Shown: piece after piece, positions 1 to 64,000 of the stretch | Numbering within the stretch: position 1 is the first letter of the stretch | How the letters are laid out: each line of letters starts with the position of its first letter | Source of the DNA: an uncultured Paracoccaceae bacterium | GTDB lineage: Bacteria > Pseudomonadota > Alphaproteobacteria > Rhodobacterales > Rhodobacteraceae | Length of the DNA stretch: 64,000 nucleotides | Direction: 5' to 3' | NCBI GenBank assembly: GCA_937983405.1 | Contig: CALJZN010000017.1 | Span: 62,001-126,000 of the forward strand | Position numbers and translations under genes: made by a program | The notes under the pieces: generated by a model | Database searches by the model: none | Told to the model about the DNA's origin: nothing | Seen by the model: only the letters and a program-made list of their open reading frames with translations

Positions 1-357
1 GGGATAGGCCCCGTCCGAGGTGACGACGGCATCGCCGGGCGCCACCAGCAGCCGCACCAGCAGGCCGAGAAGCCCGTCGATCCCCTCGCCCACCGCCACA
101 TGCTGCGCGCCGACCCCGTGCCGGGCGGCCAGCGCCGCCCTGAGCTCGAACATCTCCGGGTCGCCGTATTTCCACACCTCGGCCGCGGCGCGCGCCATCG
201 CCTCGACGGCAAGGGGCGAGGGGCCGAACACGCTTTCGTTGGCGCCGAGCCGCGCGGCGAAGGGGCGGCCGCGCGCGCGCTCCTGCGTCTCGGGCCCGAC
301 GAAGGGCACCGTGGCGGGCAGGCTGGCGACAAGGGGCGTGAAGCGCGGTCCGGTCAT
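1..357 (-). CDS. PLP-dependent aminotransferase, HisC-like (3' end outside window)
   Basis: The first 119 codons of a fold-type I pyridoxal-phosphate aminotransferase related to histidinol-phosphate aminotransferase; the rest lies beyond base 1. The opening residues MTGPRFTPLVASLPATVPF and the later LGANESVFGPSP (the LxxNExxxGPSP substrate-contact motif of the HisC group) are visible. They are followed by KYGDPEMFELRAALA and a GEGIDGLLG segment that should form part of the cofactor-phosphate site. The catalytic lysine would be downstream and cannot be seen. The ATG at 357 faces away from the MFS gene, so the two may share a regulatory region of under 200 bases. The true substrate (histidinol phosphate, an aromatic amino acid or another) cannot be decided from the fragment. 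Confidence 0.85.
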   Translation of the reverse strand, partial: MTGPRFTPLVASLPATVPFVGPETQERARGRPFAARLGANESVFGPSPLAVEAMARAAAEVWKYGDPEMFELRAALAARHGVGAQHVAVGEGIDGLLGLLVRLLVAPGDAVVTSDGAYP

Positions 358-501
358 GCCCGCGACAGAAGCGCAAAGCGCGCCCCGCGGCAAGGGCCGG
401 GCCGCTGCCGCAGGCTTGCAGCCCGCCGCAGGGGGCGGCTAAGGTGGCGGCGCGGTTCCGGCGCGGCGATCTGCCCCTCCGGCCGGTCCGCAGCCGGGGC
501 G

Positions 502-2181
502 GTGCCGGTGCGCCCGCCGCTGCCGACGCTGCGCAGGGGGCGGGGAGCCGCGGCCATCGAACCCGCCTCGACCTGGACCCCCCTGCGCAACCCGACCTAC
601 CGCCGGTTCTGGCTGGCGCTCGGGCTGTCCAATCTCGGCGGGCTGATCCAGGTCGTGGGCGCGGGCTGGCTGATGGTCGAGCTCGCGCCCTCGCCGGTGA
701 TGGTGGCGCTGGTGTCGTCGTCGAACACGCTGCCGATGATGGCGCTGTCGCTGGTCGCCGGGGCGCTGGCCGACAGCATCGACCGGCGGCGGCTGATGAT
801 CGCGGCGCAGGTGTTCATGGCGCTGGCGTCGGCGGGGCTGATGCTGGCGGCGGCGCTGGGCGCGATCACGCCGGTCCTGCTGCTGACCTTCGTCTTTCTG
901 GTCGGCTGCGGCAATGCGCTGTTCAACCCGGCCTGGCAGGCCTCGGTGGGCGACATCGTGCCGCGGCGCGAGGTGCCGGCGGCGGTCTCGCTGAACTCGA
1001 TGGCCTTCAACGTGATGCGCAGCATCGGGCCGGCGGCGGGGGGCGCCATCGTCGCCGCGGCGGGGGCGGCGGCGGCCTTCCTTGTCAACACGCTCTCCTT
1101 CCTGCCCCTGATCTGGACGGTCTGGCGCTGGCGGCCCGATGTGCCGCCGCGGCGGCTGCCGCGCGAGCCGCTGATCGCCGCTCTCGGGGCCGGATTGCGC
1201 TATCTTGCGATGTCGCCCGCGCTCGGCCGGGTGATGCTGCGCGGCGCGCTGTTCGGCTTCGGCGGGTCGGTGGCGCTGTCGCTGATGCCGCTCGTGGCGC
1301 GCGACCTGCTGGGGGGCACGGCGGTGACCTACGGGCTCCTCCTCGGCTTCTTCGGGGCGGGGGCGCTGGCCGCCGGGGTGACGAACATGCGCCTGCGCGC
1401 GCGGCTGGGCGCCGAGACCACGGTGCGGCTGGCCTTCGCGCTGTTCGCGCTGGGGCTGGCAGGTGTGGCCGCCGGCCGGACGCTGTGGGCGACCGGGCCG
1501 GCGATGATGCTGTGCGGGGCCGCCTGGGTGATGGCGCTGGCGCTGTTCAACGTCAGCGTGCAGCTCTCGACCGCGCGCTGGGTGGTGGGCCGGGCGCTGT
1601 CGCTTCACCACACCGCCACCTTCGGCGGCATGGCGTTGGGCGGCTGGGTCTGGGGCATGGTCGCCGCGGCCCATGGCGCGGTGGCCGCCCATCTGGTCGC
1701 CGCGGCGCTGCTCGTCGCGACGCTCGCCGCCGCGCGCTGGATCGCGCTTGACGAGCCCGGCGCGCTCGACCTCGACCCGCTGGGCCGCTTCCGCGAGCCC
1801 GAGTTGCAACTGGACCTGCGCCCGTCGAGCGGGCCGATCATGGTGATGGTGGACTACCGCATCGCCCCCGAGGACACCGATGCCTTCCTCGCCGCGATGC
1901 GCGCGCGGCGGCGCATCCGCATCCGCGACGGGGCGCGGCAATGGGCGCTGCTGCGCGACCTCGAGGCGCCCGAGACCTGGAGCGAGGCCTACCATGTCCC
2001 CACCTGGGCCGACTACATCCGCCACAACGAGCGGCGGACCAAGGCCGACGCCGAGCTGGCCGACCGGCTGCGGGCGCTGCACCGCGGGCCCGAGCCGCCG
2101 CGGGTGCGCCGGATGATCGAGCGCCAGACCGTGCCGCTGCACGAGGACCTGCCGCTGAAGTCCCCGCCCGAGATGCACTAG
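502..2181 (+). CDS. MFS transporter of the transmembrane secretion effector (MFS_3/EntS-like) type
   Basis: A major facilitator of the MFS_3 group, inner-membrane exporters related to enterobactin exporter EntS. The membrane part begins TPLRNPTYRRFWLALG and contains about a dozen hydrophobic segments. The cytoplasmic loop ADSIDRRRLMIAAQ is the motif-A loop of the family, and NPAWQASVGDIVPRREVPAA is characteristic. After the last helix a soluble tail of about 120 residues (from about VMVDYRIAPEDTDAF) is present, as is usual for this group. The start is uncertain: GTG at 502 and 508 are in frame. The best Shine-Dalgarno-like run (GGGGAG at 542-547) precedes an ATC at 556 immediately before the conserved region. 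Substrate unknown. It converges on valS with a gap of only 23 bases. Confidence 0.85.
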   Translation: MPVRPPLPTLRRGRGAAAIEPASTWTPLRNPTYRRFWLALGLSNLGGLIQVVGAGWLMVELAPSPVMVALVSSSNTLPMMALSLVAGALADSIDRRRLMIAAQVFMALASAGLMLAAALGAITPVLLLTFVFLVGCGNALFNPAWQASVGDIVPRREVPAAVSLNSMAFNVMRSIGPAAGGAIVAAAGAAAAFLVNTLSFLPLIWTVWRWRPDVPPRRLPREPLIAALGAGLRYLAMSPALGRVMLRGALFGFGGSVALSLMPLVARDLLGGTAVTYGLLLGFFGAGALAAGVTNMRLRARLGAETTVRLAFALFALGLAGVAAGRTLWATGPAMMLCGAAWVMALALFNVSVQLSTARWVVGRALSLHHTATFGGMALGGWVWGMVAAAHGAVAAHLVAAALLVATLAAARWIALDEPGALDLDPLGRFREPELQLDLRPSSGPIMVMVDYRIAPEDTDAFLAAMRARRRIRIRDGARQWALLRDLEAPETWSEAYHVPTWADYIRHNERRTKADAELADRLRALHRGPEPPRVRRMIERQTVPLHEDLPLKSPPEMH

Positions 2182-2204
2182 GCCGAAACGGCGGGCGCGG
2201 GCCG

Positions 2205-4985
2205 CTAGCCCATCGCCGTCAGCCGGGAAAGGGCGGCGCGCAGCTTGCCGGCCTCGTCCTCGGCCAGGGCCAGCTTCTCGCGGGTTTCCTCGACCACCTC
2301 TTCCGGGGCGCTTTCGACGAACCTCGGGTTGTCGAGCCGCCCGCGCAGCCCGGCGATGTCGCGCTCGAGCCGCTCGAGCGTCTTGCCCAGCCGCGCCGCC
2401 TCGGCGGCGAAGTCGATGACGCCCGCAAGGGGCAGGGCATAAAGCGCCCCCTCCACCGCCACCGCCGCCGCCCCCCGGGGGACCGCGGGGGCCTGCGTCA
2501 GCCGGTCGATCCGCGCGAGCCGCCGGATCAGCGCGGCATTGCGCTCCCAGGCGGCGCGGGCCTCGGGCGCGGCCTCGACCTCGACGAGGTCGAGGTGCAG
2601 CCCGACGGGCACATGCATCTGCGCCCGCGCCGAGCGGATTTCCTCGATCAGCGCGATCACGCGCTCGATCTCGCGGTCGGCGGCGGGGTCGGCCATCGCC
2701 TCGGGCGCGTCGTCGGGCCAGTCGGCATGGGCGAGCAGCTTCGCGCGGGTGCCGGTCAGGCCCCAGACCTCTTCGGTGACGAAGGGCATGAAGGGGTGCA
2801 GCAGGATCAGGCAGCGGTCGAGGACCCAGGCCATCACCGCCCGCGTCTCGCCCGCCGTCGCGGGGTCGTCGAGCAGGGGCTTGGCGAACTCGAGATACCA
2901 GTCGCAGACGCGGCCCCAGACGAAGGCGTAAAGCCCGTTCGCGGCATCGTTGAAGCGGAAGGCCGCCAGCGCAGCGTCGGTCGCGGCGCGGGCGCGGGCG
3001 GTTTCGCCCAGGATCCAGCGGTTGGCGGCGGCGGAGGCGGGCGGCGGGGCGGCCTGCGTCGCATGCCCCTCCCACACCCCGTTCATCTCGGCGAAGCGCA
3101 CCGCATTCCACAGCTTGGTAGCGAAGTTGCGGTAGCCTGCGATGCGGTCCTTCGACAGCTTCAGGTCGCGGCCCATCGCGGCCATGGAGGCCAGCGTGAA
3201 GCGCACGGCGTCCGCGCCGTAGTCGTCGATCAGCTCCAGCGGGTCGAGCACGTTGCCGAGCGACTTCGACATCTTCTTGCCCTTCTCGTCGCGGACGAGG
3301 GCATGGACATAGACGGTGCGGAACGGCACCTCGCCCGCCACGGCCAGCTGCATCATCATCATCCGGGCGACCCAGAAGAAGATGATGTCGAAGCCCGTCA
3401 CCAGCACGTCGGTGGGGTAGTAGCGCCGCAGCTCGGGCGTGTCCTCGGGCCAGCCCAGCGTGCCGATCGGCCAGAGGCCCGAGGAGAACCAGGTGTCGAG
3501 CACGTCGGGGTCGCGGGTCAGCGGCCTGCCCCCGGCCATGGCCGACGCCTCGGCCTCGGTCATGGCGCAGAACTGCCGGCCCTCGGCATCATACCACACC
3601 GGGATCTGGTGGCCCCACCAGAGCTGGCGCGAGATGCACCAGGGCTCGATGTTCTCCAGCCACTGGAAATACACCTTGGCGTGCTGCTCGGGCAGGATCG
3701 TGGTGCGCCCCTCGCGCACCGCGTCGATGGCGGGCTGCACGATCTTCGCCGCGTCCACGAACCACTGGTCGGTGAGGAAGGGCTCGATGGCGACCTTCGA
3801 GCGGTCGCCGTGGGGCACGATGTGGCGGTCGGGGTCGATCCCGTCCAGCCAGCCCTCGTCGCGCGCCAGCGTCACCAGCGCGTCGCGCACCTCGTAGCGG
3901 TCGCGGCCGTCGAAACGCTGGATGCAGCGCGCCACCGCCCCGGGGTCGCAGCCCTCGGCGAAATCGGCGTTGCCCGCCAGCGCGATGGCGGCGTTGCGCG
4001 CCATCACGTTGATCGCCCGCAGCCCGTGGCGCTGCCCCACCCCCCAGTCGTTGAAGTCGTGCGCGGGGGTGATCTTGACCGCGCCGGTGCCCTTGTCGGG
4101 GTCGGCATAGGCGTCGCCCACGATGGGGATGGAGCGGCCCACCAGCGGCAGGCGCACCCGCGCGCCGATCAGGTGGCGATAGCGGATGTCGTCGGGGTGC
4201 ACCGCCACGGCGGTGTCGCCCAGCATGGTCTCGGGCCGGGTGGTGGCCACCACGAGATAGTCGCGCGTCTCCCACTCGGTCGCCCGGCCCTCCTCGTCGA
4301 AGGCGACGGGATGCTCGTAGGTCGCCCCGCCCTCCAGCGGATAGCGCAGGCGCCAGAGATGGCCGTCCACCTCGACCTGCTCCACCTCGAGGTCGCTGAT
4401 CGCCGTCTCGAAATGCGGGTCCCAGTTCACCAGCCGCTTGCCGCGGTAGATGACGCCCTTGCGGTAAAGTTCCACGAACACCCGCAGCACGGCATCGTGA
4501 AAGTTGCCCTCCTCGCCCGGCGGCGCGCCGGGGGCGCCCGACATGGTGAAGGCCTCGCGGCTCCAGTCGCAGGACGCGCCGAGGCGTTCGAGCTGACTGC
4601 GGATGTTGCCGCGCGAGCGCTGCTTCTGCTCCCACACCTTCGCCACGAAGGCCGCGCGGCCGAGGTCGGTGCGCCGCTTGCCCTCCTTCGCCAGTTCGCG
4701 CTCGACCACCATCTGGGTGGCGATGCCGGCGTGGTCGGTGCCGGGCTGCCACAGCGTGTCGTGCCCCCGCATGCGGTGCCAGCGGGTCAGGATGTCCTGC
4801 AGCGTGTTGTTGAAGGCATGGCCCATGTGCAGGCTGCCGGTGACGTTGGGCGGCGGGATCATGATGCAGAAGGCGGGCGCCCCCGGCCGGGCGTTGGCCC
4901 CCGCGGCGAAGGCGTTCGCCGCCGCCCAGCGGGCGGCGATGCGGGCCTCGGCCTCGGCGGGGGAATAGGTCTTGTCCATCGGCAT
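2205..4985 (-). CDS. valS: Valyl-tRNA synthetase
   Basis: Class I aminoacyl-tRNA synthetase that charges tRNA-Val in the cytoplasm; 926 residues, normal for the bacterial enzyme. Near the N-terminus [19 protein letters not shown] contains the HIGH signature (here HMGH). The ATP-binding KMSKS loop appears as [17 protein letters not shown]. The editing domain lies between them, and the C-terminal 70 residues form the usual valS coiled-coil arm ([19 protein letters not shown]). Two starts are possible: ATG at 4985 ([11 protein letters not shown]) with GAGGGG six bases upstream, and ATG at 4979 (MDKTYSPAE) with GAGG six bases upstream; homologous proteins begin at about this point. The longer reading frame continuing upstream is low-complexity and rejected. 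Confidence 0.96.
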
Positions 4986-5118
4986 CCTCGGCCCCTCGGC
5001 TTCCTGCGGCGCTGGTGCGCGGGAACCGCCGCGGCCGCCGCCGGCCGGCCTGCGGCCCCCTCGGCCGCCGCGCACCGTCCGGCCCGGCACCGCCCGTGAT
5101 CGATTCCCTGCGGATCGC

Positions 5119-5134
5119 GCCCGCTCTAGCGGGC
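5119..5134. other. Small inverted repeat in the valS-lrp gap
   Basis: The 230 bases between valS and the AsnC-type gene hold no convincing gene. The only structure I see is GCCCGC-TCTA-GCGGGC, a 6-bp stem with a 4-base loop and no adjacent T run. It lies downstream of the AsnC gene and upstream of valS, so it could end transcription of the former, but the stem is weak for DNA this GC-rich. Confidence 0.25.
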
Positions 5135-5215
5135 CGCCGCGCAGGGCGGAAGGGGCAAGCGTGCCCCGCGGCCGCTGCCGCGGCGCCGCGGCGGCCCACG
5201 GCGCCCTCAGGCGCT

Positions 5216-5665
5216 TCAGGCGCTGCGGTCGAGCTTCGTCGCCAGGTGCACGAGGCTTTCCGAGCTGCGCACGCCGGGCGTGGCCGCGATGGCGTCGAGC
5301 ACGGTGTCGAGCGCGGCGGGCGAGGCCGCCGCGATCTGCACCAGCAGATCGACGCGCCCCGAGGTGGTGTGCACGCGCTCGACCTCGGGCATGGTCCTGA
5401 GCCGCGCCAGCACCGCGGCCTGGGCGCGGGGCTCGACCGCCAGAAGCACCGAGGCGCGGATGCGGTCGCCGAGCGCCGCCTCGCCCAGCCGCACGGTGTA
5501 GCCCACGATGGCCCCGCCGGTCTCGAGCCGCTCGAGCCGGGCCTGCACGGTCGAGCGCGCGACCTTCAGCTTCCGCGCGAGGGTGGCGACCGGAACCCGT
5601 GCATCCGCCGCCAGAAGCGCCAGCAGCGCGCGGTCGAGGTCGTCCAATGCATATTGACCGATCAT
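5216..5665 (-). CDS. AsnC/Lrp family transcriptional regulator
   Basis: A 149-residue feast/famine regulator. The N-terminal helix-turn-helix is clear: [20 protein letters not shown] followed by the recognition region [18 protein letters not shown]. The remaining 85 residues form the RAM ligand-binding and oligomerisation domain ([20 protein letters not shown]...[11 protein letters not shown]), which binds amino acids in this family. It is transcribed away from the ornithine-type decarboxylase, with 201 bases between the two starts. Divergent Lrp-type genes usually control their neighbour and themselves, so regulation of the decarboxylase by an amino acid such as ornithine or lysine is the natural inference. 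The 4-residue opening MIGQ places the start at ATG 5665. Confidence 0.93.
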
Positions 5666-5866
5666 GTCGTCACTTTAACGCCGTATTCATTCAGAACAAC
5701 CCTTTTGATCGGTGAGACTGTCGCACATATGCGGCATCCTCGTTTTCAGGAAAAGGGCGGCTCATACGCACCTGGCCTGGTTTGGAAGATCGCGTAAGCG
5801 TCTCCGAACTGGTTCGTCCAGGGAGGTGAAGGCTGCGCTCTGTTGGCACGCAGAAAGGACACGCCG
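5666..5866. promoter_or_regulatory. Divergent promoter/operator region between AsnC regulator and decarboxylase
   Basis: This 201-base gap is clearly more AT-rich than its surroundings, especially 5668-5745, where TTTAACG, ATTCATTCAG, CAACCCTTTTGATC and CACATATG occur. AT-rich, bendable DNA between a divergent Lrp-type gene and its neighbour is where such regulators normally bind. I could not identify a specific repeated operator or a consensus -35/-10 pair. Confidence 0.4.
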
Positions 5867-7012
5867 ATGGGGCTGACGAAAACGATCTGGACGAAACCGT
5901 CCGAATATCTGCGCGCGAACGAGCCGGAGACGCCGGTTCTGTTCTTCGCGCCCGCGATCCTGCAAGACACCGCGCGCCGCTTCATCGCGGGCTTTCCGGG
6001 CCTTGTGACCTATGCGGTCAAGTCGAACCCCGAGGAGGCGGTGATCGAGAACCTCGCCGCTGCCGGCGTGCGCGGGTTCGACGTGGCCTCGCTTCCCGAG
6101 ATCCGCATGATCCGCCGCCTCGCCCCCGACGCGGCGCTGCACTACAACAATCCGGTGCGGTCGCGGGCCGAGATTGCCGAGGCGGCGGCGCTGGGCGTTG
6201 TCTCCTACTCGGTCGACTCCGCGTCGGAGCTGGCCAAGCTGATCGCGCTCGTCCCGGCCGGGGGCACCGAGATCTCGGTGCGCTTCAAGCTGCCCGTGGA
6301 CGGTGCGGCCTACAACTTCGGCGCCAAGTTCGGCGCGACGGTCGAGACAGCGACACGGCTGCTGGCGCAGGTGGCGGCGGCGGGGTTCACCCCGTCGCTG
6401 ACCTTCCATCCGGGCACGCAATGCACCGACCCGGCGGCGTGGGAGGCCTACATCCGCGCCGCGGCGGCGATCGCGGCCGGTGCGGGGGTGCGCATCGCGC
6501 GGCTGAACGTCGGCGGCGGCTTCCCCTCGCACCGGCTGCAGGGCGTGCTGCCGCCGCTCGAGGCCATTTTCGCGCTGATCGACCGCGTGACGGCCGAGGC
6601 GTTCGGCACCGACCGCCCGGCGCTGCTGTGCGAGCCCGGGCGCGCGCTGGTGGCCGAATCGATGACGCTCGCGACCCGCGTCAAGGCGGTGCGCGACGGC
6701 GTGCATGTGTTCCTGAACGACGGCATCTATGGCGCGCTGGCCGAGCTGCCGCTGATCGGCGGCATCGACCGCATCGAGGTGATCGACGCCCACGGCCGGC
6801 GCCGCACCGGCGAGGGGGTCGAGCGCATCGTGTTCGGCCCGACCTGCGACAGCATGGACCGGCTGCCGGGCCTCGTTGTCCTGCCGGGCGACATGGAAGA
6901 GGGCGACCATGTCCTCTTCCACGGGCTCGGCGCCTACTCGACCGCGACCAACACGCGCTTCAACGGCTTCGGCGAGCTCGTGATCGCCACGGCGCTGTCG
7001 CTGCAGGGCTGA
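5867..7012 (+). CDS. Type III PLP-dependent decarboxylase (ornithine/lysine decarboxylase-like)
   Basis: Alanine-racemase-fold decarboxylase of the eukaryotic-ODC type, expected to make putrescine or cadaverine in the cytoplasm; 381 residues, standard length. The PLP lysine lies in VTYAVKSNPEEAV. The barrel contains LTFHPGTQC, the glycine loop LNVGGGFPSH and the phosphate-binding CEPGRALVAES. The active-site cysteine motif is FGPTCDSMDRLPG near the C-terminus, and FHGLGAYSTATNTRFNGF closes the protein as in other ODCs. ATG at 5867 is preceded by AAAGGAC at the right distance; an upstream in-frame TTG at 5843 is not needed. Ornithine versus lysine versus 2,4-diaminobutyrate specificity is not readable here. 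The divergent AsnC regulator probably controls it. Confidence 0.92.
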   Translation: MGLTKTIWTKPSEYLRANEPETPVLFFAPAILQDTARRFIAGFPGLVTYAVKSNPEEAVIENLAAAGVRGFDVASLPEIRMIRRLAPDAALHYNNPVRSRAEIAEAAALGVVSYSVDSASELAKLIALVPAGGTEISVRFKLPVDGAAYNFGAKFGATVETATRLLAQVAAAGFTPSLTFHPGTQCTDPAAWEAYIRAAAAIAAGAGVRIARLNVGGGFPSHRLQGVLPPLEAIFALIDRVTAEAFGTDRPALLCEPGRALVAESMTLATRVKAVRDGVHVFLNDGIYGALAELPLIGGIDRIEVIDAHGRRRTGEGVERIVFGPTCDSMDRLPGLVVLPGDMEEGDHVLFHGLGAYSTATNTRFNGFGELVIATALSLQG

Positions 7013-7026
7013 CGCCCCGCAGGCCC

Positions 7027-7051
7027 GGGCGGCTGGACAGTCCGGCCGCCC
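7027..7051 (+). terminator. Stem-loop after the decarboxylase gene
   Basis: An 11-bp inverted repeat (GGGCGGCTGGA / TCCGGCCGCCC, one T-G wobble) encloses the 3-base loop CAG, starting 15 bases after the decarboxylase stop codon. There is no T tract after it, so it may act as a weak or Rho-assisted terminator, or protect the mRNA end. It sits between two genes of the same strand that have unrelated functions, which fits a transcript boundary. Confidence 0.5.
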
Positions 7052-7088
7052 CGGCTATGCTCGGCCCCGGATGCCGGGAGGGGCTGCG

Positions 7089-9374
7089 ATGGGAAGCTTC
7101 GGGAAAAGCCAGACGATCCGGCGGATCGAGGATCTCCGGCTGCTGACCGGGCAGGGGCGCTTTGTGGACGACATCGCCCCGCCCGGGGCGCTGCATGCGG
7201 TCTTCGTGCGCTCGCCCCTCGCCCATGCCGACCTCGCCCCGCCGGACCTTTCTGCGGCGCGGGCCGCCCCGGGGGTGCATCTGGCGCTCTGCGCCGAGGA
7301 TCTCGAGGCGGCCGGCGTCGATCTGCGGATGCGCGCCGCGCTGGCGAAGAACCGCGACGGCAGCCTTGGCGCGGACGTCTTTCGCCCCGTTCTGGCGAAG
7401 GGCCGCGTGCGCTTCGTGGGCGAGCCGGTGGCGGTGATCGTGGCCGAGACGCTCGACGCCGCGCGCGACGCGGCCGAGCTCGTGGCGCCCGACTATGCCG
7501 AGCGGCCCGTGAAGCTTGACCTCGCGCCGGGGGGCGAGCCGCTGCACCCCGAGGCGCCCGACAACCGCGCCTTCGACTGGGCGCTGGGCGATCCCGCCAC
7601 CGTCGAGGCCGCGATGGCCGCGGCCGCCCATCGCGTGCGGCTCCGGGTCGAGCACAACCGGGTCATCGTCAACGCCATGGAACCGCGCGCGGCCTTCGCC
7701 GAGTGGGACGGCGAGCGGCTGCATCTGTGCTACAACGGGCAGGGCGTATGGAACCAGAAGGCGGACCTCGCCAGGGCGCTGGGCCTGCCGCCGGCGCGCG
7801 TCCGGGTGACGACGCCCGATGTCGGCGGCGGCTTCGGGATGAAGGCGATGGCCTATCCCGAGTATGTGGTGATCGCGGCCGCCGCCCGGATGCTGGGCCG
7901 CCCCGTGCGCTGGAGCGCCGAGCGCACCGAATCGATGCTGACCGACAACGCCGGCCGCGACCTTGTGTCCGAGGCCGAGATGGCCTTCGACGCCGACCTC
8001 CGCATCACCGGCTACCGCGTGCGCATCCTCGCCAACCTCGGCGCCTACAATTCCGAGTTCGGCCAGGGCATCCAGACCACCGCCTCGTCCAAGGTGGCGA
8101 CCGGCGTCTATGCCATTCCCGCCCTGCACATCGCGGCGCAGGGCTTCTACACCAACACCACCCAGACCGACGCCTACCGCGGCGCCGGCCGGCCCGAGGC
8201 GATCTATACGCTCGAGCGCACGCTGGACCATGCCGCGCGCGTGCTGGGGATCGCGCCGGTCGAGCTGCGGCGGCGCAACCTCATCCGCCGCCTGCCCTAC
8301 CGCACCCCTTCGGGCGAGCTCTACGACACGGGCGATTTCGCCCGGGTGCTCGACCGGGTCGAGGCCGAGGCCGACATCGCCGGCTTCCCCGCCCGCCGGG
8401 CCGAGGCCGCGGCACGCGGCCGGCTGCGCGGCATCGGGCTGGCCAGCTACATCGAGGCGATCCTGGGCGACCCCAGCGAATCGGCGAAGATCGTCTTCGA
8501 ACCCGACGGGACGGTCAGCCTGTTCGTGGGCACCCAGTCGAACGGGCAGGGGCACGAGACGGTCTATGCCCAGTTCCTCGCCGACCAGAGCGGCATCCCG
8601 CTGGCGCGCGTCCGCGTGGTGCAGGGCGACAGCGACCGCATCGCCTCGGGCGGCGGGACGGGGGGCTCGCGCTCGGTCACGGTGCAGTCGGCGGCGACGC
8701 TGGCGGCGGTCGGGGCGATGGTGGCGGCCTTCCGCCCCTTTGTTGCGCCCCTTCTCGGGGCGGACCCCGAGGCGCTGGCCTTCGACGACGGGGCCTTTCG
8801 CGCGGCCGGGACGAACCGCACGCTGACGCTGCCCGAGGCGGCCGAGATGGCCCGGGCGGCGGGGCGGGCCGACCTGCTTGCGCATGCGGCCACGACGCGG
8901 CTGCGCGGCCGGTCCTACCCCAACGGCGCCCATGTCGCCGAGGTCGAGGTCGATCCCGAGACCGGGGTGGTGGAGGTCGTGCGATACACCGTCACCGACG
9001 ATTTCGGCACGCTGATGCACCCGCAGCTGGTCGAGGGGCAGGTGCACGGCGGCATCGCCCAGGGTCTCGGCCAGGCGCTGACCGAGCGGGCGGTGCACGA
9101 TGCGACCGGCCAGCTGCTGACGGCGACCTTCATGGACTATGCCCTGCCGCGCGCCGCCGACATGCCGCCGATCCGCTTCACCACCGAACCCGTGCCCTCC
9201 ACCGCCAACCCGCTGGGGATGAAGGGCTGCGGCGAGGCCGGCACGGTGGGCGCGCTGCCCGCGCTGGGCAATGCCGTGCTCGATGCGCTGTGGCCCGCGG
9301 GGGTGCGGGCGGTGGACATGCCCTTCACCCCGCAGCGCGTCTGGGGCTGGCTTCGGGCGGCCGGGGCGGGCTGA
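7089..9374 (+). CDS. Xanthine dehydrogenase/CoxL family molybdopterin-binding subunit, orphan
   Basis: The large, molybdenum-cofactor subunit of a molybdenum hydroxylase; 761 residues. After the opening RRIEDLRLLTGQGRFVDD (aldehyde oxidase a/b hammerhead domain, residues about 15-130) come the cofactor-binding domains with TTPDVGGGFGMKAMAYPE, then DAYRGAGRPEAIYTLER, then FVGTQSNGQGHETVYAQF. The catalytic glutamate lies in GMKGCGEAGTVGALPA. The active-site loop reads AYRGAGR, not the AYxCSFR of true CO dehydrogenase, so this is a form II, non-CO enzyme. No small [2Fe-2S] or FAD subunit lies beside it; partners must be elsewhere, or the protein acts alone. ATG 7089 follows GGGAGGGG. Substrate unknown. 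Confidence 0.9.
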   Translation: MGSFGKSQTIRRIEDLRLLTGQGRFVDDIAPPGALHAVFVRSPLAHADLAPPDLSAARAAPGVHLALCAEDLEAAGVDLRMRAALAKNRDGSLGADVFRPVLAKGRVRFVGEPVAVIVAETLDAARDAAELVAPDYAERPVKLDLAPGGEPLHPEAPDNRAFDWALGDPATVEAAMAAAAHRVRLRVEHNRVIVNAMEPRAAFAEWDGERLHLCYNGQGVWNQKADLARALGLPPARVRVTTPDVGGGFGMKAMAYPEYVVIAAAARMLGRPVRWSAERTESMLTDNAGRDLVSEAEMAFDADLRITGYRVRILANLGAYNSEFGQGIQTTASSKVATGVYAIPALHIAAQGFYTNTTQTDAYRGAGRPEAIYTLERTLDHAARVLGIAPVELRRRNLIRRLPYRTPSGELYDTGDFARVLDRVEAEADIAGFPARRAEAAARGRLRGIGLASYIEAILGDPSESAKIVFEPDGTVSLFVGTQSNGQGHETVYAQFLADQSGIPLARVRVVQGDSDRIASGGGTGGSRSVTVQSAATLAAVGAMVAAFRPFVAPLLGADPEALAFDDGAFRAAGTNRTLTLPEAAEMARAAGRADLLAHAATTRLRGRSYPNGAHVAEVEVDPETGVVEVVRYTVTDDFGTLMHPQLVEGQVHGGIAQGLGQALTERAVHDATGQLLTATFMDYALPRAADMPPIRFTTEPVPSTANPLGMKGCGEAGTVGALPALGNAVLDALWPAGVRAVDMPFTPQRVWGWLRAAGAG

Positions 9375-9467
9375 CGGCCGCCCCCCCGCCACCGGCGGGC
9401 AGGCCCGGCTGCCCCGGCCCGCATGGTTCCGCGGCGCGCGCGCCCCCCCGCGCCGCCCCCGGGGGGG

Positions 9468-11591
9468 TCAGAACCCGAACAGCCCGGGGTGGTCGATGGC
9501 ACGGGCGGCCAGGGCCGCGCGGTCGGCCTCGGGCCGCCAGCCGAGCACGGCCTTCGCGCGGGCGTTGCCGAAGCGCGCCAGATGCCCGCGCGACCGCCAG
9601 TCGGCGCGGCTGGCCCATACGGCATCGCCGCGCCCCATCAGCCGGCGCTTGAGCAGCGTCTTGGCGCCGTCGGCCAGCCACAGCCCGACAAGGTTGCCCG
9701 ACCGCACCCGGATGCGCGTGCCGGTAAGCCGCGCGATGGCGCCGAAATAGTCGCGCGCCGACAGGAGCGGGTCGCCCACCAGATTGAAGCTCTGCCCCTC
9801 GATCCCCCGGACGGTGCCGCAGCGGATCAGCCCGTCGGCCACGTCCTCGACCAGCACGAAGGGCAGCGGGTTGCGCCCCGACCCCCAGAGCGTCACCGCG
9901 CCCGAGCCGTTCCAGCGCCCGATCCCCCAGTGCTGCAGCGGCCCGCCCGGCCCAACCACGATGCCCGGGCGCGCGATCACCAGCGGCAGGCCGCGGTCGC
10001 GGTGCAGCGCCGTCAGCCGCGCCTCGCACAGCGCCTTGGAGCGGGCGTAGAGGTTGCGCCGCTCCATCGGGCCGAAGGGGGTGTCCTCGTCGATCGTCCG
10101 GAAGGGGTCCGAGGCATCGTAGCTGGCGATCGTTCCGGCATAGACAAGGCGGCCGATGCCCGCCGCCAGCGCCGCCGCCCCCACCGCCTCGGCCACCGCC
10201 ACATCGGCCCTGAGGTACCCCTCCCAGGTCGCCTCGTCGGCCTTGGCGAGGTGATAGACGCATCCCACCCCCGCCATGGCGGCGGCCAGCGCCGCGGGGT
10301 CGTCCGGCGACGCCGTGACCATCGCAACCGCCGGCCCGAGCTCGGCAAAGGGGTTGGCCTGCCCCCGGCTGAGCACGCGCACCCGCGTGCCGCGGGCGAC
10401 GAGGGCGCGCACCAGCGCCCGGCCGATGAAGCCCGTGCCGCCGATCACCAGCGCCCCGGCCGGGCCGGGGGCGGGGTCGGCCGCGGGGGGGGCGGGGGCC
10501 GCGGGGGCGGCAGGCGCCGCGGCCGGCGGCAGGCAGGCCACCGCCGCATCCACCGCCCGGGCGACCGCAACGGCGGCGCCGGCCGCAAAGCGGCCGTCCG
10601 GCGGCCCGCCCGCGGCGACGGCGGCGTAAAAGGCGCGCACCGCCCCGGCGAAGCCCAGCGCATAGGGCGACCGGCGGTTGAGCGAGCCAAGCTGCCGCAG
10701 GGCGTTCGCCGCCCCCTCGCGCAGGTGCTGGCGCGCGAGCGACCATTCCCGCGCCAGCGCGCCGGTGACGATCCCGCCCATGTCGGCACGCTCGAGGGTC
10801 AGCGTGTCGCGGCCGTAGTCGAGCGTCGCGGTTCCCGCGACCCCGCGCAGCGTCAGCGTCCGCGCCTCGAGCCCCTCGACCAGCGAGACGGCGACCGCGA
10901 CCTCGGCCGTCCCCGCGCGGGCGGTCAGGCGCCAGGTCTGCGGCAGGCTCACGCCGCCGGGGATGGCAACGGGCCGGCCGGTCTGCAGCGCCACCTCGCG
11001 CAGCGGGCCGAGCAGATCGACGACGAAGGCCAGCGGATGCGGGGCAAGCTCGGTCACAAGGTTGACGGGCGCGCGCAGCATCCACAGGCCGAACGGCCCG
11101 GCGCGCAGCGGGGCCAGCGGCAGGCGCCAGTGGATCTCGGCCGCGTCGATGCGGCCCACGAGGCCCGCCGCCAGCGCGCGCCGCAGGCGCGCATAGGCGG
11201 GCAGGCCGAGGAAGTTGTGGTTGACTGCGGCGATGCGGCCCGCCGCCGCCGCCGCCGCGGCGATCTGCTCGGCCTCGGCGGCGGTCAGGGCAAAGGGCTT
11301 TTCCACCAGCACATGCGCCCCGGCCGCCAGCGCCTGAAGGGCCATCGGGTGGTGCAGCGGGGGCGGCGTGAGGATGTGCAGGGCATCGAGCCGCGCCTCG
11401 GCCAGCATGGCGCCCAGCGAGGGATAGGCCCGCGCGCCATTTGCCGCGGCCAGCGCCCGCGCGGCCTCCGCCGCCGGGTCGGCCACGGCGACCAGCCGCG
11501 CCGCAGGGACGGCGGCGGCCAGCGCCGCGGCGTGCCAGCGCGCGATATAGCCCGCGCCGACGAAGCCCACCCGGATGCTGCCTGCGGCCAT
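9468..11591 (-). CDS. Fusion protein: Gfo/Idh/MocA oxidoreductase plus NAD-dependent epimerase/dehydratase
   Basis: A 707-residue fusion of two nucleotide-sugar-type enzymes. Residues 1 to about 350 are a Gfo/Idh/MocA oxidoreductase: Rossmann motif VGFVGAGYIARWHAAAL, sugar-site EKPFALT, then the C-terminal sheet domain. An Ala/Pro linker joins it to a short-chain extended epimerase/dehydratase: GGTGFIGRALVRAL for NAD(P) binding, YAGTIASYDASDP for the catalytic Ser region, and YARSK as the YxxxK motif. The second half resembles sugar-nucleotide 4-epimerases or dehydratases of capsule clusters. The start is ATG 11591, with AGGGA upstream. It lies 11 bases after the GT2 glycosyltransferase, so the two probably form one operon making or attaching an unusual sugar. 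Exact substrates cannot be inferred. Confidence 0.88.
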   Translation of the reverse strand: MAAGSIRVGFVGAGYIARWHAAALAAAVPAARLVAVADPAAEAARALAAANGARAYPSLGAMLAEARLDALHILTPPPLHHPMALQALAAGAHVLVEKPFALTAAEAEQIAAAAAAAGRIAAVNHNFLGLPAYARLRRALAAGLVGRIDAAEIHWRLPLAPLRAGPFGLWMLRAPVNLVTELAPHPLAFVVDLLGPLREVALQTGRPVAIPGGVSLPQTWRLTARAGTAEVAVAVSLVEGLEARTLTLRGVAGTATLDYGRDTLTLERADMGGIVTGALAREWSLARQHLREGAANALRQLGSLNRRSPYALGFAGAVRAFYAAVAAGGPPDGRFAAGAAVAVARAVDAAVACLPPAAAPAAPAAPAPPAADPAPGPAGALVIGGTGFIGRALVRALVARGTRVRVLSRGQANPFAELGPAVAMVTASPDDPAALAAAMAGVGCVYHLAKADEATWEGYLRADVAVAEAVGAAALAAGIGRLVYAGTIASYDASDPFRTIDEDTPFGPMERRNLYARSKALCEARLTALHRDRGLPLVIARPGIVVGPGGPLQHWGIGRWNGSGAVTLWGSGRNPLPFVLVEDVADGLIRCGTVRGIEGQSFNLVGDPLLSARDYFGAIARLTGTRIRVRSGNLVGLWLADGAKTLLKRRLMGRGDAVWASRADWRSRGHLARFGNARAKAVLGWRPEADRAALAARAIDHPGLFGF

Positions 11592-11602
11592 GACGGTCCC
11601 TG

Positions 11603-12715
11603 CTACTTGTATTCGATGATGGCGACGCCCCGGCCGCGCGCGCGACGCAGCCAGAAGGTGAGGATGCCGACGAGATTGGGCAGCTTCACGGCGGTCATGA
11701 GGCCGGCCGCGGCCAGCGCCCGCCCCCCCGGCATGCCCCAGTCCGAGAACCGCCGCGCCATGCGCGCGAAGGAAAGGCCGTAGAGCGCCGCGACCCCCAG
11801 CGCTAGCGGCGGCGCCCAGACCGCCCCCGCCGCAAGGCCCGCCGGCAGCACTGCCCCCCAGATCCAGGCACGCCGGCGATGGGCGGCGAAATAGCCCGGA
11901 TGCCGCCGCCCCACATCGGCAAAGCCGTGCCCGGCGCGCACCGCCCGGCGCCACCACGGGCCGAAGCGGTGCAGCGCGGCGTCGTGCCAGGTCATCTCGG
12001 CATCGAGCCGCCAGACCTCCCACCCCGCCGCCGCCAGGCGCAGGCACATCTCGTCGTCCTCGGCCGCGATCACGTCCTCGGCATAGCCGCCGATCGCGAT
12101 CAGCGCCGCGGTGCGGATCAGCGCATCGCCGCCGCAGGCGCGGGCGCGGCCCACCGGCGTGTCCCATTCCCAATCGGTGAGGTGGTTGTAGACCGAGGCC
12201 TCGGGATGGCGCTCGCGGCGTCGGCCGCAGGCGACAGCGGCCCGCGGCGCAGCCAGCAGGAAGGCGCGGGCGGCAGCCAGCCAGCCCTCGCGCAGCGTGC
12301 AGTCGCCATCGACGAACTGGACGAAGCGCGGCGGATCGGGCAGAGCGGTCAGGGCGGCAAGGCCCGCGTTGCGGGCACGGGCGGCAGTGAAGGGGCGCGC
12401 AAGGTCAAGGGCGACCACCATCGCCCCCGCGGCCCGCGCGGCCGCGGGGCTGCCGTCGGTCGAGCCCGAATCGACATAGACGATCCGTCGCACCCTGCCC
12501 GCCAGCGAGGCCAGGCAGGCCGCAAGGCGCGCACCTTCGTTGCGCCCGATGACCACCGCATCGGTATCGGCCGGCGGGCCGGGAGCGGCGGTGTCGAGGG
12601 CGGCGGTCTCGGGGACGGCGGTGTCGGGGGCGGAACGGCCGGGCAGGGGCACGGGCGGGCTTTCGGGGCTTGCGGCGCGGTGTCGGCGGAGGTTCTGGAC
12701 CGTCCTGTCGCGCAA
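11603..12715 (-). CDS. Family 2 glycosyltransferase with membrane anchor
   Basis: GT-A fold inverting glycosyltransferase, up to 370 residues. The nucleotide-sugar site is seen as VVIGRNEGARLAACLASL, YVDSGSTDGSPAAA and FVQFVDGDCTLREGW (DxD-like DGDC). The acceptor/base region is AAEDDEMCLRLAAAGWEVWR (ED motif). Two or three hydrophobic segments follow (GAVLPAGLAAGAVW, LALGVAALYGLSF), suggesting the inner-membrane-attached type used for polysaccharide assembly. The first about 45 residues are Ala/Pro/Thr-rich and poorly supported: the frame opens with TTG at 12715, GTG at 12652 is also possible, and neither has a strong Shine-Dalgarno. It is the first gene of a two-gene operon with the fused oxidoreductase-epimerase and lies opposite the chain-length genes. 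Confidence 0.85.
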   Translation of the reverse strand: MRDRTVQNLRRHRAASPESPPVPLPGRSAPDTAVPETAALDTAAPGPPADTDAVVIGRNEGARLAACLASLAGRVRRIVYVDSGSTDGSPAAARAAGAMVVALDLARPFTAARARNAGLAALTALPDPPRFVQFVDGDCTLREGWLAAARAFLLAAPRAAVACGRRRERHPEASVYNHLTDWEWDTPVGRARACGGDALIRTAALIAIGGYAEDVIAAEDDEMCLRLAAAGWEVWRLDAEMTWHDAALHRFGPWWRRAVRAGHGFADVGRRHPGYFAAHRRRAWIWGAVLPAGLAAGAVWAPPLALGVAALYGLSFARMARRFSDWGMPGGRALAAAGLMTAVKLPNLVGILTFWLRRARGRGVAIIEYK

Positions 12716-13061
12716 GGGACATGCACGGCAGGGGGCAGGCTGTCAAATCCGATGGCGTTGCCCCCGGGCGGCAGGGGACCTCTCGGGCGGGGATCGCCGC
12801 TGGCGCTTTCGGGCAACGGTTCCGTGCCGGCAGGCCGCGGCGCAAGGGGGCGAAAGCGTCGCGGGCTTTCCCTTTTCCGGCAGAGGTGCTAGCCTTGTCC
12901 TGCTGGGCGGGGGCCCGGAACCGATGCGGTCGTCTGCGCCGGCATGCGCTGCGCGACCCCATGTTCGTCTCCGGGACCGGGCCTGCTACGATGCGGGTTT
13001 GGCTGGAACGGTCATGCCCTCCGGCATCCTCGGCCGGAGCGTAGCGGGAGGTGATGGCAGC
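12716..13061. promoter_or_regulatory. Divergent non-coding region between the two polysaccharide transcription units
   Basis: This stretch of 346 bases separates the leftward glycosyltransferase from the rightward CpsD-like gene, so both promoters should lie inside it. Frames open here in several directions but show no recognisable protein. A short inverted repeat (CTCCGG ... CCGGAG, near 13020-13040) lies close to the rightward start. I found no convincing -35/-10 pair or known operator. Confidence 0.3.
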
Positions 13062-14021
13062 ATGGGCTGGCGCAGCAGTTTCGGCCCCGGACCCCTGGCG
13101 CTTGCGCCCGGGGAGGTCGTGGAGATGACATCGGATCGCTCCGATGCCTTCCGCATCCGGCGCCTGGCGGCGCAGGGCGCACCGCCGGGCGGCGGCGCCT
13201 CCCCCTTCCGCTTCCGCCGCCCGGTGCCGCGCGACGCCCCCCCGCCGCAGGCCAGCGCCGACCGCTTTCCCGTGGCCGGCCCGCTGGTGCCCTGGCCGCA
13301 GGACGCGGCGCAGGTCTGGGACGACCTCGCCGCCGCCGAGCCGGACGCTGCGGCGATGCGTCGCAACCGCATCGTGGCGGGGGCCGGGGATGCGCCGGCG
13401 GCGGCCGTGTTCGACATTCTGCGCACCCGGCTTGCCCAGACGCTCGAGGACAACGGCTGGCGGCGCATCGCCATCACCGCGCCTACCCGCGGCTGCGGCG
13501 CCACGACGGTGGCGGCGAACCTCGCGCTGTCCTTCGCGCGGCGGCCGGGCAGCCGGGCGGTGCTGGTCGATCTCGAGCTTCGACGGCCCGGACTTGCCGC
13601 GGCGCTGGGCATTCCCGCGCCCGGGCCGCTGGAGGCCGTGCTGCGGGGCGAGGCGCCGATGCTGGGCCATCTGCGGCGGATCGGGGCAAACCTTGCCGTT
13701 GCGCTGAGCGACAGCCCCGCCGGCGATGCCGCCGCCCTTCTGCAAGATCCGCAGACGGCCGACGTGCTGGCTGCGATGATCGCCGCGCTGGAGCCCGATG
13801 TCGTGCTCTACGACCTGCCGCCCGCGCTCGCGCGTGACGACGTGCTGGCCTTTCTGCCGCAGATCGATGGGGTGCTGCTGGTGGCCGACGGGGCACAGAC
13901 CCTGCCGCGCGACATCACCGCCTGCGAGCGCATGCTGGACGGGCGGGCCAAGCTGTTCGGCGTGGTGCTGAACCGCGCCGAGGACGGCGGCCTTCGCCGC
14001 TATGCCCGCGATGCCGGCTGA
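13062..14021 (+). CDS. CpsD/CapB-like protein with altered Walker A motif (probable pseudokinase)
   Basis: Homologue of the cytoplasmic half of bacterial tyrosine autokinases that pair with Wzz-type proteins to control exopolysaccharide length; 319 residues. The P-loop ATPase fold is visible: IAITAPTRGCGATTVAANLA, then Walker A' as VLVDLELRRPGLAAALG and Walker B as VVLYDLPPALARDD. The position of the invariant Walker A lysine is Ala (codon GCC at 13500-13502, residue 147), and the C-terminus ends RRYARDAG with no tyrosine cluster, so ATP hydrolysis and autokinase activity are doubtful. GGGAGG lies about ten bases before ATG 13062; ATG 13125, with GGGGAGG eight bases upstream, is an alternative. 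It is followed 24 bases later by its Wzz partner. Confidence 0.82.
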   Translation: MGWRSSFGPGPLALAPGEVVEMTSDRSDAFRIRRLAAQGAPPGGGASPFRFRRPVPRDAPPPQASADRFPVAGPLVPWPQDAAQVWDDLAAAEPDAAAMRRNRIVAGAGDAPAAAVFDILRTRLAQTLEDNGWRRIAITAPTRGCGATTVAANLALSFARRPGSRAVLVDLELRRPGLAAALGIPAPGPLEAVLRGEAPMLGHLRRIGANLAVALSDSPAGDAAALLQDPQTADVLAAMIAALEPDVVLYDLPPALARDDVLAFLPQIDGVLLVADGAQTLPRDITACERMLDGRAKLFGVVLNRAEDGGLRRYARDAG

Positions 14022-14045
14022 CACCGCGACAGGGAGCGCTGCCGC

Positions 14046-15362
14046 ATGGGTCCGATCCAGACCTTCGACGAATTCGTGAGCTTCCTGCGCCGGCGCTGGG
14101 CGGTGGTGCTGCTGGTGGCGGCCCTCGGCACGGCGGCCACGCTGGTCTATGCGATGTCGTTGCCGCGCGCCTACGAGGCGACCGCCGTGATCCAGTTCGA
14201 GGGCCCGCAAGTGGCCGGCGCCGAAGCGCGCGACGCGGGCATCTCGGCGGCCCAGCAGCTGCAGCTGATCGAGCAGCGGCTGACGGCGCGCGGAAACCTT
14301 GTCGCCGTCATCGAGCGTCACGGCCTGTTCGCGGATGCCCCGCAGCTGACGCTGGCCCAGAAGGTGGCCCTGCTGCGCGGCTCGCTCACGCTTCTGCCGG
14401 TGTCGGCGGCGGCGACGGGCTTCGGCCGCGAGGGGCAGCTTTCGGCGCTGATCATCACCGTCCGGCTGGGCGATCCGCTCAAGGCGGCCGAGGTCGCGAA
14501 CGAGGTCGCGACCTCGCTGCTCGAGGAAAACACCCGGCGCGAGGCCGAGCGCGCGGCCGAGACGGTCGACTTCTTCGCCCGCGAGGAGGCGCGCCTGGGA
14601 ACGGCCCTGGCCGAGCTCGAGGCCGAGATCGCGGCCTTCAAGAACGCCCATGAGGAGGCGCTGCCCGAGGGGCTGGCGTTTCTGCGCGAGGAACTCGGGC
14701 GGATCGGGACCGCGCGGCGCGAGCTGCAGCAGCGAATCCTCGAACTTTCGCGCGAGCGCGATGCCCTGGGCGCGACGCGCCCGGTCCGGGCGGTCGAGCA
14801 GCGGCAGATCGACGAGCTCGACGGCCAGATCGGCCTGCTGGCCGCGCAGGAGGCGCGGCTGGCCGAGCGGACGGCGGCGCTCGAGGCCTCGATCCGCGGC
14901 GCGCCCGAGGTCGAGCGCGTGCTGGCCACCTTCGAGCGGCGGCGCACCCAGCTGCAGGAACAGTATGCGGTGGCCACCCGGCGCCTGGCCGAGGCCGAGA
15001 CGGCGCAGCGCCTGCTGGCCACCCGGCGCGCGGCGCGGCTCGAACTGCTCGAACCGGCGATCCCGCCGGATTTCGCGGTGGGGTCGGGCCGCCGGCGGGT
15101 TGCGGCGATGGGGGTCGCGGCCAGCCTCGGCCTTGGCCTCGGCCTCGCCTTCCTGCTCGAACTTCTCAACCCGGTGATCCGCAGCGCGACGCAGATGGAG
15201 CGCACCCTGGGTCTGCGGCCGGTGGTGGTGATTCCCTGCATCGACGGGCCGGCAACGGACGACCGCCGCCGCAAGGCGGTGCGGATGGCGATGCTGGGGC
15301 TGCTGGCGCTCGGCTTCATCCTGCTGATGGGGGCGGCAGGGGCAGGCGCGCGGTTCGCCTGA
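14046..15362 (+). CDS. Wzz/chain-length-determinant family polysaccharide copolymerase
   Basis: Inner-membrane polysaccharide co-polymerase, 438 residues. It has the family layout: an N-terminal Wzz segment with the first membrane helix (RRWAVVLLVAALGTAATLVYAM, roughly residues 16-38), a periplasmic part that becomes a long coiled coil (about residues 165-330, rich in ARLGTALAELEAEIAAF-type heptads), and a second helix after the Pro-rich turn LLEPAIPPDFAVG, at RVAAMGVAASLGLGLGLAFL. A third hydrophobic stretch ends the protein. It sits directly after the CpsD-like gene; in two-component Wzc systems the membrane part activates the kinase part, so these two should act together in exporting or sizing a surface polysaccharide. 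Confidence 0.87.
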   Translation: MGPIQTFDEFVSFLRRRWAVVLLVAALGTAATLVYAMSLPRAYEATAVIQFEGPQVAGAEARDAGISAAQQLQLIEQRLTARGNLVAVIERHGLFADAPQLTLAQKVALLRGSLTLLPVSAAATGFGREGQLSALIITVRLGDPLKAAEVANEVATSLLEENTRREAERAAETVDFFAREEARLGTALAELEAEIAAFKNAHEEALPEGLAFLREELGRIGTARRELQQRILELSRERDALGATRPVRAVEQRQIDELDGQIGLLAAQEARLAERTAALEASIRGAPEVERVLATFERRRTQLQEQYAVATRRLAEAETAQRLLATRRAARLELLEPAIPPDFAVGSGRRRVAAMGVAASLGLGLGLAFLLELLNPVIRSATQMERTLGLRPVVVIPCIDGPATDDRRRKAVRMAMLGLLALGFILLMGAAGAGARFA

Positions 15363-15679
15363 GTCGGCGCGCGCCGCGCCGCCGCGCTGCCCTGCCGTCC
15401 GGGACGGGCGCCCTGCGGCCTGCGCGCCCGTCGGGAGGTGACCGACCGGGCATGACCGACCCTAGACCGACCGGGCATGACCGACGATGGGCAGCCTGCG
15501 CCGCGGCGCGGCCGCGCCACGCGCCGCTACACCTCTTGCACCGACCCTTGCCCGACGACCCGGCGCGCCGGATCCGCACCGCCCGCGGGGGGCGCCGCCG
15601 TCCCTGTCCTCGGCCGGAAAACAAGCGGGGCCGGGGCATCGCCGCCCCGGCCCCCGTGCCCTATCGCGTCCGCGATCCG
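15363..15679. other. Intergenic region with 21-bp direct repeat and degP terminator
   Basis: Between the Wzz gene and the converging degP gene there is no supported gene. It holds a perfect 21-bp direct repeat (15440-15460 and 15465-15485, beginning GACCGACCGGGC) separated by four bases, and the strong stem-loop listed separately. ATG codons inside both repeat copies have a GGGAGG upstream, but the frames that follow are unlike any protein I know. Confidence 0.5.
15616..15654 (-). terminator. Intrinsic terminator of degP
   Basis: A perfect 11-bp stem, GGGGCCGGGGC (15627-15637) with GCCCCGGCCCC (15644-15654), encloses a 6-base loop. Read on the minus strand it begins 25 bases past the degP stop and is followed by GCTTGTTTTCC, a usable T-rich tract. 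This is the best Rho-independent terminator in the window. Confidence 0.8.
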
Positions 15680-17170
15680 TCAGTCCACCGCCAGCGCGAC
15701 GAAGCGCGGCTCGCCGCCCCGTCGCACCAGCAGCAACAATGACCGGCGGCCGGCCTCCCTCGCCTCGGCGATCCGCGCCTCGAGGTCGGCGATGCGGGTG
15801 ACGCGCTGCTGACCGGCCTCGGTGATGATGTCGCCAGGCCGCAGGTTCTTGGCCCAGGCCTCGCTGGCCTCGTCCACCGCGGTGATCAGCAGCCCCTCGA
15901 CGTTGGCGGGTAGCCGCAGCTCCTCGCGCAGCTTCGGCGTCAGCGCGGTCACCGTCAGCCCCAGAAGCAACCGCTCGGCCGGTTCGGGTTGCGGCTGGGC
16001 CGCGGCGGGCCGCGCCTCGCCCTCGGCCAGCTCGCGGCGGCCGAGCGTGACGCGCAGCGTCTGGGTGCGACCGTCGCGCAGCACGACGACCCGCACCGTC
16101 TTGCCGACCTCGGTGTTGGCGACGCGACGGACCAGATCGCGCGTGTCGGTCACGTCGAACCCGTCGAAGTTCACGATGACGTCGCCCGCCATCATGCCCG
16201 CCTCGGCCGCGGGGCCTTCGGGCACGTCGGTCACCAGCGCGCCCGTTGCCCGCGCGAGCCCCAGCGCCTCGGCGATCTCGGGCGTCACATCCTGGATGCG
16301 CACGCCGAGCCAGCCGCGCCGCGTCTCGCCGAAGGTGCGCAGCTGGTCCACAACCTGGCTTACCACCGCCGAGGACATGGCAAAGCCGATGCCGATCGAT
16401 CCGCCGGTGGGCGACAGGATCGCGGTGTTCACCCCGATGACCTCGCCGGCCATGTTGAACAGCGGCCCGCCCGAGTTGCCGCGGTTGATGGCGGCGTCGG
16501 TCTGGATGTAGTCGTCATAGGTGCCCTGCAGCGCACGGCCGCGGGCCGAGATGATGCCCACCGAGACCGAGAAGCCCTGGCCGAGCGGGTTGCCGATGGC
16601 CATCACCCAGTCGCCCACGCGCGCCCGCTCGCTGTCGCCGAAGGCGACGAAGGGCAGCGGCCGCGGGCTTTCCACCTTCAGCAGCGCGATGTCGGTGCGC
16701 GGATCGGTGCCCACGACCTTGGCGTTCATCTCGCCGCCGCCGTAGAACTCGACCCGGATTTCGTCGGCGCCCTCGATGACGTGGTTGTTGGTGACGATGA
16801 AGCCGTCCTCCGAGATCACGAAGCCCGATCCCAGCGCCTGGCTGCGGCGCTGGCGCTGCTCGCCCTGCTGGCGGTCGAGGAAGTCGCGGAAGAACTCCTC
16901 GAACGGCGAGCCGGGCGGCACGAAGGGCCGCGGGCCGGTGCGGGCGGCAACGGTGGTGGAGGTGGTGATGTTGACGACGGCGCCGCTGACCTTCTCGACC
17001 AGATCGGCAAAGCTCGGCGGGGCACCCAGCGGCTGCGACCGCAGCGGCGCGGCCTGCGCGACCATCAGCGCCACGGCGACGAGGAGGATCAAGAGGATCT
17101 CGGGGATGCCCGGCGCCCGTCGCGCGCGGGCGGCGACCCGGGCCCTGGATGGGGCGGAATGCGGTCTCAC
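15680..17170 (-). CDS. degP: DegP/HtrA-type periplasmic serine endoprotease
   Basis: Do-family chaperone/protease that degrades misfolded envelope proteins; 496 residues. An N-terminal hydrophobic segment (IPEILLILLVAVALMVAQAA) serves as signal or anchor. The trypsin-like domain shows the full triad: His in VTNNHVIEGADE, Asp in DPRTDIALLKVE, Ser in INRGNSGGPLFN. A Gln-rich LA-type loop lies between. Two PDZ domains follow (RRGWLGVRIQDVTPE onward, and the C-terminal LLGLTVTALTPKLREEL domain). The start is GTG 17170, with AGGGAG six bases upstream; the longer frame is rejected. It lies downstream of hflK-hflC-DUF2065 on the same strand, a common proteobacterial order, and ends at a clear terminator. 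Confidence 0.95.
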   Translation of the reverse strand: MRPHSAPSRARVAARARRAPGIPEILLILLVAVALMVAQAAPLRSQPLGAPPSFADLVEKVSGAVVNITTSTTVAARTGPRPFVPPGSPFEEFFRDFLDRQQGEQRQRRSQALGSGFVISEDGFIVTNNHVIEGADEIRVEFYGGGEMNAKVVGTDPRTDIALLKVESPRPLPFVAFGDSERARVGDWVMAIGNPLGQGFSVSVGIISARGRALQGTYDDYIQTDAAINRGNSGGPLFNMAGEVIGVNTAILSPTGGSIGIGFAMSSAVVSQVVDQLRTFGETRRGWLGVRIQDVTPEIAEALGLARATGALVTDVPEGPAAEAGMMAGDVIVNFDGFDVTDTRDLVRRVANTEVGKTVRVVVLRDGRTQTLRVTLGRRELAEGEARPAAAQPQPEPAERLLLGLTVTALTPKLREELRLPANVEGLLITAVDEASEAWAKNLRPGDIITEAGQQRVTRIADLEARIAEAREAGRRSLLLLVRRGGEPRFVALAVD

Positions 17171-17317
17171 GGTGAACTCCCTAGCTTGCGGTGGCTCCGC
17201 CTGCGGGCGCTTCTGCGGGGCGACGGCGCCATGTGCCGCGGATATAGGCAATGTCGCGCCCCCCCGCCGCAGCCCGTGCCGTCAACTGACCGTGAAACCG
17301 CCCGTCCGCGCAAGGTT

Positions 17318-17512
17318 TCAGCCGGCGAGGCGCTGTGCAAGCCAAATGAGCGTGATGCCCGCCGCAAGCGCGGCCAGACCGATGGTCCGCCGGGTCTCGT
17401 GCGGCAGGCGGGCGAAGAAGGCCAGCAGCTCCTCCAGACGCGAAGGGGCCAGCGCCAGCGCCAGCCCCTCCACCGCAAGCACAAGACCCAGGCCGAGCAG
17501 GACCCAGCTCAT
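17318..17512 (-). CDS. DUF2065 small inner-membrane protein
   Basis: A 64-residue protein with two hydrophobic helices (WVLLGLGLVLAVEGLALALA and IGLAALAAGITLIWLAQRLAG) separated by a polar stretch, RLEELLAFFARLPHETRR, matching the DUF2065/YjeT family. Its ATG overlaps the hflC stop by four bases (ATGA), so it is translated with hflC-hflK. This position next to HflKC is conserved in many proteobacteria, but its function is unknown; a membrane quality-control accessory role is only an inference. A 147-base gap then separates it from degP. Confidence 0.88.
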   Translation of the reverse strand: MSWVLLGLGLVLAVEGLALALAPSRLEELLAFFARLPHETRRTIGLAALAAGITLIWLAQRLAG

Positions 17513-18519
17513 TGCCCCAGCGCCGGGCCCCCCTCGGGCAGGGGAACCGGCCCGCCTGCCGGCGCGGGCTGGCTGCCCGGGCTGCTGCCGGCCGGTTCCG
17601 CCGCAGCGTCCGGCAGGACCGGGCCGCGGGGGGTCTCGGCCCGCAGGAAGGCCGTGCCGCCGTCGGACCGCAGATAGCTGAAGAACTCGCTGTCCGGGCG
17701 CATCACCATGGTCGAGTTCGCGCCCCGCAGCGCCCGCTCGTAGGAGGTGAGCGACCGGGTGAAGGCGAAGAACTCGGGATCGCGGCCGAAGGCCTCGGCG
17801 TAGATCGCGTTGCGCTCGGCATCGGCCTCGCCGCGGATGATCTCGGCGGTCTTGCGCGCCTCGGACACCAGCTCCACCACCGTCCGGTCGGCCGATGCCC
17901 GCACGCGCTGCGCCGCCTCGCCGCCGCGGGCGATCTCGTCGGCAGCCTCGCGCTGCCGCTCGGCCCGCATCCGCGCGAAGGTCGCCGCGAGGTTCTGATC
18001 GGGCAGGTCGGTGCGGGTCAGCCGCACGTCGATGACCTCGGCGCCCAGATTGGCCGCCTCGCGCGCCGCCAGGTCGCGGATGCGGTTCATCAGCACGGTG
18101 CGGTCCTCGGAAAGAACCCGGTTCGAGGGGACCGAGCCCAGCACTTCGCGGATCGCGGCGTTCAGGATCCGCTCCATCCGCCCCTGCGCGGCGCGCACGC
18201 CGTCCACGCCCACCGCCTCGCGGAAGCGCACCACGTCGCTGATCCGCCAGCGGATGAAGGCGTCCACCACAAGGCGGCGGTCGTCGAGCGGGGTGACCTC
18301 GAGCGGCTGGGTGCGCAGGCCGAGGATGCGCGCATCATAGCGCACCACCTCCTGCACGAAGGGCAGCTTGAAGCCGAGTCCGGGCTCTTCCTTGACCTGG
18401 CGCACCTGACCGAACTGCAGCACGAGGGCCTTCTCGCGCTCGTCCACGATGAACAGGGACGACAGCGCCAGCAGCACGAGCGCGGCCAGCACCGGCAGGA
18501 TGATGGCTCCGCGTCTCAT
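17509..18519 (-). CDS. hflC: HflC, subunit of the FtsH-regulating HflKC complex
   Basis: SPFH/prohibitin-family membrane protein that assembles with HflK into the periplasm-facing cage around FtsH; 336 residues. An N-terminal membrane helix, IILPVLAALVLLALSSLFIV, is followed by DEREKALVLQFGQVRQVKEE, the family opening. Then come the SPFH core (GLGFKLPFVQEVVRYDARIL, DAFIRWRISDVVRF) and the coiled region rich in Ala/Glu/Arg (MRAERQREAADEIARGGEA). The Pro/Gly-rich tail after about residue 300 is longer than in E. coli HflC. It overlaps hflK by four bases upstream and the DUF2065 gene by four bases downstream, so the three are translationally coupled. Confidence 0.95.
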   Translation of the reverse strand: MRRGAIILPVLAALVLLALSSLFIVDEREKALVLQFGQVRQVKEEPGLGFKLPFVQEVVRYDARILGLRTQPLEVTPLDDRRLVVDAFIRWRISDVVRFREAVGVDGVRAAQGRMERILNAAIREVLGSVPSNRVLSEDRTVLMNRIRDLAAREAANLGAEVIDVRLTRTDLPDQNLAATFARMRAERQREAADEIARGGEAAQRVRASADRTVVELVSEARKTAEIIRGEADAERNAIYAEAFGRDPEFFAFTRSLTSYERALRGANSTMVMRPDSEFFSYLRSDGGTAFLRAETPRGPVLPDAAAEPAGSSPGSQPAPAGGPVPLPEGGPALGQ

Positions 18520-19661
18520 CGGCCGTTCCCCCCACGACGAAGTTCATTCAGCGGCAGATAGGGCAGCACCCCGCTGCCGCCGTTGCCGTCCCCGCCCGTC
18601 ACGCCGTCGAGGATCACCTTGTCGATGTCGCCAAGCACGGTCTCCATCGTCTCGAGATACATCCGCCGCCGGGTCACCTCGGGCGCCTTGACGTATTCCT
18701 CCCAGACCGAGACGAAGCGCGCCGCCTCGCCCTGGGCGATGTTGATGACCTGGGCGCGATACGCCTCGGCCTGTTCCAGCACCTGCGCCGATTCGCCGCG
18801 GGCTGCGGCCAGCACGCGGTTGGCGTAGGCGTCGGCCTCCTTCTCGAGCCGGTCGCGCTCCTGCCGGGCGGCCTGCACCTCGCGGAAGCTGTCGATCACC
18901 TCGCGCGGCGGGTCGGCCTTGTCGAAGTTGACCCGGATGACGTTGATGCCCGAGGCATAGCTGTCGAGCGTGCCCTGCACCGCCGCGCGCAGGTCGGCCG
19001 CGATCACGCCGCGGTCGCGGTTGAGGATGGGCGACAGCTCGGACCGCGCGATGATGTCGCGCATCGCGGCCTCGGACACCGCGCGGATCGTGTCGGTCGG
19101 ATCGGCGAGGTTGAACAGGAAGTCGGCCGGGTTCGAGATGTTCCAGACCACCTGGAACTCGATGTCGACGATGTTCTCGTCGCGCGTCAGCATCAGGCCC
19201 GTATCGGGCGAGCCGGGCCGGCCGGTGCCGATATCGACCGCCCGCTCGCCGGTGACCTGCAAGATCTCGTGCGTCACCACCGGCCAGGGCGCAAAGTTCA
19301 GGCCCGGGTTGCCGGTGCGGTAGTAGCTGCCGAACATCAGCTCGATCGAGCGTTCCTCGGGCTTGACGGTGTAGAACGAGGCGAACAGCCAGACGCCCCC
19401 CAGTGCCACGAGGCCCAGCAGCGCGCCGCGCGGGGTGAACAGCGGGCCCGAGGGGCCGCCGCCGCGGTTTGCGCCCCCGCGGCCGCCGCCGCCCATCAGC
19501 ACGCGCAGCTGTTCCTGCCCCTTCCGCATCAGGTCGTCGATCTCGGGGATCTGCGGCCCCTCGCCGGGCCTGCGCCCGCCGCCGCGCGGGTCGTTGCCCC
19601 GCGGGTCGTCATCGCGGCCGCCGCCGCGCCCGCCCCACGGTCCGCCGTTGTTGCCAGCCAT
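18516..19661 (-). CDS. hflK: HflK, subunit of the FtsH-regulating HflKC complex
   Basis: Partner of HflC, 381 residues. The cytoplasmic N-terminus is Gly/Asp/Arg-rich, as in other HflK proteins (GGPWGGRGGGRDDDPRG), and includes IPEIDDLMRKGQEQLRVLMG. One membrane helix follows (ALLGLVALGGVWLFASFYTV), then the SPFH domain (VKPEERSIELMFGSYYRTG, ENIVDIEFQVVWNISNPADF). A helical segment, REVQAARQERDRLEKEADAY, has the conserved ARQERDR element. The ATG at 19661 has GGAGGGG upstream; 70 bases separate it from the gor stop, including an AT-rich patch (CTATAAGCTTCTAAG) that could carry the hflK promoter. Confidence 0.95.
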   Translation of the reverse strand: MAGNNGGPWGGRGGGRDDDPRGNDPRGGGRRPGEGPQIPEIDDLMRKGQEQLRVLMGGGGRGGANRGGGPSGPLFTPRGALLGLVALGGVWLFASFYTVKPEERSIELMFGSYYRTGNPGLNFAPWPVVTHEILQVTGERAVDIGTGRPGSPDTGLMLTRDENIVDIEFQVVWNISNPADFLFNLADPTDTIRAVSEAAMRDIIARSELSPILNRDRGVIAADLRAAVQGTLDSYASGINVIRVNFDKADPPREVIDSFREVQAARQERDRLEKEADAYANRVLAAARGESAQVLEQAEAYRAQVINIAQGEAARFVSVWEEYVKAPEVTRRRMYLETMETVLGDIDKVILDGVTGGDGNGGSGVLPYLPLNELRRGGNGR

Positions 19662-19731
19662 GCTGCCAGGCCCCTCCGTGTCTCTGTTGCTGTGGTCTAT
19701 AAGCTTCTAAGTGGTCGCCGGCGGCGAGAGT

Positions 19732-21093
19732 TCAAGCAACCCGGACCGGGTTCCGCATGGTCACCAGCTCTTCGGCCATCGTCGGGTGCACCGCCACGGC
19801 GCGGTCGAAGTCCTCCTTCGTGGCGCCCATGCCGATGGCGACGGCGGCAAGCTGAATCATCTCGCCGGCCTGGTCGGCAACGATGTGGCAGCCCAGCACG
19901 CGCCGCGTGCTGCGGCAGACGATCAGCTTCATCAGCGCCTTCTCCGGCCGCCCGGCGAAGGCGCGGTGCATGGGGCGGAACGCGGCGCAGTAGACCTCGA
20001 TCGGCCCGGCCTCGCGCGCGGCCTCCTCGGTCAGGCCAAGGCTGCCCAGTTCGGGCTGGGTGAAGACGGCCGTGGGCACCAGCGCCTGCGTCGCCCGGAC
20101 CGGGTTGGCCTTGAACACCGTCTCGGCGAAGGCCTGCCCCTCGCGGATGGCGACCGGTGTCAGCGCCCAGCGCCCCGTCACGTCGCCCACGGCATAGATC
20201 GAGGGGACGGCGGTCTGCGACCAGTCGTCCACCGGGATCTCGCCGCGCCGGCCGGGCAGGATGCCCACGGCCTCAAGCCCCAGCCCGGCCGTGTCGGGCG
20301 CCCGGCCGGTGGCGAAGAGCACGGCGCCGAAGGTCTCGGCCGCGCCCAGCGTGGTGTGCGCGCGCACGCCGCCCCCGGGCGCGGCCTCGAGCGCGGTGAT
20401 GTCGGTGCCCAGCCGCAGCTCGATGCCCGAGGCCTGCATGATCTGGGCGACATGGCCGCGCGCCTCGTCGTCGAAGCCGCGCAGGATCTGCGCGCCGCGG
20501 TAGGCCTGCGTCACGCGCACGCCAAGGCCGTTGAGGATGCAGGCGAATTCGGACGCGATATAGCCGCCGCCAACGATCAGGATGCTGTCGGGCAGCGCCG
20601 GCAGCTCGAAGATGTCGTCCGAGACGAGGCCAAGCGCGGCCCCCGGGATCGCGGGGCGCAGGGGGCGTCCGCCGGTGGCAAGCAGGATGTGGCGCGCCGT
20701 CACCCGCCCGCCGGCGGCGAGGCGCACGGTATGGGCATCCTCGAGCATGGCGCGGTCGTCGTGGATCGCAACCCCCGCGCGCGCGAGGATGCCGCGGTAG
20801 ACCCCCTCCAGACGGTCGATCTCGGCCCGCAGCGCGCCGCGGAAGGCCGCCCAGTCGAAGCCCGCCGCGCCCAGCTGCCAGCCGAAGGCGCGGGCATCCG
20901 CGAAGGCGCCGCGGAAGGCCGAGGCGAACACCATCAGCTTCTTCGGCACGCAGCCGCGGATGACGCAGGTGCCGCCCATGCGCGAGGCCTCGGCCAGCCC
21001 GACCCTAGCGCCGCCCTCGGCCGCGGCGACCCGTGCCGCCCGCACCCCGCCCGAGCCGCCGCCGACGACGAAGAGATCGTAGTCGAAGGCCAT
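19732..21093 (-). CDS. gor: Glutathione-disulfide reductase
   Basis: FAD-containing NADPH-dependent reductase that keeps glutathione reduced in the cytoplasm; 453 residues. FAD is bound through DYDLFVVGGGSGGVRAARVA. The redox-active cysteine pair is in GGTCVIRGCVPKKLMVFAS, the GSSG-reductase form. The NAD(P) Rossmann loop is ILIVGGGYIASEFACIL, and the following RGAQILRGFDDEARGH carries the arginines expected for NADPH. The C-terminal dimer domain contains the catalytic HPTMAEELVTMR motif. It starts five bases after rpiA on the same strand, so rpiA-gor is one transcription unit, supplying a pentose-phosphate enzyme together with an NADPH-consuming antioxidant enzyme. Confidence 0.94.
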   Translation of the reverse strand: MAFDYDLFVVGGGSGGVRAARVAAAEGGARVGLAEASRMGGTCVIRGCVPKKLMVFASAFRGAFADARAFGWQLGAAGFDWAAFRGALRAEIDRLEGVYRGILARAGVAIHDDRAMLEDAHTVRLAAGGRVTARHILLATGGRPLRPAIPGAALGLVSDDIFELPALPDSILIVGGGYIASEFACILNGLGVRVTQAYRGAQILRGFDDEARGHVAQIMQASGIELRLGTDITALEAAPGGGVRAHTTLGAAETFGAVLFATGRAPDTAGLGLEAVGILPGRRGEIPVDDWSQTAVPSIYAVGDVTGRWALTPVAIREGQAFAETVFKANPVRATQALVPTAVFTQPELGSLGLTEEAAREAGPIEVYCAAFRPMHRAFAGRPEKALMKLIVCRSTRRVLGCHIVADQAGEMIQLAAVAIGMGATKEDFDRAVAVHPTMAEELVTMRNPVRVA

Positions 21094-21098
21094 GCCGA

Positions 21099-21884
21099 TC
21101 AGTCGCCGAGGTCGCGGAACAGGTTTTCGGTCTCGACGATGTCGATCCGCTCCTCCTCGATGCGGCCGGTGGCGATGTCGCGCACCTCGACCCGGCCGTC
21201 GCCGTGGCCGACGATGACCGTGTCGCAGATGTCGATGAAGAGCCCGTTCTCGACCACGCCGGGGATCTGGTTCAGCACAAACGACAGCTGCCGCGGGTTG
21301 CCGATGCGGTTGAGGTGCAGATCGAGGATCATGTTGCCCTGGTCCGTCAGGAAGGGGCGGTCGCCGTTGCGCCGCAGCATCACCTCGCGGCCCAGCACGT
21401 CGAGGCTGACGAGCGTCTCCTCGATCAGCGCGCGGGTCGTCTGCCAGCCGAAAGGAATCACCTCGACCGGCAGCGGAAAGGCGCCGAGGTGGCGCACCTC
21501 CTTGGCCAGATCGGCGATCACCACCATCCGGTCCGAGGCGGTGGCGACGATCTTCTCGCGCAGAAGCGCGCCGCCGCCGCCCTTGATGAGGTTGAGGTCG
21601 GCGTCGAACTCGTCGGCGCCGTCGATCGTCAGGTCGAGCCACTTCGCCGCGTCGAGCGTGGTCAGCGGCACGCCCGCCTGGGCCGCAAGCTCGGCCGTGC
21701 GCTGCGAGGTGGGCACGCCCTGGATCCGCAGCCCCTCGGTCCGCACCGTCTCGCCCAGCAGGCGCACCATCCAGCCGGCGGTCGATCCGGTGCCGAGGCC
21801 CACGCGCATGCCGTCCTCGACGAAATCGACCGCGCGGCGGGCGGCAGCGTATTTGGCGCGATCGATCGGTGACAGCTCGGCCAT
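21099..21884 (-). CDS. rpiA: Ribose-5-phosphate isomerase A
   Basis: Interconverts ribose 5-phosphate and ribulose 5-phosphate in the non-oxidative pentose phosphate pathway; 261 residues. The phosphate-binding loop is VGLGTGSTAGWMVRLLGE, followed by IQGVPTSQRTAELA. The catalytic Asp/Lys region is LTIDGADEFDADLNLIKGGG and LLREKIVATASDR. A long C-terminal part ends with VETENLFRDLGD. The start is ATG 21884 with GGAGG seven bases upstream, giving MAELSPIDRAK; the frame extends slightly further but without support. First gene of the rpiA-gor pair, divergent from sdaA. Confidence 0.95.
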   Translation of the reverse strand: MAELSPIDRAKYAAARRAVDFVEDGMRVGLGTGSTAGWMVRLLGETVRTEGLRIQGVPTSQRTAELAAQAGVPLTTLDAAKWLDLTIDGADEFDADLNLIKGGGGALLREKIVATASDRMVVIADLAKEVRHLGAFPLPVEVIPFGWQTTRALIEETLVSLDVLGREVMLRRNGDRPFLTDQGNMILDLHLNRIGNPRQLSFVLNQIPGVVENGLFIDICDTVIVGHGDGRVEVRDIATGRIEEERIDIVETENLFRDLGD

Positions 21885-22048
21885 GGCGGTTCCTCCGGTT
21901 TCCCCCACAGTTATAACGGGTCGGGCGGGGGCCGCGAGGGTAAAATGCCCGGGCCTGCGGCCTTCGCCGGCCGGGTCCGCGCGCGCGGCCAGCTGACCGC
22001 CGCGCGCCGATGCGCTATGCCCGGGGCGGCCATGCAGGGGGAGCGGCG
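21885..22048. promoter_or_regulatory. Divergent promoter region between rpiA and sdaA
   Basis: Two AT-rich hexamers stand out in this GC-rich gap: TTATAA at 21911-21916, a candidate -10 for leftward rpiA, and TAAAAT at 21941-21946, a candidate -10 for rightward sdaA. Neither has a recognisable -35 at 17 bases, so these are suggestions only. Confidence 0.3.
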
Positions 22049-23428
22049 ATGTTTCTGTCGGTGTTCGAGCTGTTCAAGGTGGGCATCGGCCCGTCGTCGT
22101 CGCACACGATGGGCCCGATGGTCGCCGGCGCCCGGTTCCTGGCCGCGCTCGGGTCGCTGCCGTTCCGGCCCGCGGGGGTGCGGGTGCGCCTTCACGGCTC
22201 GCTCGCATTCACGGGCGTCGGCCATGCGACCGACCGCGCCGCGATCCTGGGTCTCGCGGGCTTCACCCCCGAAGGCTATGACGCCGCCGCCGCCGAGGCG
22301 GCGCTGGCCGCGGTGCGGGCCGCGCGCCGGATCGTCCCGCCGGGCCTGCCGCCGCTGGCCTTCGACCCGGCGCGCGATCTGCTGTTCGACTACGGCCCCC
22401 CCCTGCCGGGCCATGCCAACGGCATGGTGATCGAGGCGCTGGACGCGCAGGGCGACGTGATCTTCGCCGAGACCTACTATTCCATCGGGGGCGGCTTCGT
22501 GCTGACCGCGGCCGAGCAGGCCGCGGCGCAGGGCGGCCGCACCCCGCCGTCGCCGGCGGTGCCCTTCCCGTTCCGCAACGCGGCCGAGATGCTCGCCATG
22601 GCCCGGGCGTCGGGGCTGGGGGTGGCCGCGATGAAGCGCGCCAACGAGTGCGCCCTGCGCAGCCCGGCCGAGGTCGAGGCCGGGCTTGCCCGCCTCTGGT
22701 CGGTCATGTCGGCCTGCATCGACCGCGGGCTGGCGGCCGAAGGCATCCTGCCCGGGGGCCTGAACGTGCGCCGCCGGGCCCGCGCCATCCACCAGAAGCT
22801 TCTGGCAGAACGCGGCCTGAACCTGACCCCGCCGCACACGGCGAACGACTGGATGGCGGTCTACGCCATGGCGGTGAACGAAGAAAACGCCGCCGGCGGG
22901 CAGGTGGTGACGGCGCCCACCAACGGCGCCGCGGGCGTGGTGCCTGCGGTGATCCGCTACTGGCTCGACCATGTGCCCGGCGCCTCGCCGGCAAGGGTGG
23001 GCGATTTCCTGCTGGCCGCGGCCGCCATCGGCGGATTGTGCAAGCACAACGCCTCGATCTCGGGCGCCGAATGCGGCTGCCAGGCCGAGGTGGGCAGCGC
23101 CGCCGCCATGGCCGCCGCCGGGCTGGCCGAGGTGATGGGGGGCAGCCCGGCGCAGGTGGAGAACGCGGCCGAGATCGCGCTCGAGCATCACCTGGGCATG
23201 ACCTGCGATCCGGTGAAGGGCCTGGTGCAGGTGCCCTGCATCGAACGGAACGGGCTCGGCGCGATCAAGGCGGTCGCGGCCGCCTCGCTGGCGCTGCGCG
23301 GCGACGGCGAGCATCTGGTCAGCCTCGACGCCTGCATCGAGACGATGCGCCAGACCGGCGCGGACATGCATGCGAAATACAAGGAAACCTCGCTCGGCGG
23401 GCTCGCGGTGAACGTGCCCAACTGCTGA
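22049..23428 (+). CDS. sdaA: L-serine ammonia-lyase (single-chain, iron-sulfur)
   Basis: Converts L-serine to pyruvate and ammonia using an oxygen-sensitive [4Fe-4S] cluster; 459 residues, the single-polypeptide form. The beta domain opens [20 protein letters not shown], the hallmark SSSHTMGPM region. The alpha domain has [14 protein letters not shown] and cluster cysteines in [20 protein letters not shown] and in the C-terminal [11 protein letters not shown]. The last residues, VNVPNC, match the family, where the C-terminal cysteine can occupy the active site. ATG 22049 follows GGGGAG. It stands alone, divergent from rpiA, with a pseudogene after it. It could balance the serine made by the SerABC enzymes encoded elsewhere in this window. 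Confidence 0.94.
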
Positions 23429-23524
23429 GGTCGCCGGGCGGAACGGCGGAGCGTTGACCGCGCCCGGCGCCGGCGCAGGATGGCGGCAGGACCTGTCCGC
23501 AGCCGAAGGCCGCCCCCGAGGTCC

Positions 23525-24426
23525 CTGACCCGGACCCAGATCGGCGCCGACCGCCGCGACGGCTGCCTCGTTGCGCCCGACGTGCTGTCGGCCGGCGCGA
23601 TCGCCGCGCTGCGCCGCACGTCCGACGCGCCGGTCGAGGCCTCGCGCGCCGTCACGGCCCAGACCGACGTCTGCCACCGCGCGCCGGGCCGCAGCGCCCG
23701 CGACCCGCGGGTGCGGCGGAGGGTGCGGCGGATCGGGGAGCCCCACCGCCGGGCCCCGATCCGCGACCGGATCCTGCGCCATCCGCGGAACGTGGCGATC
23801 CTGCGGCAGCTGATCGGCCTCGCGGGCGAGCCGGGACACCGCCAAGCGCGACATGAAGGCGCCGGGCTGCGGGGCGGCGGTGGCATGGCACCAGCGTTGG
23901 CCCCTTTGTCCCCGCACCAACGGCGACCTGTGCGCCGTGGGCGTGATGATGGACGCTTGCGAGGTCGAGAACGGCCCGCACCCGCGCCTTCCCGGCTGCC
24001 ACCTCGGCCCCGTTCTCGGCCCCGTTCTCGGCCCCGTCCGCGCCCACGGCCCCGTCGGCGACCACCACGCCGCGAGGCGCTTCTGCGGGGCGATGGACGC
24101 GGCCCGCCCGGGGGTGGACCGTTGGGCGGCGGTGCCCTGCACCGGCCCGGCCGGCGCGATCTCGATCCACCCTGTCCGCACCCTCCATGGCTTCGCCGTG
24201 AACACCCCGATGAAGCCGCGTCGCCGGCCGCCTTTCCAGCCATGCGCCGCCGATGCCCGGCCGCTGGCCGCCCCGCCGTCGGACCGGGACGACGGGACCG
24301 CGCGGCTGGCCGCGGTGGCGGTGCGCCTGCCGCTGCCCGGGGCCGCTGCGTTCGGGCTCGATCCACGAAATCCGGCGGGAGGCCCGGACCAGCCTCTTCG
24401 GGGCGGCGCGGTCCACGGGCAGGCGG
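23525..24426 (+). pseudogene. Phytanoyl-CoA dioxygenase (PhyH) family pseudogene, frameshifted
   Basis: Remnant of a non-haem Fe(II)/2-oxoglutarate dioxygenase read across three frames. Frame one, from CTG 23525: LTRTQIGADRRDGCLVAPDV, then SAGAIAALRRTSDA and [17 protein letters not shown]. Near 23815-23830 it shifts to [20 protein letters not shown] (from 23853), then [40 protein letters not shown] and [20 protein letters not shown]. Near 24350 it shifts again to [20 protein letters not shown]. The metal-binding HxD (normally WHQDW) reads WHQRW, the start codon is lost, and a 12-base unit is tripled at 24003-24038 (LGPV x3). The family includes the phosphonate hydroxylase PhnY, and a phosphonate transporter follows, so an original role in phosphonate or organophosphate use is plausible but unproven. 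Confidence 0.8.
24003..24038 (+). repeat. Three tandem copies of a 12-bp unit inside the PhyH pseudogene
   Basis: CTCGGCCCCGTT occurs at 24003-24014 and 24015-24026, then again with one change (final T to C) at 24027-24038. In the dioxygenase frame it encodes LGPV three times, where intact relatives have a single xGPV, so the expansion arose inside the gene, probably by slippage. Confidence 0.75.
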
Positions 24427-24776
24427 CCGGCCCTCTGCGCAGGGGCTGCGCGGCTGGCGAGGTCGGCCGCGGTCCCGCGCCCGCAAGGCGCCCCGTCCTG
24501 CCCGCCCCGACGGTCGTCGGCCGCGCCCGCCGACCGGGGCGGATGGGAATGCGCCCGGCAGACCGGATATGCCCGGGGGCGGTGCCGCGCCTGCCCGGGT
24601 CCGGCCCGCCGCGGGTGGCAGGCCCCGGCAAGACGGGCACGGACGCCGATGCGGCCCGCGATCCGCTGACCCTCTGCCGCGCCCCGGGGCGGTCGTCGGC
24701 CGTCACCGTTCTGTTTCCTTCCGTTCGCAGAACTGTCGCGGCACGGTGCTACCCCGCAGCTGTCCGGAGGATGCCC
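24427..24776. other. Non-coding stretch upstream of phnC
   Basis: About 350 bases between the last recognisable dioxygenase residues and phnC. Only the first bases could still be decayed dioxygenase coding sequence. The last 80 bases are less GC-rich and should carry the phnC promoter, including the Pho-box-like element listed separately. No gene is seen. Confidence 0.4.
24700..24717 (+). promoter_or_regulatory. Possible Pho box upstream of phnC
   Basis: CCGTCAC-CGTT-CTGTTTC resembles the PhoB consensus, two CTGTCAT units separated by four bases. Nine of the fourteen unit positions match and the spacing is exact. It lies 60 bases before the phnC start. Phosphate-starvation control is usual for phn transporters, but a match of this quality could be chance. 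Confidence 0.35.
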
Positions 24777-25586
24777 ATGACCCTTGAAGTCCAGTCCCTG
24801 ACGAAACGGTTCGAATCGGTCACCGCGCTGGACGGCGTGTCCTTCACCGTTCCGACCGGCAGCCTGATCGGGGTGATCGGCAGGTCGGGGGCCGGGAAAT
24901 CGACGTTGCTGCGGGCGATCAACCGGCTGTCCGATGCGACGTCGGGCACCATCACCTTCAACGGCGAAAACGTCTCGGCCCTGAAGGGCAGGGAGCTGCG
25001 GCGCTGGCGGTCGCGGGCGGCGATGATCTTCCAGCAGTTCAACCTTGCCGGGCGGCTGGATGTGATGACGAACGTCCTGCTGGGCCGCCTGGCGCGGGTC
25101 TCGACGCTGCGTGCGGCGCTGAACCTCTTTTCCGAGGAGGACCGCGCGATCGCTACGGCGGCGCTCGACCTTGTGGACATGGCCGACTATGCCGCCCAGC
25201 GCGCCGAAAGCCTGTCGGGCGGCCAGCAGCAGCGGGTGGCGATCGCCCGGGCGCTGGCGCAGGAGCCCGAGCTCATCCTGGCCGACGAACCCGTGGCCAG
25301 CCTCGACCCGCGCAACACGCGCATCGTGATGGACACCCTGCAGCGGCTGAATCGCGAGTTCGGGATCACCGTTCTGGTGAACCTGCATTCGATCGACCTT
25401 GCCCGCGCCTATTGCGACCGCCTGATCGGGCTTCAGGCGGGCCGGATGTTCTTTGACGGCACCGCGGCCGAGCTGACCGACAGCGTGGTGCGCGATCTGT
25501 ACGGAATGGAGAGCGACGAGGCGGGGGCCGAGAGTGGCCCCACCGTCGCCGCGGAACCACTACCCCAGCTGGAGATGGCGAAATGA
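24777..25586 (+). CDS. phnC: Phosphonate ABC transporter, ATP-binding protein
   Basis: ATPase subunit energising import of phosphonates or related oxyanions; 269 residues, soluble and membrane-associated. Walker A is [20 protein letters not shown], the Q-loop [20 protein letters not shown] has the NxL-N form typical of PhnC, the ABC signature is [17 protein letters not shown], and Walker B is [15 protein letters not shown]. The [13 protein letters not shown] segment holds the switch histidine. The chosen start, ATG 24777, has GGAGG six bases upstream; ATG 24771 overlaps that site. First gene of phnC-phnD-phnE-phnE, overlapping phnD by four bases. A second, separate PhnC lies at 57904. Confidence 0.93.
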
Positions 25587-26485
25587 AGACGACGACGACG
25601 TTCGCGGCGGCGGCCCTGGCCGCGCTGGTGACGGGCCCGGCGCTGGCCGATGGCTGCAAGGGCGATGGCGACCTGGTGTTCGCGGTGGTTCCCGCCGAGA
25701 ACGCCCAGGGGTCGATCGACCGGTTCACCCCGACCGCCGACTACCTGACCGGGCAACTGGGCACCCGGGTGACGCTGCGCGTGGCCTCGGACTATGCCGC
25801 GGTGATCGAGGGTCACAAGGCCGGCAACATCCACATCGGCTGGCACGGCCCGGGGTCGTTCGCCCGCGCCTATCAGGTGACCGACGGCAATGTGACCCCC
25901 TTCGCCGCGCTCAACAACAACGGCGTCGTGGGCTATTACGCCGTGCTCTACGTCCGCGCCGACAGCCCCTACCAGACGCTCGAGGACCTGCGCGGCAAGA
26001 AGCTCGGCCTCGTCGATCCCAACTCGACCTCGGGCAACTTCGCCGTGCGCTTCTTCCTGGAACGCGACAACAACATCATCCCCGAGCAATATTTCTCGGA
26101 CGTGGTCTACACCGGCAGCCACGAGAACGCGGTGATCGCCGTGCAGCAGGGCACGGTGGACGCCGGCGCCAACTGGTGGGACAGCGAGGACGCCTCGAAC
26201 CTGTTGCAGATGGCCAACAAGGGCATGGTCAAGGCCGAGGACTTCCGCATCGTCTGGAAATCGCCGCTGCTGGCCGGCTCGCCGCTGATCTACGTCAACA
26301 GCCTGTCGGACAGCTGCAAGGCCGCGATCCAGGCGGCCTTCCTGAACATGACGACGCTCTCGCCCGAGACTTATGCCAAGTTCAACGACGGCAAGGGTCT
26401 GGGCTTCCTGCCGGTCGCGCTCGAGGACTACACCGACTCGATGGCGATGATCGCCTACGTCGACGCCCTGCGCAAACGCCAGTAA
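25583..26485 (+). CDS. phnD: Phosphonate ABC transporter, periplasmic binding protein
   Basis: Periplasmic ligand receptor of the PhnD family, 300 residues. A Sec signal peptide, [18 protein letters not shown], cleaves after ALA. The mature part begins [19 protein letters not shown], and the ligand-contact segment [20 protein letters not shown] is followed by [13 protein letters not shown], all typical. [20 protein letters not shown] and [14 protein letters not shown] form the second lobe, and the oxyanion-binding Ser/Thr cluster of the family should be in NSTSG. The ligand may be a phosphonate, phosphite or another oxyanion; the sequence alone does not tell. ATG overlaps the phnC stop (ATGA). 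A very stable stem-loop follows the gene. Confidence 0.92.
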
Positions 26486-26492
26486 GGACAAC

Positions 26493-26525
26493 GGGCCGCA
26501 GGCACCGCGCGGGTGCCTGCGGCCC
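26493..26525 (+). other. Strong intercistronic stem-loop after phnD
   Basis: A perfect 14-bp inverted repeat, GGGCCGCAGGCACC (26493-26506) with GGTGCCTGCGGCCC (26512-26525), around the loop GCGCG. It starts 8 bases after the phnD stop and ends 9 bases before the phnE start, with no T tract. Structures like this after a binding-protein gene commonly stabilise the upstream mRNA and reduce expression of the permease genes, giving more receptor than membrane subunits. Confidence 0.7.
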
Positions 26526-26533
26526 GGTGCGCC

Positions 26534-27415
26534 ATGAAAGCCCGAATCCCGCTTCTCGCCCCCGAACGCGCGGCCGCGGTCCGCGGCGCCTATGCCGAGG
26601 CGCAGCGCGCCAAGCGCCTGCGTACCCTGGGCGGCGGGGCGATCCTTCTGGTGCTTTGCCTCGTCGCCGCCTTCATGGCCGAGGTCAGCCCGGTGCGGTT
26701 TGCCGAGGGCATACCGCGGTTCCTCAACTACTTCTCCAATCTCGTGCCGACGCTGTCGCTGGCGAACTTCCGCGCCGACATGGCGGAATGGTATTGGGGC
26801 ATCAACCGCTGGACGCGGCTGCTGCTGGACACCATCCTGATCGCCTACACCGGCACCATCATCGGCACGCTGGTCGGGGGCTATCTGTCGTTCGTCGCGG
26901 CGGGCACGCTCAACGGCTCGAAATGGCTGGTGTTCGCGACCCGCCGGCTGCTCGAGTTCTGCCGCACGGTGCCCGAGATCGTGTTCGCGCTTGTCTTCAT
27001 TGTCGCCTTCGGCCTCGGGCCGTTGCCGGGGGTGATGGCGATCGCGCTGCATACCATCGGGGCCCTTGGCAAGCTGTTTTCCGAGGTCAACGAGAACGCC
27101 AGCCTCAAGCCGGTGGAGGGCGTCCTGTCGACCGGGGCGGGGTGGCATGCGGCGATGATCTTCGGCGTGCTGCCGCAGGTTCTGCCCAACTTCGTCAGCT
27201 ATGCCCTGCTGCGGTTCGAGGTGAACATCCGCGGCGCGGCGGTGATGGGCTTCGTCGGCGCGGGCGGCATCGGGCAGGAGCTGGTGACGGCGATCCGGCA
27301 GTTCTACTACTCGGACATCTCGGCCATCCTGATCATGATCATCGCCACGGTGATGATCGTGGACATCCTGACCGAGCGGTTGCGCCACGCGATCCAGGGA
27401 CGGGAGGGGCAGTGA
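26534..27415 (+). CDS. phnE: Phosphonate ABC transporter, permease subunit 1
   Basis: Inner-membrane permease, 293 residues. A cytoplasmic N-terminus (LAPERAAAVRGAYAEAQRAK) precedes the first helix (LGGGAILLVLCLVAAFMAEV). The binding-protein-dependent permease domain carries RRLLEFCRTVPEIVFALVF and, later, the coupling EAA-like loop around ENASLKPVEGVLSTGAGWHA. VGAGGIGQELVTAIRQFYYS is the conserved PhnE element near the C-terminus. The start is weakly marked: ATG 26534 lies just after the stem-loop, and an in-frame GTG at 26513 lies inside it, so translation is likely modest. Its stop shares one base with the next permease ATG (TGATG). Confidence 0.92.
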   Translation: MKARIPLLAPERAAAVRGAYAEAQRAKRLRTLGGGAILLVLCLVAAFMAEVSPVRFAEGIPRFLNYFSNLVPTLSLANFRADMAEWYWGINRWTRLLLDTILIAYTGTIIGTLVGGYLSFVAAGTLNGSKWLVFATRRLLEFCRTVPEIVFALVFIVAFGLGPLPGVMAIALHTIGALGKLFSEVNENASLKPVEGVLSTGAGWHAAMIFGVLPQVLPNFVSYALLRFEVNIRGAAVMGFVGAGGIGQELVTAIRQFYYSDISAILIMIIATVMIVDILTERLRHAIQGREGQ

Positions 27416-28266
27416 TGGCGGGCATCCGTTCGGTTCTGCTGGATCGTGCGCGGCGCCTCGGGCCCGAGCGGCAGAAGCTGATCCGCCCCGGCTGGCAGCG
27501 CCATCTGCTGCCCGGGGGCGTGGCCTTCGTCATGCTGGCGCTGTTCGTCTATGCGCTCGACCGGTTCGGGTTCGGCTTCGCGCGGATCTGGAACGGGCTC
27601 GAGCGCCTGGGCTTCATCATCGGCTTCATGTTGCCGCCGGATCCCAAGGGGAACCTCCCGGCCTTCGCCTGGGCGCTGGGCGAAACGGTCGCGATCGCGC
27701 TGCTGGGCACGCTGATCGGGGCGATCCTGGCCTTTCCGCTGTCGCTGCTGGCGGCGCGCAACGTGATGACCAACCGCATCGTGCAGTTCATGTCGCGCCG
27801 GCTGTTCGACGGCGTGCGCGGGATCGACACGCTGATCTGGGCGCTGATCTATGTGAATGTCGTGGGCCTCGGCCCCTTCGCCGGGGTGCTGGCCATCGCC
27901 TCGTCGGACATGGCGGGGTTCGCCAAGGTCTATTCCGAGGCGATCGAGGCCACCGAGCGCAACGCCTCCGAAGGAGTGCGCTCGACCGGCGGGCGACGGT
28001 GGGACGAGATCGCCTTCGGCCTTCTGCCGCAGGTGATGCCGGTGCTCATCAGCCAGGTGCTCTATTTTTTCGAATCGAACACCCGGTCGGCCACGATCAT
28101 CGGCATCGTCGGGGCGGGCGGAATCGGGCTGTTCCTGTCGGACACGATCCGCACCGGCGAATGGCAGCAGGTCTCGGTGCTGATCCTGATGATCCTGGTC
28201 GTGGTAAGCGTGATCGACTTCGTGTCCGCGCGCCTTCGGTTCGCGATCATCGGCAAGCGGGGATGA
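27415..28266 (+). CDS. phnE: Phosphonate ABC transporter, permease subunit 2
   Basis: Second PhnE-type permease, 283 residues, forming a heterodimer with the previous one. First helix GGVAFVMLALFVYALDRF; then the family element LPPDPKGNLPAFAWALGETV, the helix GTLIGAILAFPLSLLAARNV, RRLFDGVRGIDTLIWALIYV, and the closing IVGAGGIGLFLSDTIRTGEW. GGGAGGGG lies before ATG 27415, which overlaps the preceding stop. The next frame, the interrupted phosphatase-like gene, begins inside its stop codon (ATGATG), indicating that the ancestral operon was phnC-phnD-phnE-phnE-phosphatase. Confidence 0.92.
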   Translation: MAGIRSVLLDRARRLGPERQKLIRPGWQRHLLPGGVAFVMLALFVYALDRFGFGFARIWNGLERLGFIIGFMLPPDPKGNLPAFAWALGETVAIALLGTLIGAILAFPLSLLAARNVMTNRIVQFMSRRLFDGVRGIDTLIWALIYVNVVGLGPFAGVLAIASSDMAGFAKVYSEAIEATERNASEGVRSTGGRRWDEIAFGLLPQVMPVLISQVLYFFESNTRSATIIGIVGAGGIGLFLSDTIRTGEWQQVSVLILMILVVVSVIDFVSARLRFAIIGKRG

Positions 28267-29036
28267 TGCTGGACGCCGCGCGGGGGCTGGCCGTCGATCT
28301 TGCCGATGCCGCGCAGGCGCTGGTCTAGAACGGCTGCCCCGGCGCCCCCGCCCTCAAGCCCGACCGCAGCTTCGTGACCGCGCTCGACCGCGAGATCGAG
28401 GCGGCGCTGGCCAACCGCATCGCCGACCGCTTTCCCGACCACGGGATCCTCGGCGAAGAGGGCGCGGCCGTATCCCCCGGGGCAGAATGGACCTGGGTGC
28501 TGGACCCGGTGGACGGCACCGCCGCCTGGGTCGCGGGCGTGCGGGTGCATGGCACGCTGATCGCGCTGCTCCACCGCGGGGTGCCGGTGCTGGGCGTGAT
28601 CGACATGCACCGCACGGCCGATCGCTGGATCGGCGTGCAAGGCGCGGTCACGACGCACAACGGCAGCCCCTGCCGCAGCGCCACCGGCAGGATGCTGGCG
28701 CAGGCGGTCCTGACGGTGTCGTCGCCCGATGTCTTCGGCCCCGCCGACCTGCCCGCGCCTGCGGCGATGCGGGCGGCGACCGGCTGGCGCATCTGGGGCG
28801 CCTCGTGCCTGGCCTGCGGCCGGCTGGCCTCGGGCGGCACGGATCTGGCACTGGATGCCGGGCTCGAGATCTGGGACTGGGCGCCCTTCTCCCCCATCAT
28901 CGAGGGCGCCGGCGGCCGCATCACCGATTGGGAAGGGCGGCCGCTGCGGATGGGGTCGGGCAGCCGCGTTCTGGCGGCAGGGGATGGCGCCCTGCATGCG
29001 TCGGCCCTGCGGATCATCGAAGCGGCCCGGGGATAG
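28263..29036 (+). pseudogene. Inositol monophosphatase/HisN-family gene interrupted by TAG
   Basis: The frame starts at ATG 28263, overlapping the phnE stop, reads MLDAARGLAVDLADAAQALV, hits TAG at 28326-28328 (codon 22) and then continues NGCPGAPALKPDRSFVTALD in the same frame to 29036. The rest is a normal phosphatase: the metal ligands appear in ILGEEG, WVLDPVDGTAAWVAGV (DPxDGT) and IWDWAPFSPIIEGAGG (the WD motif). A single C-to-T change of CAG would explain the stop. A GTG at 28374 could restart translation, but the product would lack the first helix and the Lys/Asp region of the active site. Intact relatives remove phosphate from sugar, inositol or histidinol phosphates. Confidence 0.78.
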
Positions 29037-29693
29037 GCTGCGGCCGCAGGGCCCTGAGCCGTCGAGCCGACGCGCGGACCCCCGGCTGCGCGCAGGGCAC
29101 CCCGTGCGGCGGAAGGGGAGGGGGCTGTCCGGCCGGTCGGGCGCGCAGTCCGCGGCGCCGGCCGGGCCGATACGTTTTCGGCGTTGGGCCCGAAGATTTC
29201 GGTGGTGCCGCGCCCCTGCCGGGCGCCGGGCAGACTTCGAATCGCGGGTCCCTCGGGCCTGTCGCAGCGCCGTCGGTTGCCCGCCCGCTGCCTCCGGGCG
29301 CCCGGCCGGCGACCCCGGTGCGGTGCGCAACCTGTCCGAGGGCGGCGCGGCGCGGTCGGCCGACACCCTCGGCACGGCGGGATCGCAGGCCGGGCTGGTC
29401 GCCCAAAGCACGCCCGGAAGAGCCCCCTACCCTCGACCCCGGCAGGGGCCTGACCCCGTGACCCCGCGCGCAGCGTGGAACGGACGCGCCAGCACAGCCG
29501 CGCCGCCGCGCCGCCGCCCCCCCGCGGCCGCCCCGGGGATCACGGCGGCCCGATCTTGTCGCGCTTGCGCCAGATCAATCACCGATCCGGCCGGCCCGGT
29601 TATGGCTTCCGTATAATGCCGCGCGGTTCTGCATCTCGTCGCCACGCGGATCCGGGCCTGCTGCATGCCGAGTGATCCGGGGAGTTGCAGAGC
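29037..29693. other. Long non-coding gap before the molybdoenzyme operon
   Basis: These 657 bases contain no gene I can support on either strand. Codon-like structure is weak and open frames overlap in all registers. The last 130 bases are less GC-rich and hold the promoter elements listed separately (FNR-like site and TATAAT). One frame near 29330-29400 faintly recalls a MmgE/PrpD motif, but too little to call. The length and lack of order suggest decayed DNA. Confidence 0.5.
29565..29617 (+). promoter_or_regulatory. Putative FNR/FnrL-type site and -10 box for the molybdoenzyme operon
   Basis: TTGCGCCAGATCAA at 29565-29578 fits the FnrL pattern TTGA-N6-TCAA at 7 of 8 positions, with the right half-site (ATCAA) perfect. 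A perfect -10 hexamer, TATAAT, follows at 29612-29617. No -35 is visible at the expected place, as is common for activated promoters. The site would be centred near -52 from the implied start, between the usual -41 and -61 positions. Anaerobic activation would suit a respiratory molybdenum reductase. Confidence 0.45.
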
Positions 29694-31493
29694 ATGTCCA
29701 TGACGCGACGAGACTTCATGGCCGGAGTCGCCGCGCTGGCGGGGCTGTCGGCCGGACTGAAGGGCGCCGGTGCTTTCGCCCAGCCGTCGCGGGGCGGCCC
29801 GGCGATTGTTACCGAACAGGTGTTAAGGTCCACCTGCGTGCACTGCGTGAACTTCTGCGGGATCGAGGTGCGCAAGCTCGGCGAGGCGATCCGCGGGATC
29901 GCGCCCGATGCCCGGCGGCGCGACTTCTACAACCACGGCATCTGCCCGAAGGGCGTGGCGGGCGGGTTCAACGTGCACAACCCCTACCGCATCAAGCGGC
30001 CGCTGCGGCGCACCAACCCGGCAAAGGGGCTCGACCAGGACCCGCAGTGGATCGAGATCACCTGAGACGAGGCCTTTGACGAGATCGTGGGCCGCCTGCA
30101 GCGCATCCGCGCCGACAATCCGGCCAAGTTGATCTGGCAGCACGGTCAGGGCAAATACCTGATCGGCGACCAGTTTCCCAAGGCGTTCTGCAAGGCGTTC
30201 GGCACGCCCAACCTGATCCACCGCACCACGACCTGCGAAGCGGCGCGGCATGTCGCCGACGACATCACCTGGGGCTACCACGGCTTCCTGCCCGACATCG
30301 CGCACACCAACCTGTTCTTGGTGTTCGGGTCGAACCATTTCGGGGCCGAGCAATACGCCCGCAGGATGGACCATGCCATCACCGACGCCCGCGAGCGCGG
30401 GATGAAGGTGGTGGTCGTGGAGCCGCGCCTGTCCCACGCCGGGGCGAAGGCCGACCAGTGGTTTCCGGTGCGCCCGGGCAAGGACGTGGCCCTTGTCATG
30501 GCCGTCAGCCGCCTGCTGATCGAGACCGGCCAGATCGACGAGGCGTTCCTGACAACCTTCACCAACGCGCCGCAACTGGTGGGCGCGGAAGGGCTGATCC
30601 TGCGCGATGCGGGCGGCGCCGGTCTGGTCTGGGATCTGGCCAGCGGCAGCCTGAAGCCGTTTGTCAACGGGGTGCAGCCGCTGCTGGCCTTCCCCGCCGA
30701 CGGGTCGATCCCGCGGCCCGAGCTGGATGGCGTTCCGCTGCGCACCGCCTTCGAGGTCTACCGCGACTATTCGGCCCGCGAGGCGGTGGAGATCCTGTGG
30801 CTGAACGCCACCGGCGGCAAGCCGTTCGAGACCGCGCTGCGCGACGGGTTCAAGGGCAGCATCGTTCCGGCCACGGAAATCTACCCGAGGGGGCTCGAGG
30901 CGAAGTTCAAGGGCCCGGGAGCGCCCAAGATGCAGTTCTATGCCGACTCGATGCTGCAGACCTTTGCCAACCTGCGCCAGGTGGCGCTGGAAAGCACGAT
31001 CCCCAACATCGACGTCGAGGCCTATCGCATCGCCTATTCGCCGGTGCCGCTGCGCGCACATGCCTTCCCCACCCCGCACCGCGAGGCCGCCGACTATCCG
31101 CTCTACCTCATCACCTTCAAGCGGCTGTATCGCAACCAGATGGCGAGCTCGTCGCTGAACCCGATCCTGAACTTCGCGCTCGGCGCCGATGCGCAGGAGA
31201 ACGCGCTGCTCATCAACCCGATCACCGCCCTCGCGCTGGGGGTGCGCGACGGCGCGCAGGTGCGCATCGAGACGCGGGCGGGCAGCGCCACCGGCAAGTG
31301 CAGGTTCACCGAAGGCATCCGCCCCGACACGGTGGGCGTGTCCCATCACTACGGCCATCGCATCGGCGCCTTCCCCGACTATGCCCGCAGGGGTATCGCG
31401 ATCAACCAGGCGCTGGAGCTGCATCCCGACCTCGTGTCGGGGATGAACTCGTTCAACGACACCAAGTGCCGCATCCGGCAGATCGAGGTCTGA
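29694..31493 (+). pseudogene. Molybdopterin oxidoreductase catalytic subunit with in-frame TGA and probable internal deletion
   Basis: Catalytic subunit of a periplasmic respiratory molybdoenzyme of the thiosulfate/polysulfide/tetrathionate reductase branch. A Tat signal (MSMTRRDFMAGVAALAGLSA) precedes the [4Fe-4S] motif CVHCVNFCG...CPKG. At 30063-30065 the expected Trp of WDEAFDEI is TGA (codon 124), and the same frame continues to 31493. Later come WQHGQGKYLIGDQFPKAFCK, RTTTCEAARHVADD (likely Cys ligand to Mo) and the C-terminal dinucleotide-binding domain ending NDTKCRIRQIEV. The total of about 600 codons is short for the family, and the middle domain seems missing between VYRDYSARE and VEILWLNATGG, where homologues carry some hundreds of residues. 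Both lesions argue for an inactive gene; the rest of the operon follows four bases later. Confidence 0.78.
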
Positions 31494-31497
31494 GCCC

Positions 31498-32187
31498 ATG
31501 AAGCTTGTCCGTGTCATAGATACCGAACGCTGCATGGGGTGCCGGGCCTGCGTGGCCGCCTGCGCGGTGGAGAACCACTTCACCCACGGGGCGCCCTGGA
31601 ACGTGATGATCGAAACCGAACGGGGCACCTTTCCCGACGTGACCCGCACCTTCGTGACGATGAACTGCATGCAGTGCGAGAAGCCGGCCTGCAAGGCGGC
31701 CTGCGATGCTGCCGGCTACCGGGCGATCACCAAGAACGAGTTCGGCGTGGTGCTGATCGACTACGACAAATGCACCGGCTGCGGCTGTTGCGCGGCCGTC
31801 TGCCCCAACGGCGTGCCGCAGATCAACGGCGACAGCCTCTCCGCCCTCTATCCGGGGCAGGAGGCCACGCCCTACGAGGCGAACCCGGCCGAGGCGCTGC
31901 ACCCGACCCACCGGAAGAAGCCCAATGTGGCCGAGAAATGCACCTTCTGCTGGCACAAGCTTGAGAAGGCGGTCGCGGCCGGCAGGACCGACCGCATCGG
32001 GATCGACGCCGAATATACCCCCGCCGGCGATCTGGTCTGCCCGGTCGATGCCCGCATCTTCGGCGACATCGACGCCGAAGATGGCCGCGTGGCCGCCTAT
32101 GTCGCGCGGAAGAACGCCACGCGGCTCAAGCAGGCCTTCGGCCTGGAGCCGCAGGTCTACCACGTTCTCGAAGGTGGTGAGCCATGA
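31498..32187 (+). CDS. 4Fe-4S ferredoxin-type electron-transfer subunit (DmsB/PhsB/TtrB-like)
   Basis: Electron-transfer subunit of a molybdoenzyme complex, 229 residues, with four cubane sites: RCMGCRACVAAC, NCMQCEKPACKAAC, KCTGCGCCAAVC with its proline after the last cysteine, and CTFCWHKLEKA paired with LVCPVDARIFGD. No signal peptide is seen; such subunits are co-exported with the Tat-tagged catalytic subunit. It starts four bases after the broken catalytic gene and its stop overlaps the next ATG. All cysteines are intact, so this subunit has not visibly decayed. The subfamily (thiosulfate, tetrathionate, polysulfide or arsenate enzyme) is not resolved. Confidence 0.9.
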   Translation: MKLVRVIDTERCMGCRACVAACAVENHFTHGAPWNVMIETERGTFPDVTRTFVTMNCMQCEKPACKAACDAAGYRAITKNEFGVVLIDYDKCTGCGCCAAVCPNGVPQINGDSLSALYPGQEATPYEANPAEALHPTHRKKPNVAEKCTFCWHKLEKAVAAGRTDRIGIDAEYTPAGDLVCPVDARIFGDIDAEDGRVAAYVARKNATRLKQAFGLEPQVYHVLEGGEP

Positions 32188-32588
32188 CGCCGCGCACGCT
32201 GTTCGCCGTTGCCCTGATCCTTGCCGGGGCCCTCGGCGCCACCGCCCAGACCCAGGCGCCCGCCGAGACCGACACGACGGCAGTGCCGGCGCTTGGCCCC
32301 GGTCTCATCGCCCTGCAGATCCGCGAGGGGGACATCGTGATCGACCGCATGCGCACCATGGCGATGGGCGGGCGCTTTCATACGAGCCACACGCGCTACA
32401 TGGCGATGTCCTGCGCCGCCTGCCACGGCACCCCCGAGTTTCCGCGGGGCGTGCAGTTCCTGCGCCGCGACGAATTTCCGCTCGGCCATCCGACGCAGCC
32501 GGGGACGGTTGACCGCCATGTCTGCATCGCCTGCCACACGGGCAAGGGCGCGCTCGCCACGCCGATCTACGGCGTGCTGCCGAATTGA
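32184..32588 (+). CDS. Small periplasmic diheme cytochrome c
   Basis: A 134-residue exported protein: signal peptide RTLFAVALILAGALGATAQT, then an unassigned region (ALQIREGDIVIDRMRTMAMG) and two c-type heme sites, MSCAACHGTPEFPRG and HVCIACHTGKGALATPIY. Methionines and histidines around TMAMGGRFHTSHTRYMAM could supply distal ligands. It lies between the Fe-S subunit (4-base overlap) and the chaperone gene (4-base overlap), so it belongs to the reductase complex, probably passing electrons between the membrane cytochrome b and the Fe-S subunit. I do not recognise a named family. Confidence 0.85.
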   Translation: MTPRTLFAVALILAGALGATAQTQAPAETDTTAVPALGPGLIALQIREGDIVIDRMRTMAMGGRFHTSHTRYMAMSCAACHGTPEFPRGVQFLRRDEFPLGHPTQPGTVDRHVCIACHTGKGALATPIYGVLPN

Positions 32589-33205
32589 CGGCCCAGGCTG
32601 AACTGTCGCGGCACGCGCAGGGGCGCGCGGAGGCCTACACCTTCTTCGCCGCGATCGCCGCTGAACCCCTGTCGCCCGAGGCGATCGCAACGATGCGGGC
32701 TGCGGCAGGGCGCACGGCGGGGGCAGGGGGCTTTGCAGCCGATCTGCTGGCCGTGCTGGCCCGGATGCAAGACGATGCCGACGCCCGGCGCGCGCTGGGA
32801 CGGGACCACGCGCGTCTGTTCCGGGGCATCCTCGAGGGCTACGGGCCGAAGCCCCCCCATGCCGCGCTCTGGCGGACCGGCGAGATGATGGGGCCGGTCG
32901 CCGCCGGCATCGCAAGGGTCTTCGCCGAGGCCGGATTTGCCCCGTCGGCGGCGCCGGGCCCCTGTGACCACATCGCGGACCTGCTGGCGCTGATGGGTTG
33001 GCTCGCCTCGCCCGGGGCCGAAGCCGCCCTGTCCGATGCCCGCGCACGGCAACGCACCCTGCTCGAGGAGCATCTGCTGAGCTGGGTGCCCGCCTGGGCC
33101 GCCGAGATCGAGGCCCAGGCCCGCGAACCGTTCTATCGCGCCTGGGCCCGTCTTCTCGATGCGTTCCTGCGCGAGGATGCCGCATATCTGAGGAGCCTTG
33201 CATGA
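32585..33205 (+). CDS. TorD/DmsD-like molybdoenzyme chaperone
   Basis: Cytoplasmic chaperone, 206 residues, mostly helical. Family features include EAYTFFAAIAAEPLSPEAIA at the N-terminus, DHARLFRGILEGYGPKPPHA (the YxxLFxG...PPY element region) and CDHIADLLALMGWLASPG (the HxxDELxxM-like helix). Such proteins bind the Tat signal of the catalytic subunit and help cofactor insertion, matching the Tat-type leader at 29694. Translation begins with TTG 32585, overlapping the cytochrome stop (TTGA). Its stop overlaps the next ATG. It remains open although its presumed client is interrupted. Confidence 0.85.
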   Translation: MTAQAELSRHAQGRAEAYTFFAAIAAEPLSPEAIATMRAAAGRTAGAGGFAADLLAVLARMQDDADARRALGRDHARLFRGILEGYGPKPPHAALWRTGEMMGPVAAGIARVFAEAGFAPSAAPGPCDHIADLLALMGWLASPGAEAALSDARARQRTLLEEHLLSWVPAWAAEIEAQAREPFYRAWARLLDAFLREDAAYLRSLA

Positions 33206-34260
33206 GTCGCGCGAATGCCGTCGCGATCGCGCTGCGGCCGGTCCGCGCGGTTGCCGCCGCCCTGAGCCTGACGCTGGCCGCGCTGCCGGCCCCGGCCCAG
33301 GCGCAGCGCGCGGCGCCCGCGGCCGGCGACGGCGCCCTCAGCGAACTCGAGCGGGCCACGCGCCGCATGGTCACGACCGAGAACGCGCGCTGCCTGACCT
33401 GCCATGTCGGCGACAGCGCCCATGCGCAACAGGGCGGGCTGCTGTTCGGCGTGCCCTCGAACGGCGACGGCACGCTGCGCCAGTCGCCGGGGTTTCTTGC
33501 GTCGAACCACGGCAGCATGGCCTGCACCACCTGCAATGTCGGCGCCTTCAGGGACTATCCGCATGTCGCCGCGCGCGGCGCGATGCCCGCGGCCAGCCTC
33601 GACTGCGCCGAGTGCCACGCCACCCGCACGCCCCGGATCGAGGCCGAGATCGCGCGCAGCGTCCATGCCCGGCGCTACGGAGACAGCCTTACCTGCACCA
33701 CCTGCCACGACCCGCATGTGATGGTCAGCGGGGCGAGGGCGACCGATCCGCGCGCGCTCGTGGCGCAGGACAACGCGGCCTGCCTGTCCTGCCACGGGTC
33801 GGCAGCGGCCGCTCCGCGCTTTGCCGGCCAGGTCGTTCCGGCGGTTGCGCGCCCCGACATCGACGCCATCCACGCCTGGCTGCCCAATCCCGGGCGCCAC
33901 TGGGCGGCCGTGCGCTGCATCGACTGCCACACGCCGATGGTGGCGCCGACCGCGCTCTTGGGCGTGTCGCACCGCATCGTCGGCAAGGACGAGGCCCGAC
34001 GCGACTGCGCCACCTGCCACACCGTCGATTCGGCGCTGCGCGCGACGCTCTACCGCCATCTCCACAGCGGCGAGGCTTCGGCGCGGGGGTTGCAGAACGC
34101 GGCGATCGCCCGCTCCTCCTATGTCATCGGGGCGACGCGCAACACCACGCTCGACGCCGGGGCAATTCTTGCGGTGCTGGCCGTCCTGCTGGGCGTGCTG
34201 GGGCACGGGTTCCTGCGCTGGGTCATGGCGCGCAGACGGGGGCGGCACGGGCATGCGTGA
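33202..34260 (+). CDS. Membrane-anchored multiheme cytochrome c with one degenerate heme site
   Basis: Exported cytochrome, 352 residues. Signal peptide AVAAALSLTLAALPAPAQAQ. Six standard heme motifs appear in order: CLTCH, CAECH, CTTCH, CLSCH, CIDCH and CATCH. A seventh, between the first two, reads CTTCN, with Asn (AAT at 33535-33537, residue 112) where the heme-ligating His should be. A C-terminal helix (AILAVLAVLLGVLGHGFLRW) anchors it to the inner membrane with a basic cytoplasmic tail. It overlaps the chaperone upstream and cytochrome b downstream, so it should carry electrons from the membrane subunit to the periplasmic reductase. Similar multiheme proteins act with thiosulfate- and tetrathionate-type reductases; the exact family is not identified. 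Confidence 0.85.
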   Translation: MSRANAVAIALRPVRAVAAALSLTLAALPAPAQAQRAAPAAGDGALSELERATRRMVTTENARCLTCHVGDSAHAQQGGLLFGVPSNGDGTLRQSPGFLASNHGSMACTTCNVGAFRDYPHVAARGAMPAASLDCAECHATRTPRIEAEIARSVHARRYGDSLTCTTCHDPHVMVSGARATDPRALVAQDNAACLSCHGSAAAAPRFAGQVVPAVARPDIDAIHAWLPNPGRHWAAVRCIDCHTPMVAPTALLGVSHRIVGKDEARRDCATCHTVDSALRATLYRHLHSGEASARGLQNAAIARSSYVIGATRNTTLDAGAILAVLAVLLGVLGHGFLRWVMARRRGRHGHA

Positions 34261-34870
34261 GCGGGTCTTCATCCTGCACATCTGGATCCGGATCTGGCAT
34301 TGGACCAACGCCGTGCTGATCCTGACCCTGACCGTCACAGGCATCAGCCTGCATTTCTCCGCGCCCGGCCTCATGCTCGTGCCGTTCGAGCTGGCGGTGC
34401 AGCTGCACGACCGGGCGGGCCTGGCGCTGGTGGCCACCTATGCGGTGTTCGTGGTGGGCAACATCGTCAGCGGCAACTGGTGGCAATACATGCCCAAGCC
34501 CGAGGGGTTCTGGCTGCGCATCCGCAACCAGGCCCGCTATCATCTCTGGGGCATCTTCCGCGGCGAGGATCCGCCCTATCCGCCAACCGCGACGAACAAC
34601 TTCACCGCGATGCAGCAGATCGTCTACTGGATCGTGATGTATCTGGTGATGCCCACGGTCCTGATCACCGGAATCATCTACATGTGGCCCGACCTTGCGC
34701 CGCAGCAGGTGCTGGGTGTGGACGGGCTGTTGCCGATCGCCGTCCTGCACTTCCTGGCCGGCCTTGCGATCGTGCTGTTCATGATCGCCCATATCTACCT
34801 CGGCACCTGCGGCAGCCGGGTGTCCACCCACTTGCGCATGATGATCACCGGCTGGCACGAGCACGGCTGA
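34253..34870 (+). CDS. Cytochrome b membrane subunit (cytochrome b561/PhsC-like)
   Basis: Quinol-oxidising or quinone-linked membrane subunit, 205 residues with four helices. It opens ILHIWIRIWHWTNAVLILTL with the first heme histidine. VQLHDRAGLALVATYAVFVV, IVYWIVMYLVMPTVLITGII and LHFLAGLAIVLFMIAHIYLG carry the other expected histidine ligands. The C-terminal THLRMMITGWHEHG is common in this family (thiosulfate reductase cytochrome b and formate dehydrogenase gamma relatives). ATG 34253 overlaps the multiheme cytochrome by eight bases. As last gene of the operon it provides the link from the quinone pool to the periplasmic cytochromes. Confidence 0.88.
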   Translation: MRERVFILHIWIRIWHWTNAVLILTLTVTGISLHFSAPGLMLVPFELAVQLHDRAGLALVATYAVFVVGNIVSGNWWQYMPKPEGFWLRIRNQARYHLWGIFRGEDPPYPPTATNNFTAMQQIVYWIVMYLVMPTVLITGIIYMWPDLAPQQVLGVDGLLPIAVLHFLAGLAIVLFMIAHIYLGTCGSRVSTHLRMMITGWHEHG

Positions 34871-35547
34871 CGCGGGACGCGGCCGGCGCGCCGGCCCTGC
34901 CGAAGGCGCCCGGCATCGCCCGGGCCCCGGCGTGGCGGCCGACCGTCGGGGGGTCGCGGGGCCGCTCGGCCGGGGGGAGGGGCGACCTGCGCCGCAAGGC
35001 CGGGTGCGGCGGTGCCGCCCCGGCGCCGATCACGGGCCGCGCGCGTTCGCCCTGGCGCGGCAGGGCCTGAAGGGTGCCTTGCGCGAAGGCCGCCGGAGCG
35101 ATGGCGGCGATCGCGGGCGGGCAGGGTTCCGGGGCGGAGAACCGGGTCAGGCCGCGGATCCTGCGGGTTCGTCCGAAGCCTCTCCCCGATGGCAGCGACA
35201 GGGTTGCCGCGTGCGGGCAGGTGGCGATCGCTGCGGTCCTGGACCTGCGCCGTCCGAGGGCCATCTTTCATGCGCAAGGGGGGCGGAGGGCCCCGCCGGC
35301 CACCGGGCGCGGCACGGCGACGGCGGGCAAGGTGCGGCGGGGGGGGGCCTGCCGGGGCCGGGCCTGGCGGAGCGATCCCGCGGCAGGGGCGGGCTGGCCG
35401 GGGCAGGCGGCGGCGGGCGGGCGCGGAGCACCGCAGGGACGCCCTTTCCGCGGCCGAGGGCGTGACAGGACGCGGGCCGCCCGCCATCCGTGCCCTACGC
35501 CGTGGCGGCGGCAGGCCGACAGCGGGGGTGACATGAGGGGCTGACGA
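34871..35547. other. 677-base non-coding gap after the molybdoenzyme operon
   Basis: No supported gene on either strand. Immediately after the cytochrome b gene, GGCCGGCGCGCCGGCC (34881-34896) is a perfect palindrome that can fold as a 6-bp stem with loop CGCG and may end the operon; no T tract follows. The rest is very GC-rich, with overlapping open frames that resemble nothing I know. Like 29037-29693, it looks like old, decayed DNA at the edge of an accessory segment. Confidence 0.45.
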
Positions 35548-37698
35548 TTGAGAAAACCCATCCTTCTGCTCCTCGCCCTGGCGATGGTCGCGGCGCTCCT
35601 GCTGGGGCTCGACGTGCAATCCGTCGATCTGGACACGGTGCGCCGCAGGCTGTCTGCCCTGCAAAGCTGGCAGCAGGACAACGCCCTGACGCTGATCCTG
35701 GCCTTTTTCGGGGCCTATGTCGCGGTGGCGGCGTTGTCCCTGCCGCTTGCGGTGTGGATGACGCTGGCGGGGGGCGCGCTGTTCGGGCTCTGGCAGGGCC
35801 TTGTGATCGTCTCCTTCGCCTCGACCATCGGGGCGACGCTGGCCTTTCTCGCCTCGCGCCACCTGTTGCGCGACTGGGTGCGCGCGCGCCTTGGCCGGCG
35901 TGCCGAGGCGATCGACGAGGGGCTGCGCCGCGATGGGGCGTTCTTCCTGTTCTCGCTGCGGCTGATCCCGGTGATCCCGTTCTTCGCGGTGAACCTGCTG
36001 ATGGGCCTGACGCCGATGCGCACCTCGACGTTCTATCTTGTCAGCCAGGCGGGCATGCTGCCCGGCACCGCCGCCTATGTGAATGCGGGCACGCAGCTTG
36101 CGCAGCTCGAAAGCCTTTCGGGCGTGCTCTCGCCCGCCCTGCTGCTGTCGTTCGCCCTGCTGGGCATTTTCCCATGGATCGCACGCATGCTGCTGGACGC
36201 CCTGAAACGCCGCCGAGTCTATGCGCGCTGGACGCGGCCCGCGCGGTTCGACCGCAACCTGATCGTCATCGGCGCCGGGGCTGCCGGCCTCGTCTCGGCC
36301 TATGTCGCGGCTGCGACACGGGCAAGGGTCACGCTGATCGAGGCGCACCGGATGGGGGGCGACTGCCTCAACACCGGCTGCGTGCCGTCCAAGGCCCTGA
36401 TCCGCAGCGCCAAGCTTGCGCATCAGATGGCCCGGGCCGACCGCTACGGGCTTGCGCCTGCCGCGCCCCGGGTCGCCTTTGCCCGGGTCATGGCCCGCGT
36501 GCAGCGCGTGATCGCCGAGATCGCCCCGCACGACAGCGTCGAGCGCTACACCGGCCTCGGTGTCGAGGTGCTGGAGGGCCACGCGCGGCTGATCGACCCC
36601 TGGACGGTCGAGGTGGCGATGAAGGACGGCAGCACGCGCCGGCTGACCGGCCGCGCCATCATCCTTGCCACCGGCGCGCAGCCGGTCGTGCCGCCGCTGC
36701 CGGGGATCGAGGAGGTGGGCTTTCTCACCTCGGAAACCCTGTGGGACGCGCTGAAGGACCGCGACGCGGCCCCCGCGCGGCTTGTCGTGCTGGGCGGCGG
36801 CCCGATCGGGACGGAACTGGCGCAGGCCTTCGCGCGGCTGGGGTCGGCGGTGACGCAGGTCGAGATGGCGCCGCGCCTGCTGATGCGCGAGGATGCGGAG
36901 GTCTCGGCGCTGGTGCAGGCCGCGCTCGAGGCCGACGGGGTGCAGGTGCTCACCGGGCACAGGGCGCTCGCCTGCGGGGGGCGCGACGGCGCGAAATGGA
37001 TCGAGGTCGAGCACCGGGGCGAAACCCGCCGCATCGGCTTCGACGAGCTGATCGTGGCCGTGGGCCGCGCGCCGCGCCTGAAGGGCTTCGGGCTGGAGGC
37101 GCTGGGGATCCCGGCCGACCGGGTGGTGGAGACCAACGACTATCTCGAGACGCTCTATCCCAACATCCTTGCCGCCGGCGACGTGGCGGGCCCCTTCCAG
37201 TTCACCCATACCGCCAGCCATCAGGCCTGGTTCGCCGCCGTCAACGGCCTGTTCGGCAACCTCTGGCGGTTCAGGGCCGACTACCGGGTGATTCCCTGGG
37301 CTGTCTTCACCGACCCCGAGGTGGCCCGCGTCGGCCTGTCCGAGGCCGAGGCGAGGGCGCGGGGCATCGCCGTCGAGGTCACGCGCTACGGCCTCGACGA
37401 TCTTGACCGGGCCATCGCCGACGGCGCCGCGCAGGGCTTCGTCAAGGTTCTGACCCCGCCGGGCAGGGACCGCATCCTGGGCGTGACCATCGTGGGCGAA
37501 CATGCCGGCGACCTGATCGCCGAGTTCGTCCTGGCGATGAAGCACGGGCTGGGGCTGAACCGGATCCTCGCGACGATCCACATCTATCCGACGCTGGCCG
37601 AGGCCAACAAATATGCCGCCGGCGCCTGGCGCCGCGCCCATGTCAACCCGCGCCTGCTGGCGCTGGTCGAACGCTTTCACGCCTGGAGGCGGGGGTGA
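35548..37698 (+). CDS. TVP38/TMEM64 membrane domain fused to mercuric reductase-like flavoprotein
   Basis: A 716-residue two-domain protein. Residues 1 to about 225 are a DedA/TVP38 (SNARE-associated) membrane domain: FFGAYVAVAALSLPLAVWMT, GGALFGLWQGL, RLIPVIPFFAVNLLMGLTPM. Residues from about 235 are a pyridine nucleotide-disulfide oxidoreductase: FAD loop LIVIGAGAAGLVSAYVAAAT, redox pair GGDCLNTGCVPSKALIRSAK, NAD(P) loop LVVLGGGPIGTELAQAFARL, FAD GD motif NILAAGDVAGPFQFTHTASH, and the dimer domain HIYPTLAEANKYAAGAWRR. The terminal Cys pair of true MerA is absent, so mercury reduction is unlikely; the reaction is unknown. TTG 35548 has GAGGGG eight bases upstream. Its stop overlaps the phosphatidyltransferase gene (GTGA). 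Confidence 0.9.
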   Translation: MRKPILLLLALAMVAALLLGLDVQSVDLDTVRRRLSALQSWQQDNALTLILAFFGAYVAVAALSLPLAVWMTLAGGALFGLWQGLVIVSFASTIGATLAFLASRHLLRDWVRARLGRRAEAIDEGLRRDGAFFLFSLRLIPVIPFFAVNLLMGLTPMRTSTFYLVSQAGMLPGTAAYVNAGTQLAQLESLSGVLSPALLLSFALLGIFPWIARMLLDALKRRRVYARWTRPARFDRNLIVIGAGAAGLVSAYVAAATRARVTLIEAHRMGGDCLNTGCVPSKALIRSAKLAHQMARADRYGLAPAAPRVAFARVMARVQRVIAEIAPHDSVERYTGLGVEVLEGHARLIDPWTVEVAMKDGSTRRLTGRAIILATGAQPVVPPLPGIEEVGFLTSETLWDALKDRDAAPARLVVLGGGPIGTELAQAFARLGSAVTQVEMAPRLLMREDAEVSALVQAALEADGVQVLTGHRALACGGRDGAKWIEVEHRGETRRIGFDELIVAVGRAPRLKGFGLEALGIPADRVVETNDYLETLYPNILAAGDVAGPFQFTHTASHQAWFAAVNGLFGNLWRFRADYRVIPWAVFTDPEVARVGLSEAEARARGIAVEVTRYGLDDLDRAIADGAAQGFVKVLTPPGRDRILGVTIVGEHAGDLIAEFVLAMKHGLGLNRILATIHIYPTLAEANKYAAGAWRRAHVNPRLLALVERFHAWRRG

Positions 37699-38318
37699 TC
37701 GACGCGCTGCTTCTGCCCCTTCAGCGGCGCGTCCTGGCCCCGCCGGCGCGGTGGCTGGCGCGCCGGGGCGTTTCGGCCGATGCGCTGACGCTCGCGGGCT
37801 TCGCCGCGGGCCTGCTCGCGGTGCCGGCGCTGGCCGCGGGGCAATGGGGGCTGGCGCTGGCGCTGATCCTTGGCAACCGGCTCATGGACGGGCTCGACGG
37901 GGCGGTGGCGCGGGTCAACGGCCCGACCGACCGGGGGGCGTTCCTCGACATCACGCTGGATTTCGCCTTTTACGCGCTCGTCCCGCTGGGGTTCGCGCTG
38001 GCAGACCCCGACCGGAACGCCCTGCCCGCTGCGATCCTGATCGCGTCCTTCATGGGCACCGGCTCGTCCTTTCTGGCGTTCGCGATCCTCGCGGCGAAAC
38101 GGGGCCAGACCTCGGCCGCCTTTCCGGCCAAGGGCATCTACTATCTCGGCGGGCTGACCGAAGGCTTCGAGACGATCGCCCTTTTCGTGGCGATGTGCCT
38201 GTTCCCGGGCGCCTTTCCGGCGCTCGCCGGCATCTTCGCCGCCGCCTGCGCGCTGACCACGCTGCTGCGCTGGCATCAGGGCTGGCGCGCGTTCGGGGGC
38301 CCTCCGCGCCGCCCGTAG
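37695..38318 (+). CDS. CDP-alcohol phosphatidyltransferase family protein
   Basis: Integral membrane enzyme of 207 residues that should transfer a phosphatidyl group from CDP-diacylglycerol to an alcohol, or the reverse-type CDP-alcohol reaction. The signature Dx2DGx2ARx8Gx3Dx3D is complete: LMDGLDGAVARVNGPTDRGA followed by FLDITLDF. Several hydrophobic helices follow (AAILIASFMGTGSSFLAFAI, ALFVAMCLFPGAFPALAGIF). It starts with GTG 37695 inside the stop of the TVP38-reductase gene, so the two are coupled; this pairing occurs in other proteobacteria, and its purpose is unknown. Which alcohol is used cannot be told. Confidence 0.87.
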   Translation: MIDALLLPLQRRVLAPPARWLARRGVSADALTLAGFAAGLLAVPALAAGQWGLALALILGNRLMDGLDGAVARVNGPTDRGAFLDITLDFAFYALVPLGFALADPDRNALPAAILIASFMGTGSSFLAFAILAAKRGQTSAAFPAKGIYYLGGLTEGFETIALFVAMCLFPGAFPALAGIFAAACALTTLLRWHQGWRAFGGPPRRP

Positions 38319-38581
38319 CCCCCTTCCGGTGGCCGCGCCGGCCTGCGCGCGCGGCCCGGCGCCCCACGGGCGCGGGCGGGTCGGGGCAAGGGCCTGCCGC
38401 CGCGGGCACTGCCGCCGCGGCGCCATCTGTCCCGCTGCATCGCCGTCTCGCAGCAAGGGCCCCGGCGCGCCCGAAACGCCTTGATCTTCCGACAGATCAT
38501 CCGACAGCGCGCCGGCGGGCCGCAGGTTCCGCTTGATGCCGCGGGGCAGGACGGGCTATTCCGCTCTGCAGCGCGACGATG

Positions 38582-38595
38582 GTTCAACGTTGAAC
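38582..38595. promoter_or_regulatory. Perfect 14-bp palindrome just upstream of the malic enzyme gene
   Basis: GTTCAACGTTGAAC is a perfect palindrome ending 12 bases before the chosen start ATG (38608). It has the form of a homodimeric repressor operator and would overlap the ribosome-binding region if the transcript starts upstream. I cannot name the regulator. The gap 38319-38581 otherwise shows only a short repeat, TCCGACAGATCATCCGACAG, around 38486. Confidence 0.45.
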
Positions 38596-38607
38596 GAAAG
38601 GCGGAGG

Positions 38608-40883
<2,276 letters not shown>

Positions 40884-40887
<4 letters not shown>

Positions 40888-41762
40888 GCCGCGGCGAAGT
40901 CGTCGCGGGCATAGCCCTGCAGGTAGAGCAGCGCGGTCAGATCGCCGTGGCTCACGCGCAGGTCGCAGGCCGCGGCGACCGCGGGCTTGGCGTGCAGCGC
41001 AACCCCCATGCCCGCCGCGCCCAGCATGCCGAGGTCGTTGGCGCCGTCGCCCACCGCCAGCACCGCCTCGGGCGGGATGCCGTGGCGCGCCTCCAGCGCC
41101 CGCAGGCTCTCGACCTTGGCCGCGCGGCCGAGGACGGGCTCGGCGACGCGGCCGGTCAGCCGGCCGTCCTCGACCAGCAGTCGGTTGGCGCGGTGCTCGT
41201 GAAAGCCCAGATGCGCGGCCACCGGGGCGGTGAAGGCGGTGAAGCCGCCCGAGACCAGCAGGCAGCGCGCCCCCGCCGCGGCCATGGTGGCCACCAGCGT
41301 CCGGCCGCCGGGGCGGAAGGTGATGCGGCGGGCCATTACCTCGGCCAGCACCGCCTCGGGCAGGCCGGCCAGCAGCGCCACGCGGGCGCGCAGCGCGTCC
41401 TCGAAGTCGATCTCGCCGTTCATCGCCCGCGCGGTGATGGCGGCGACGCGCGGCCCGACGCCGGCGACGGCCGCAAGCTCGTCGATGCATTCCTGCTCGA
41501 TCATGGTCGAGTCCATGTCGGCCAGCAGCGCGCGCTTGCGCCGCCCCGCGGCGGGCAGCACGGCCAGGTCGATGCCCCGCGGCTGCAGCTCGGCCCAGAC
41601 CTCCCAGCGGTCGGGGGGCAGGGCGGGCAGGGCGACCTCGGCCGCCTCGCCCGGCGCCAGCCAGCGCGGCGCGGCGCCCTGCCAGCGGCGCGCCAGGGCC
41701 TCCAGCGTGGCGGGGTCGAGCGCGGGGGCGGCGGGGTCGGTGAGCAGGACGGCAACGAACAT
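40884..41762 (-). CDS. serB: Phosphoserine phosphatase
   Basis: HAD-family phosphatase for the last step of serine synthesis; 292 residues. The N-terminal about 75 residues are a regulatory, ACT-like extension. The catalytic core shows RALLADMDSTMIEQECIDEL (DxDxT, nucleophile Asp), ARCLLVSGGFTAFTAP (motif II SGG), LGRAAKVESLRALEARHG (lysine of motif III) and VLAVGDGANDLGMLGAAGMG (metal aspartates). It is divergent from serC-serA, with 130 bases between the starts, so all three serine-pathway genes are clustered. Its stop codon and that of the malic enzyme overlap in the palindrome CTAG, leaving no room for a terminator between them. Confidence 0.95.
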
Positions 41763-41850
41763 GGGCGCTTCCGGTGCAAGGGGGCTGCGGCGGGGTAGCG
41801 CAGGACGGAGGCTTGCGCCAGAGGGCCCGAGGCGCTAGGACCCGCGGCGG

Positions 41851-41892
41851 GACACCCCTCCCCACCGAGGGGCGTGTATCTGGAAGGATAGC
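41851..41892 (+). ncRNA. Probable serC leader RNA element
   Basis: A hairpin, CCCCTC (41855-41860) with GAGGGG (41867-41872) around CCCACC, flanked by ACA and GTGT bases that can extend the stem past a small bulge, lies directly before the serC ribosome-binding site (GGAAGGATAGC). A conserved 'serC motif' RNA is known upstream of serC-serA operons in Alphaproteobacteria. Position, gene context and hairpin-then-SD layout fit, but I have not aligned it to the consensus. Confidence 0.5.
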
Positions 41893-43050
41893 ATGACCGA
41901 TCCGACGATCCCGGCCGCGCGGCCGGCAAATCCGCGCTTCTCCTCGGGCCCCTGCGCCAAGTTCCCCGGATTTTCGGTTGACCTGCTCGGCGGCGCGCCG
42001 CTCGGGCGGTCGCACCGCGCCGCGGCCGGCAAGGCGCGGCTCAAGGCCGCGATCGAGGGCACGCGCGAGATTCTCGGCATTCCCGCCGGCTACCGCATCG
42101 GGATCGTGCCGGCCTCGGACACCGGCGCGGTCGAGATGGCGATGTGGTCGCTGCTCGGCGCCCGCGGGGTCGAGGTGCTGACCTGGGAAAGCTTCGGCGA
42201 GGCCTGGGCGACCGATGTGGTCAAGCAGCTGAAGCTTGACGCCACGGTGCGTCGCGCGCCCTACGGGCAGATCGTGGACCTCGCGGCGGTGGACTGGGAC
42301 AAGGACGTGGTCTTCACCTGGAACGGCACCACCTCGGGCGTGCGCGTGCCCTCGGGCGATGCGATCCCCGAGGGCCGGCAGGGGCTGACGATCTGCGATG
42401 CGACCTCGGCCGCCTTCGCGATGGCGCTGCCCTGGGACAGGCTCGATGTTGTCACCTTCTCCTGGCAGAAGGCGTTGGGGGGCGAGGCGGCGCATGGGAT
42501 GCTCGTGCTCTCGCCCCGGGCCGTGGCCCGGCTGGAAGGCTACAGCCCGCCCTGGCCCCTGCCCAAGATCTTCCGCCTGACCAAGGGCGGCAAGCTGATC
42601 GAGGGCATCTTCGAGGGCGAGACCATCAACACCCCCTCGATGCTGTGCGTCGAGGACTGGCTTGCGGCGCTGGACTGGGCGCGGCGGATCGGCGGGCTGC
42701 CCGCCCTGATCGCCCGGGCCGAGGCCAATGCCCGCGTGATCGCCGAGTTCGTCGCCGCCCGCGACTGGATCGCCAACCTCGCCGAGGACCCGGCCACGGC
42801 CTCGACCACCTCGGTCTGCCTGAAGTTCACCGACCCCGGCATCGCCGACCCCGCGGCCTTCGCCAAGGCGGTGGCGCGGCGGCTCGAGGCCGAGGGCGTG
42901 GCCCTCGACATCGGGCATTACCGCGACGCGCCCCCGGGCCTGCGCGTCTGGTGCGGATCGACCGTCGAGACCGCCGATGTCGCGGCGCTGATGCCCTGGA
43001 TCGAGTGGGCCTATCGCGCCGAGCGCGCCAGGCTCGCCGCCGCGGCCTGA
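41893..43050 (+). CDS. serC: Phosphoserine aminotransferase
   Basis: PLP enzyme converting 3-phosphohydroxypyruvate to phosphoserine; 385 residues, the alphaproteobacterial form. It opens [20 protein letters not shown]; then [20 protein letters not shown] and [19 protein letters not shown] (cofactor phosphate region). The PLP lysine is in [40 protein letters not shown] closes the substrate site. The ATG at 41893 has GGAAGGA seven bases upstream and the hairpin leader before it. Followed after 76 bases by serA on the same strand; the two catalyse consecutive steps. Confidence 0.96.
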
Positions 43051-43126
43051 CCCGGGCGCGGCCTGACCCGGGCGCGGGCCACCGCCCGCCCCGGCACGAA
43101 ACCGAACATTCGTTAGGGAAAGAACC

Positions 43127-44722
43127 ATGGCGCCCAAGGTGCTCGTGTCCGACGCGCTGTCGGAAACCGCCGTCCAGATCTTCCGCGACCGCGGCGTGGA
43201 GGTGGACTATCGCCCCGCGCTGGGCAAGGACAAGGAGGCCCTCGCCGCGATCATCGGCGACTACGACGGCCTTGCCATCCGCTCGGCCACCAAGGTCACG
43301 GCGCGGCTGCTGGCGGCCGCGCCGCGGCTGAAGGTGATCGGCCGCGCCGGCATCGGGGTGGACAACGTGGATATCCCCGAGGCCACCCGCCGCGGCGTGA
43401 TCGTGATGAACACGCCCTTCGGCAACTCGATCACCACCGCCGAGCACACCATCGCCATGATGCTGGCGGTGGCGCGCCAGATCCCCGAGGCCGACGCCTC
43501 GACCCGCGCCGGCAAATGGGAGAAGAACCGCTTCATGGGAACGGAGCTGTTCAACAAGACGCTGGGCGTGATCGGCTGCGGCAACATCGGCTCGATCGTC
43601 GCCGACCGTGCGCTGGGGCTGAAGATGAAGGTGCTCGCCTACGACCCCTTCCTGTCGGACGAGCGCGCGGTGAAGCTCGGGGTGACGAAGGTCGAGCTGG
43701 ACGAGCTGCTGGCGCGGTCGGACTTCATCACCCTGCATGTGCCGCTGACCGACCGGACGCGCAACATGCTGTCGGCCGAGGCGCTGGCGGCGACGAAGCC
43801 CGGCGTGCGCATCGTCAACTGCGCCCGCGGCGGGCTGATCGACGAGGCGGCGCTGGCCGAGGCGATCCGCTCGGGCCATGTCGCGGGTGCGGCGCTCGAC
43901 GTGTTCGAGGTCGAGCCGGCCACCGACAGCCCGCTGTTCGCCCTGCCCAACGTCGTCTGCACGCCGCACCTCGGCGCCTCGACCACCGAGGCGCAGGAGA
44001 ACGTGGCGCTACAGGTGGCCGAGCAGATGGCCGACTACCTGCTGACCGGGGCGGTGCAGAACGCGCTCAACATGCCCTCGGTCACGGCCGAGGAGGCGGC
44101 GGTGATGGGCCCCTGGCTGCGGCTTGCCGGCCACCTCGGCGCCTTCGTCGGCCAGATGACCGACGACCCCATCGGTGCCATCAACGTGCTCTACGACGGC
44201 GTCGCGGGCACGATGAACCTGCAGGCGCTCGACTGCGCGGCGATCGCCGGGGTGATGAAGGCCGCCAACCCCGAGGTCAACATGGTCTCGGCCCCCGTGA
44301 TCGCGCGCGAGCGCGGCATCCGGCTGTCGACCACCCGGCAGGAGAAGTCGGGCATCTTCGACGGCTACATCAAGCTCTCGGTGGTCACCGACCGGTTCGA
44401 GCGGTCGATCGCCGGCACCGTGTTCTCGGACGGCAAGCCGCGCTTCATCCAGATCAAGGGCATCAACATCGACGCCGAGATCGGGCGCCACATGCTCTAC
44501 ACCACCAATGCGGACGTGCCGGGCATCATCGGCACGCTGGGAACGACGATGGGCCGCAACGGCGTCAACATCGCCAACTTCACCCTCGGCCGGTCGGCGC
44601 CGGGGAAGGATGCCATCGCGCTGCTCTACCTCGACGCGCCGGTGCCCGAACCCGTGCGCGCCGAGCTCGAGGCGACGGGACTCTTCCGCCAGGTGAAGGC
44701 GCTGACCTTCGAGGTCGGGTGA
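43127..44722 (+). CDS. serA: D-3-phosphoglycerate dehydrogenase
   Basis: First enzyme of serine synthesis, 531 residues, the long type with both an intervening and an ACT domain. Substrate/NAD core: VLVSDALSETAVQIFRDRGV, IGRAGIGVDNVDIPEATRRG, the NAD loop TLGVIGCGNIGSIVADRALG, catalytic RIVNCARGGLIDEAAL and the His in VVCTPHLGASTTEAQENVAL. From about residue 315 the extra domain begins (TAEEAAVMGPWLRLAGHLGA), and residues about 455-531 form the ACT domain (NADVPGIIGTLGTTMGRNGV), which binds serine for feedback inhibition in related enzymes. The stop overlaps the phosphoesterase ATG (TGATG). Confidence 0.96.
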   Translation: MAPKVLVSDALSETAVQIFRDRGVEVDYRPALGKDKEALAAIIGDYDGLAIRSATKVTARLLAAAPRLKVIGRAGIGVDNVDIPEATRRGVIVMNTPFGNSITTAEHTIAMMLAVARQIPEADASTRAGKWEKNRFMGTELFNKTLGVIGCGNIGSIVADRALGLKMKVLAYDPFLSDERAVKLGVTKVELDELLARSDFITLHVPLTDRTRNMLSAEALAATKPGVRIVNCARGGLIDEAALAEAIRSGHVAGAALDVFEVEPATDSPLFALPNVVCTPHLGASTTEAQENVALQVAEQMADYLLTGAVQNALNMPSVTAEEAAVMGPWLRLAGHLGAFVGQMTDDPIGAINVLYDGVAGTMNLQALDCAAIAGVMKAANPEVNMVSAPVIARERGIRLSTTRQEKSGIFDGYIKLSVVTDRFERSIAGTVFSDGKPRFIQIKGINIDAEIGRHMLYTTNADVPGIIGTLGTTMGRNGVNIANFTLGRSAPGKDAIALLYLDAPVPEPVRAELEATGLFRQVKALTFEVG

Positions 44723-45462
44723 TGACGGTCTACGCGGTCGGCGACATCCACGGCCAGCTCGCCCGTCTGGAAGAGGCGCACGGCCGGATCGTCGCCGACC
44801 GCGCCGCGCAGGGCACGCCGGACGCGCCCGTGGTGCATCTGGGCGACCTGGTGGACCGCGGGCCGGACTCGGCCGGGGTGATCGCCTTCCTGATGGCCGG
44901 CATCGCGGCGGGCGCGCCCTGGGTGGTGCTGAAGGGCAACCACGACCGGCTGTTCCACGGCTATCTCGACGATCCCTTCGGCGCGGCCGGCGCCTTTGCG
45001 CCAGCGCACGGCTGGCTGCGGCCCGGCATCGGCGGGGCGGCGACGCTCGCCTCCTACGGTATCCGTGCGCCGGGGGACCGGCCCATCGCCCCGGTCCATG
45101 CCGAGGCGGTGGCGGCCGTGCCCGCGGCGCACCGGCGGTTTCTGGAAGGGCTGCCGCTGTGGCACAAGGCGGGCGGGGCGATCTTCGTCCACGCCGGCAT
45201 CCGCCCCGGCCTGCCGCTGGAGCGGCAGGCCGAGGACGACCTTCTGTGGATCCGCGACGGCTTTCTCGACGATCCCCGCGACCACGGCGCGCTGGTGGTG
45301 CACGGCCACACCGCCATTCCGCGGCCCGAGCACCGGGGCAACCGGGTGAACATCGACACCCGCGCGGGCTATGGCGGGCCGCTGACGGCGGTGGCGATCG
45401 AGGGGCGCGAGGTGTTCGTGCTGGGCCCCGGGGGGCGGGCGCGGCTGCTGCCCGAGGGCTGA
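44722..45462 (+). CDS. Serine/threonine-phosphatase-type metallophosphoesterase
   Basis: Calcineurin-fold phosphoesterase of the PrpA/ApaH-like group, 246 residues, cytoplasmic. All metal motifs are present: VYAVGDIHGQLARL, VHLGDLVDRGPDS, VLKGNHDRLFHG, IFVHAGIRPG and VVHGHTAIPRPEH. Such proteins hydrolyse protein phosphoserine/threonine or diadenosine tetraphosphate; which applies here is unknown. Its ATG overlaps the serA stop by one base, so it is the third gene of serC-serA and translated with it. This link to serine synthesis is seen in several Rhodobacteraceae but is not explained. Confidence 0.9.
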   Translation: MTVYAVGDIHGQLARLEEAHGRIVADRAAQGTPDAPVVHLGDLVDRGPDSAGVIAFLMAGIAAGAPWVVLKGNHDRLFHGYLDDPFGAAGAFAPAHGWLRPGIGGAATLASYGIRAPGDRPIAPVHAEAVAAVPAAHRRFLEGLPLWHKAGGAIFVHAGIRPGLPLERQAEDDLLWIRDGFLDDPRDHGALVVHGHTAIPRPEHRGNRVNIDTRAGYGGPLTAVAIEGREVFVLGPGGRARLLPEG

Positions 45463-45736
45463 GCGCGCGGCCCCCGCGGCGGGGCCGGCGCGACCGGGCC
45501 GCTGCCCGGCCGATCGCCCGTTGCCCGACCGCGGGCGGAGGATCCCGGGCGCCCCCTCACCGTCGCCGTGTCCGAGACGGTGCGCCGCCCGGCCGCCGTG
45601 GCGCGACCCCTGGCGCCGCCGCCGGCGCCGCGCGGGCCGTCATCGCGGCCGACGGGCGGGCGGATCGCGCTGCCGTTGTCCATCTGTTACATCCCTGCCG
45701 TAAGCCCCGCGGCAGCGTCCAACGGGAGAGCATTCC
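45463..45736. other. Intergenic region with hairpin before the Fbp-type transporter
   Basis: Right after the phosphoesterase stop, CGGCCCC with GGGGCCG around CGCGGC (45468-45487) can form a 7-bp stem, a possible end of the serC operon without a T tract. The 3' part (45660-45736) is less GC-rich, includes TTGTCCATCTGTTACATCC, and ends with GGGAGAG before the transporter start, so it likely holds that promoter. No gene is seen. Confidence 0.4.
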
Positions 45737-46747
45737 ATGCGCACATCCAAGCTGATGTCGGCGACCCTCGCCGGCCTTCTCGGCCTGACCGCCGCTGCCC
45801 AGGCCAACGAACTTGTCCTCTACTGCTCGGTGCAGGAGGAATGGTGCCGGCTGATGGCCGAGAGCTTCCAGCGCGAGACCGGGATCAACGTGCTGATGAC
45901 CCGCCGCTCCTCGGGCGAGACCTATGCCCAGCTCAAGGCCGAGGCGGGCCAGCCGCGCGGCGACGTCTGGTGGGGCGGCACGGGCGATCCGCATCTGCAG
46001 GCCGCGCAGGAGGGGCTGACGCTGGAATACCGCTCGCCCATGCTGGCCGAGCTGCAGGACTGGGCCGTGCAGCAGGCCGAGACCTCGGGCTTCCGCACCG
46101 TGGGCATCTACGCCGGCGCGCTGGGCTTCGGCTACAACAGCACGAGGGTCACCGAGAACCCGCCGGCCTGCTGGGCCGACCTGCTCGACCCGCGCTTCGA
46201 CGACGACGTGCAGGTGGCCAACCCGAACTCGTCGGGCACCGCCTACACCCTGCTTGCGACGCTGGTGCAGCTGATGGGCGAGGATGCGGCCTTCGACTAT
46301 CTCGTGAAGCTCGACGCCAACGTCAGCCAGTATACCCAGTCGGGCGGCGCGCCGATCCGCAACGCTGCCACCGGCGAGACCGCGATCGGCATCGTCTTCA
46401 TGCACGACGCGGTGGCGCAGGCGGTGCAGGGCGCGCCGATCGTCCCCGTCGCCCCCTGCGAGGGCACGGGCTACGAGATCGGTTCGATGTCGATCATCGC
46501 CGGCGGGCCGAACCCCGACAGCGCCAAGCGCTTCTACGACTGGGCGCTGACGCCCGCGGCGCAGGCGCTGGGGGCGCAGGCCAACAGCTTTCAGGTGCCC
46601 TCGAACAAGGGCACGCCGGTGCCGCCCGAATCGCCCGCCCTCGACCAGATCAGGCTGATCGACTACGATTTCGCCACCTACGGGTCGAGCGCGACGCGCA
46701 CGCGCCTCCTCGCCCGCTGGGACGCCGAGATCGGATCGCGCCGCTAG
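45737..46747 (+). CDS. ABC transporter substrate-binding protein, ferric-iron (FbpA/AfuA)-type
   Basis: Periplasmic binding protein, 336 residues. Signal peptide SATLAGLLGLTAAAQANELV, cleaved at AQA/N. Mature start LVLYCSVQEEWCRLMAESFQ, then TGINVLMTRRSSGETYAQLK and RGDVWWGGTGDPHLQAAQEG, typical of the FbpA/AfuA/2-aminoethylphosphonate PhnS group. Two cysteines near the N-terminus and one in PPACWADLLDP are unusual for this class and might form disulfides. The double-tyrosine iron motif of true FbpA is not evident near the C-terminus (IDYDFATYGSSATRTR), so the ligand need not be iron. Operon: binding protein, fused permease, ATPase, then an inositol-monophosphatase-type enzyme. Confidence 0.88.
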   Translation: MRTSKLMSATLAGLLGLTAAAQANELVLYCSVQEEWCRLMAESFQRETGINVLMTRRSSGETYAQLKAEAGQPRGDVWWGGTGDPHLQAAQEGLTLEYRSPMLAELQDWAVQQAETSGFRTVGIYAGALGFGYNSTRVTENPPACWADLLDPRFDDDVQVANPNSSGTAYTLLATLVQLMGEDAAFDYLVKLDANVSQYTQSGGAPIRNAATGETAIGIVFMHDAVAQAVQGAPIVPVAPCEGTGYEIGSMSIIAGGPNPDSAKRFYDWALTPAAQALGAQANSFQVPSNKGTPVPPESPALDQIRLIDYDFATYGSSATRTRLLARWDAEIGSRR

Positions 46748-46766
46748 GCCGCGCCCGCGGCGAACG

Positions 46767-46795
46767 GGGGCCCGCGCACACCGGGCGCGGGCCCC
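46767..46795 (+). other. Strong intercistronic stem-loop after the binding-protein gene
   Basis: GGGGCCCGCGC (46767-46777) pairs perfectly with GCGCGGGCCCC (46785-46795) around a 7-base loop. It lies between the binding-protein stop and the permease start, with no T tract. Position and strength mirror the phnD-phnE stem-loop at 26493-26525, suggesting the same function: protecting the receptor mRNA and lowering permease expression. Confidence 0.65.
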
Positions 46796-46810
46796 GACCT
46801 GCCCGATCCC

Positions 46811-48997
46811 ATGCGCCCCGACGCCCGAAGCACTGCGCTCGCAAGCCGCGAGCGGCTTGCCTGGCTGGCGCTGCTGGCGCTGGCCGTCCTGGTGCTGCCC
46901 TGGTATCGCGTCGCGCCGCCGGGGGGAGAGCCGCTGCTGCCCTCGGCGCTGGGCCATGCCGCGGCGGGCCGGGGGTGGCTGTGGCCGGTGGTGGCGGCGC
47001 TGCCGCTGCTCGCACTGGCCGGGGCGCGGGCGCCGGGCGGCCGCGGGTTTCTCGCGCTCGCCCTCGCGGGCCTTGCCGCGCTGGTGGTGCAGGGCTTCGC
47101 GGTGGGCCTTCGCGGGCCCGCGGCGGGCTGGGTCGGCGCCCTGTTTCCCGCCGCCGCGGCCGGGCAGACCGGCCTCGGCTGGGGCGGGTTCACCGCCGGC
47201 GTCGCCCTTCTGGGGCTGGTCGCCCACGGGCTGGCCCTGCGCGGCTTTTGCCGGGGCGACCGGTTCGCGGCCTCGGCGGTGGTGTTCATCGTCGCGCTTC
47301 TGACGCTGTTCGTCTTCTTCCCGATCCTCAGGCTTGCCCTGGCGGCCTTCGTCGGCCCGGACGGCGCGATCGCCTTCGGGCCCTTCCTGTCGCGCTTCCT
47401 TGCGCCCGAGATCTGGCGGCTCGACTGCTTCAGCGGCCCGCGGCGCTGCGGTGTGGTCATCAACTCGCTGGTGCTCGGGCTGCTCTGCGCCACGCTCTGC
47501 ACCGCGCTCGGCCTTGCGCTGGCGCTCGTCGTCGCGCGCACCCCGTTCCGCTTCAAGCAGACCCTCCGCGCGCTGTCGATCCTGCCCATCATCACGCCGC
47601 CCTTCGTGGTGGGCGTGGCGATTGTCGTGCTGTTCGGCCGCACCGGGCTTGTCACCGTCTGGGGGGCCGAGCTGCTCGACATCCGGCCCACGCGCTGGGT
47701 CTACGGGCTGCCGGGCATCCTGATGGCGCAGCTGCTGGCCTTCACGCCGATCACCTTCCTCGTGCTTCTGGGCACGGTCGAGGCGATCAACCCCACGCTC
47801 GAGGAGGCCAGCCAGACCCTGGGCGCGGGGCCGGTGCGCACCTTTCGCAAGATCACCTGGCCGCTCTTGCGCCCCGGGATCGCGGCGGCCTTCCTGCTGG
47901 CCTTCATCGAAAGCCTGGCCGACTTCGGCAACCCCATCGTGCTGGGCGGCGGCTACGAGGTGCTGTCGACCAAGATCTTCTTCGCCGTGGTCGGCGCCCG
48001 CTACGACCTTGGCAATGCCGCCACGCTGGCGATGATCCTGCTGACGCTCACACTCGTCGCCTTCTGGCTGCAGACGCGCTGGCTGGGGCGCAAGAGCTAC
48101 GTCACCGTCACCGGCCGGTCGGATGCGGGGCTGGCGGCCAGCCTGCCCGCCGGGCTGAAGGGGGCGGCCTGGGCGGTGGTTGCCCCCTTCATCGCCTTCA
48201 CCGTCGCCGTCTATGCCATCGTGCTGATCGGCGGCTTCGTGCACGACATCGGACGGTGGGATCTGACGCCCACCTTCGCCCATCTGCGGACCGCCTTCGC
48301 CGTCGAGATCGGGGCCGAGGGGCTGCGCCTCTACGGCTCGGCCTGGAACTCGATGCAGACGACGCTGGCGGTCTCGGCCATCGCCGCGCCGCTGACGACG
48401 CTCGTGGGCATCCTGACCGCCTGGCTGGTGGCGCGGCAGGACTTCGCCGGCAGGCGCAGCTTCGAGTTCGGCACGATGCTGTCCTTCGCGATCCCGGGCA
48501 CGGTGGTGGGGGTCAGCTACGTCGCCGCCTTCAACGTGCCGCCCATCGACATCACCGGCACCGCCGCGATCCTGGTGATCTGCTTTGTCTTTCGCAACAT
48601 GCCGGTGGGCATGCGGGCCGGCATGGCGGCGCTGGCCCAGATCGACCGCAGCATGGAGGAAGCGAGCCAGACCATGGGCGCGGGCAGCGCGCGCACCCTG
48701 CGCCGGGTGGTGCTGCCGCTGATCAAGCCTGCGGTGTTCACCGCGCTGGTCTACAGCTTCGTCACCGCGATGACCGCGGTCTCGGCGGTGATCTTCCTCG
48801 TCTCGGCGCGGCACAACATGGCCACCGCCTACATCATGGGCCGGGTCGAGGCCGGGGAATACGCGCTCGCCATCACCTATTCCACCGTGCTGATGATCGT
48901 GATGATCCTGTGCATCGCGCTGATCCAGCTTCTGGTCGGCGCCCGGCGGCTGGGGCGGCGGCGCGAGTTCCAGGGCCAGGCCCTGCCGGCCGAGTGA
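46811..48997 (+). CDS. ABC transporter permease, Fbp-type with two fused permease domains
   Basis: Inner-membrane permease of 728 residues made of two BPD_transp_1 domains in one chain, so no second permease gene is needed. An extra N-terminal part with about five hydrophobic helices (LAWLALLALAVLVLPWY...) precedes the first domain. Each domain carries its coupling loop: NPTLEEASQTLGAGPVRTFR in the first, DRSMEEASQTMGAGSARTLR in the second. Helices such as LSILPIITPPFVVGVAIVVL and FGTMLSFAIPGTVVGVSYVA are typical for FbpB. It is preceded by a strong stem-loop and followed six bases later by the ATPase gene. Confidence 0.92.
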   Translation: MRPDARSTALASRERLAWLALLALAVLVLPWYRVAPPGGEPLLPSALGHAAAGRGWLWPVVAALPLLALAGARAPGGRGFLALALAGLAALVVQGFAVGLRGPAAGWVGALFPAAAAGQTGLGWGGFTAGVALLGLVAHGLALRGFCRGDRFAASAVVFIVALLTLFVFFPILRLALAAFVGPDGAIAFGPFLSRFLAPEIWRLDCFSGPRRCGVVINSLVLGLLCATLCTALGLALALVVARTPFRFKQTLRALSILPIITPPFVVGVAIVVLFGRTGLVTVWGAELLDIRPTRWVYGLPGILMAQLLAFTPITFLVLLGTVEAINPTLEEASQTLGAGPVRTFRKITWPLLRPGIAAAFLLAFIESLADFGNPIVLGGGYEVLSTKIFFAVVGARYDLGNAATLAMILLTLTLVAFWLQTRWLGRKSYVTVTGRSDAGLAASLPAGLKGAAWAVVAPFIAFTVAVYAIVLIGGFVHDIGRWDLTPTFAHLRTAFAVEIGAEGLRLYGSAWNSMQTTLAVSAIAAPLTTLVGILTAWLVARQDFAGRRSFEFGTMLSFAIPGTVVGVSYVAAFNVPPIDITGTAAILVICFVFRNMPVGMRAGMAALAQIDRSMEEASQTMGAGSARTLRRVVLPLIKPAVFTALVYSFVTAMTAVSAVIFLVSARHNMATAYIMGRVEAGEYALAITYSTVLMIVMILCIALIQLLVGARRLGRRREFQGQALPAE

Positions 48998-49003
48998 GGG
49001 GGC

Positions 49004-50029
49004 ATGACCGACGACATCGCCATCGAGTTCACCGATGTGACCAAGCGCTACGGCGAGGCGCTGGCGGTGGACCGCATCAGCCTTGCCATCGCGAAGGGCG
49101 AGATGGTCACCTTCCTCGGCCCCTCGGGCTGCGGCAAGACGACCTCGCTGCGGCTGATCGCGGGGCTCGAGCTGCCGACCGAGGGCATCGTGCGCATCGC
49201 CGGGCGCGACGTGAGCCGCCATGCGGCGTCTGAGCGCAATGTGGGCATGGTGTTCCAGTCCTACGCCCTCTTCCCGCACATGAGCGTGCTCGACAACGTC
49301 GCCTATGGCCCGGTGATCCGGGGCGAGCCGAAGGGCGTGGCGCGCGAGCGGGCGCGCGCGATTCTCGACCAGATCGGGCTGAAGGGCCTCGAGGCGCGGC
49401 TGCCGTCCGAGCTGTCGGGCGGCCAGCAGCAGCGCGTCGCGGTGGCGCGCGCCATCGTCCAGCAGCCCGACGTGCTCTTGTTCGACGAGCCGCTCTCGAA
49501 CGTCGATGCCAAGCTGCGCCGCAAGGTGCGGGGCGAGATCCGCGAGTTGCAGAAGCGCTTCGGGCTGACGGCCGTCTATGTCACCCACGATCAGGAAGAG
49601 GCGCTGGCCGTCTCGGACCGGATCGTGGTGATGCGCGCGGGGCGGATCGACCAGATCGGCACGCCGCGCGACCTCTACGAGCGCCCGGCCTCGGCCTTCG
49701 TGGCCGACTTCATCGGCGATGCCAACCTGATCGGGGGGCAGGTGCAGGGCGGCCGCTTCCGCGCCGCCGACCTCGACCTGCCGATGGCCGGGCCCGACGG
49801 CGCGGCGCAGATCTCGCTGCGCCCCGAACGCATCGGGCTGACCCCGGGCCTGGGGGCGCCGGCGGGGCGCGTGATGGCCTGCACCTATCTCGGCAGCCGC
49901 TGGGAATACGAGATCGCGACCGGCTTTGCCGAGCTGCTCGCCTCGCGCCCGATCACCGAGGCGCCGATCCCGGCGGGCACGGCGGTGCGGCTGGACATCC
50001 CCGAAACCGCCCCGATCCGGGTGACCTGA
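49004..50029 (+). CDS. ABC transporter ATP-binding protein, Fbp/Pot-type
   Basis: ATPase subunit of the importer, 341 residues. Walker A FLGPSGCGKTTSLRLIAGLE, Q-loop GMVFQSYALFPHMSVLDNVA, signature [20 protein letters not shown], Walker B VLLFDEPLSNVDAKLRRKVR, switch His in VYVTHDQEEALAVSDRIVVM. After residue about 240 comes the TOBE-type regulatory domain (DANLIGGQVQGGRFRAAD ... ISLRPERIGL). Six bases after the permease and one base before the phosphatase-type gene, so all four genes are cotranscribed. Specificity follows from the binding protein and is unknown. Confidence 0.93.
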   Translation: MTDDIAIEFTDVTKRYGEALAVDRISLAIAKGEMVTFLGPSGCGKTTSLRLIAGLELPTEGIVRIAGRDVSRHAASERNVGMVFQSYALFPHMSVLDNVAYGPVIRGEPKGVARERARAILDQIGLKGLEARLPSELSGGQQQRVAVARAIVQQPDVLLFDEPLSNVDAKLRRKVRGEIRELQKRFGLTAVYVTHDQEEALAVSDRIVVMRAGRIDQIGTPRDLYERPASAFVADFIGDANLIGGQVQGGRFRAADLDLPMAGPDGAAQISLRPERIGLTPGLGAPAGRVMACTYLGSRWEYEIATGFAELLASRPITEAPIPAGTAVRLDIPETAPIRVT

Positions 50030-50030
50030 C

Positions 50031-50831
50031 ATGCCCCGCGACCCCGTCGCCGACCGCCTCGCCCTGGCCGAGGCCGCCGCCCGCGCGGCCGGCGCCCATG
50101 CGCTGGCGCTCGCGCGCGACCGCGGCGCGCTGACGGTCGAGACCAAGCACGGCGCGCTCGACATGGTCAGCCGCGCCGACCGCGAGGCCGAGGAGATCGT
50201 GCGCGCCCTGGTCGCGGCGGCCTTCCCCGACGACGGGTTCATGGGCGAGGAGGGGGGCGCGCAGCCCGGCACCTCGGGCTTCACCTGGGTGATCGACCCC
50301 ATCGACGGCACCGTGCCGTTCCTTGCGGGCCTGCCGCACTGGTGCGTGGCGATCGCGGTGCAGGGCGAGGGGGGCACCGCGGCCGGGGCGATCTTTCACC
50401 CCGCGGCGGGCGAGATGTTCACCGCCTGTCACGGCGCCGGCGCCCGGCTCGACGGCGCGGCGCTCCGCATCGCGCCGGACATCCGGCTGACGAGCAGCCT
50501 TGTCGGCATCGGCGCGAGCCACCGCACCGCGCCCGCCCATGTGGCCGAGGCGATCCGGCGCCTGATGGCCGCGGGGGGCATGTTCTACCGCAACGGCTCG
50601 GGCGCGCTGATGCTGGCCGCCGTCGCCGCCGGGCGGCTGGGCGGCTATTACGAGCCGCACATGCACCCCTGGGATTGCCTTGCCGGCCTGCTGCTGGTGC
50701 GCGAGGCGGGCGGGCGCGTCCTGCCCTATCCCGCCGGCGCCGACCTTGCCGCGGGCGGCCCCGTGCTGGCGGCGGCGCCCGGTGTGTGGGACGACCTCGC
50801 CGCGCTGGTGCGCGGGCTGCCCGACGGCTGA
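50031..50831 (+). CDS. Inositol monophosphatase family protein
   Basis: Mg2+-dependent phosphomonoesterase, 266 residues, intact. The three metal motifs are FMGEEGGAQPG, VIDPIDGTVPFLAGLPHW and MHPWDCLAGLLLVREAGGRV (WD motif). DMVSRADREAEEIV holds the N-terminal active-site Lys/Asp region missing from the broken paralogue at 28263. In the family such enzymes dephosphorylate inositol 1-phosphate, histidinol phosphate, PAP or sugar phosphates. Being last in an importer operon, it may release phosphate from an imported phosphoester; this is inference. Start ATG 50031, one base after the ATPase stop. Confidence 0.9.
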   Translation: MPRDPVADRLALAEAAARAAGAHALALARDRGALTVETKHGALDMVSRADREAEEIVRALVAAAFPDDGFMGEEGGAQPGTSGFTWVIDPIDGTVPFLAGLPHWCVAIAVQGEGGTAAGAIFHPAAGEMFTACHGAGARLDGAALRIAPDIRLTSSLVGIGASHRTAPAHVAEAIRRLMAAGGMFYRNGSGALMLAAVAAGRLGGYYEPHMHPWDCLAGLLLVREAGGRVLPYPAGADLAAGGPVLAAAPGVWDDLAALVRGLPDG

Positions 50832-50846
50832 GCGCTAACCCCGCCC

Positions 50847-50912
50847 GGGCGGGCGATCACGGGCGGGCGGTCTCGGGCGGGCGATCACAGGCGGGCGGTC
50901 TCGGGCGGGCGG
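50847..50912. repeat. Tandem 28-bp repeat in intergenic DNA
   Basis: A 28-bp unit beginning GGGCGGGCGATCAC occurs at 50847-50874 and 50875-50902 (one G/A difference), followed by a 10-base third partial copy. Within each unit GGGCGGGCG is itself nearly repeated. It lies between the phosphatase and pepT; no gene is found in the remaining gap up to 51101. Confidence 0.7.
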
Positions 50913-51101
50913 CGCGGCGATCCGTGCGGATGATGCCGTTGGGGGCTTGCGCCGCGGGTCGGGTCATGGGATGGCCCGGGCAGTGGTCGGCGACCGAGAG
51001 CTGCGAGGCCCCCGCTGCTGCGCCGCCCCGCGGCCCCGGCCGGAACGGAGCACGCGCCGACGCCCGAAGACGCCCAACCCCGCGCCCGTCGCCCGATCCC
51101 G

Positions 51102-52364
51102 ATGCAGGAGCGCCCCTTGACCGCCGACCTCGACCGCGACCTCGAAGAGCGCCTGCTGCGTTACGCCGCCATCGACACGCAAAGCGACGAGGCCTCGGCC
51201 AGCACGCCCAGCACCGCCTGCCAGCTCGACCTCGCGCGCCTGCTGGCGGCAGAGCTCGCGGCCATGGGCGCCCGCGATGTGCGGCTGACGGACTACGGCG
51301 CGGTGCTGGCCACGCTGCCGGCCACGGTGCCGGGGCCGGTGCCGGTGATCGGGCTCGTGGCCCATCTCGATACCGCTCCGGCCTTCGCCGCCGCCGGCGT
51401 CAAGCCGCGGGTGCATCGCGCCTGGGACGGCAGCGCCATCGCCTTTCCCGACGCCCCGGACCTCGTGCTCTCGCCCGAGGTCTCGCCCGCGCTCGCCGGC
51501 AAGGTCGGGCAGGACATCGTCACCGCAAGCGGCGCCACCCTGCTCGGGGCCGACGACAAGGCGGGCGTGGCCATCATCATGGCCGCGGCGCGGCGCATGC
51601 TGGCCGACCCCGCGCACCGCCGCGGGACGATCCGCATCGCCTTCACCCCCGACGAGGAGATCGGCCGCGGCGTCGATCCGCGCCTGCCGGCCGACCTCGG
51701 CGCCGACTTCGCCTATACCCTCGACGGCGCGGCACCGGGGGAGCTTGAGTTCGAGACGTTCTCGGCCGACCGCGCGGTGGTGCGCATCGCGGGCGTCCCG
51801 GCCCACCCTGGCTGGGCCAAGGGCCGGCTTGTGAACGCGCTGCATCTGGCGGCGAAGATCGTCCAGACCCTGCCGCAGGCCACCCAGACCCCCGAGACGA
51901 CCGAGGCGCGCGAGGGCTTCCTGCATGTCTACGAGCTGCGGGGCACCGCCGCCGAGGCCGAGATCCGGCTGATCCTGCGCGACTTCGAGGCCGAGGGGCT
52001 GGCGGCGAAGGGGGCCCTGCTGCGCCAGGTCTGCGCCGCCGTCGCCGCGACCGAGCCGCGCGCGAAGATCGACGTGGCGATCGAGAAGCAATACCGCAAC
52101 ATGCGCGACCGCCTCGCGGCCGACATGCGGCCCGTCGAGCTTGCCCGCGCCGCCTACCGCGACTGCGGGCTTGTGCCGGTGTCGGTGCCGATCCGCGGCG
52201 GGACCGACGGCGCGCGGTTGACCGAGCTCGGCGTGCCCTGCCCCAACCTCTTCACCGGCATGCACGAGATCCACGGGCCGCTGGAATGGGTCAGCGTGCA
52301 GGACATGGCGCTGGCGGTCCGCGTGCTCGTGCGGCTGGCCGAGCGCGCCGCGGCAGGCGCATGA
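51102..52364 (+). CDS. pepT: Peptidase T (tripeptide aminopeptidase)
   Basis: Cytoplasmic zinc tripeptidase of the M20 family, 420 residues. The family opening LEERLLRYAAIDTQSDEAS is followed by zinc and catalytic motifs: GLVAHLDTAPAF (His, catalytic Asp), LGADDKAGVAIIMAAARRM (bridging Asp), IAFTPDEEIGRGVDPR (catalytic Glu) and YTLDGAAPGELEFETFSADR (zinc Asp). PAHPGWAKGRLVNALHLAAK begins the lid domain, and the last zinc His is in FTGMHEIHGPLEWVSVQDM. ATG 51102 is used; GCAGGAGCG lies slightly downstream, so a start at TTG 51117 (MTADLDRD) is also possible. Its stop overlaps the sugar kinase start. Confidence 0.94.
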   Translation: MQERPLTADLDRDLEERLLRYAAIDTQSDEASASTPSTACQLDLARLLAAELAAMGARDVRLTDYGAVLATLPATVPGPVPVIGLVAHLDTAPAFAAAGVKPRVHRAWDGSAIAFPDAPDLVLSPEVSPALAGKVGQDIVTASGATLLGADDKAGVAIIMAAARRMLADPAHRRGTIRIAFTPDEEIGRGVDPRLPADLGADFAYTLDGAAPGELEFETFSADRAVVRIAGVPAHPGWAKGRLVNALHLAAKIVQTLPQATQTPETTEAREGFLHVYELRGTAAEAEIRLILRDFEAEGLAAKGALLRQVCAAVAATEPRAKIDVAIEKQYRNMRDRLAADMRPVELARAAYRDCGLVPVSVPIRGGTDGARLTELGVPCPNLFTGMHEIHGPLEWVSVQDMALAVRVLVRLAERAAAGA

Positions 52365-53290
52365 GCGCCGCGGCCTTCCGCCACGACCTGATCGCCATCG
52401 GCGAGGGCATGGTGGAGTTCACCGCCGAGGGCGCCTTCGACCGCGCCGCGCGCTTCCGCCGCGGCTTTGCCGGGGATGCGGTGAACACGCTGGTGCAGGC
52501 GGCGCGGCTGGGCCTGCGCGTGGCGCTGCTGTCGCGGATCGGCGACGATCCCTTCGCACCGGCCCTGCGCGCGGCCTGGGCGGCCGAGGGGATCGACCTT
52601 GCCGCAGCGCCCGTGGTGCCGGGGCTCAACGGGCTCTACTTCGTGCTGGTGGACGACCGCGGCGAGCGGCGCTTCCACTACCGCCGCGCGGGCAGCGCGG
52701 CCTCGGCGATGGGGCCGGACGCGCTTGACCCGTCGCTGGTGGCCGGGGCGCGGTTCGTGCTCGTCTCGGGGATCACCCAGGCGATCTCGGCCAGCGCCGA
52801 GGCGCTGGTGGCGGCCTTCGCCGCCGGGCCCGAGGCGCCCGCGCGCGGCGTCTACGACCCAAACCATCGCCCCGCGCTGTGGGCGGCGCGCGGCGGCGAT
52901 GCCGCGGCCCGGCGCGCCTTCGCCGCCGTCGCGCCGCGGATGGCCTGGCTTCTGCCCAGCCACCCGGCCGACCTTGCCGTGCTGGGCCTGGCTGCTGCGA
53001 CGCCGCCCGAGGCCGCCTTCGCCGCGTTCGAGGCGGCCGGCCCGGCCCGCGTGGCGCTGAAGCTCGGGGCCGAGGGGGCGATTGTGCGCGACGGCGGCCT
53101 CGTGCAGCGCGTGCCGGCGCCGCCGGTCGCCGATGTCGTGGACACCACCGGCGCGGGCGATGCCTGGAACGCGGGCTTCATCGCCGCGCTGCTGCGGGGC
53201 AAGGGGCCGGCCGCCGCCGCCGCGGCCGCCCACGCCGTCGCCGCGCGCACCCTGCGCCACCCCGGGGCCATCCCCCCGCGCGAGGGCTGA
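52361..53290 (+). CDS. PfkB-family carbohydrate kinase (2-keto-3-deoxygluconate kinase-like)
   Basis: Ribokinase-fold sugar kinase, 309 residues. Opening LIAIGEGMVEFTAEGAFDRA, sugar-site RRGFAGDAVNTLVQAARLG (the usual GGxxxN appears as GFAGDAVN, as in KDG kinases), then LLSRIGDDPFAPALRAAWAA. The anion hole and base are in VVDTTGAGDAWNAGFIAALL (DTxGAGD), with upstream GVYDPNHRPALW typical for KDG kinases. 2-Keto-3-deoxygluconate is the likely substrate by similarity, but no other Entner-Doudoroff or uronate gene is nearby. Its ATG overlaps the pepT stop (ATGA), an arrangement without an obvious metabolic link. Confidence 0.88.
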   Translation: MSAAAFRHDLIAIGEGMVEFTAEGAFDRAARFRRGFAGDAVNTLVQAARLGLRVALLSRIGDDPFAPALRAAWAAEGIDLAAAPVVPGLNGLYFVLVDDRGERRFHYRRAGSAASAMGPDALDPSLVAGARFVLVSGITQAISASAEALVAAFAAGPEAPARGVYDPNHRPALWAARGGDAAARRAFAAVAPRMAWLLPSHPADLAVLGLAAATPPEAAFAAFEAAGPARVALKLGAEGAIVRDGGLVQRVPAPPVADVVDTTGAGDAWNAGFIAALLRGKGPAAAAAAAHAVAARTLRHPGAIPPREG

Positions 53291-53491
53291 CCCGCGGCAT
53301 GCCGGCCTGCGGCAGAGAAGCCGGACAGGGGCCTCGGCCGCCGCCGCACCGCACGGCCCCGGGCCTGCGGATCGCGCCGTGCGCGGCGCGCGTCCTCCAT
53401 GCCGCCCGCCGGAGGGGTTCGGGCCTGCGCCGGGTCCCGGTGTCGTCCGACCCGGTTGCGTGGCCGGGGGTTCGGGGCTAAACCTTCCAGC

Positions 53492-53875
53492 ATGGGAAGG
53501 TTGACGTCGGTCAGGGTCGCGCGGGCGGTGGCGGTGCTGTGTGCACTGGCGCTCTGCCTTGTCGGCCTGGCGCATCGTCCCGCCTCGGCCGGGCAGCGGG
53601 CCACCGAGGCCCGGATCGCCGCCTTCCTTGCCGCCGGCGGGACGCTGGACGATGCCTGCCTTTCAGGCGACGCGGACGGGCAGGGTGCGCCCCATGCCGA
53701 ATGCCCGGCCTGCACGCTGGGCAAGGGTATGGCCATGCCCGCGGCGCTGCCCGGACCGTCCCGGAGCCCGGCCTTCTCGGCCGCGCCGGCCTTCTGCCCG
53801 GCGGCGCCGGTCCTGCCGCGCACCGGCGCGCGCGCGCCGCCCGCGACCGGTCCGCCGGCCCTTCCGTTGATCTGA
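53492..53875 (+). CDS. Small secreted protein with CPxC motif, DUF2946-like
   Basis: Predicted exported protein of 127 residues. Signal peptide AVAVLCALALCLVGLAHRPA, then a mature part with ATEARIAAFLAAGGTLDDAC and HAECPACTLGKGMAMPAALP, a His-Cys-x2-Cys element like that of DUF2946 proteins, which often sit beside copper-related genes. The rest is Ala/Pro-rich. ATG 53492 has little Shine-Dalgarno support. It is followed after 74 bases by the MbnP gene on the same strand. Metal binding or membrane insertion of the Cys motif is possible; function unknown. The 200 bases upstream (53291-53491) show no further gene. Confidence 0.62.
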   Translation: MGRLTSVRVARAVAVLCALALCLVGLAHRPASAGQRATEARIAAFLAAGGTLDDACLSGDADGQGAPHAECPACTLGKGMAMPAALPGPSRSPAFSAAPAFCPAAPVLPRTGARAPPATGPPALPLI

Positions 53876-53949
53876 GCCTGCCCGGCCCGCTCCGCGGGCC
53901 GCGGCCGCCGCCGTCTGCGCGGCCCACCGATCAACCCGAGGGACATGCC

Positions 53950-54825
53950 TTGCAACGCTTCCTCCTCGCGGCCTGCGCCGCCCTGATCGCCGGTCCGGCT
54001 CTGGCCGACATGACCGTGGAAATCCCCTTCGCCGCCGAGATCGCCGGCACCCCCTTTGCCTGCGCCGCCAGCTACCCCGGGCTGGGGGCGGCCGGCACCG
54101 AGGTGGGCGTGCTCGACTTCCGCCTCTTCGTCTCGGCCGTCCGGCTGATCGCCGCCGACGGCAGCCGCGTGCCCGCGGCGCTGGCGCAGGATGGCGCCTG
54201 GCAGGTCGAGGACGTGGCGCTGCTGGACTTCGAGGACGCCAGCGGCTTCTGCGCCAACGGCACGCCGCAGATGAACCGCGTGCTGCGCGGCACCGTGCCC
54301 GAGGGCAGCTATCGCGGGCTTGCCTTCGAGCTGGGCGTGCCCTTCGCGCGCAACCACGGCGATCCGACCGTGGCGCCCCCGCCGCTCAACCTGACGGCGA
54401 TGTTCTGGAACTGGCGCGGCGGCTACACGTTCGCCAAGATCGAGTTCCTGCCCGCGGCGGCGATGACCGCGGCGGGCGCGGCGCAGGCCGAGGGGCCGGG
54501 CCACGGCGGGCCGAAGGGCTGGATGCTGCATCTCGGCTCGACGATGTGCGCCGCCGCGGACGCGACGACCCCGCCCGCCGCGCCCTGCGCCAACCCCAAC
54601 CGCGTGGCGGTGGAGCTGCCCGATTTCGTGCCTTGCGCCTCGGTCGTGGTGATCGACCCGGCCCCGGTGGTGGCGGGGGCGGACCTGACCTTCAACACGC
54701 CCGACACCAGCCTCGGCTGCATGTCGTTCCCCAACGATCCCGACTGCAACACCGTGCTGCCGCGGCTGGGGCTGGCGTTCAACGCCTTCCCGGCCGAGGT
54801 GCAGCGTCTTGTCGCGCTGCGCTGA
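53950..54825 (+). CDS. MbnP-family metallo-mystery pair protein
   Basis: Periplasmic protein of the MbnP family (four-Cys motif 'metallo-mystery pair' protein), 291 residues, always found with an MbnH diheme enzyme. TTG 53950 follows GAGGGAC and opens a signal peptide (LLAACAALIAGPALADM). The mature protein begins VEIPFAAEIAGTPFACAASY. It has paired cysteines (FACAAS, GFCANGT, STMCAAAD, PCASVV, GCMSFPNDPDCNTVLP) and the family core LNLTAMFWNWRGGYTFAKIE. In the studied methanotroph pair, MbnH converts one MbnP tryptophan to kynurenine and the product binds copper; the FWNW tryptophans here are obvious candidates but I cannot say which one. The end PRLGLAFNAFPAEVQRLVAL is family-typical. Confidence 0.87.
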   Translation: MQRFLLAACAALIAGPALADMTVEIPFAAEIAGTPFACAASYPGLGAAGTEVGVLDFRLFVSAVRLIAADGSRVPAALAQDGAWQVEDVALLDFEDASGFCANGTPQMNRVLRGTVPEGSYRGLAFELGVPFARNHGDPTVAPPPLNLTAMFWNWRGGYTFAKIEFLPAAAMTAAGAAQAEGPGHGGPKGWMLHLGSTMCAAADATTPPAAPCANPNRVAVELPDFVPCASVVVIDPAPVVAGADLTFNTPDTSLGCMSFPNDPDCNTVLPRLGLAFNAFPAEVQRLVALR

Positions 54826-54836
54826 GGGCAGCGACC

Positions 54837-56191
<1,355 letters not shown>

Positions 56192-56195
<4 letters not shown>

Positions 56196-56755
56196 AAACC
56201 CATCTTGCGACCGCCGCCCTGGCGCTGGTGATGGCCGCCCCGGCCGCGCCGGCGCATGACATGCCGCTGCCCGGCCCGCGCCCCTTCGAGGAGATGCGCG
56301 GCGGCTGCGCCGATTTCGCCATGGACGTGACGCGCGAGGCCGCGGCCTGGGCCGCGGGGCCGCGGGCCGAGGTGGCGGCCGCGGCCGCGCCCGGGGCGGC
56401 GCCGGTCGTCGCCGCCGCAACGCTGACGCAGGTCGCGCTGCGGCCGCACCCCGAGGTCGCCTTCGCTCCGCCGCCCGAGCAGGACCGCGGCGCGCCCGAC
56501 CGCTTCGCGGGCCATGTCCGCGTGGCCGTGCCGAAGGCCGGGCTGTGGCGCGTCGCCGCCTCGAACGGGCTGTGGTTCGACGCCGTGGCGGACGGGCGCA
56601 TCCTGCCCTCGGCGGCGTTCGAGATGCAGACGCGCTGCGCCGGTCCGTTCAAGGTCGTGGTGTTCGACCTGCCCGCGGGCGAGGTGGCGCTGCAGTTCAA
56701 CGGCAGCCCGACGGCGGCGGTCGCCGTCCTGCTGCTGCCCTGGACGGAGCACTGA
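56192..56755 (+). CDS. Unrecognised exported protein downstream of MbnP/MbnH
   Basis: I do not recognise a family. 187 residues. Signal peptide TAALALVMAAPAAPAHDMPL; an Ala-rich stretch (EAAAWAAGPRAEVAAAAAPG) lies before a compact C-terminal domain with beta-strand character: GLWRVAASNGLWFDAVADGR, AAFEMQTRCAGPFKVVVFDL, PAGEVALQFNGSPTAAVAVL. Two cysteines (GGCADF, TRCAGP) and an early HDM could bind metal. AGGAG precedes ATG 56192, which overlaps the MbnH stop, so it is cotranslated with the MbnP/MbnH pair. A role in handling copper or in supporting the MbnH reaction is suggested only by position. Confidence 0.75.
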
Positions 56756-56760
56756 GGCCG

Positions 56761-56946
56761 ATGCGGCGCCTCGCGCCTGCCCTGGCGCTGGCGGTCGCCC
56801 TGCCGGCGGCGGCCGAGCCGCCGTTCGCCCAACGCCGCGGCCCGCGCGCGATGGCCGACCTCCGCCTCTCGCCCGGCCGCGCCGCCGCTGCCGCGGCGGC
56901 CGGGCCGTCGCCGGATGCACCCTGCGGCAGTGTCACGCGACTGTGA
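56761..56946 (+). CDS. Small open frame with signal-peptide-like start, possibly a truncated gene
   Basis: 61 codons beginning five bases after the previous stop: MRRLAPALALAVALPAAAEP looks like a good signal peptide, but what follows is a short Arg/Ala/Pro-rich tail ending VTRL. It may be the 5' remnant of a further exported protein of this locus whose body has been lost, or a chance frame. Its end overlaps the possible Pho box of the next operon, which speaks against the terminal part being under coding constraint. Confidence 0.35.
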   Translation: MRRLAPALALAVALPAAAEPPFAQRRGPRAMADLRLSPGRAAAAAAAGPSPDAPCGSVTRL

Positions 56947-56947
56947 C
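56930..56947 (+). promoter_or_regulatory. Possible Pho box upstream of the second phn operon
   Basis: GTGTCAC-GCGA-CTGTGAC matches the PhoB consensus (CTGTCAT, four bases, CTGTCAT) at ten of fourteen unit positions with exact spacing. It ends 45 bases before the phnD start. A similar, weaker element precedes the first phn operon at 24700, which raises the likelihood that both are under phosphate control. Confidence 0.4.
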
Positions 56948-56992
56948 CCGGCCGGTCTACATCGGCTGCGAAGCAACCGTCCGGAGGGACAG

Positions 56993-57901
56993 ATGACTCG
57001 CCTGCTGCTCACCACCGCCCTGATCCTGGCGCCCGTCGCGACCCTGGCCCAGTCCTACGAGGAAGAGGACTGGCGGTCCGAATGGAAGCAAATCACCTTC
57101 GGCGTCGGCACCGGCGAGAACGCCCAGTCGGCGGTCGAGCGCTGGTCGCATTTCGGCGCCTACCTGCAGTCCTGCATGGGCATCGAGAAGGTCGAGGTGC
57201 GCGTCGCCTCGGACTACTCGGCGATCATCGAGGCGCAGGCCAACGGCGACGTCCAGCTCAGCTGGACCGGCCCGGCCGGCTATGCCACCGGCTGGGACAT
57301 CTCGGGCGGCGACGTGCAGCCGATCGCGATGGACGTCTCGGTGAACGGCGATCTCGGCTACAAGTGGGTCATCGCGGTCCGGGCCGACAGCCCCTACCAG
57401 ACGCTGGAGGATCTGCGGGGCAAGACGCTGGGCTGGTCCTCGCCGACGTCGGCCTCAGGCTATGTGCTGCCGATGCAGTATTTCCGCGAGCGGGGCATGG
57501 TGGATGCCAACAACGAGCCGGTGTTCTTCGGCGCGCTCGTGCAGACCGGCAGCCACGACAACGGGCTGGTGGCCGTGGTGCAGGGCACCATCGACGCCAC
57601 GACCAACTGGTACTATTCGCCCGCGGCCGGCAACCACACCCGCGCCGCCGGCAACGGCACGATCAAGCTCGAGGACATCCGCTTCATCTTCGAATCGGCC
57701 TTGGTTCCCAACGCCCCCTTCGTTGCGACCAAGAGCCTGCCCGAGCCGATGAAGGCCAAGATGCAGGCCTGCATCATCAACATGCAGTGGGCCGACCCGG
57801 CCGCCTTCGAGAAGGTCGCGCGCAACGTCTTCGGCGGCTTCGGCGCCACAACGCACGAGGACTACATTCCCTTCATCAAGATCCGCATGGCGACCAAGTG
57901 A
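56993..57901 (+). CDS. phnD: PhnD-family phosphonate/oxyanion binding protein of second phn operon
   Basis: Periplasmic receptor, 302 residues. Signal peptide LLLTTALILAPVATLAQSYE. The mature part reads KQITFGVGTGENAQSAVERW, then VEVRVASDYSAIIEAQANGD and VQLSWTGPAGYATGW. The lobe-two region [33 protein letters not shown] is clearly PhnD-like. It differs much from the PhnD at 25583 in ligand-contact residues (SWTGPAG against GWHGPGS; SPTSASG against PNSTSG), so it probably binds a different ligand. GGAGGGAC lies before ATG 56993. Here phnD is the first gene, and the ATPase follows after two bases. Confidence 0.9.
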   Translation: MTRLLLTTALILAPVATLAQSYEEEDWRSEWKQITFGVGTGENAQSAVERWSHFGAYLQSCMGIEKVEVRVASDYSAIIEAQANGDVQLSWTGPAGYATGWDISGGDVQPIAMDVSVNGDLGYKWVIAVRADSPYQTLEDLRGKTLGWSSPTSASGYVLPMQYFRERGMVDANNEPVFFGALVQTGSHDNGLVAVVQGTIDATTNWYYSPAAGNHTRAAGNGTIKLEDIRFIFESALVPNAPFVATKSLPEPMKAKMQACIINMQWADPAAFEKVARNVFGGFGATTHEDYIPFIKIRMATK

Positions 57902-57903
57902 CC

Positions 57904-58692
57904 ATGGCCGACCCGGCCCCCTCCGGCACGTTCCTGCGGCTGGAGGGGATCACCAAGACCTACGGCGCGGCGCGCGCGCTCGACGGCGTCACGCTCGAGG
58001 TCGCCCGGGGCGAGATGACCGCCGTGATCGGGCGGTCGGGGGCGGGGAAGTCGACGCTCCTGACCGTCATCAACCGGCTGATCGACCCCGACGCCGGCCG
58101 CATGACCTGCGAGGGGCGCGATATCCTGGCGCTGCGCGGCCGGGCGCTGCGCGACTGGCGGCGGCGCTGCGCGATGGTGTTCCAGCGCTTCAACCTGGTC
58201 TCGCGGCTGCCGGTGCTGACCAACGTGATGACCGGGCGGCTGGCCATGCGGCCGCTGATCCCGTCGCTGCTCGGTCTTTTCACCGACGAGGACCGTGCCG
58301 CGGCGATCGAGGCGCTGGTGGCGCTCGACATGGGGCCGCACGCGCTCAAGCGCGCGGACGAGCTGTCGGGCGGCCAGCAGCAGCGCGTCGCCATCGCCCG
58401 GGCGCTGGTGCAGGAGCCGCAGATCGTGCTGGCCGACGAACCGGTGGCCAGCCTCGATCCGCGCAACGCCGAGGCGGTGATGGAGGCGCTGGCGCGCATC
58501 AACCGCGACCGCGGCATCACCGTGCTGATCAACCTGCATTCGGTGGCGCTGGCGCGCGCCTACTGCCGGCGCAGCGTGGCGATGTCGGCCGGGCGGATCG
58601 TCTACGACGGGCCGACCGAAGGGCTGACGCCGCCGGTGCTCGAGCGCATCTACGGCACCGCCGACCTCGACGCGATCGAGGACGCCGCGTGA
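57904..58692 (+). CDS. phnC: PhnC-type ABC transporter ATP-binding protein of second phn operon
   Basis: ATPase subunit, 262 residues. Walker [22 protein letters not shown]-loop MVFQRFNLVSRLPVLTNVMT, signature [20 protein letters not shown], Walker [21 protein letters not shown], and LHSVALARAYCRR with the switch histidine. It resembles the PhnC at 24777 throughout, yet with enough differences to be an old paralogue rather than a recent duplicate. Two bases after phnD, and overlapping the first permease gene by four bases (GTGA). Confidence 0.92.
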   Translation: MADPAPSGTFLRLEGITKTYGAARALDGVTLEVARGEMTAVIGRSGAGKSTLLTVINRLIDPDAGRMTCEGRDILALRGRALRDWRRRCAMVFQRFNLVSRLPVLTNVMTGRLAMRPLIPSLLGLFTDEDRAAAIEALVALDMGPHALKRADELSGGQQQRVAIARALVQEPQIVLADEPVASLDPRNAEAVMEALARINRDRGITVLINLHSVALARAYCRRSVAMSAGRIVYDGPTEGLTPPVLERIYGTADLDAIEDAA

Positions 58693-59555
58693 CCAGCGTC
58701 GAGCAGGTGCAGGCCGCCTGGGCTGCGCAGCGTCGCGTCCGGCTCGGCCAGACCGCGCTGATCGCGGTGGCGCTGGTCGTTGCCGTCCTGATCTCGGCCG
58801 ATCTGGGCGAGGTCGATCTGGTCCGGCTGTGGGAGCGCTCGGACCGCCTCGGCAACTATTTCGGCCGCATGGTCCCGCGCCTCGCCTGGGAGACGCTGGC
58901 CGAGGACCTGGCCCGGTGGTATCGGCGCGGCGACCGCTGGCTGCGCGAGCTGGGCGTGACGATCCTGATCGCGATCTATGCGACGCTGTTCGGCATGGTG
59001 CTGGCGGTGCTCGGGGCCTTCGTCGCCGCGCGCCCGCTGGCCCCGGCTGCCTGGGCCTGCTGGGCGATGCGCCGAACCTTCGAGTTCGCGCGCACGGTGC
59101 CGGAACTGGTGTTCGCGGTGCTCTTCGTCTTCTCCTTCGGCATCGGGCCGCTGGCCGGGGTGCTGGCGATCGCGCTGCACAGCATGGGGGCGCTGGGCAA
59201 GCTGTTCTCCGAGGTGGCCGAGAACGCCGACCCCGAACCCATCCGCGGCGTGCGCGCCACCGGCGCCTCCTGGCCGCAGGTGATGCGCTACGGCGCGCTG
59301 CCGCAGGTGGCGCCCGCCTTCCTGTCCTACGGCCTGCTGCGCTTCGAGATCAACGTGCGCGCGGCCTCGGTGCTGGGGTTCGTGGGCGCGGGCGGGATCG
59401 GGCAGGAGCTCTACACGGCGATCAAGAGCTTCGCCTACACCGACATCTCGGCGATCGCGCTGATGCTGATCGTCTCGGTCACGGTGATCGACGTCGTCTC
59501 GGAACGCCTGCGCCACCGCCTGATCGGGGCGGCCAGCCTGCGGGCGGCGGCATGA
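58689..59555 (+). CDS. phnE: PhnE-type permease subunit 1 of second phn operon
   Basis: Inner-membrane permease, 288 residues, GTG start inside the phnC stop. First helix TALIAVALVVAVLISADLGE; then WYRRGDRWLRELGVTILIAI, FEFARTVPELVFAVLFVFSF and VGAGGIGQELYTAIKSFAYT. The coupling loop lies around ENADPEPIRGVRATGASWPQ. These elements correspond one-to-one to the first PhnE at 26534. Overlaps the second permease gene by four bases (ATGA). Confidence 0.92.
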   Translation: MTSVEQVQAAWAAQRRVRLGQTALIAVALVVAVLISADLGEVDLVRLWERSDRLGNYFGRMVPRLAWETLAEDLARWYRRGDRWLRELGVTILIAIYATLFGMVLAVLGAFVAARPLAPAAWACWAMRRTFEFARTVPELVFAVLFVFSFGIGPLAGVLAIALHSMGALGKLFSEVAENADPEPIRGVRATGASWPQVMRYGALPQVAPAFLSYGLLRFEINVRAASVLGFVGAGGIGQELYTAIKSFAYTDISAIALMLIVSVTVIDVVSERLRHRLIGAASLRAAA

Positions 59556-60367
59556 CCCGGATCGAGGCTGCCCGCGCCGCCTGCCCCGAGGCCTTTCCGG
59601 GCCGCGGCTGGCGCTGGTATGCGCGCATCGCCGGGGGCGTGGTGCTGGCGGTGATGTTCCTCTGGGGGCTCTCCGTGCTGGGGTTCAGCCTCGACCGGCT
59701 GTCGCGCGGGCTTGCGCGGCTGGGCGGCGTGGCCATGATGATGATGCCGCCAAGCAGCGGCGGCCTGGCCTGGACCTACGTCAGGGGCATTGCCGAGACG
59801 GTGGCCATGGCCTTCATCGGGACGCTGGTCGCCTCGATCCTGGCCGTGCCGCTGGGGTTCGTGGGCGCCAAGAACACGATGCCGCTCGGCCCGCTGCGGT
59901 TTCTGACCCGACGCGGCTTCGATGTGGTGCGGGGCCTCGACAGCCTGATCTGGGCGATCGTCTTCGTTTCGGTCATCGGCCTCGGTCCCTTCGCGGGGAT
60001 CCTCGCGATCGCCGTCAACGACACCGGGGTCCTGGCCAAGCTCTATGCCGAGGCCATCGAGAATGCCGATGCCGACCAGAGCCGGGGCATCCGCGCGACC
60101 GGGGCGGGGCGGTTGCAGGTGATGCGCTTCTCGATCCTGCCGCAGGTGATGCCGGTGTTCCTGTCGAACACCCTCTACTTCTTCGAATCCAACGTGCGCT
60201 CGGCAACGATCCTGGGGGTCGTCGGCGCCGGCGGCATCGGGTTTTACCTGATGGACCGGATCCAGATCAACGCCTGGCCGCAGGTCGCCTTCATCATCCT
60301 TCTGATCCTCGTCACGGTCGGCGTCATCGACGCGATCAGCTACCGCATCCGGCGACGGCTGATCTGA
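59552..60367 (+). CDS. phnE: PhnE-type permease subunit 2 of second phn operon
   Basis: Second permease, 271 residues. First helix IAGGVVLAVMFLWGLSVLGF, then MMMPPSSGGLAWTYVRGIAE, FVGAKNTMPLGPLRFLTRRG, RGLDSLIWAIVFVSVIGLGP and VVGAGGIGFYLMDRIQINAW. It pairs with the preceding permease. The operon ends here; the following 269 bases (60368-60636) are extremely GC-rich and show no gene, only the upstream region of the sensor operon with GGGAGGATCGG before its TTG start. No phosphonate-degrading gene accompanies this transporter in the window. Confidence 0.92.
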   Translation: MTRIEAARAACPEAFPGRGWRWYARIAGGVVLAVMFLWGLSVLGFSLDRLSRGLARLGGVAMMMMPPSSGGLAWTYVRGIAETVAMAFIGTLVASILAVPLGFVGAKNTMPLGPLRFLTRRGFDVVRGLDSLIWAIVFVSVIGLGPFAGILAIAVNDTGVLAKLYAEAIENADADQSRGIRATGAGRLQVMRFSILPQVMPVFLSNTLYFFESNVRSATILGVVGAGGIGFYLMDRIQINAWPQVAFIILLILVTVGVIDAISYRIRRRLI

Positions 60368-60636
60368 CCGTGCCGGCCGACGCTGCGGGGTGACGGCCGC
60401 CGTCGCCACCCCTTCCCCCCCCCTCCGCCCCCAGTCCGGGGGGCCGACGCAGGCAGGGCCGGCCGCAGCGGGGCCGGTGCGGCCCGCGGCACCGTCGCCG
60501 CCGCGACCGGCACGCGGCCGAAATCCGGCCTCGCGGCGCGGGGCGTGGGCGGGTATTTTGCGCCGACGCCCTCCGGGCCGCGCGCTGCCGCGCGCGCCCG
60601 CAAAGCCGGGCGTCGGCGACGGTCAGGGAGGATCGG

Positions 60637-61506
60637 TTGGAACGGTGGATCAGGGTCTCGCGCCGGTGGGTGCTGGCCGCAGCGGCAGGGCTTGCGGCCG
60701 CGTCCCGCGCGCCGCGCGCCGACACCCGCCGGGCGCTCCGCTTCGGCCTGACGCCGGTGTTTCTGGACAACGACTGGCAGCTTCTCGACCGCCTGGGCCA
60801 GCATTTCCGCGAGGCGACCGGCCGGGATGTCGAGTATTTCCAGCGCCGGACCTACAAGGAGGTCGTGGCCCTGCTGCTGCTGGGCGAGATCGATGCGGCC
60901 TGGCTGTGCGGCTATCCCCTGCTTCAGCATCCGGGGCGCCTCGAGGCGGTGGCGATCCCGGTCTGGCGGGGGCAACCCCTGTATCGCGCCTACCTGATCG
61001 TGCCGCACGACCGCGCAGCGTCCGAGTTCGCCGATCTGCGCGGCGACATCCACGCCTACTCGGATCCCGATTCGAACTCGGGCCATCTGGTCACGGTGGC
61101 GCGGCTGCTCGAGCTTGGGGTGCGGCCCGAGCAGTTCTTCGCCCGGAGCTTCTTCACCTTCGGGCACCGCAATGTCGTGCGCGCGGTGGCGCGCCGGCTG
61201 GCGCAGAGCGGCAGCGTCGATGGCTATGTCTACGATGTGCTTTCGGTCACCGAGCCCGATCTGGTGGCGCGCACGCGGGTTCTGTGGCGGTCCGGCTGGC
61301 ATGGGTTTCCCCCCGTCGTGGCCACCGCCGAAGCCGCGGGCACCGCCGCCGTCGAGGCCATCGTCGCGGCGCTGTCCGGCATTTCCGCGACGGCAGCGGG
61401 GCGCGACGTGCTGGCGATGCTCCAGCTCGACGGCTTCGCCGCGCCCGCGCCCGGCAGTTTCGACAGCATCGCGGCGCTGATGCGCCTCGTTGCCGAAAGA
61501 GGATAG
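60637..61506 (+). CDS. PhnD-like periplasmic binding protein, likely sensor component
   Basis: Exported solute-binding protein of the PhnD-like (phosphate/phosphonate-binding, TtrS/AioX-type) family, 289 residues. TTG 60637 follows GGGAGGAT; the leader RVSRRWVLAAAAGLAAASRA has a twin arginine. Mature motifs: LRFGLTPVFLDNDWQLLDRL, VEYFQRRTYKEVVALLLLGE, IDAAWLCGYPLLQ, and AYSDPDSNSGHLVTVARLLE (second-lobe ligand region). No transporter permease follows; instead the histidine kinase starts four bases later. In AioX-AioS-AioR and within TtrS, such domains bind an oxyanion (arsenite, tetrathionate) and signal to the kinase, so this is probably the ligand receptor of the system. Confidence 0.85.
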   Translation: MERWIRVSRRWVLAAAAGLAAASRAPRADTRRALRFGLTPVFLDNDWQLLDRLGQHFREATGRDVEYFQRRTYKEVVALLLLGEIDAAWLCGYPLLQHPGRLEAVAIPVWRGQPLYRAYLIVPHDRAASEFADLRGDIHAYSDPDSNSGHLVTVARLLELGVRPEQFFARSFFTFGHRNVVRAVARRLAQSGSVDGYVYDVLSVTEPDLVARTRVLWRSGWHGFPPVVATAEAAGTAAVEAIVAALSGISATAAGRDVLAMLQLDGFAAPAPGSFDSIAALMRLVAERG

Positions 61507-61509
61507 CGC

Positions 61510-62946
61510 GTGCGGCTTCTCGTTCCCCTGCCGCTCAGCCTGCGGGTGCCGATGATCGTGGCGGCCCTGATGGTCCTGATGGGCATTGTCGCCTCGCAGC
61601 TTGTGCTCGCGGCGCTGAACCGCAGCCAGGTCCGGCAACTGACCGACCTCGCCGAAATCGAGTTCAGCGCCCTGACGACCGCGCTTGGCCCCTACGTCCA
61701 GCGCGACGACATCTGGGAGATGTTCGACATCCTCGACCGTGCGACCCTGCGCGTCGGCGGTTTCCGTCCGATCATGGCAACGCTGATCGATGCCCGCGGG
61801 CGCGTGATCGTCTCGTCCCAGCCCGAGGTCCACCCGATCGGCACGGACGGGGTTGACCTGATCGCCCGGGCGATCCTGCTCGACGATATCCGCTACGACA
61901 CCGCCAGCGACCGGATCTCGCTGCGCAACACGGTGGTCTGGCAGGGGCGGCCGGTCGGCCAGCTCGTGATCGATTTCGACGTGCGCGAGTTCGCTGCCGA
62001 GCGGCGGCGCACCGGGTGGACCCTGCTTCTGGGCAACGCGGCCGCGATCCTCGTGCTTTCGGTCGCGGGCTATGCGCTGATGCGGCGCGTCCTGGCCCCG
62101 ATCCGGCGCCTGACCCGCGAGATGGCGCAGCCGGGCGGCGCGCCGCAGCCGATCCCCGAGGCGATGGTGCCCGCCCGCGATCCCGAACTGGCGCAGCTCT
62201 TCCACACCTACAACAGCCTGATCCGCGCGGTGCAGGCGCGCACCTCGGCCGAGCGCCGGCTGGCCGAGCGCGAGCGCTATGTCAGCCTCGGTCGGCTTGC
62301 CGGCGGTCTGGCGCATGAGATCAACAATCCGCTCGGCGGGCTTCTGAACACGGTGGACACGATCCGGACCTACGCGGACCGGCCCGATGTTGTCCGCCAG
62401 GGCGTCGAGCTTCTCGACCGCGGGCTGAAGCATCTGCGGGATGTCTCGCGCACGACGCTGGATTTGCACCGCGGCACCGACGGCCGGGGTCCGGGCGAGC
62501 AGGGGCTGAGCCGGCAGGACTTCGACGACCTGCATCTGCTGATCCGGCCCGAGACCGACCGCAAGGCGCAGACGCTCGATTGGCAGGTCGCGTCCGACCT
62601 GTCGGGCTGCGACCGGCTTCCGGCCGGCCCGGTGCGGCAGATCGTGCTGAACCTGCTGTTGAATGCCGCCGCCATCTCGGGCCCCTGCGGCGATCTCGGG
62701 GTGCGGGTCGTCCGGGATCGGGGCATGCTGTCGCTGTCGGTGTGGGATTCGGGTCCGGGTTTCCCCGACGCGATGAAGCCGAGGCTCCTGTCGGATGATC
62801 CGGTCGAGCCGGGCGAGGGGCTTGGGTTGCGGCTGGTGCGGGATCTGGTCAAGTCGCTGGGCGGGTCCATCGAACTGGGCCTGTCGCCCGAGGGGCGCAA
62901 CGAGGTGCGGGTGAGCTTGCCGGTGGACGAGGACCGACGTGCTTGA
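61510..62946 (+). CDS. Membrane sensor histidine kinase paired with PhnD-like receptor
   Basis: Two-component kinase, 478 residues. A first helix (VPMIVAALMVLMGIVASQLV) and a second (LLLGNAAAILVLSVAGYALM, about 175-195) enclose a periplasmic domain of about 140 residues. A HAMP-like linker follows (RRVLAPIRRLTREMAQPGG). The phosphoacceptor is His269 in LAGGLAHEINNPLGGLLNTV. The ATPase domain has VLNLLLNAAAISG (N box), VWDSGPGFPDAM (G1) and EGLGLRLVRDLVKSLGGSIE (G2). The HxEINNPL form is that of NtrB/AtoS-like kinases that partner NtrC-type regulators, as found next. GTG start 61510; it overlaps the regulator gene by eight bases. Confidence 0.92.
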   Translation: MRLLVPLPLSLRVPMIVAALMVLMGIVASQLVLAALNRSQVRQLTDLAEIEFSALTTALGPYVQRDDIWEMFDILDRATLRVGGFRPIMATLIDARGRVIVSSQPEVHPIGTDGVDLIARAILLDDIRYDTASDRISLRNTVVWQGRPVGQLVIDFDVREFAAERRRTGWTLLLGNAAAILVLSVAGYALMRRVLAPIRRLTREMAQPGGAPQPIPEAMVPARDPELAQLFHTYNSLIRAVQARTSAERRLAERERYVSLGRLAGGLAHEINNPLGGLLNTVDTIRTYADRPDVVRQGVELLDRGLKHLRDVSRTTLDLHRGTDGRGPGEQGLSRQDFDDLHLLIRPETDRKAQTLDWQVASDLSGCDRLPAGPVRQIVLNLLLNAAAISGPCGDLGVRVVRDRGMLSLSVWDSGPGFPDAMKPRLLSDDPVEPGEGLGLRLVRDLVKSLGGSIELGLSPEGRNEVRVSLPVDEDRRA

Positions 62947-64000
62947 AGGCCGGCACATCGCGCTCGTGGAGGACGACGAGATCATGGGCGGCTCGATCCT
63001 GCAGCGGCTCGAGCTGGAGGGTGCGCGGGTCGTCTGGCTGAAAACGATGCACCGCGCGCTCGGGGCGCTGCGCACCCCGCGCCAGCGCTTCGACGCGGTG
63101 GTCTGCGACATCCGGCTTCCGGACGGGTCCGGCGAGGAGCTGTTCAACAGGCTCTGCGAACACGGCGCGCCGCCGCCCTTCCTGTTCATGACCGGGCGGG
63201 GGGCTGCCGAGCAGGCGGTGCGGCTGTTGCGCTCGGGCGCCGCCGACTATGTGACGAAGCCCTTCGACATGGGCGGCTTCCTCGAGCGGCTGAGCCAGGT
63301 GATCGCGCCGCAGGTCGCAGGAGGGGCGGGGCCCTGGTTCGGCGTCTCGCCCATGGCCCGGGCGCTGGACGACGACCTTGTGCGCATCGCCGACCGCGCC
63401 GAGCCGGTGCTGATCCTCGGCGAAAGCGGGACGGGCAAGCGCATCGTCGCGCGGCGCCTGCACGCGCTGTCGGATCGCCGGGCCGCGCCCTTCGTCGCGC
63501 TGGACCTGACGCGCCTGCCGCCGGAGGAGATGGCGCGGGAGGTTCTTGACCCCGATCGCGGGGCGCTGGCCCGGGCCGGCGAGGGGGTTCTGCTGATCGA
63601 ACGGATCGGCGTGGCGACGGCCGAACTGCAGGTCGGCCTGCTGACCACGCTCTGGGGCGGCGCCGGCGCGGCGGGTCCGAGGCTGATCGCGACCGACGGC
63701 CCCGATCTGTCGCCCGACCGGCTGCGCCCTGACCTCTATTTCCATCTCGCCGCCCTCGCGCTGACCATCCCTCCGCTGCGAAGCCGGCCCGAGGATGCCG
63801 TCTGGCTGATGGCGCGGCTGTTCGAGGGGATGAACGCGCGGCGCGCGACCCCGTTGCGGGGCCTCTCGCACCCGGCAGAGCAGGCGGTGCGCGCCCATGA
63901 CTGGCCGGGCAACGGACGCGAGCTGCGTGCGCGCCTGATGCGCGCGATGGCGATGGCCCGGGGCGAGACGGTCTTTCCCGCCGACCTCTTTCCGGAAGGC
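62939..64000 (+). CDS. NtrC-family response regulator lacking the GAFTGA loop (3' end outside window)
   Basis: First 354 codons. Receiver domain: IALVEDDEIMGGSI (acidic pair), phosphoacceptor Asp57 in VVCDIRLPDGSGEELF, FMTGRGAAEQAV (Thr) and YVTKPFDM (Lys). AAA+ domain: Walker A ILGESGTGKRIVARRLHALS, Walker B-like GVLLIERIGVATAELQVGLL (usual DE is ER), sensor region SPDRLRPDLYFHLAALALTI, and HDWPGNGRELRARLM. The sigma-54 contact loop GAFTGA is absent: LDPDRGALARAGEGVLL stands there, several residues shorter. Rhodobacter capsulatus NtrC also lacks this loop and works with the housekeeping sigma factor. The DNA-binding end lies beyond the window. GTG 62939 overlaps the kinase gene. Confidence 0.9.
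   Translation, partial: MLEGRHIALVEDDEIMGGSILQRLELEGARVVWLKTMHRALGALRTPRQRFDAVVCDIRLPDGSGEELFNRLCEHGAPPPFLFMTGRGAAEQAVRLLRSGAADYVTKPFDMGGFLERLSQVIAPQVAGGAGPWFGVSPMARALDDDLVRIADRAEPVLILGESGTGKRIVARRLHALSDRRAAPFVALDLTRLPPEEMAREVLDPDRGALARAGEGVLLIERIGVATAELQVGLLTTLWGGAGAAGPRLIATDGPDLSPDRLRPDLYFHLAALALTIPPLRSRPEDAVWLMARLFEGMNARRATPLRGLSHPAEQAVRAHDWPGNGRELRARLMRAMAMARGETVFPADLFPEG

What the first reader, a model, noticed from the sequence alone, without database searches (positions are those of the whole stretch)
60637..64000. Three-component sensor: PhnD-like receptor, histidine kinase, NtrC-type regulator in one operon
The PhnD-like exported protein has no permease or ATPase of its own; it is followed by four bases and then a membrane kinase, which overlaps an NtrC-type regulator. 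This is the architecture of AioX-AioS-AioR (arsenite) and of the PhnD-like sensor domain in TtrS (tetrathionate), but here it stands beside a phosphonate-type importer. The ligand could be a phosphonate, phosphite, or a sulfur or arsenic oxyanion. The window also contains a molybdenum oxyanion-reductase operon of the type such systems regulate, although that one is broken.
Basis: partly seen in the sequence, partly recalled or inferred. Interest (0 to 1): 0.72.

Follow-up and report, generated by a model that had tools for sequence, protein, structure and literature searches.

The report
Arsenite sensor lacking sigma-54 contact
The three genes look like an arsenite sensor directly in front of an arsenite-oxidising enzyme operon in a probably photosynthetic bacterium, a known kind of system, but its gene switch belongs to a branch that has lost the parts normally used to work with the special sigma factor such switches need.

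Summary
The receptor is an AioX/ArxX-type arsenite sensor, not a transport PhnD: 308 bits to AioX versus 39 to PtxB; all seven published pocket residues are kept, Cys91 matching arsenite-binding Cys106. The likely target lies just past the window edge: arxB2-A-B-C-D and an Acr3/ArsC/ArsR island. So this is an arxXSR-arxB2ABCD cluster, a known kind.

The departure is the regulator. All 31 Rhodobacteraceae XSR regulators examined lack the sigma-54-contacting GAFTGA loop, and 30 of 31 the Walker-B Asp-Glu; 37 of 39 others in the tree keep the loop. rpoN was not found in 11 of 25 near-complete relatives with the regulator. Sigma-54 (-24/-12) sites are at chance level, 2 of 30 regions against 15 of 33. 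A palindrome, TGTYCGGAWWTCCGRACA, follows the regulator gene in 30 of 31 loci, with a -10-like TANNNT about 99 bp on. Best reading: arsenite sensing rewired to a sigma-70 promoter, as for Rhodobacter NtrC. Binding, phosphorylation and promoter use are inferred. The phnDCEE importer is not conserved beside XSR.

The parts
60637..61506 (+). arxX/aioX-type periplasmic arsenite receptor (TTG start, 289 aa, signal peptide-like N-terminus by eye)
   Evidence: PDB phmmer: AioX 6esv 308 bits, ArrX 106, PtxB 39; tree inside alphaproteobacterial AioX/ArxX, 97 support for the Rhodobacteraceae arx clade
60907..60909 (+). codon of Cys91, aligned with AioX Cys106 that bonds arsenite in 6EU7 (PMC5908839)
   Evidence: alignment; pocket check: C in 78 of 78 X proteins, G in 4 of 4 own PhnD-type proteins compared
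61510..62946 (+). arxS/aioS-type membrane sensor histidine kinase (GTG start, 478 aa; hydrophobic stretches at about residues 2-38 and 168-198; H-box at 269, N and G boxes present)
   Evidence: Pfam HisKA and HATPase_c; motif and hydropathy positions
62939..64000 (+). arxR/aioR-type response regulator, first 354 of 419 residues; continues to 64198 outside the window (end of AAA+ and Fis-type HTH)
   Evidence: receiver Asp57 invariant in 27 of 27 aligned
63419..63439 (+). Walker A (GESGTGK) retained in the regulator
63518..63607 (+). region where the sigma-54-contacting GAFTGA loop is missing and Walker B reads VLLIERI instead of LFLDEI
   Evidence: alignments and against NtrC1 1ny5

Best explanation
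This is an ArxXSR arsenite-sensing system controlling the adjacent arxB2ABCD (anaerobic arsenite oxidase) operon in a probably phototrophic Rhodobacteraceae bacterium. Steps: (1) arsenite in the periplasm binds ArxX through Cys91; (2) ArxX-arsenite activates the membrane kinase ArxS; (3) ArxS phosphorylates Asp57 of ArxR; (4) ArxR~P binds two palindromes (TGTCCGGAAATCCGGACA, perfect, and a weaker copy 32 bp on) just downstream of its own stop codon; (5) it activates a sigma-70-type promoter whose -10-like element lies about 99 bp downstream, not a sigma-54 promoter, because its AAA+ domain has lost the GAFTGA loop and Walker-B Asp-Glu; (6) arxB2ABCD is made. Shown here by sequence: identity of the parts, gene order, pocket residues, loop loss, site conservation and spacing. 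Inferred: binding, phosphorylation, promoter type, direction of regulation. Confidence in the arsenite/arx identity about 0.93; in sigma-54 independence about 0.8; in the particular sigma-70 promoter about 0.65.
For: Receptor: AioX 308 bits vs PtxB 39; pocket residues Y88, C106, Y131, S161, S163, H192, D210 and loop V56-F57-L58 of AioX all identical here (list from PMC5908839). Target: ferredoxin-like ArxB2 and TAT-signal ArxA follow the regulator; ArxA continues on contig C125 through a 141-base exact overlap, then ArxB, ArxC (NrfD), ArxD (TorD-like), ArsR, Acr3 (TIGR00832, 384 vs cut-off 283), ArsC-like; the same X-S-R-B2-A-B-C-D is unbroken in G237. ArxA is 61-62% identical to the enzymes of Thioalkalivibrio ALMg11 and AKL19, strains that PMC6549141 lists as arx holders. 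Sigma-54 loss: 31 of 31 Rhodobacteraceae regulators lack GAFTGA, 30 of 31 lack the Walker-B Asp-Glu; rpoN not found in 11 of 25 near-complete genomes with the regulator, nor in Pseudotabrizicola sediminis, MAG G393 or the own MAG; -24/-12 at p<=0.05 in 2 of 30 regions without vs 15 of 33 with the loop, Fisher p 0.0006. Promoter: palindrome in 30 of 31 Rhodobacteraceae loci, missing only in L132, which also has no AioA; the own genome has one copy at 0-2 mismatches; TANNNT 100+-1 bp from the palindrome in 18 of 22 aio-type loci (200 shuffled sets reached at most 4) and 98-100 bp from the nearer palindrome in 7 of 7 arx loci.
Against: No wet evidence. The own genome is a 76%-complete MAG, so missing rpoN there is weak. 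14 of 25 near-complete relatives, and 4 of the 6 named arx genomes of this group, do have an rpoN match. Two regions without the loop still show -24/-12-like sites (L044, L131). L046 keeps the Walker-B Asp-Glu. The TANNNT was found on the alignment that suggested it, no -35 is recognisable, 4 of 22 aio-type loci lack it at that spacing, another pattern (GCNNNG) recurs in 16, and several arx regions hold more than one TANNNT with no shuffle test made for them. The second palindrome of the own locus matches only 13 of 18. One Rhodobacteraceae arx contig with 5 kb upstream of arxB2 (L101) has no X found. ArxA crosses a contig break in this assembly.
Confidence: 0.8

Rival explanations
1. The receptor senses a phosphonate or phosphite and reports on the neighbouring phnDCEE importer.
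For: It starts 269 bp downstream of a phnDCEE operon and has the PF12974 fold family. phn operons do occur in arsenic islands (PMC3834237 passages).
Against: AioX 308 bits vs phosphite/phosphonate binders <=39; Cys106-equivalent present, where the own PhnD-type proteins compared have Gly; no phnC+phnD+phnE set beside XSR in the relatives' loci searched; the genes directly downstream are arx; the only good palindrome in the genome is at arxB2.
Confidence: 0.03
2. It is an ArrX-type arsenate sensor serving an arsenate reductase.
For: ArxA is related to ArrA (NF041714 220 bits for the N-terminal third), and ArrX shares the pocket Cys.
Against: Receptor 308 bits to AioX vs 106 to ArrX; it keeps the V-F-L loop whose V and F PMC5908839 says ArrX lacks; the ArrA model scores the enzyme's pieces 220, 202 and 69 bits against a cut-off of 1600; gene order B2-A-B-C-D is that of arx (PMC6549141 section 16).
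Confidence: 0.06
3. The regulator still works through sigma-54 with a divergent contact surface.
For: The AAA+ fold, Walker A and the arginines at 283 and 327 are kept; 14 of 25 near-complete relatives have rpoN.
Against: GAFTGA absent in 31 of 31 and Walker-B Asp-Glu in 30 of 31; rpoN not found in 11 of 25 near-complete genomes with the regulator; -24/-12 at chance level.
Confidence: 0.1
4. The regulator is a decaying relic and the operon is constitutive or ruled by ArsR.
For: Two functional motifs of the AAA+ domain are lost.
Against: Regulator homologues span 31 loci (the search met one stop codon inside the match in some); receiver Asp57 and Lys107 are invariant in 27 aligned and the HTH is conserved; confident AAA+ model (block means averaging 93 for residues 131-350); the palindrome is kept in 30 of 31 loci and absent only in one lacking AioA.
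Confidence: 0.06

Closest known systems
AioXSR of Rhizobium NT-26 / Agrobacterium 5A / Herminiimonas
   Same: Same three proteins, order and receptor pocket; the receptor aligns over 254 residues with AioX of the PDB entries from NT-26; two palindromes upstream of the oxidase are reported for aio operons with aioXSR (PMC3834237 section 11).
   Different: There the regulator has GAFTGA (AoxR, PMC2848651 passages) and RpoN with a -24/-12 promoter is needed; here the loop and the promoter are missing. The letters of the published palindrome were not seen (figure not held), so sameness of the site is not established.
ArxXSR-arxB2ABCD of Alkalilimnicola, Ectothiorhodospira, Thioalkalivibrio
   Same: Same regulator set with the same enzyme operon.
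   Different: There XSR is commonly upstream on the opposite strand (PMC6549141 section 16; 34 of 46 loci with X); here XSR is upstream on the same strand, as in all 7 Rhodobacteraceae-type loci with X. The X protein is of the alphaproteobacterial lineage that also holds AioX.
Rhodobacter capsulatus NtrC and HupR, Caulobacter NtrC, Vibrio VpsR
   Same: NtrC-family regulators without GAFTGA or without sigma-54 interaction, reported for NtrC to act at sigma-70 promoters (PMC10274813 section 19 and passages, PMC3162934 passages). The first paper writes 'VspR'; I take it to be VpsR (recalled), which is also a PDB match (65 bits).
   Different: Those take other inputs (nitrogen, hydrogen, c-di-GMP/phosphate; partly recalled); here the input is an arsenite-binding periplasmic protein, and the Walker-B Asp-Glu is lost too.
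TtrS (tetrathionate)
   Same: PhnD-like sensing ahead of a histidine kinase (recalled).
   Different: The receptor is a separate protein here; the kinase scores 26 bits against a TtrS cut-off of 750.

Membership tests
AioX/ArxX/ArrX arsenic-oxyanion receptors | Closer to AioX than to transport PhnD/PtxB proteins | tested here: met
   308 vs 39 bits; tree split from 5 own PhnD-type proteins, support 99
AioX/ArxX/ArrX arsenic-oxyanion receptors | Pocket Tyr88, Cys106, Tyr131, Ser161, Ser163, His192, Asp210 (PMC5908839) | tested here: met
   7 of 7 identical
AioX/ArxX/ArrX arsenic-oxyanion receptors | Binds arsenite (Aio/Arx) or arsenate (Arr) | not testable with these tools
   needs protein; sequence points to arsenite
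ArxXSR-arxB2ABCD | X-S-R next to arxB2-A-B-C-D | tested here: met
   one contig break bridged by a 141-base exact overlap, order confirmed in G237
ArxXSR-arxB2ABCD | ArxA of the Arx clade | tested here: met
   58-86% identity to the loci, among them strains named as arx holders in PMC6549141; no ArxA/ArrA tree built
ArxXSR-arxB2ABCD | XSR on the opposite strand upstream of arxB2 (common arrangement, not required) | tested here: not met
   same strand, upstream
ArxXSR-arxB2ABCD | Arsenite oxidation by the enzyme | not testable with these tools
   needs culture or expression
Sigma-54-dependent NtrC-family activators (as AioR/ArxR are described) | GAFTGA loop | tested here: not met
   absent here and in all 31 Rhodobacteraceae regulators examined
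Sigma-54-dependent NtrC-family activators (as AioR/ArxR are described) | Walker B Asp-Glu | tested here: not met
   VLLIERI here; kept in 1 of the 31, L046
Sigma-54-dependent NtrC-family activators (as AioR/ArxR are described) | -24/-12 promoter at the target | tested here: not met
   best match 3 mismatches, shuffle p 0.51
Sigma-54-dependent NtrC-family activators (as AioR/ArxR are described) | rpoN in the genome | tested here: inconclusive
   no hit, but MAG 76% complete; not found in 11 of 25 near-complete relatives with the regulator
PhnD of phosphonate importers | PhnD family score and clustering with transport binding proteins | tested here: not met
   TIGR03431 66 bits vs cut-off 261; separate from own PhnD-type proteins in the tree

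The most novel reading that the evidence does not exclude
In the Rhodobacteraceae the whole arsenite-sensing XSR branch, whether it serves AioBA or ArxB2ABCD, was rewired once from sigma-54 to a sigma-70-type promoter: the regulator lost its sigma-54 loop and then its ATPase signature (L046, which keeps Walker B, may show the order), the -24/-12 element disappeared, the operator palindrome stayed, and a -10 element arose at a fixed distance of about 99 bp, freeing arsenite oxidation from rpoN and letting it persist in rpoN-less genomes.
Probability: 0.7. Interest if true: 0.55.

Novelty: new variant of a known kind. Interest (0 to 1): 0.45.

Why it matters
AioR/ArxR (older name AoxR) is described in the papers seen as a sigma-54 activator (PMC5908839, PMC3834237, PMC2848651). 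If this branch works without sigma-54, that description does not hold for a sizeable group of arsenite oxidisers, and comparing it with GAFTGA-bearing alphaproteobacterial regulators whose loci carry the same kind of palindrome (L055, L126) gives a clean case of how an enhancer-binding protein is converted to a sigma-70 activator. Regulator, operator and spacing are defined well enough to test directly. The own genome also carries reaction-centre genes, so this is a candidate for light-driven arsenite oxidation in a Rhodobacteraceae lineage.

Tried and rejected
Phosphonate or phosphite receptor: rejected by the AioX match and pocket. TtrS-like or NtrBC pair: kinase and regulator reach no NCBIfam cut-off among the 25 models shown for each, of 38 and 74. 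PhnDCEE as part of the system: no conserved set beside XSR in relatives (the first search at a high threshold gave nothing, repeated lower; L050, L046, L134 and L140 have under 1.6 kb upstream of X). Sigma-54 site upstream of arxB2: none better than chance in the own locus. Palindrome upstream of arxX in the window: none with <=2 mismatches in the 7+7 arms at 4-base spacing. Wrong family asked: one search searched nifB by mistake; one search then asked the intended reaction-centre family. A fold search of the AlphaFold model was not run; sequence matches already gave NtrC1 and VpsR.

One search tested 63 regions; loci without X, R or B2, with XSR downstream, or without an intergenic stretch, and L042, L046, L047 were not counted, and the divergent regions are longer (each has its own shuffles). 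L124 and L125 are counted as without the loop though they are not of this family (L125 reads GAFTSA). One search left out L046. Of seven PF12974 hits in the own genome the weak one on C18 was not put in the tree, and the tree's five became four (C4 protein not included there). 'Rhodobacteraceae' means the own genome's family f1 in the genome set plus five named loci, which NCBI places in Paracoccaceae.

Literature: no paper of the library holds both AioR and GAFTGA (0 papers); searches listed none that I recognised as describing a GAFTGA-less AioR/ArxR, but the library holds open-licence papers only, the listings show 4-20 papers, and PMC2848651 discusses the loop under the older name AoxR. 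What I saw: PMC5908839 sections 4 and 13; PMC6549141 sections 16, 17 and passages; PMC3834237 section 11 and passages; PMC10274813 section 19 and passages; PMC7533571, PMC2848651, PMC6011840, PMC3162934 passages; PMC6683785 and PMC8407463 abstract and outline. The -24/-12 consensus used and the -10 TANNNT pattern are recalled.
Full report
WHAT IS THERE. The window is C17:62001-126000 of a 2.7 Mb, 127-contig, 76%-complete genome. Three + strand genes end the window: a PF12974 periplasmic-type protein (60637-61506), a histidine kinase (61510-62946) and a response regulator with receiver, AAA+ and Fis-type HTH domains (62939-64198; the last 198 bases are outside the window). Receptor and kinase are 3 bases apart; kinase and regulator overlap by 8. 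Upstream lies a complete phnD-phnC-phnE-phnE importer (56993-60367) with its own binding protein.

BEYOND THE EDGE. The contig runs 2,464 bases further. A ferredoxin-like 4Fe-4S protein (L008:4622-5689) and the first 315 residues of a TAT-signal molybdopterin oxidoreductase follow; the best PDB match of the latter is arsenate reductase ArrA, 197 bits. The ArrA model found the rest of the enzyme at the start of contig C125, and the two contig ends share an exact 141-base overlap. The joined enzyme has 828 residues. C125 then carries ArxB (4Fe-4S), ArxC (NrfD family), ArxD (TorD/nitrate-reductase-delta family), a haem-binding-domain protein, ArsR, Acr3 (384 bits, cut-off 283), a universal stress protein, and an ArsC-like phosphatase (106 bits, cut-off 174) fused to a glyoxalase domain, and an ORF at the contig end that looks like a second ArsR (by eye). 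In G237, X-S-R-B2-A-B-C-D stand unbroken on one strand; its contig has the length of, and the same genes as, that of the Loktanella MAG RGIG994 (L056).

THE RECEPTOR. Against the PDB it scores 308 bits with AioX, 106 with ArrX, 39 with PtxB. Mapped with the alignment, the seven AioX residues named as the arsenite/phosphate pocket (PMC5908839) are all identical, Cys106 being Cys91 here, its only cysteine; so are V56-F57-L58 of the loop that closes on arsenite. Cys is present in 78 of 78 X proteins and is Gly in the 4 PhnD-type proteins of the same genome compared. In an 83-row tree the X proteins are separated from five own PhnD-type proteins (99) and the window receptor lies in a Rhodobacteraceae arx clade of 7 (97), next to Rhodobacteraceae aio receptors and inside an alphaproteobacterial set of 40 (99), not with the beta/gammaproteobacterial ArxX (quick method, long branches flagged by the program). 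This matches the published remark that XSR follows the host rather than the enzyme (PMC5908839). That paper reports arsenite Kd values of 177 nM (AioX) and 311 nM (ArxX) and no binding of the other oxyanions tested, phosphonate included.

HOW COMMON. Of 390 genomes of the order, 26 (the own one included) have the regulator at E<=1e-60. In all 25 relatives X, S and R stand together. One has arx (G237); 22 of the other 24 have AioA beside XSR (of six AioA-type proteins checked by family model, the five from this family score 1084-1127 bits against a cut-off of 359); one (L046) has a sulfite-dehydrogenase-like enzyme, one (L132) neither. The ArxA scan of named genomes gave 70 loci. X is upstream on the same strand in 8, divergent in 34, downstream on the same strand in 4, and not found in 24, part of those cut by contig ends. 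All 7 Rhodobacteraceae-type loci with X are collinear (L107 among them is titled Hyphomicrobiales but is nearly the same as L052; the eighth collinear one, L055, is another alphaproteobacterium); L076, L099 and L101, titled Loktanella or Rhodobacteraceae, have no X found, L101 in spite of 5 kb upstream.

THE REGULATOR HAS LOST THE SIGMA-54 PARTS. The own AAA+ domain reads APFVALDLTRLPPEEMAREVLDPDRGALARAGEGVLLIERIG where ArxR of Ramlibacter (L077) reads ...[35 protein letters not shown]. Over the 70 regulators of the tree, 37 have GAF[TS]GA and 33 do not; the 33 are all 31 Rhodobacteraceae plus L124 and L125. The Walker-B Asp-Glu is gone in 30 of the 31, L046 keeping it. On a tree built without those columns the loop state needs two changes, and one Rhodobacteraceae clade is not rejected (AU p 0.59). 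Receiver Asp57, Thr85, Lys107 and the Walker A glycines and lysine are invariant in 27 aligned, and an AlphaFold model is confident (mean pLDDT 89.8). rpoN was sought in 40 genomes. In the 25 relatives (99-100% complete) it was not found in 11. Of six named arx genomes of this group, it was not found in Pseudotabrizicola sediminis (G390) or G393 and matched in the other four. Outside the group it was found in 9 of 9 arx genomes; in 8 of these I have the regulator with the loop, in L061 no regulator passed my threshold. The own MAG has none. In the order as a whole 140 of 390 have some match and 63 one over the cut-off, so the regulator is neither confined to nor excluded from rpoN-less genomes.

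THE PROMOTER HAS CHANGED TOO. A -24/-12 match better than 95% of shuffles was found in 15 of 33 regions whose regulator has the loop and in 2 of 30 whose regulator lacks it (Fisher p 0.0006). An alignment of six Rhodobacteraceae arx intergenic regions showed tandem palindromes right after the regulator stop. The consensus TGTYCGGAWWTCCGRACA within 150 bp of the stop is better than 99% of shuffles in 34 of 39 alphaproteobacterial loci, and in 30 of 31 Rhodobacteraceae; the exception, L132, has no AioA beside it. The own genome has one site with 0 mismatches (C17:126212-126229, i.e. position 64212 in window numbering) and otherwise only sites with 3 mismatches: two for the strict and three for the degenerate pattern, against none and two on each strand for the reversed control. 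So, within a 76%-complete genome, the predicted regulon is essentially this one operon. A TANNNT lies 100+-1 bp from the start of the palindrome in 18 of 22 aio-type loci; 200 shuffled sets reached at most 4, and of 64 patterns of that shape TANNNT is the most recurrent, GCNNNG coming next with 16. In the six arx loci with two palindromes (32-34 bp apart) a TANNNT lies 131-133 bp from the first, hence 98-100 from the second; in L042, with one palindrome, 98 bp; several of these regions hold other TANNNT as well. In the own locus it is TAATCT at 64343 in window numbering. No -35 element is evident by eye. PMC8407463 (abstract) reports that most alphaproteobacterial sigma-70 promoters analysed lack T at -7, with core genes over-represented there, so a fixed T is compatible with, not proof of, sigma-70 use.

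COMPARISON. PMC3834237 (section 11) found two palindromes and -24/-12 regions in all 12 aioBA operons with aioXSR it studied; PMC2848651 (passages) shows rpoN is needed in Herminiimonas and points to GAFTGA. Here a palindrome stays and the -24/-12 goes. NtrC of Rhodobacter capsulatus and others in the Rhodobacterales lack the loop; the former is reported to act through sigma-70 with phosphorylation, and ATP binding rather than hydrolysis (PMC10274813); the loss of Walker-B Asp-Glu here fits that pattern. The mechanism is therefore modelled on a known one; its presence in the arsenite-sensing family is what I did not find in print (searches, open-licence library only).

VERDICT. Identity and ligand class: close to settled by sequence. 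Sigma-54 independence: supported by four lines (loop, Walker B, missing rpoN in part of the genomes, missing -24/-12). Sigma-70 promoter: supported by phased spacing, untested. The system is a known kind with a regulatory variant.

Noticed in passing
L046:7966-13177 (G379:C10): An X-S-R set with the receptor cysteine and the operator palindrome stands next to a sulfite-dehydrogenase-like molybdoenzyme (SoxC/SorT models 146 and 143 bits, under cut-off) and a small c-type-cytochrome-like ORF (by eye) instead of AioBA or Arx. Possibly a new arsenite-linked or sulfite-linked enzyme. Its regulator lacks GAFTGA but keeps Walker B.
   Followed up: partly
L047:6544-9540 (G283:C1): AioB and AioA are read as one 998-residue frame: small-subunit model at 44-147, large-subunit model at 186-978.
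   Followed up: partly
window 29685-31493: A TAT-signal DMSO-reductase-family gene has an in-frame TGA at 30063 where ArxA carries a Trp (WDEA motif); a 229-aa Fe-S-type ORF follows at 31498.
   Followed up: partly
L008:4515-4540 (window numbering 64315-64340): A perfect 10-bp inverted repeat TCACGGTATG-N6-CATACCGTGA lies between the palindromes and the -10-like element; partial copies in L051, L109, L111. The aio loci have a different repeat, roughly TTGCCGC-N3-GCGGCA, between palindrome and -10 (by eye). Function unknown.
   Followed up: no
L132 (G289:C107): An X-S-R set with neither AioA nor the palindrome nearby: an orphan sensor.
   Followed up: no
window 53539-56195: A probable MbnP-like protein followed by a di-haem cytochrome c peroxidase (MbnH/MauG-like), by eye and recall only.
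   Followed up: no
window 45737-50828: A 2-aminoethylphosphonate-type ABC transporter set (PhnS2/PhnU2/PhnT2-like, all under cut-off) with an inositol-phosphatase-family gene.
   Followed up: no
G000:C11:2678-4331: Two photosynthetic reaction-centre genes (PF00124, 341 and 328 bits): the host is probably phototrophic.
   Followed up: no
L041:8501-9322: ArsC-type low-molecular-weight phosphatase fused in frame to a glyoxalase-superfamily domain, in the arsenic island downstream of arxD.
   Followed up: no
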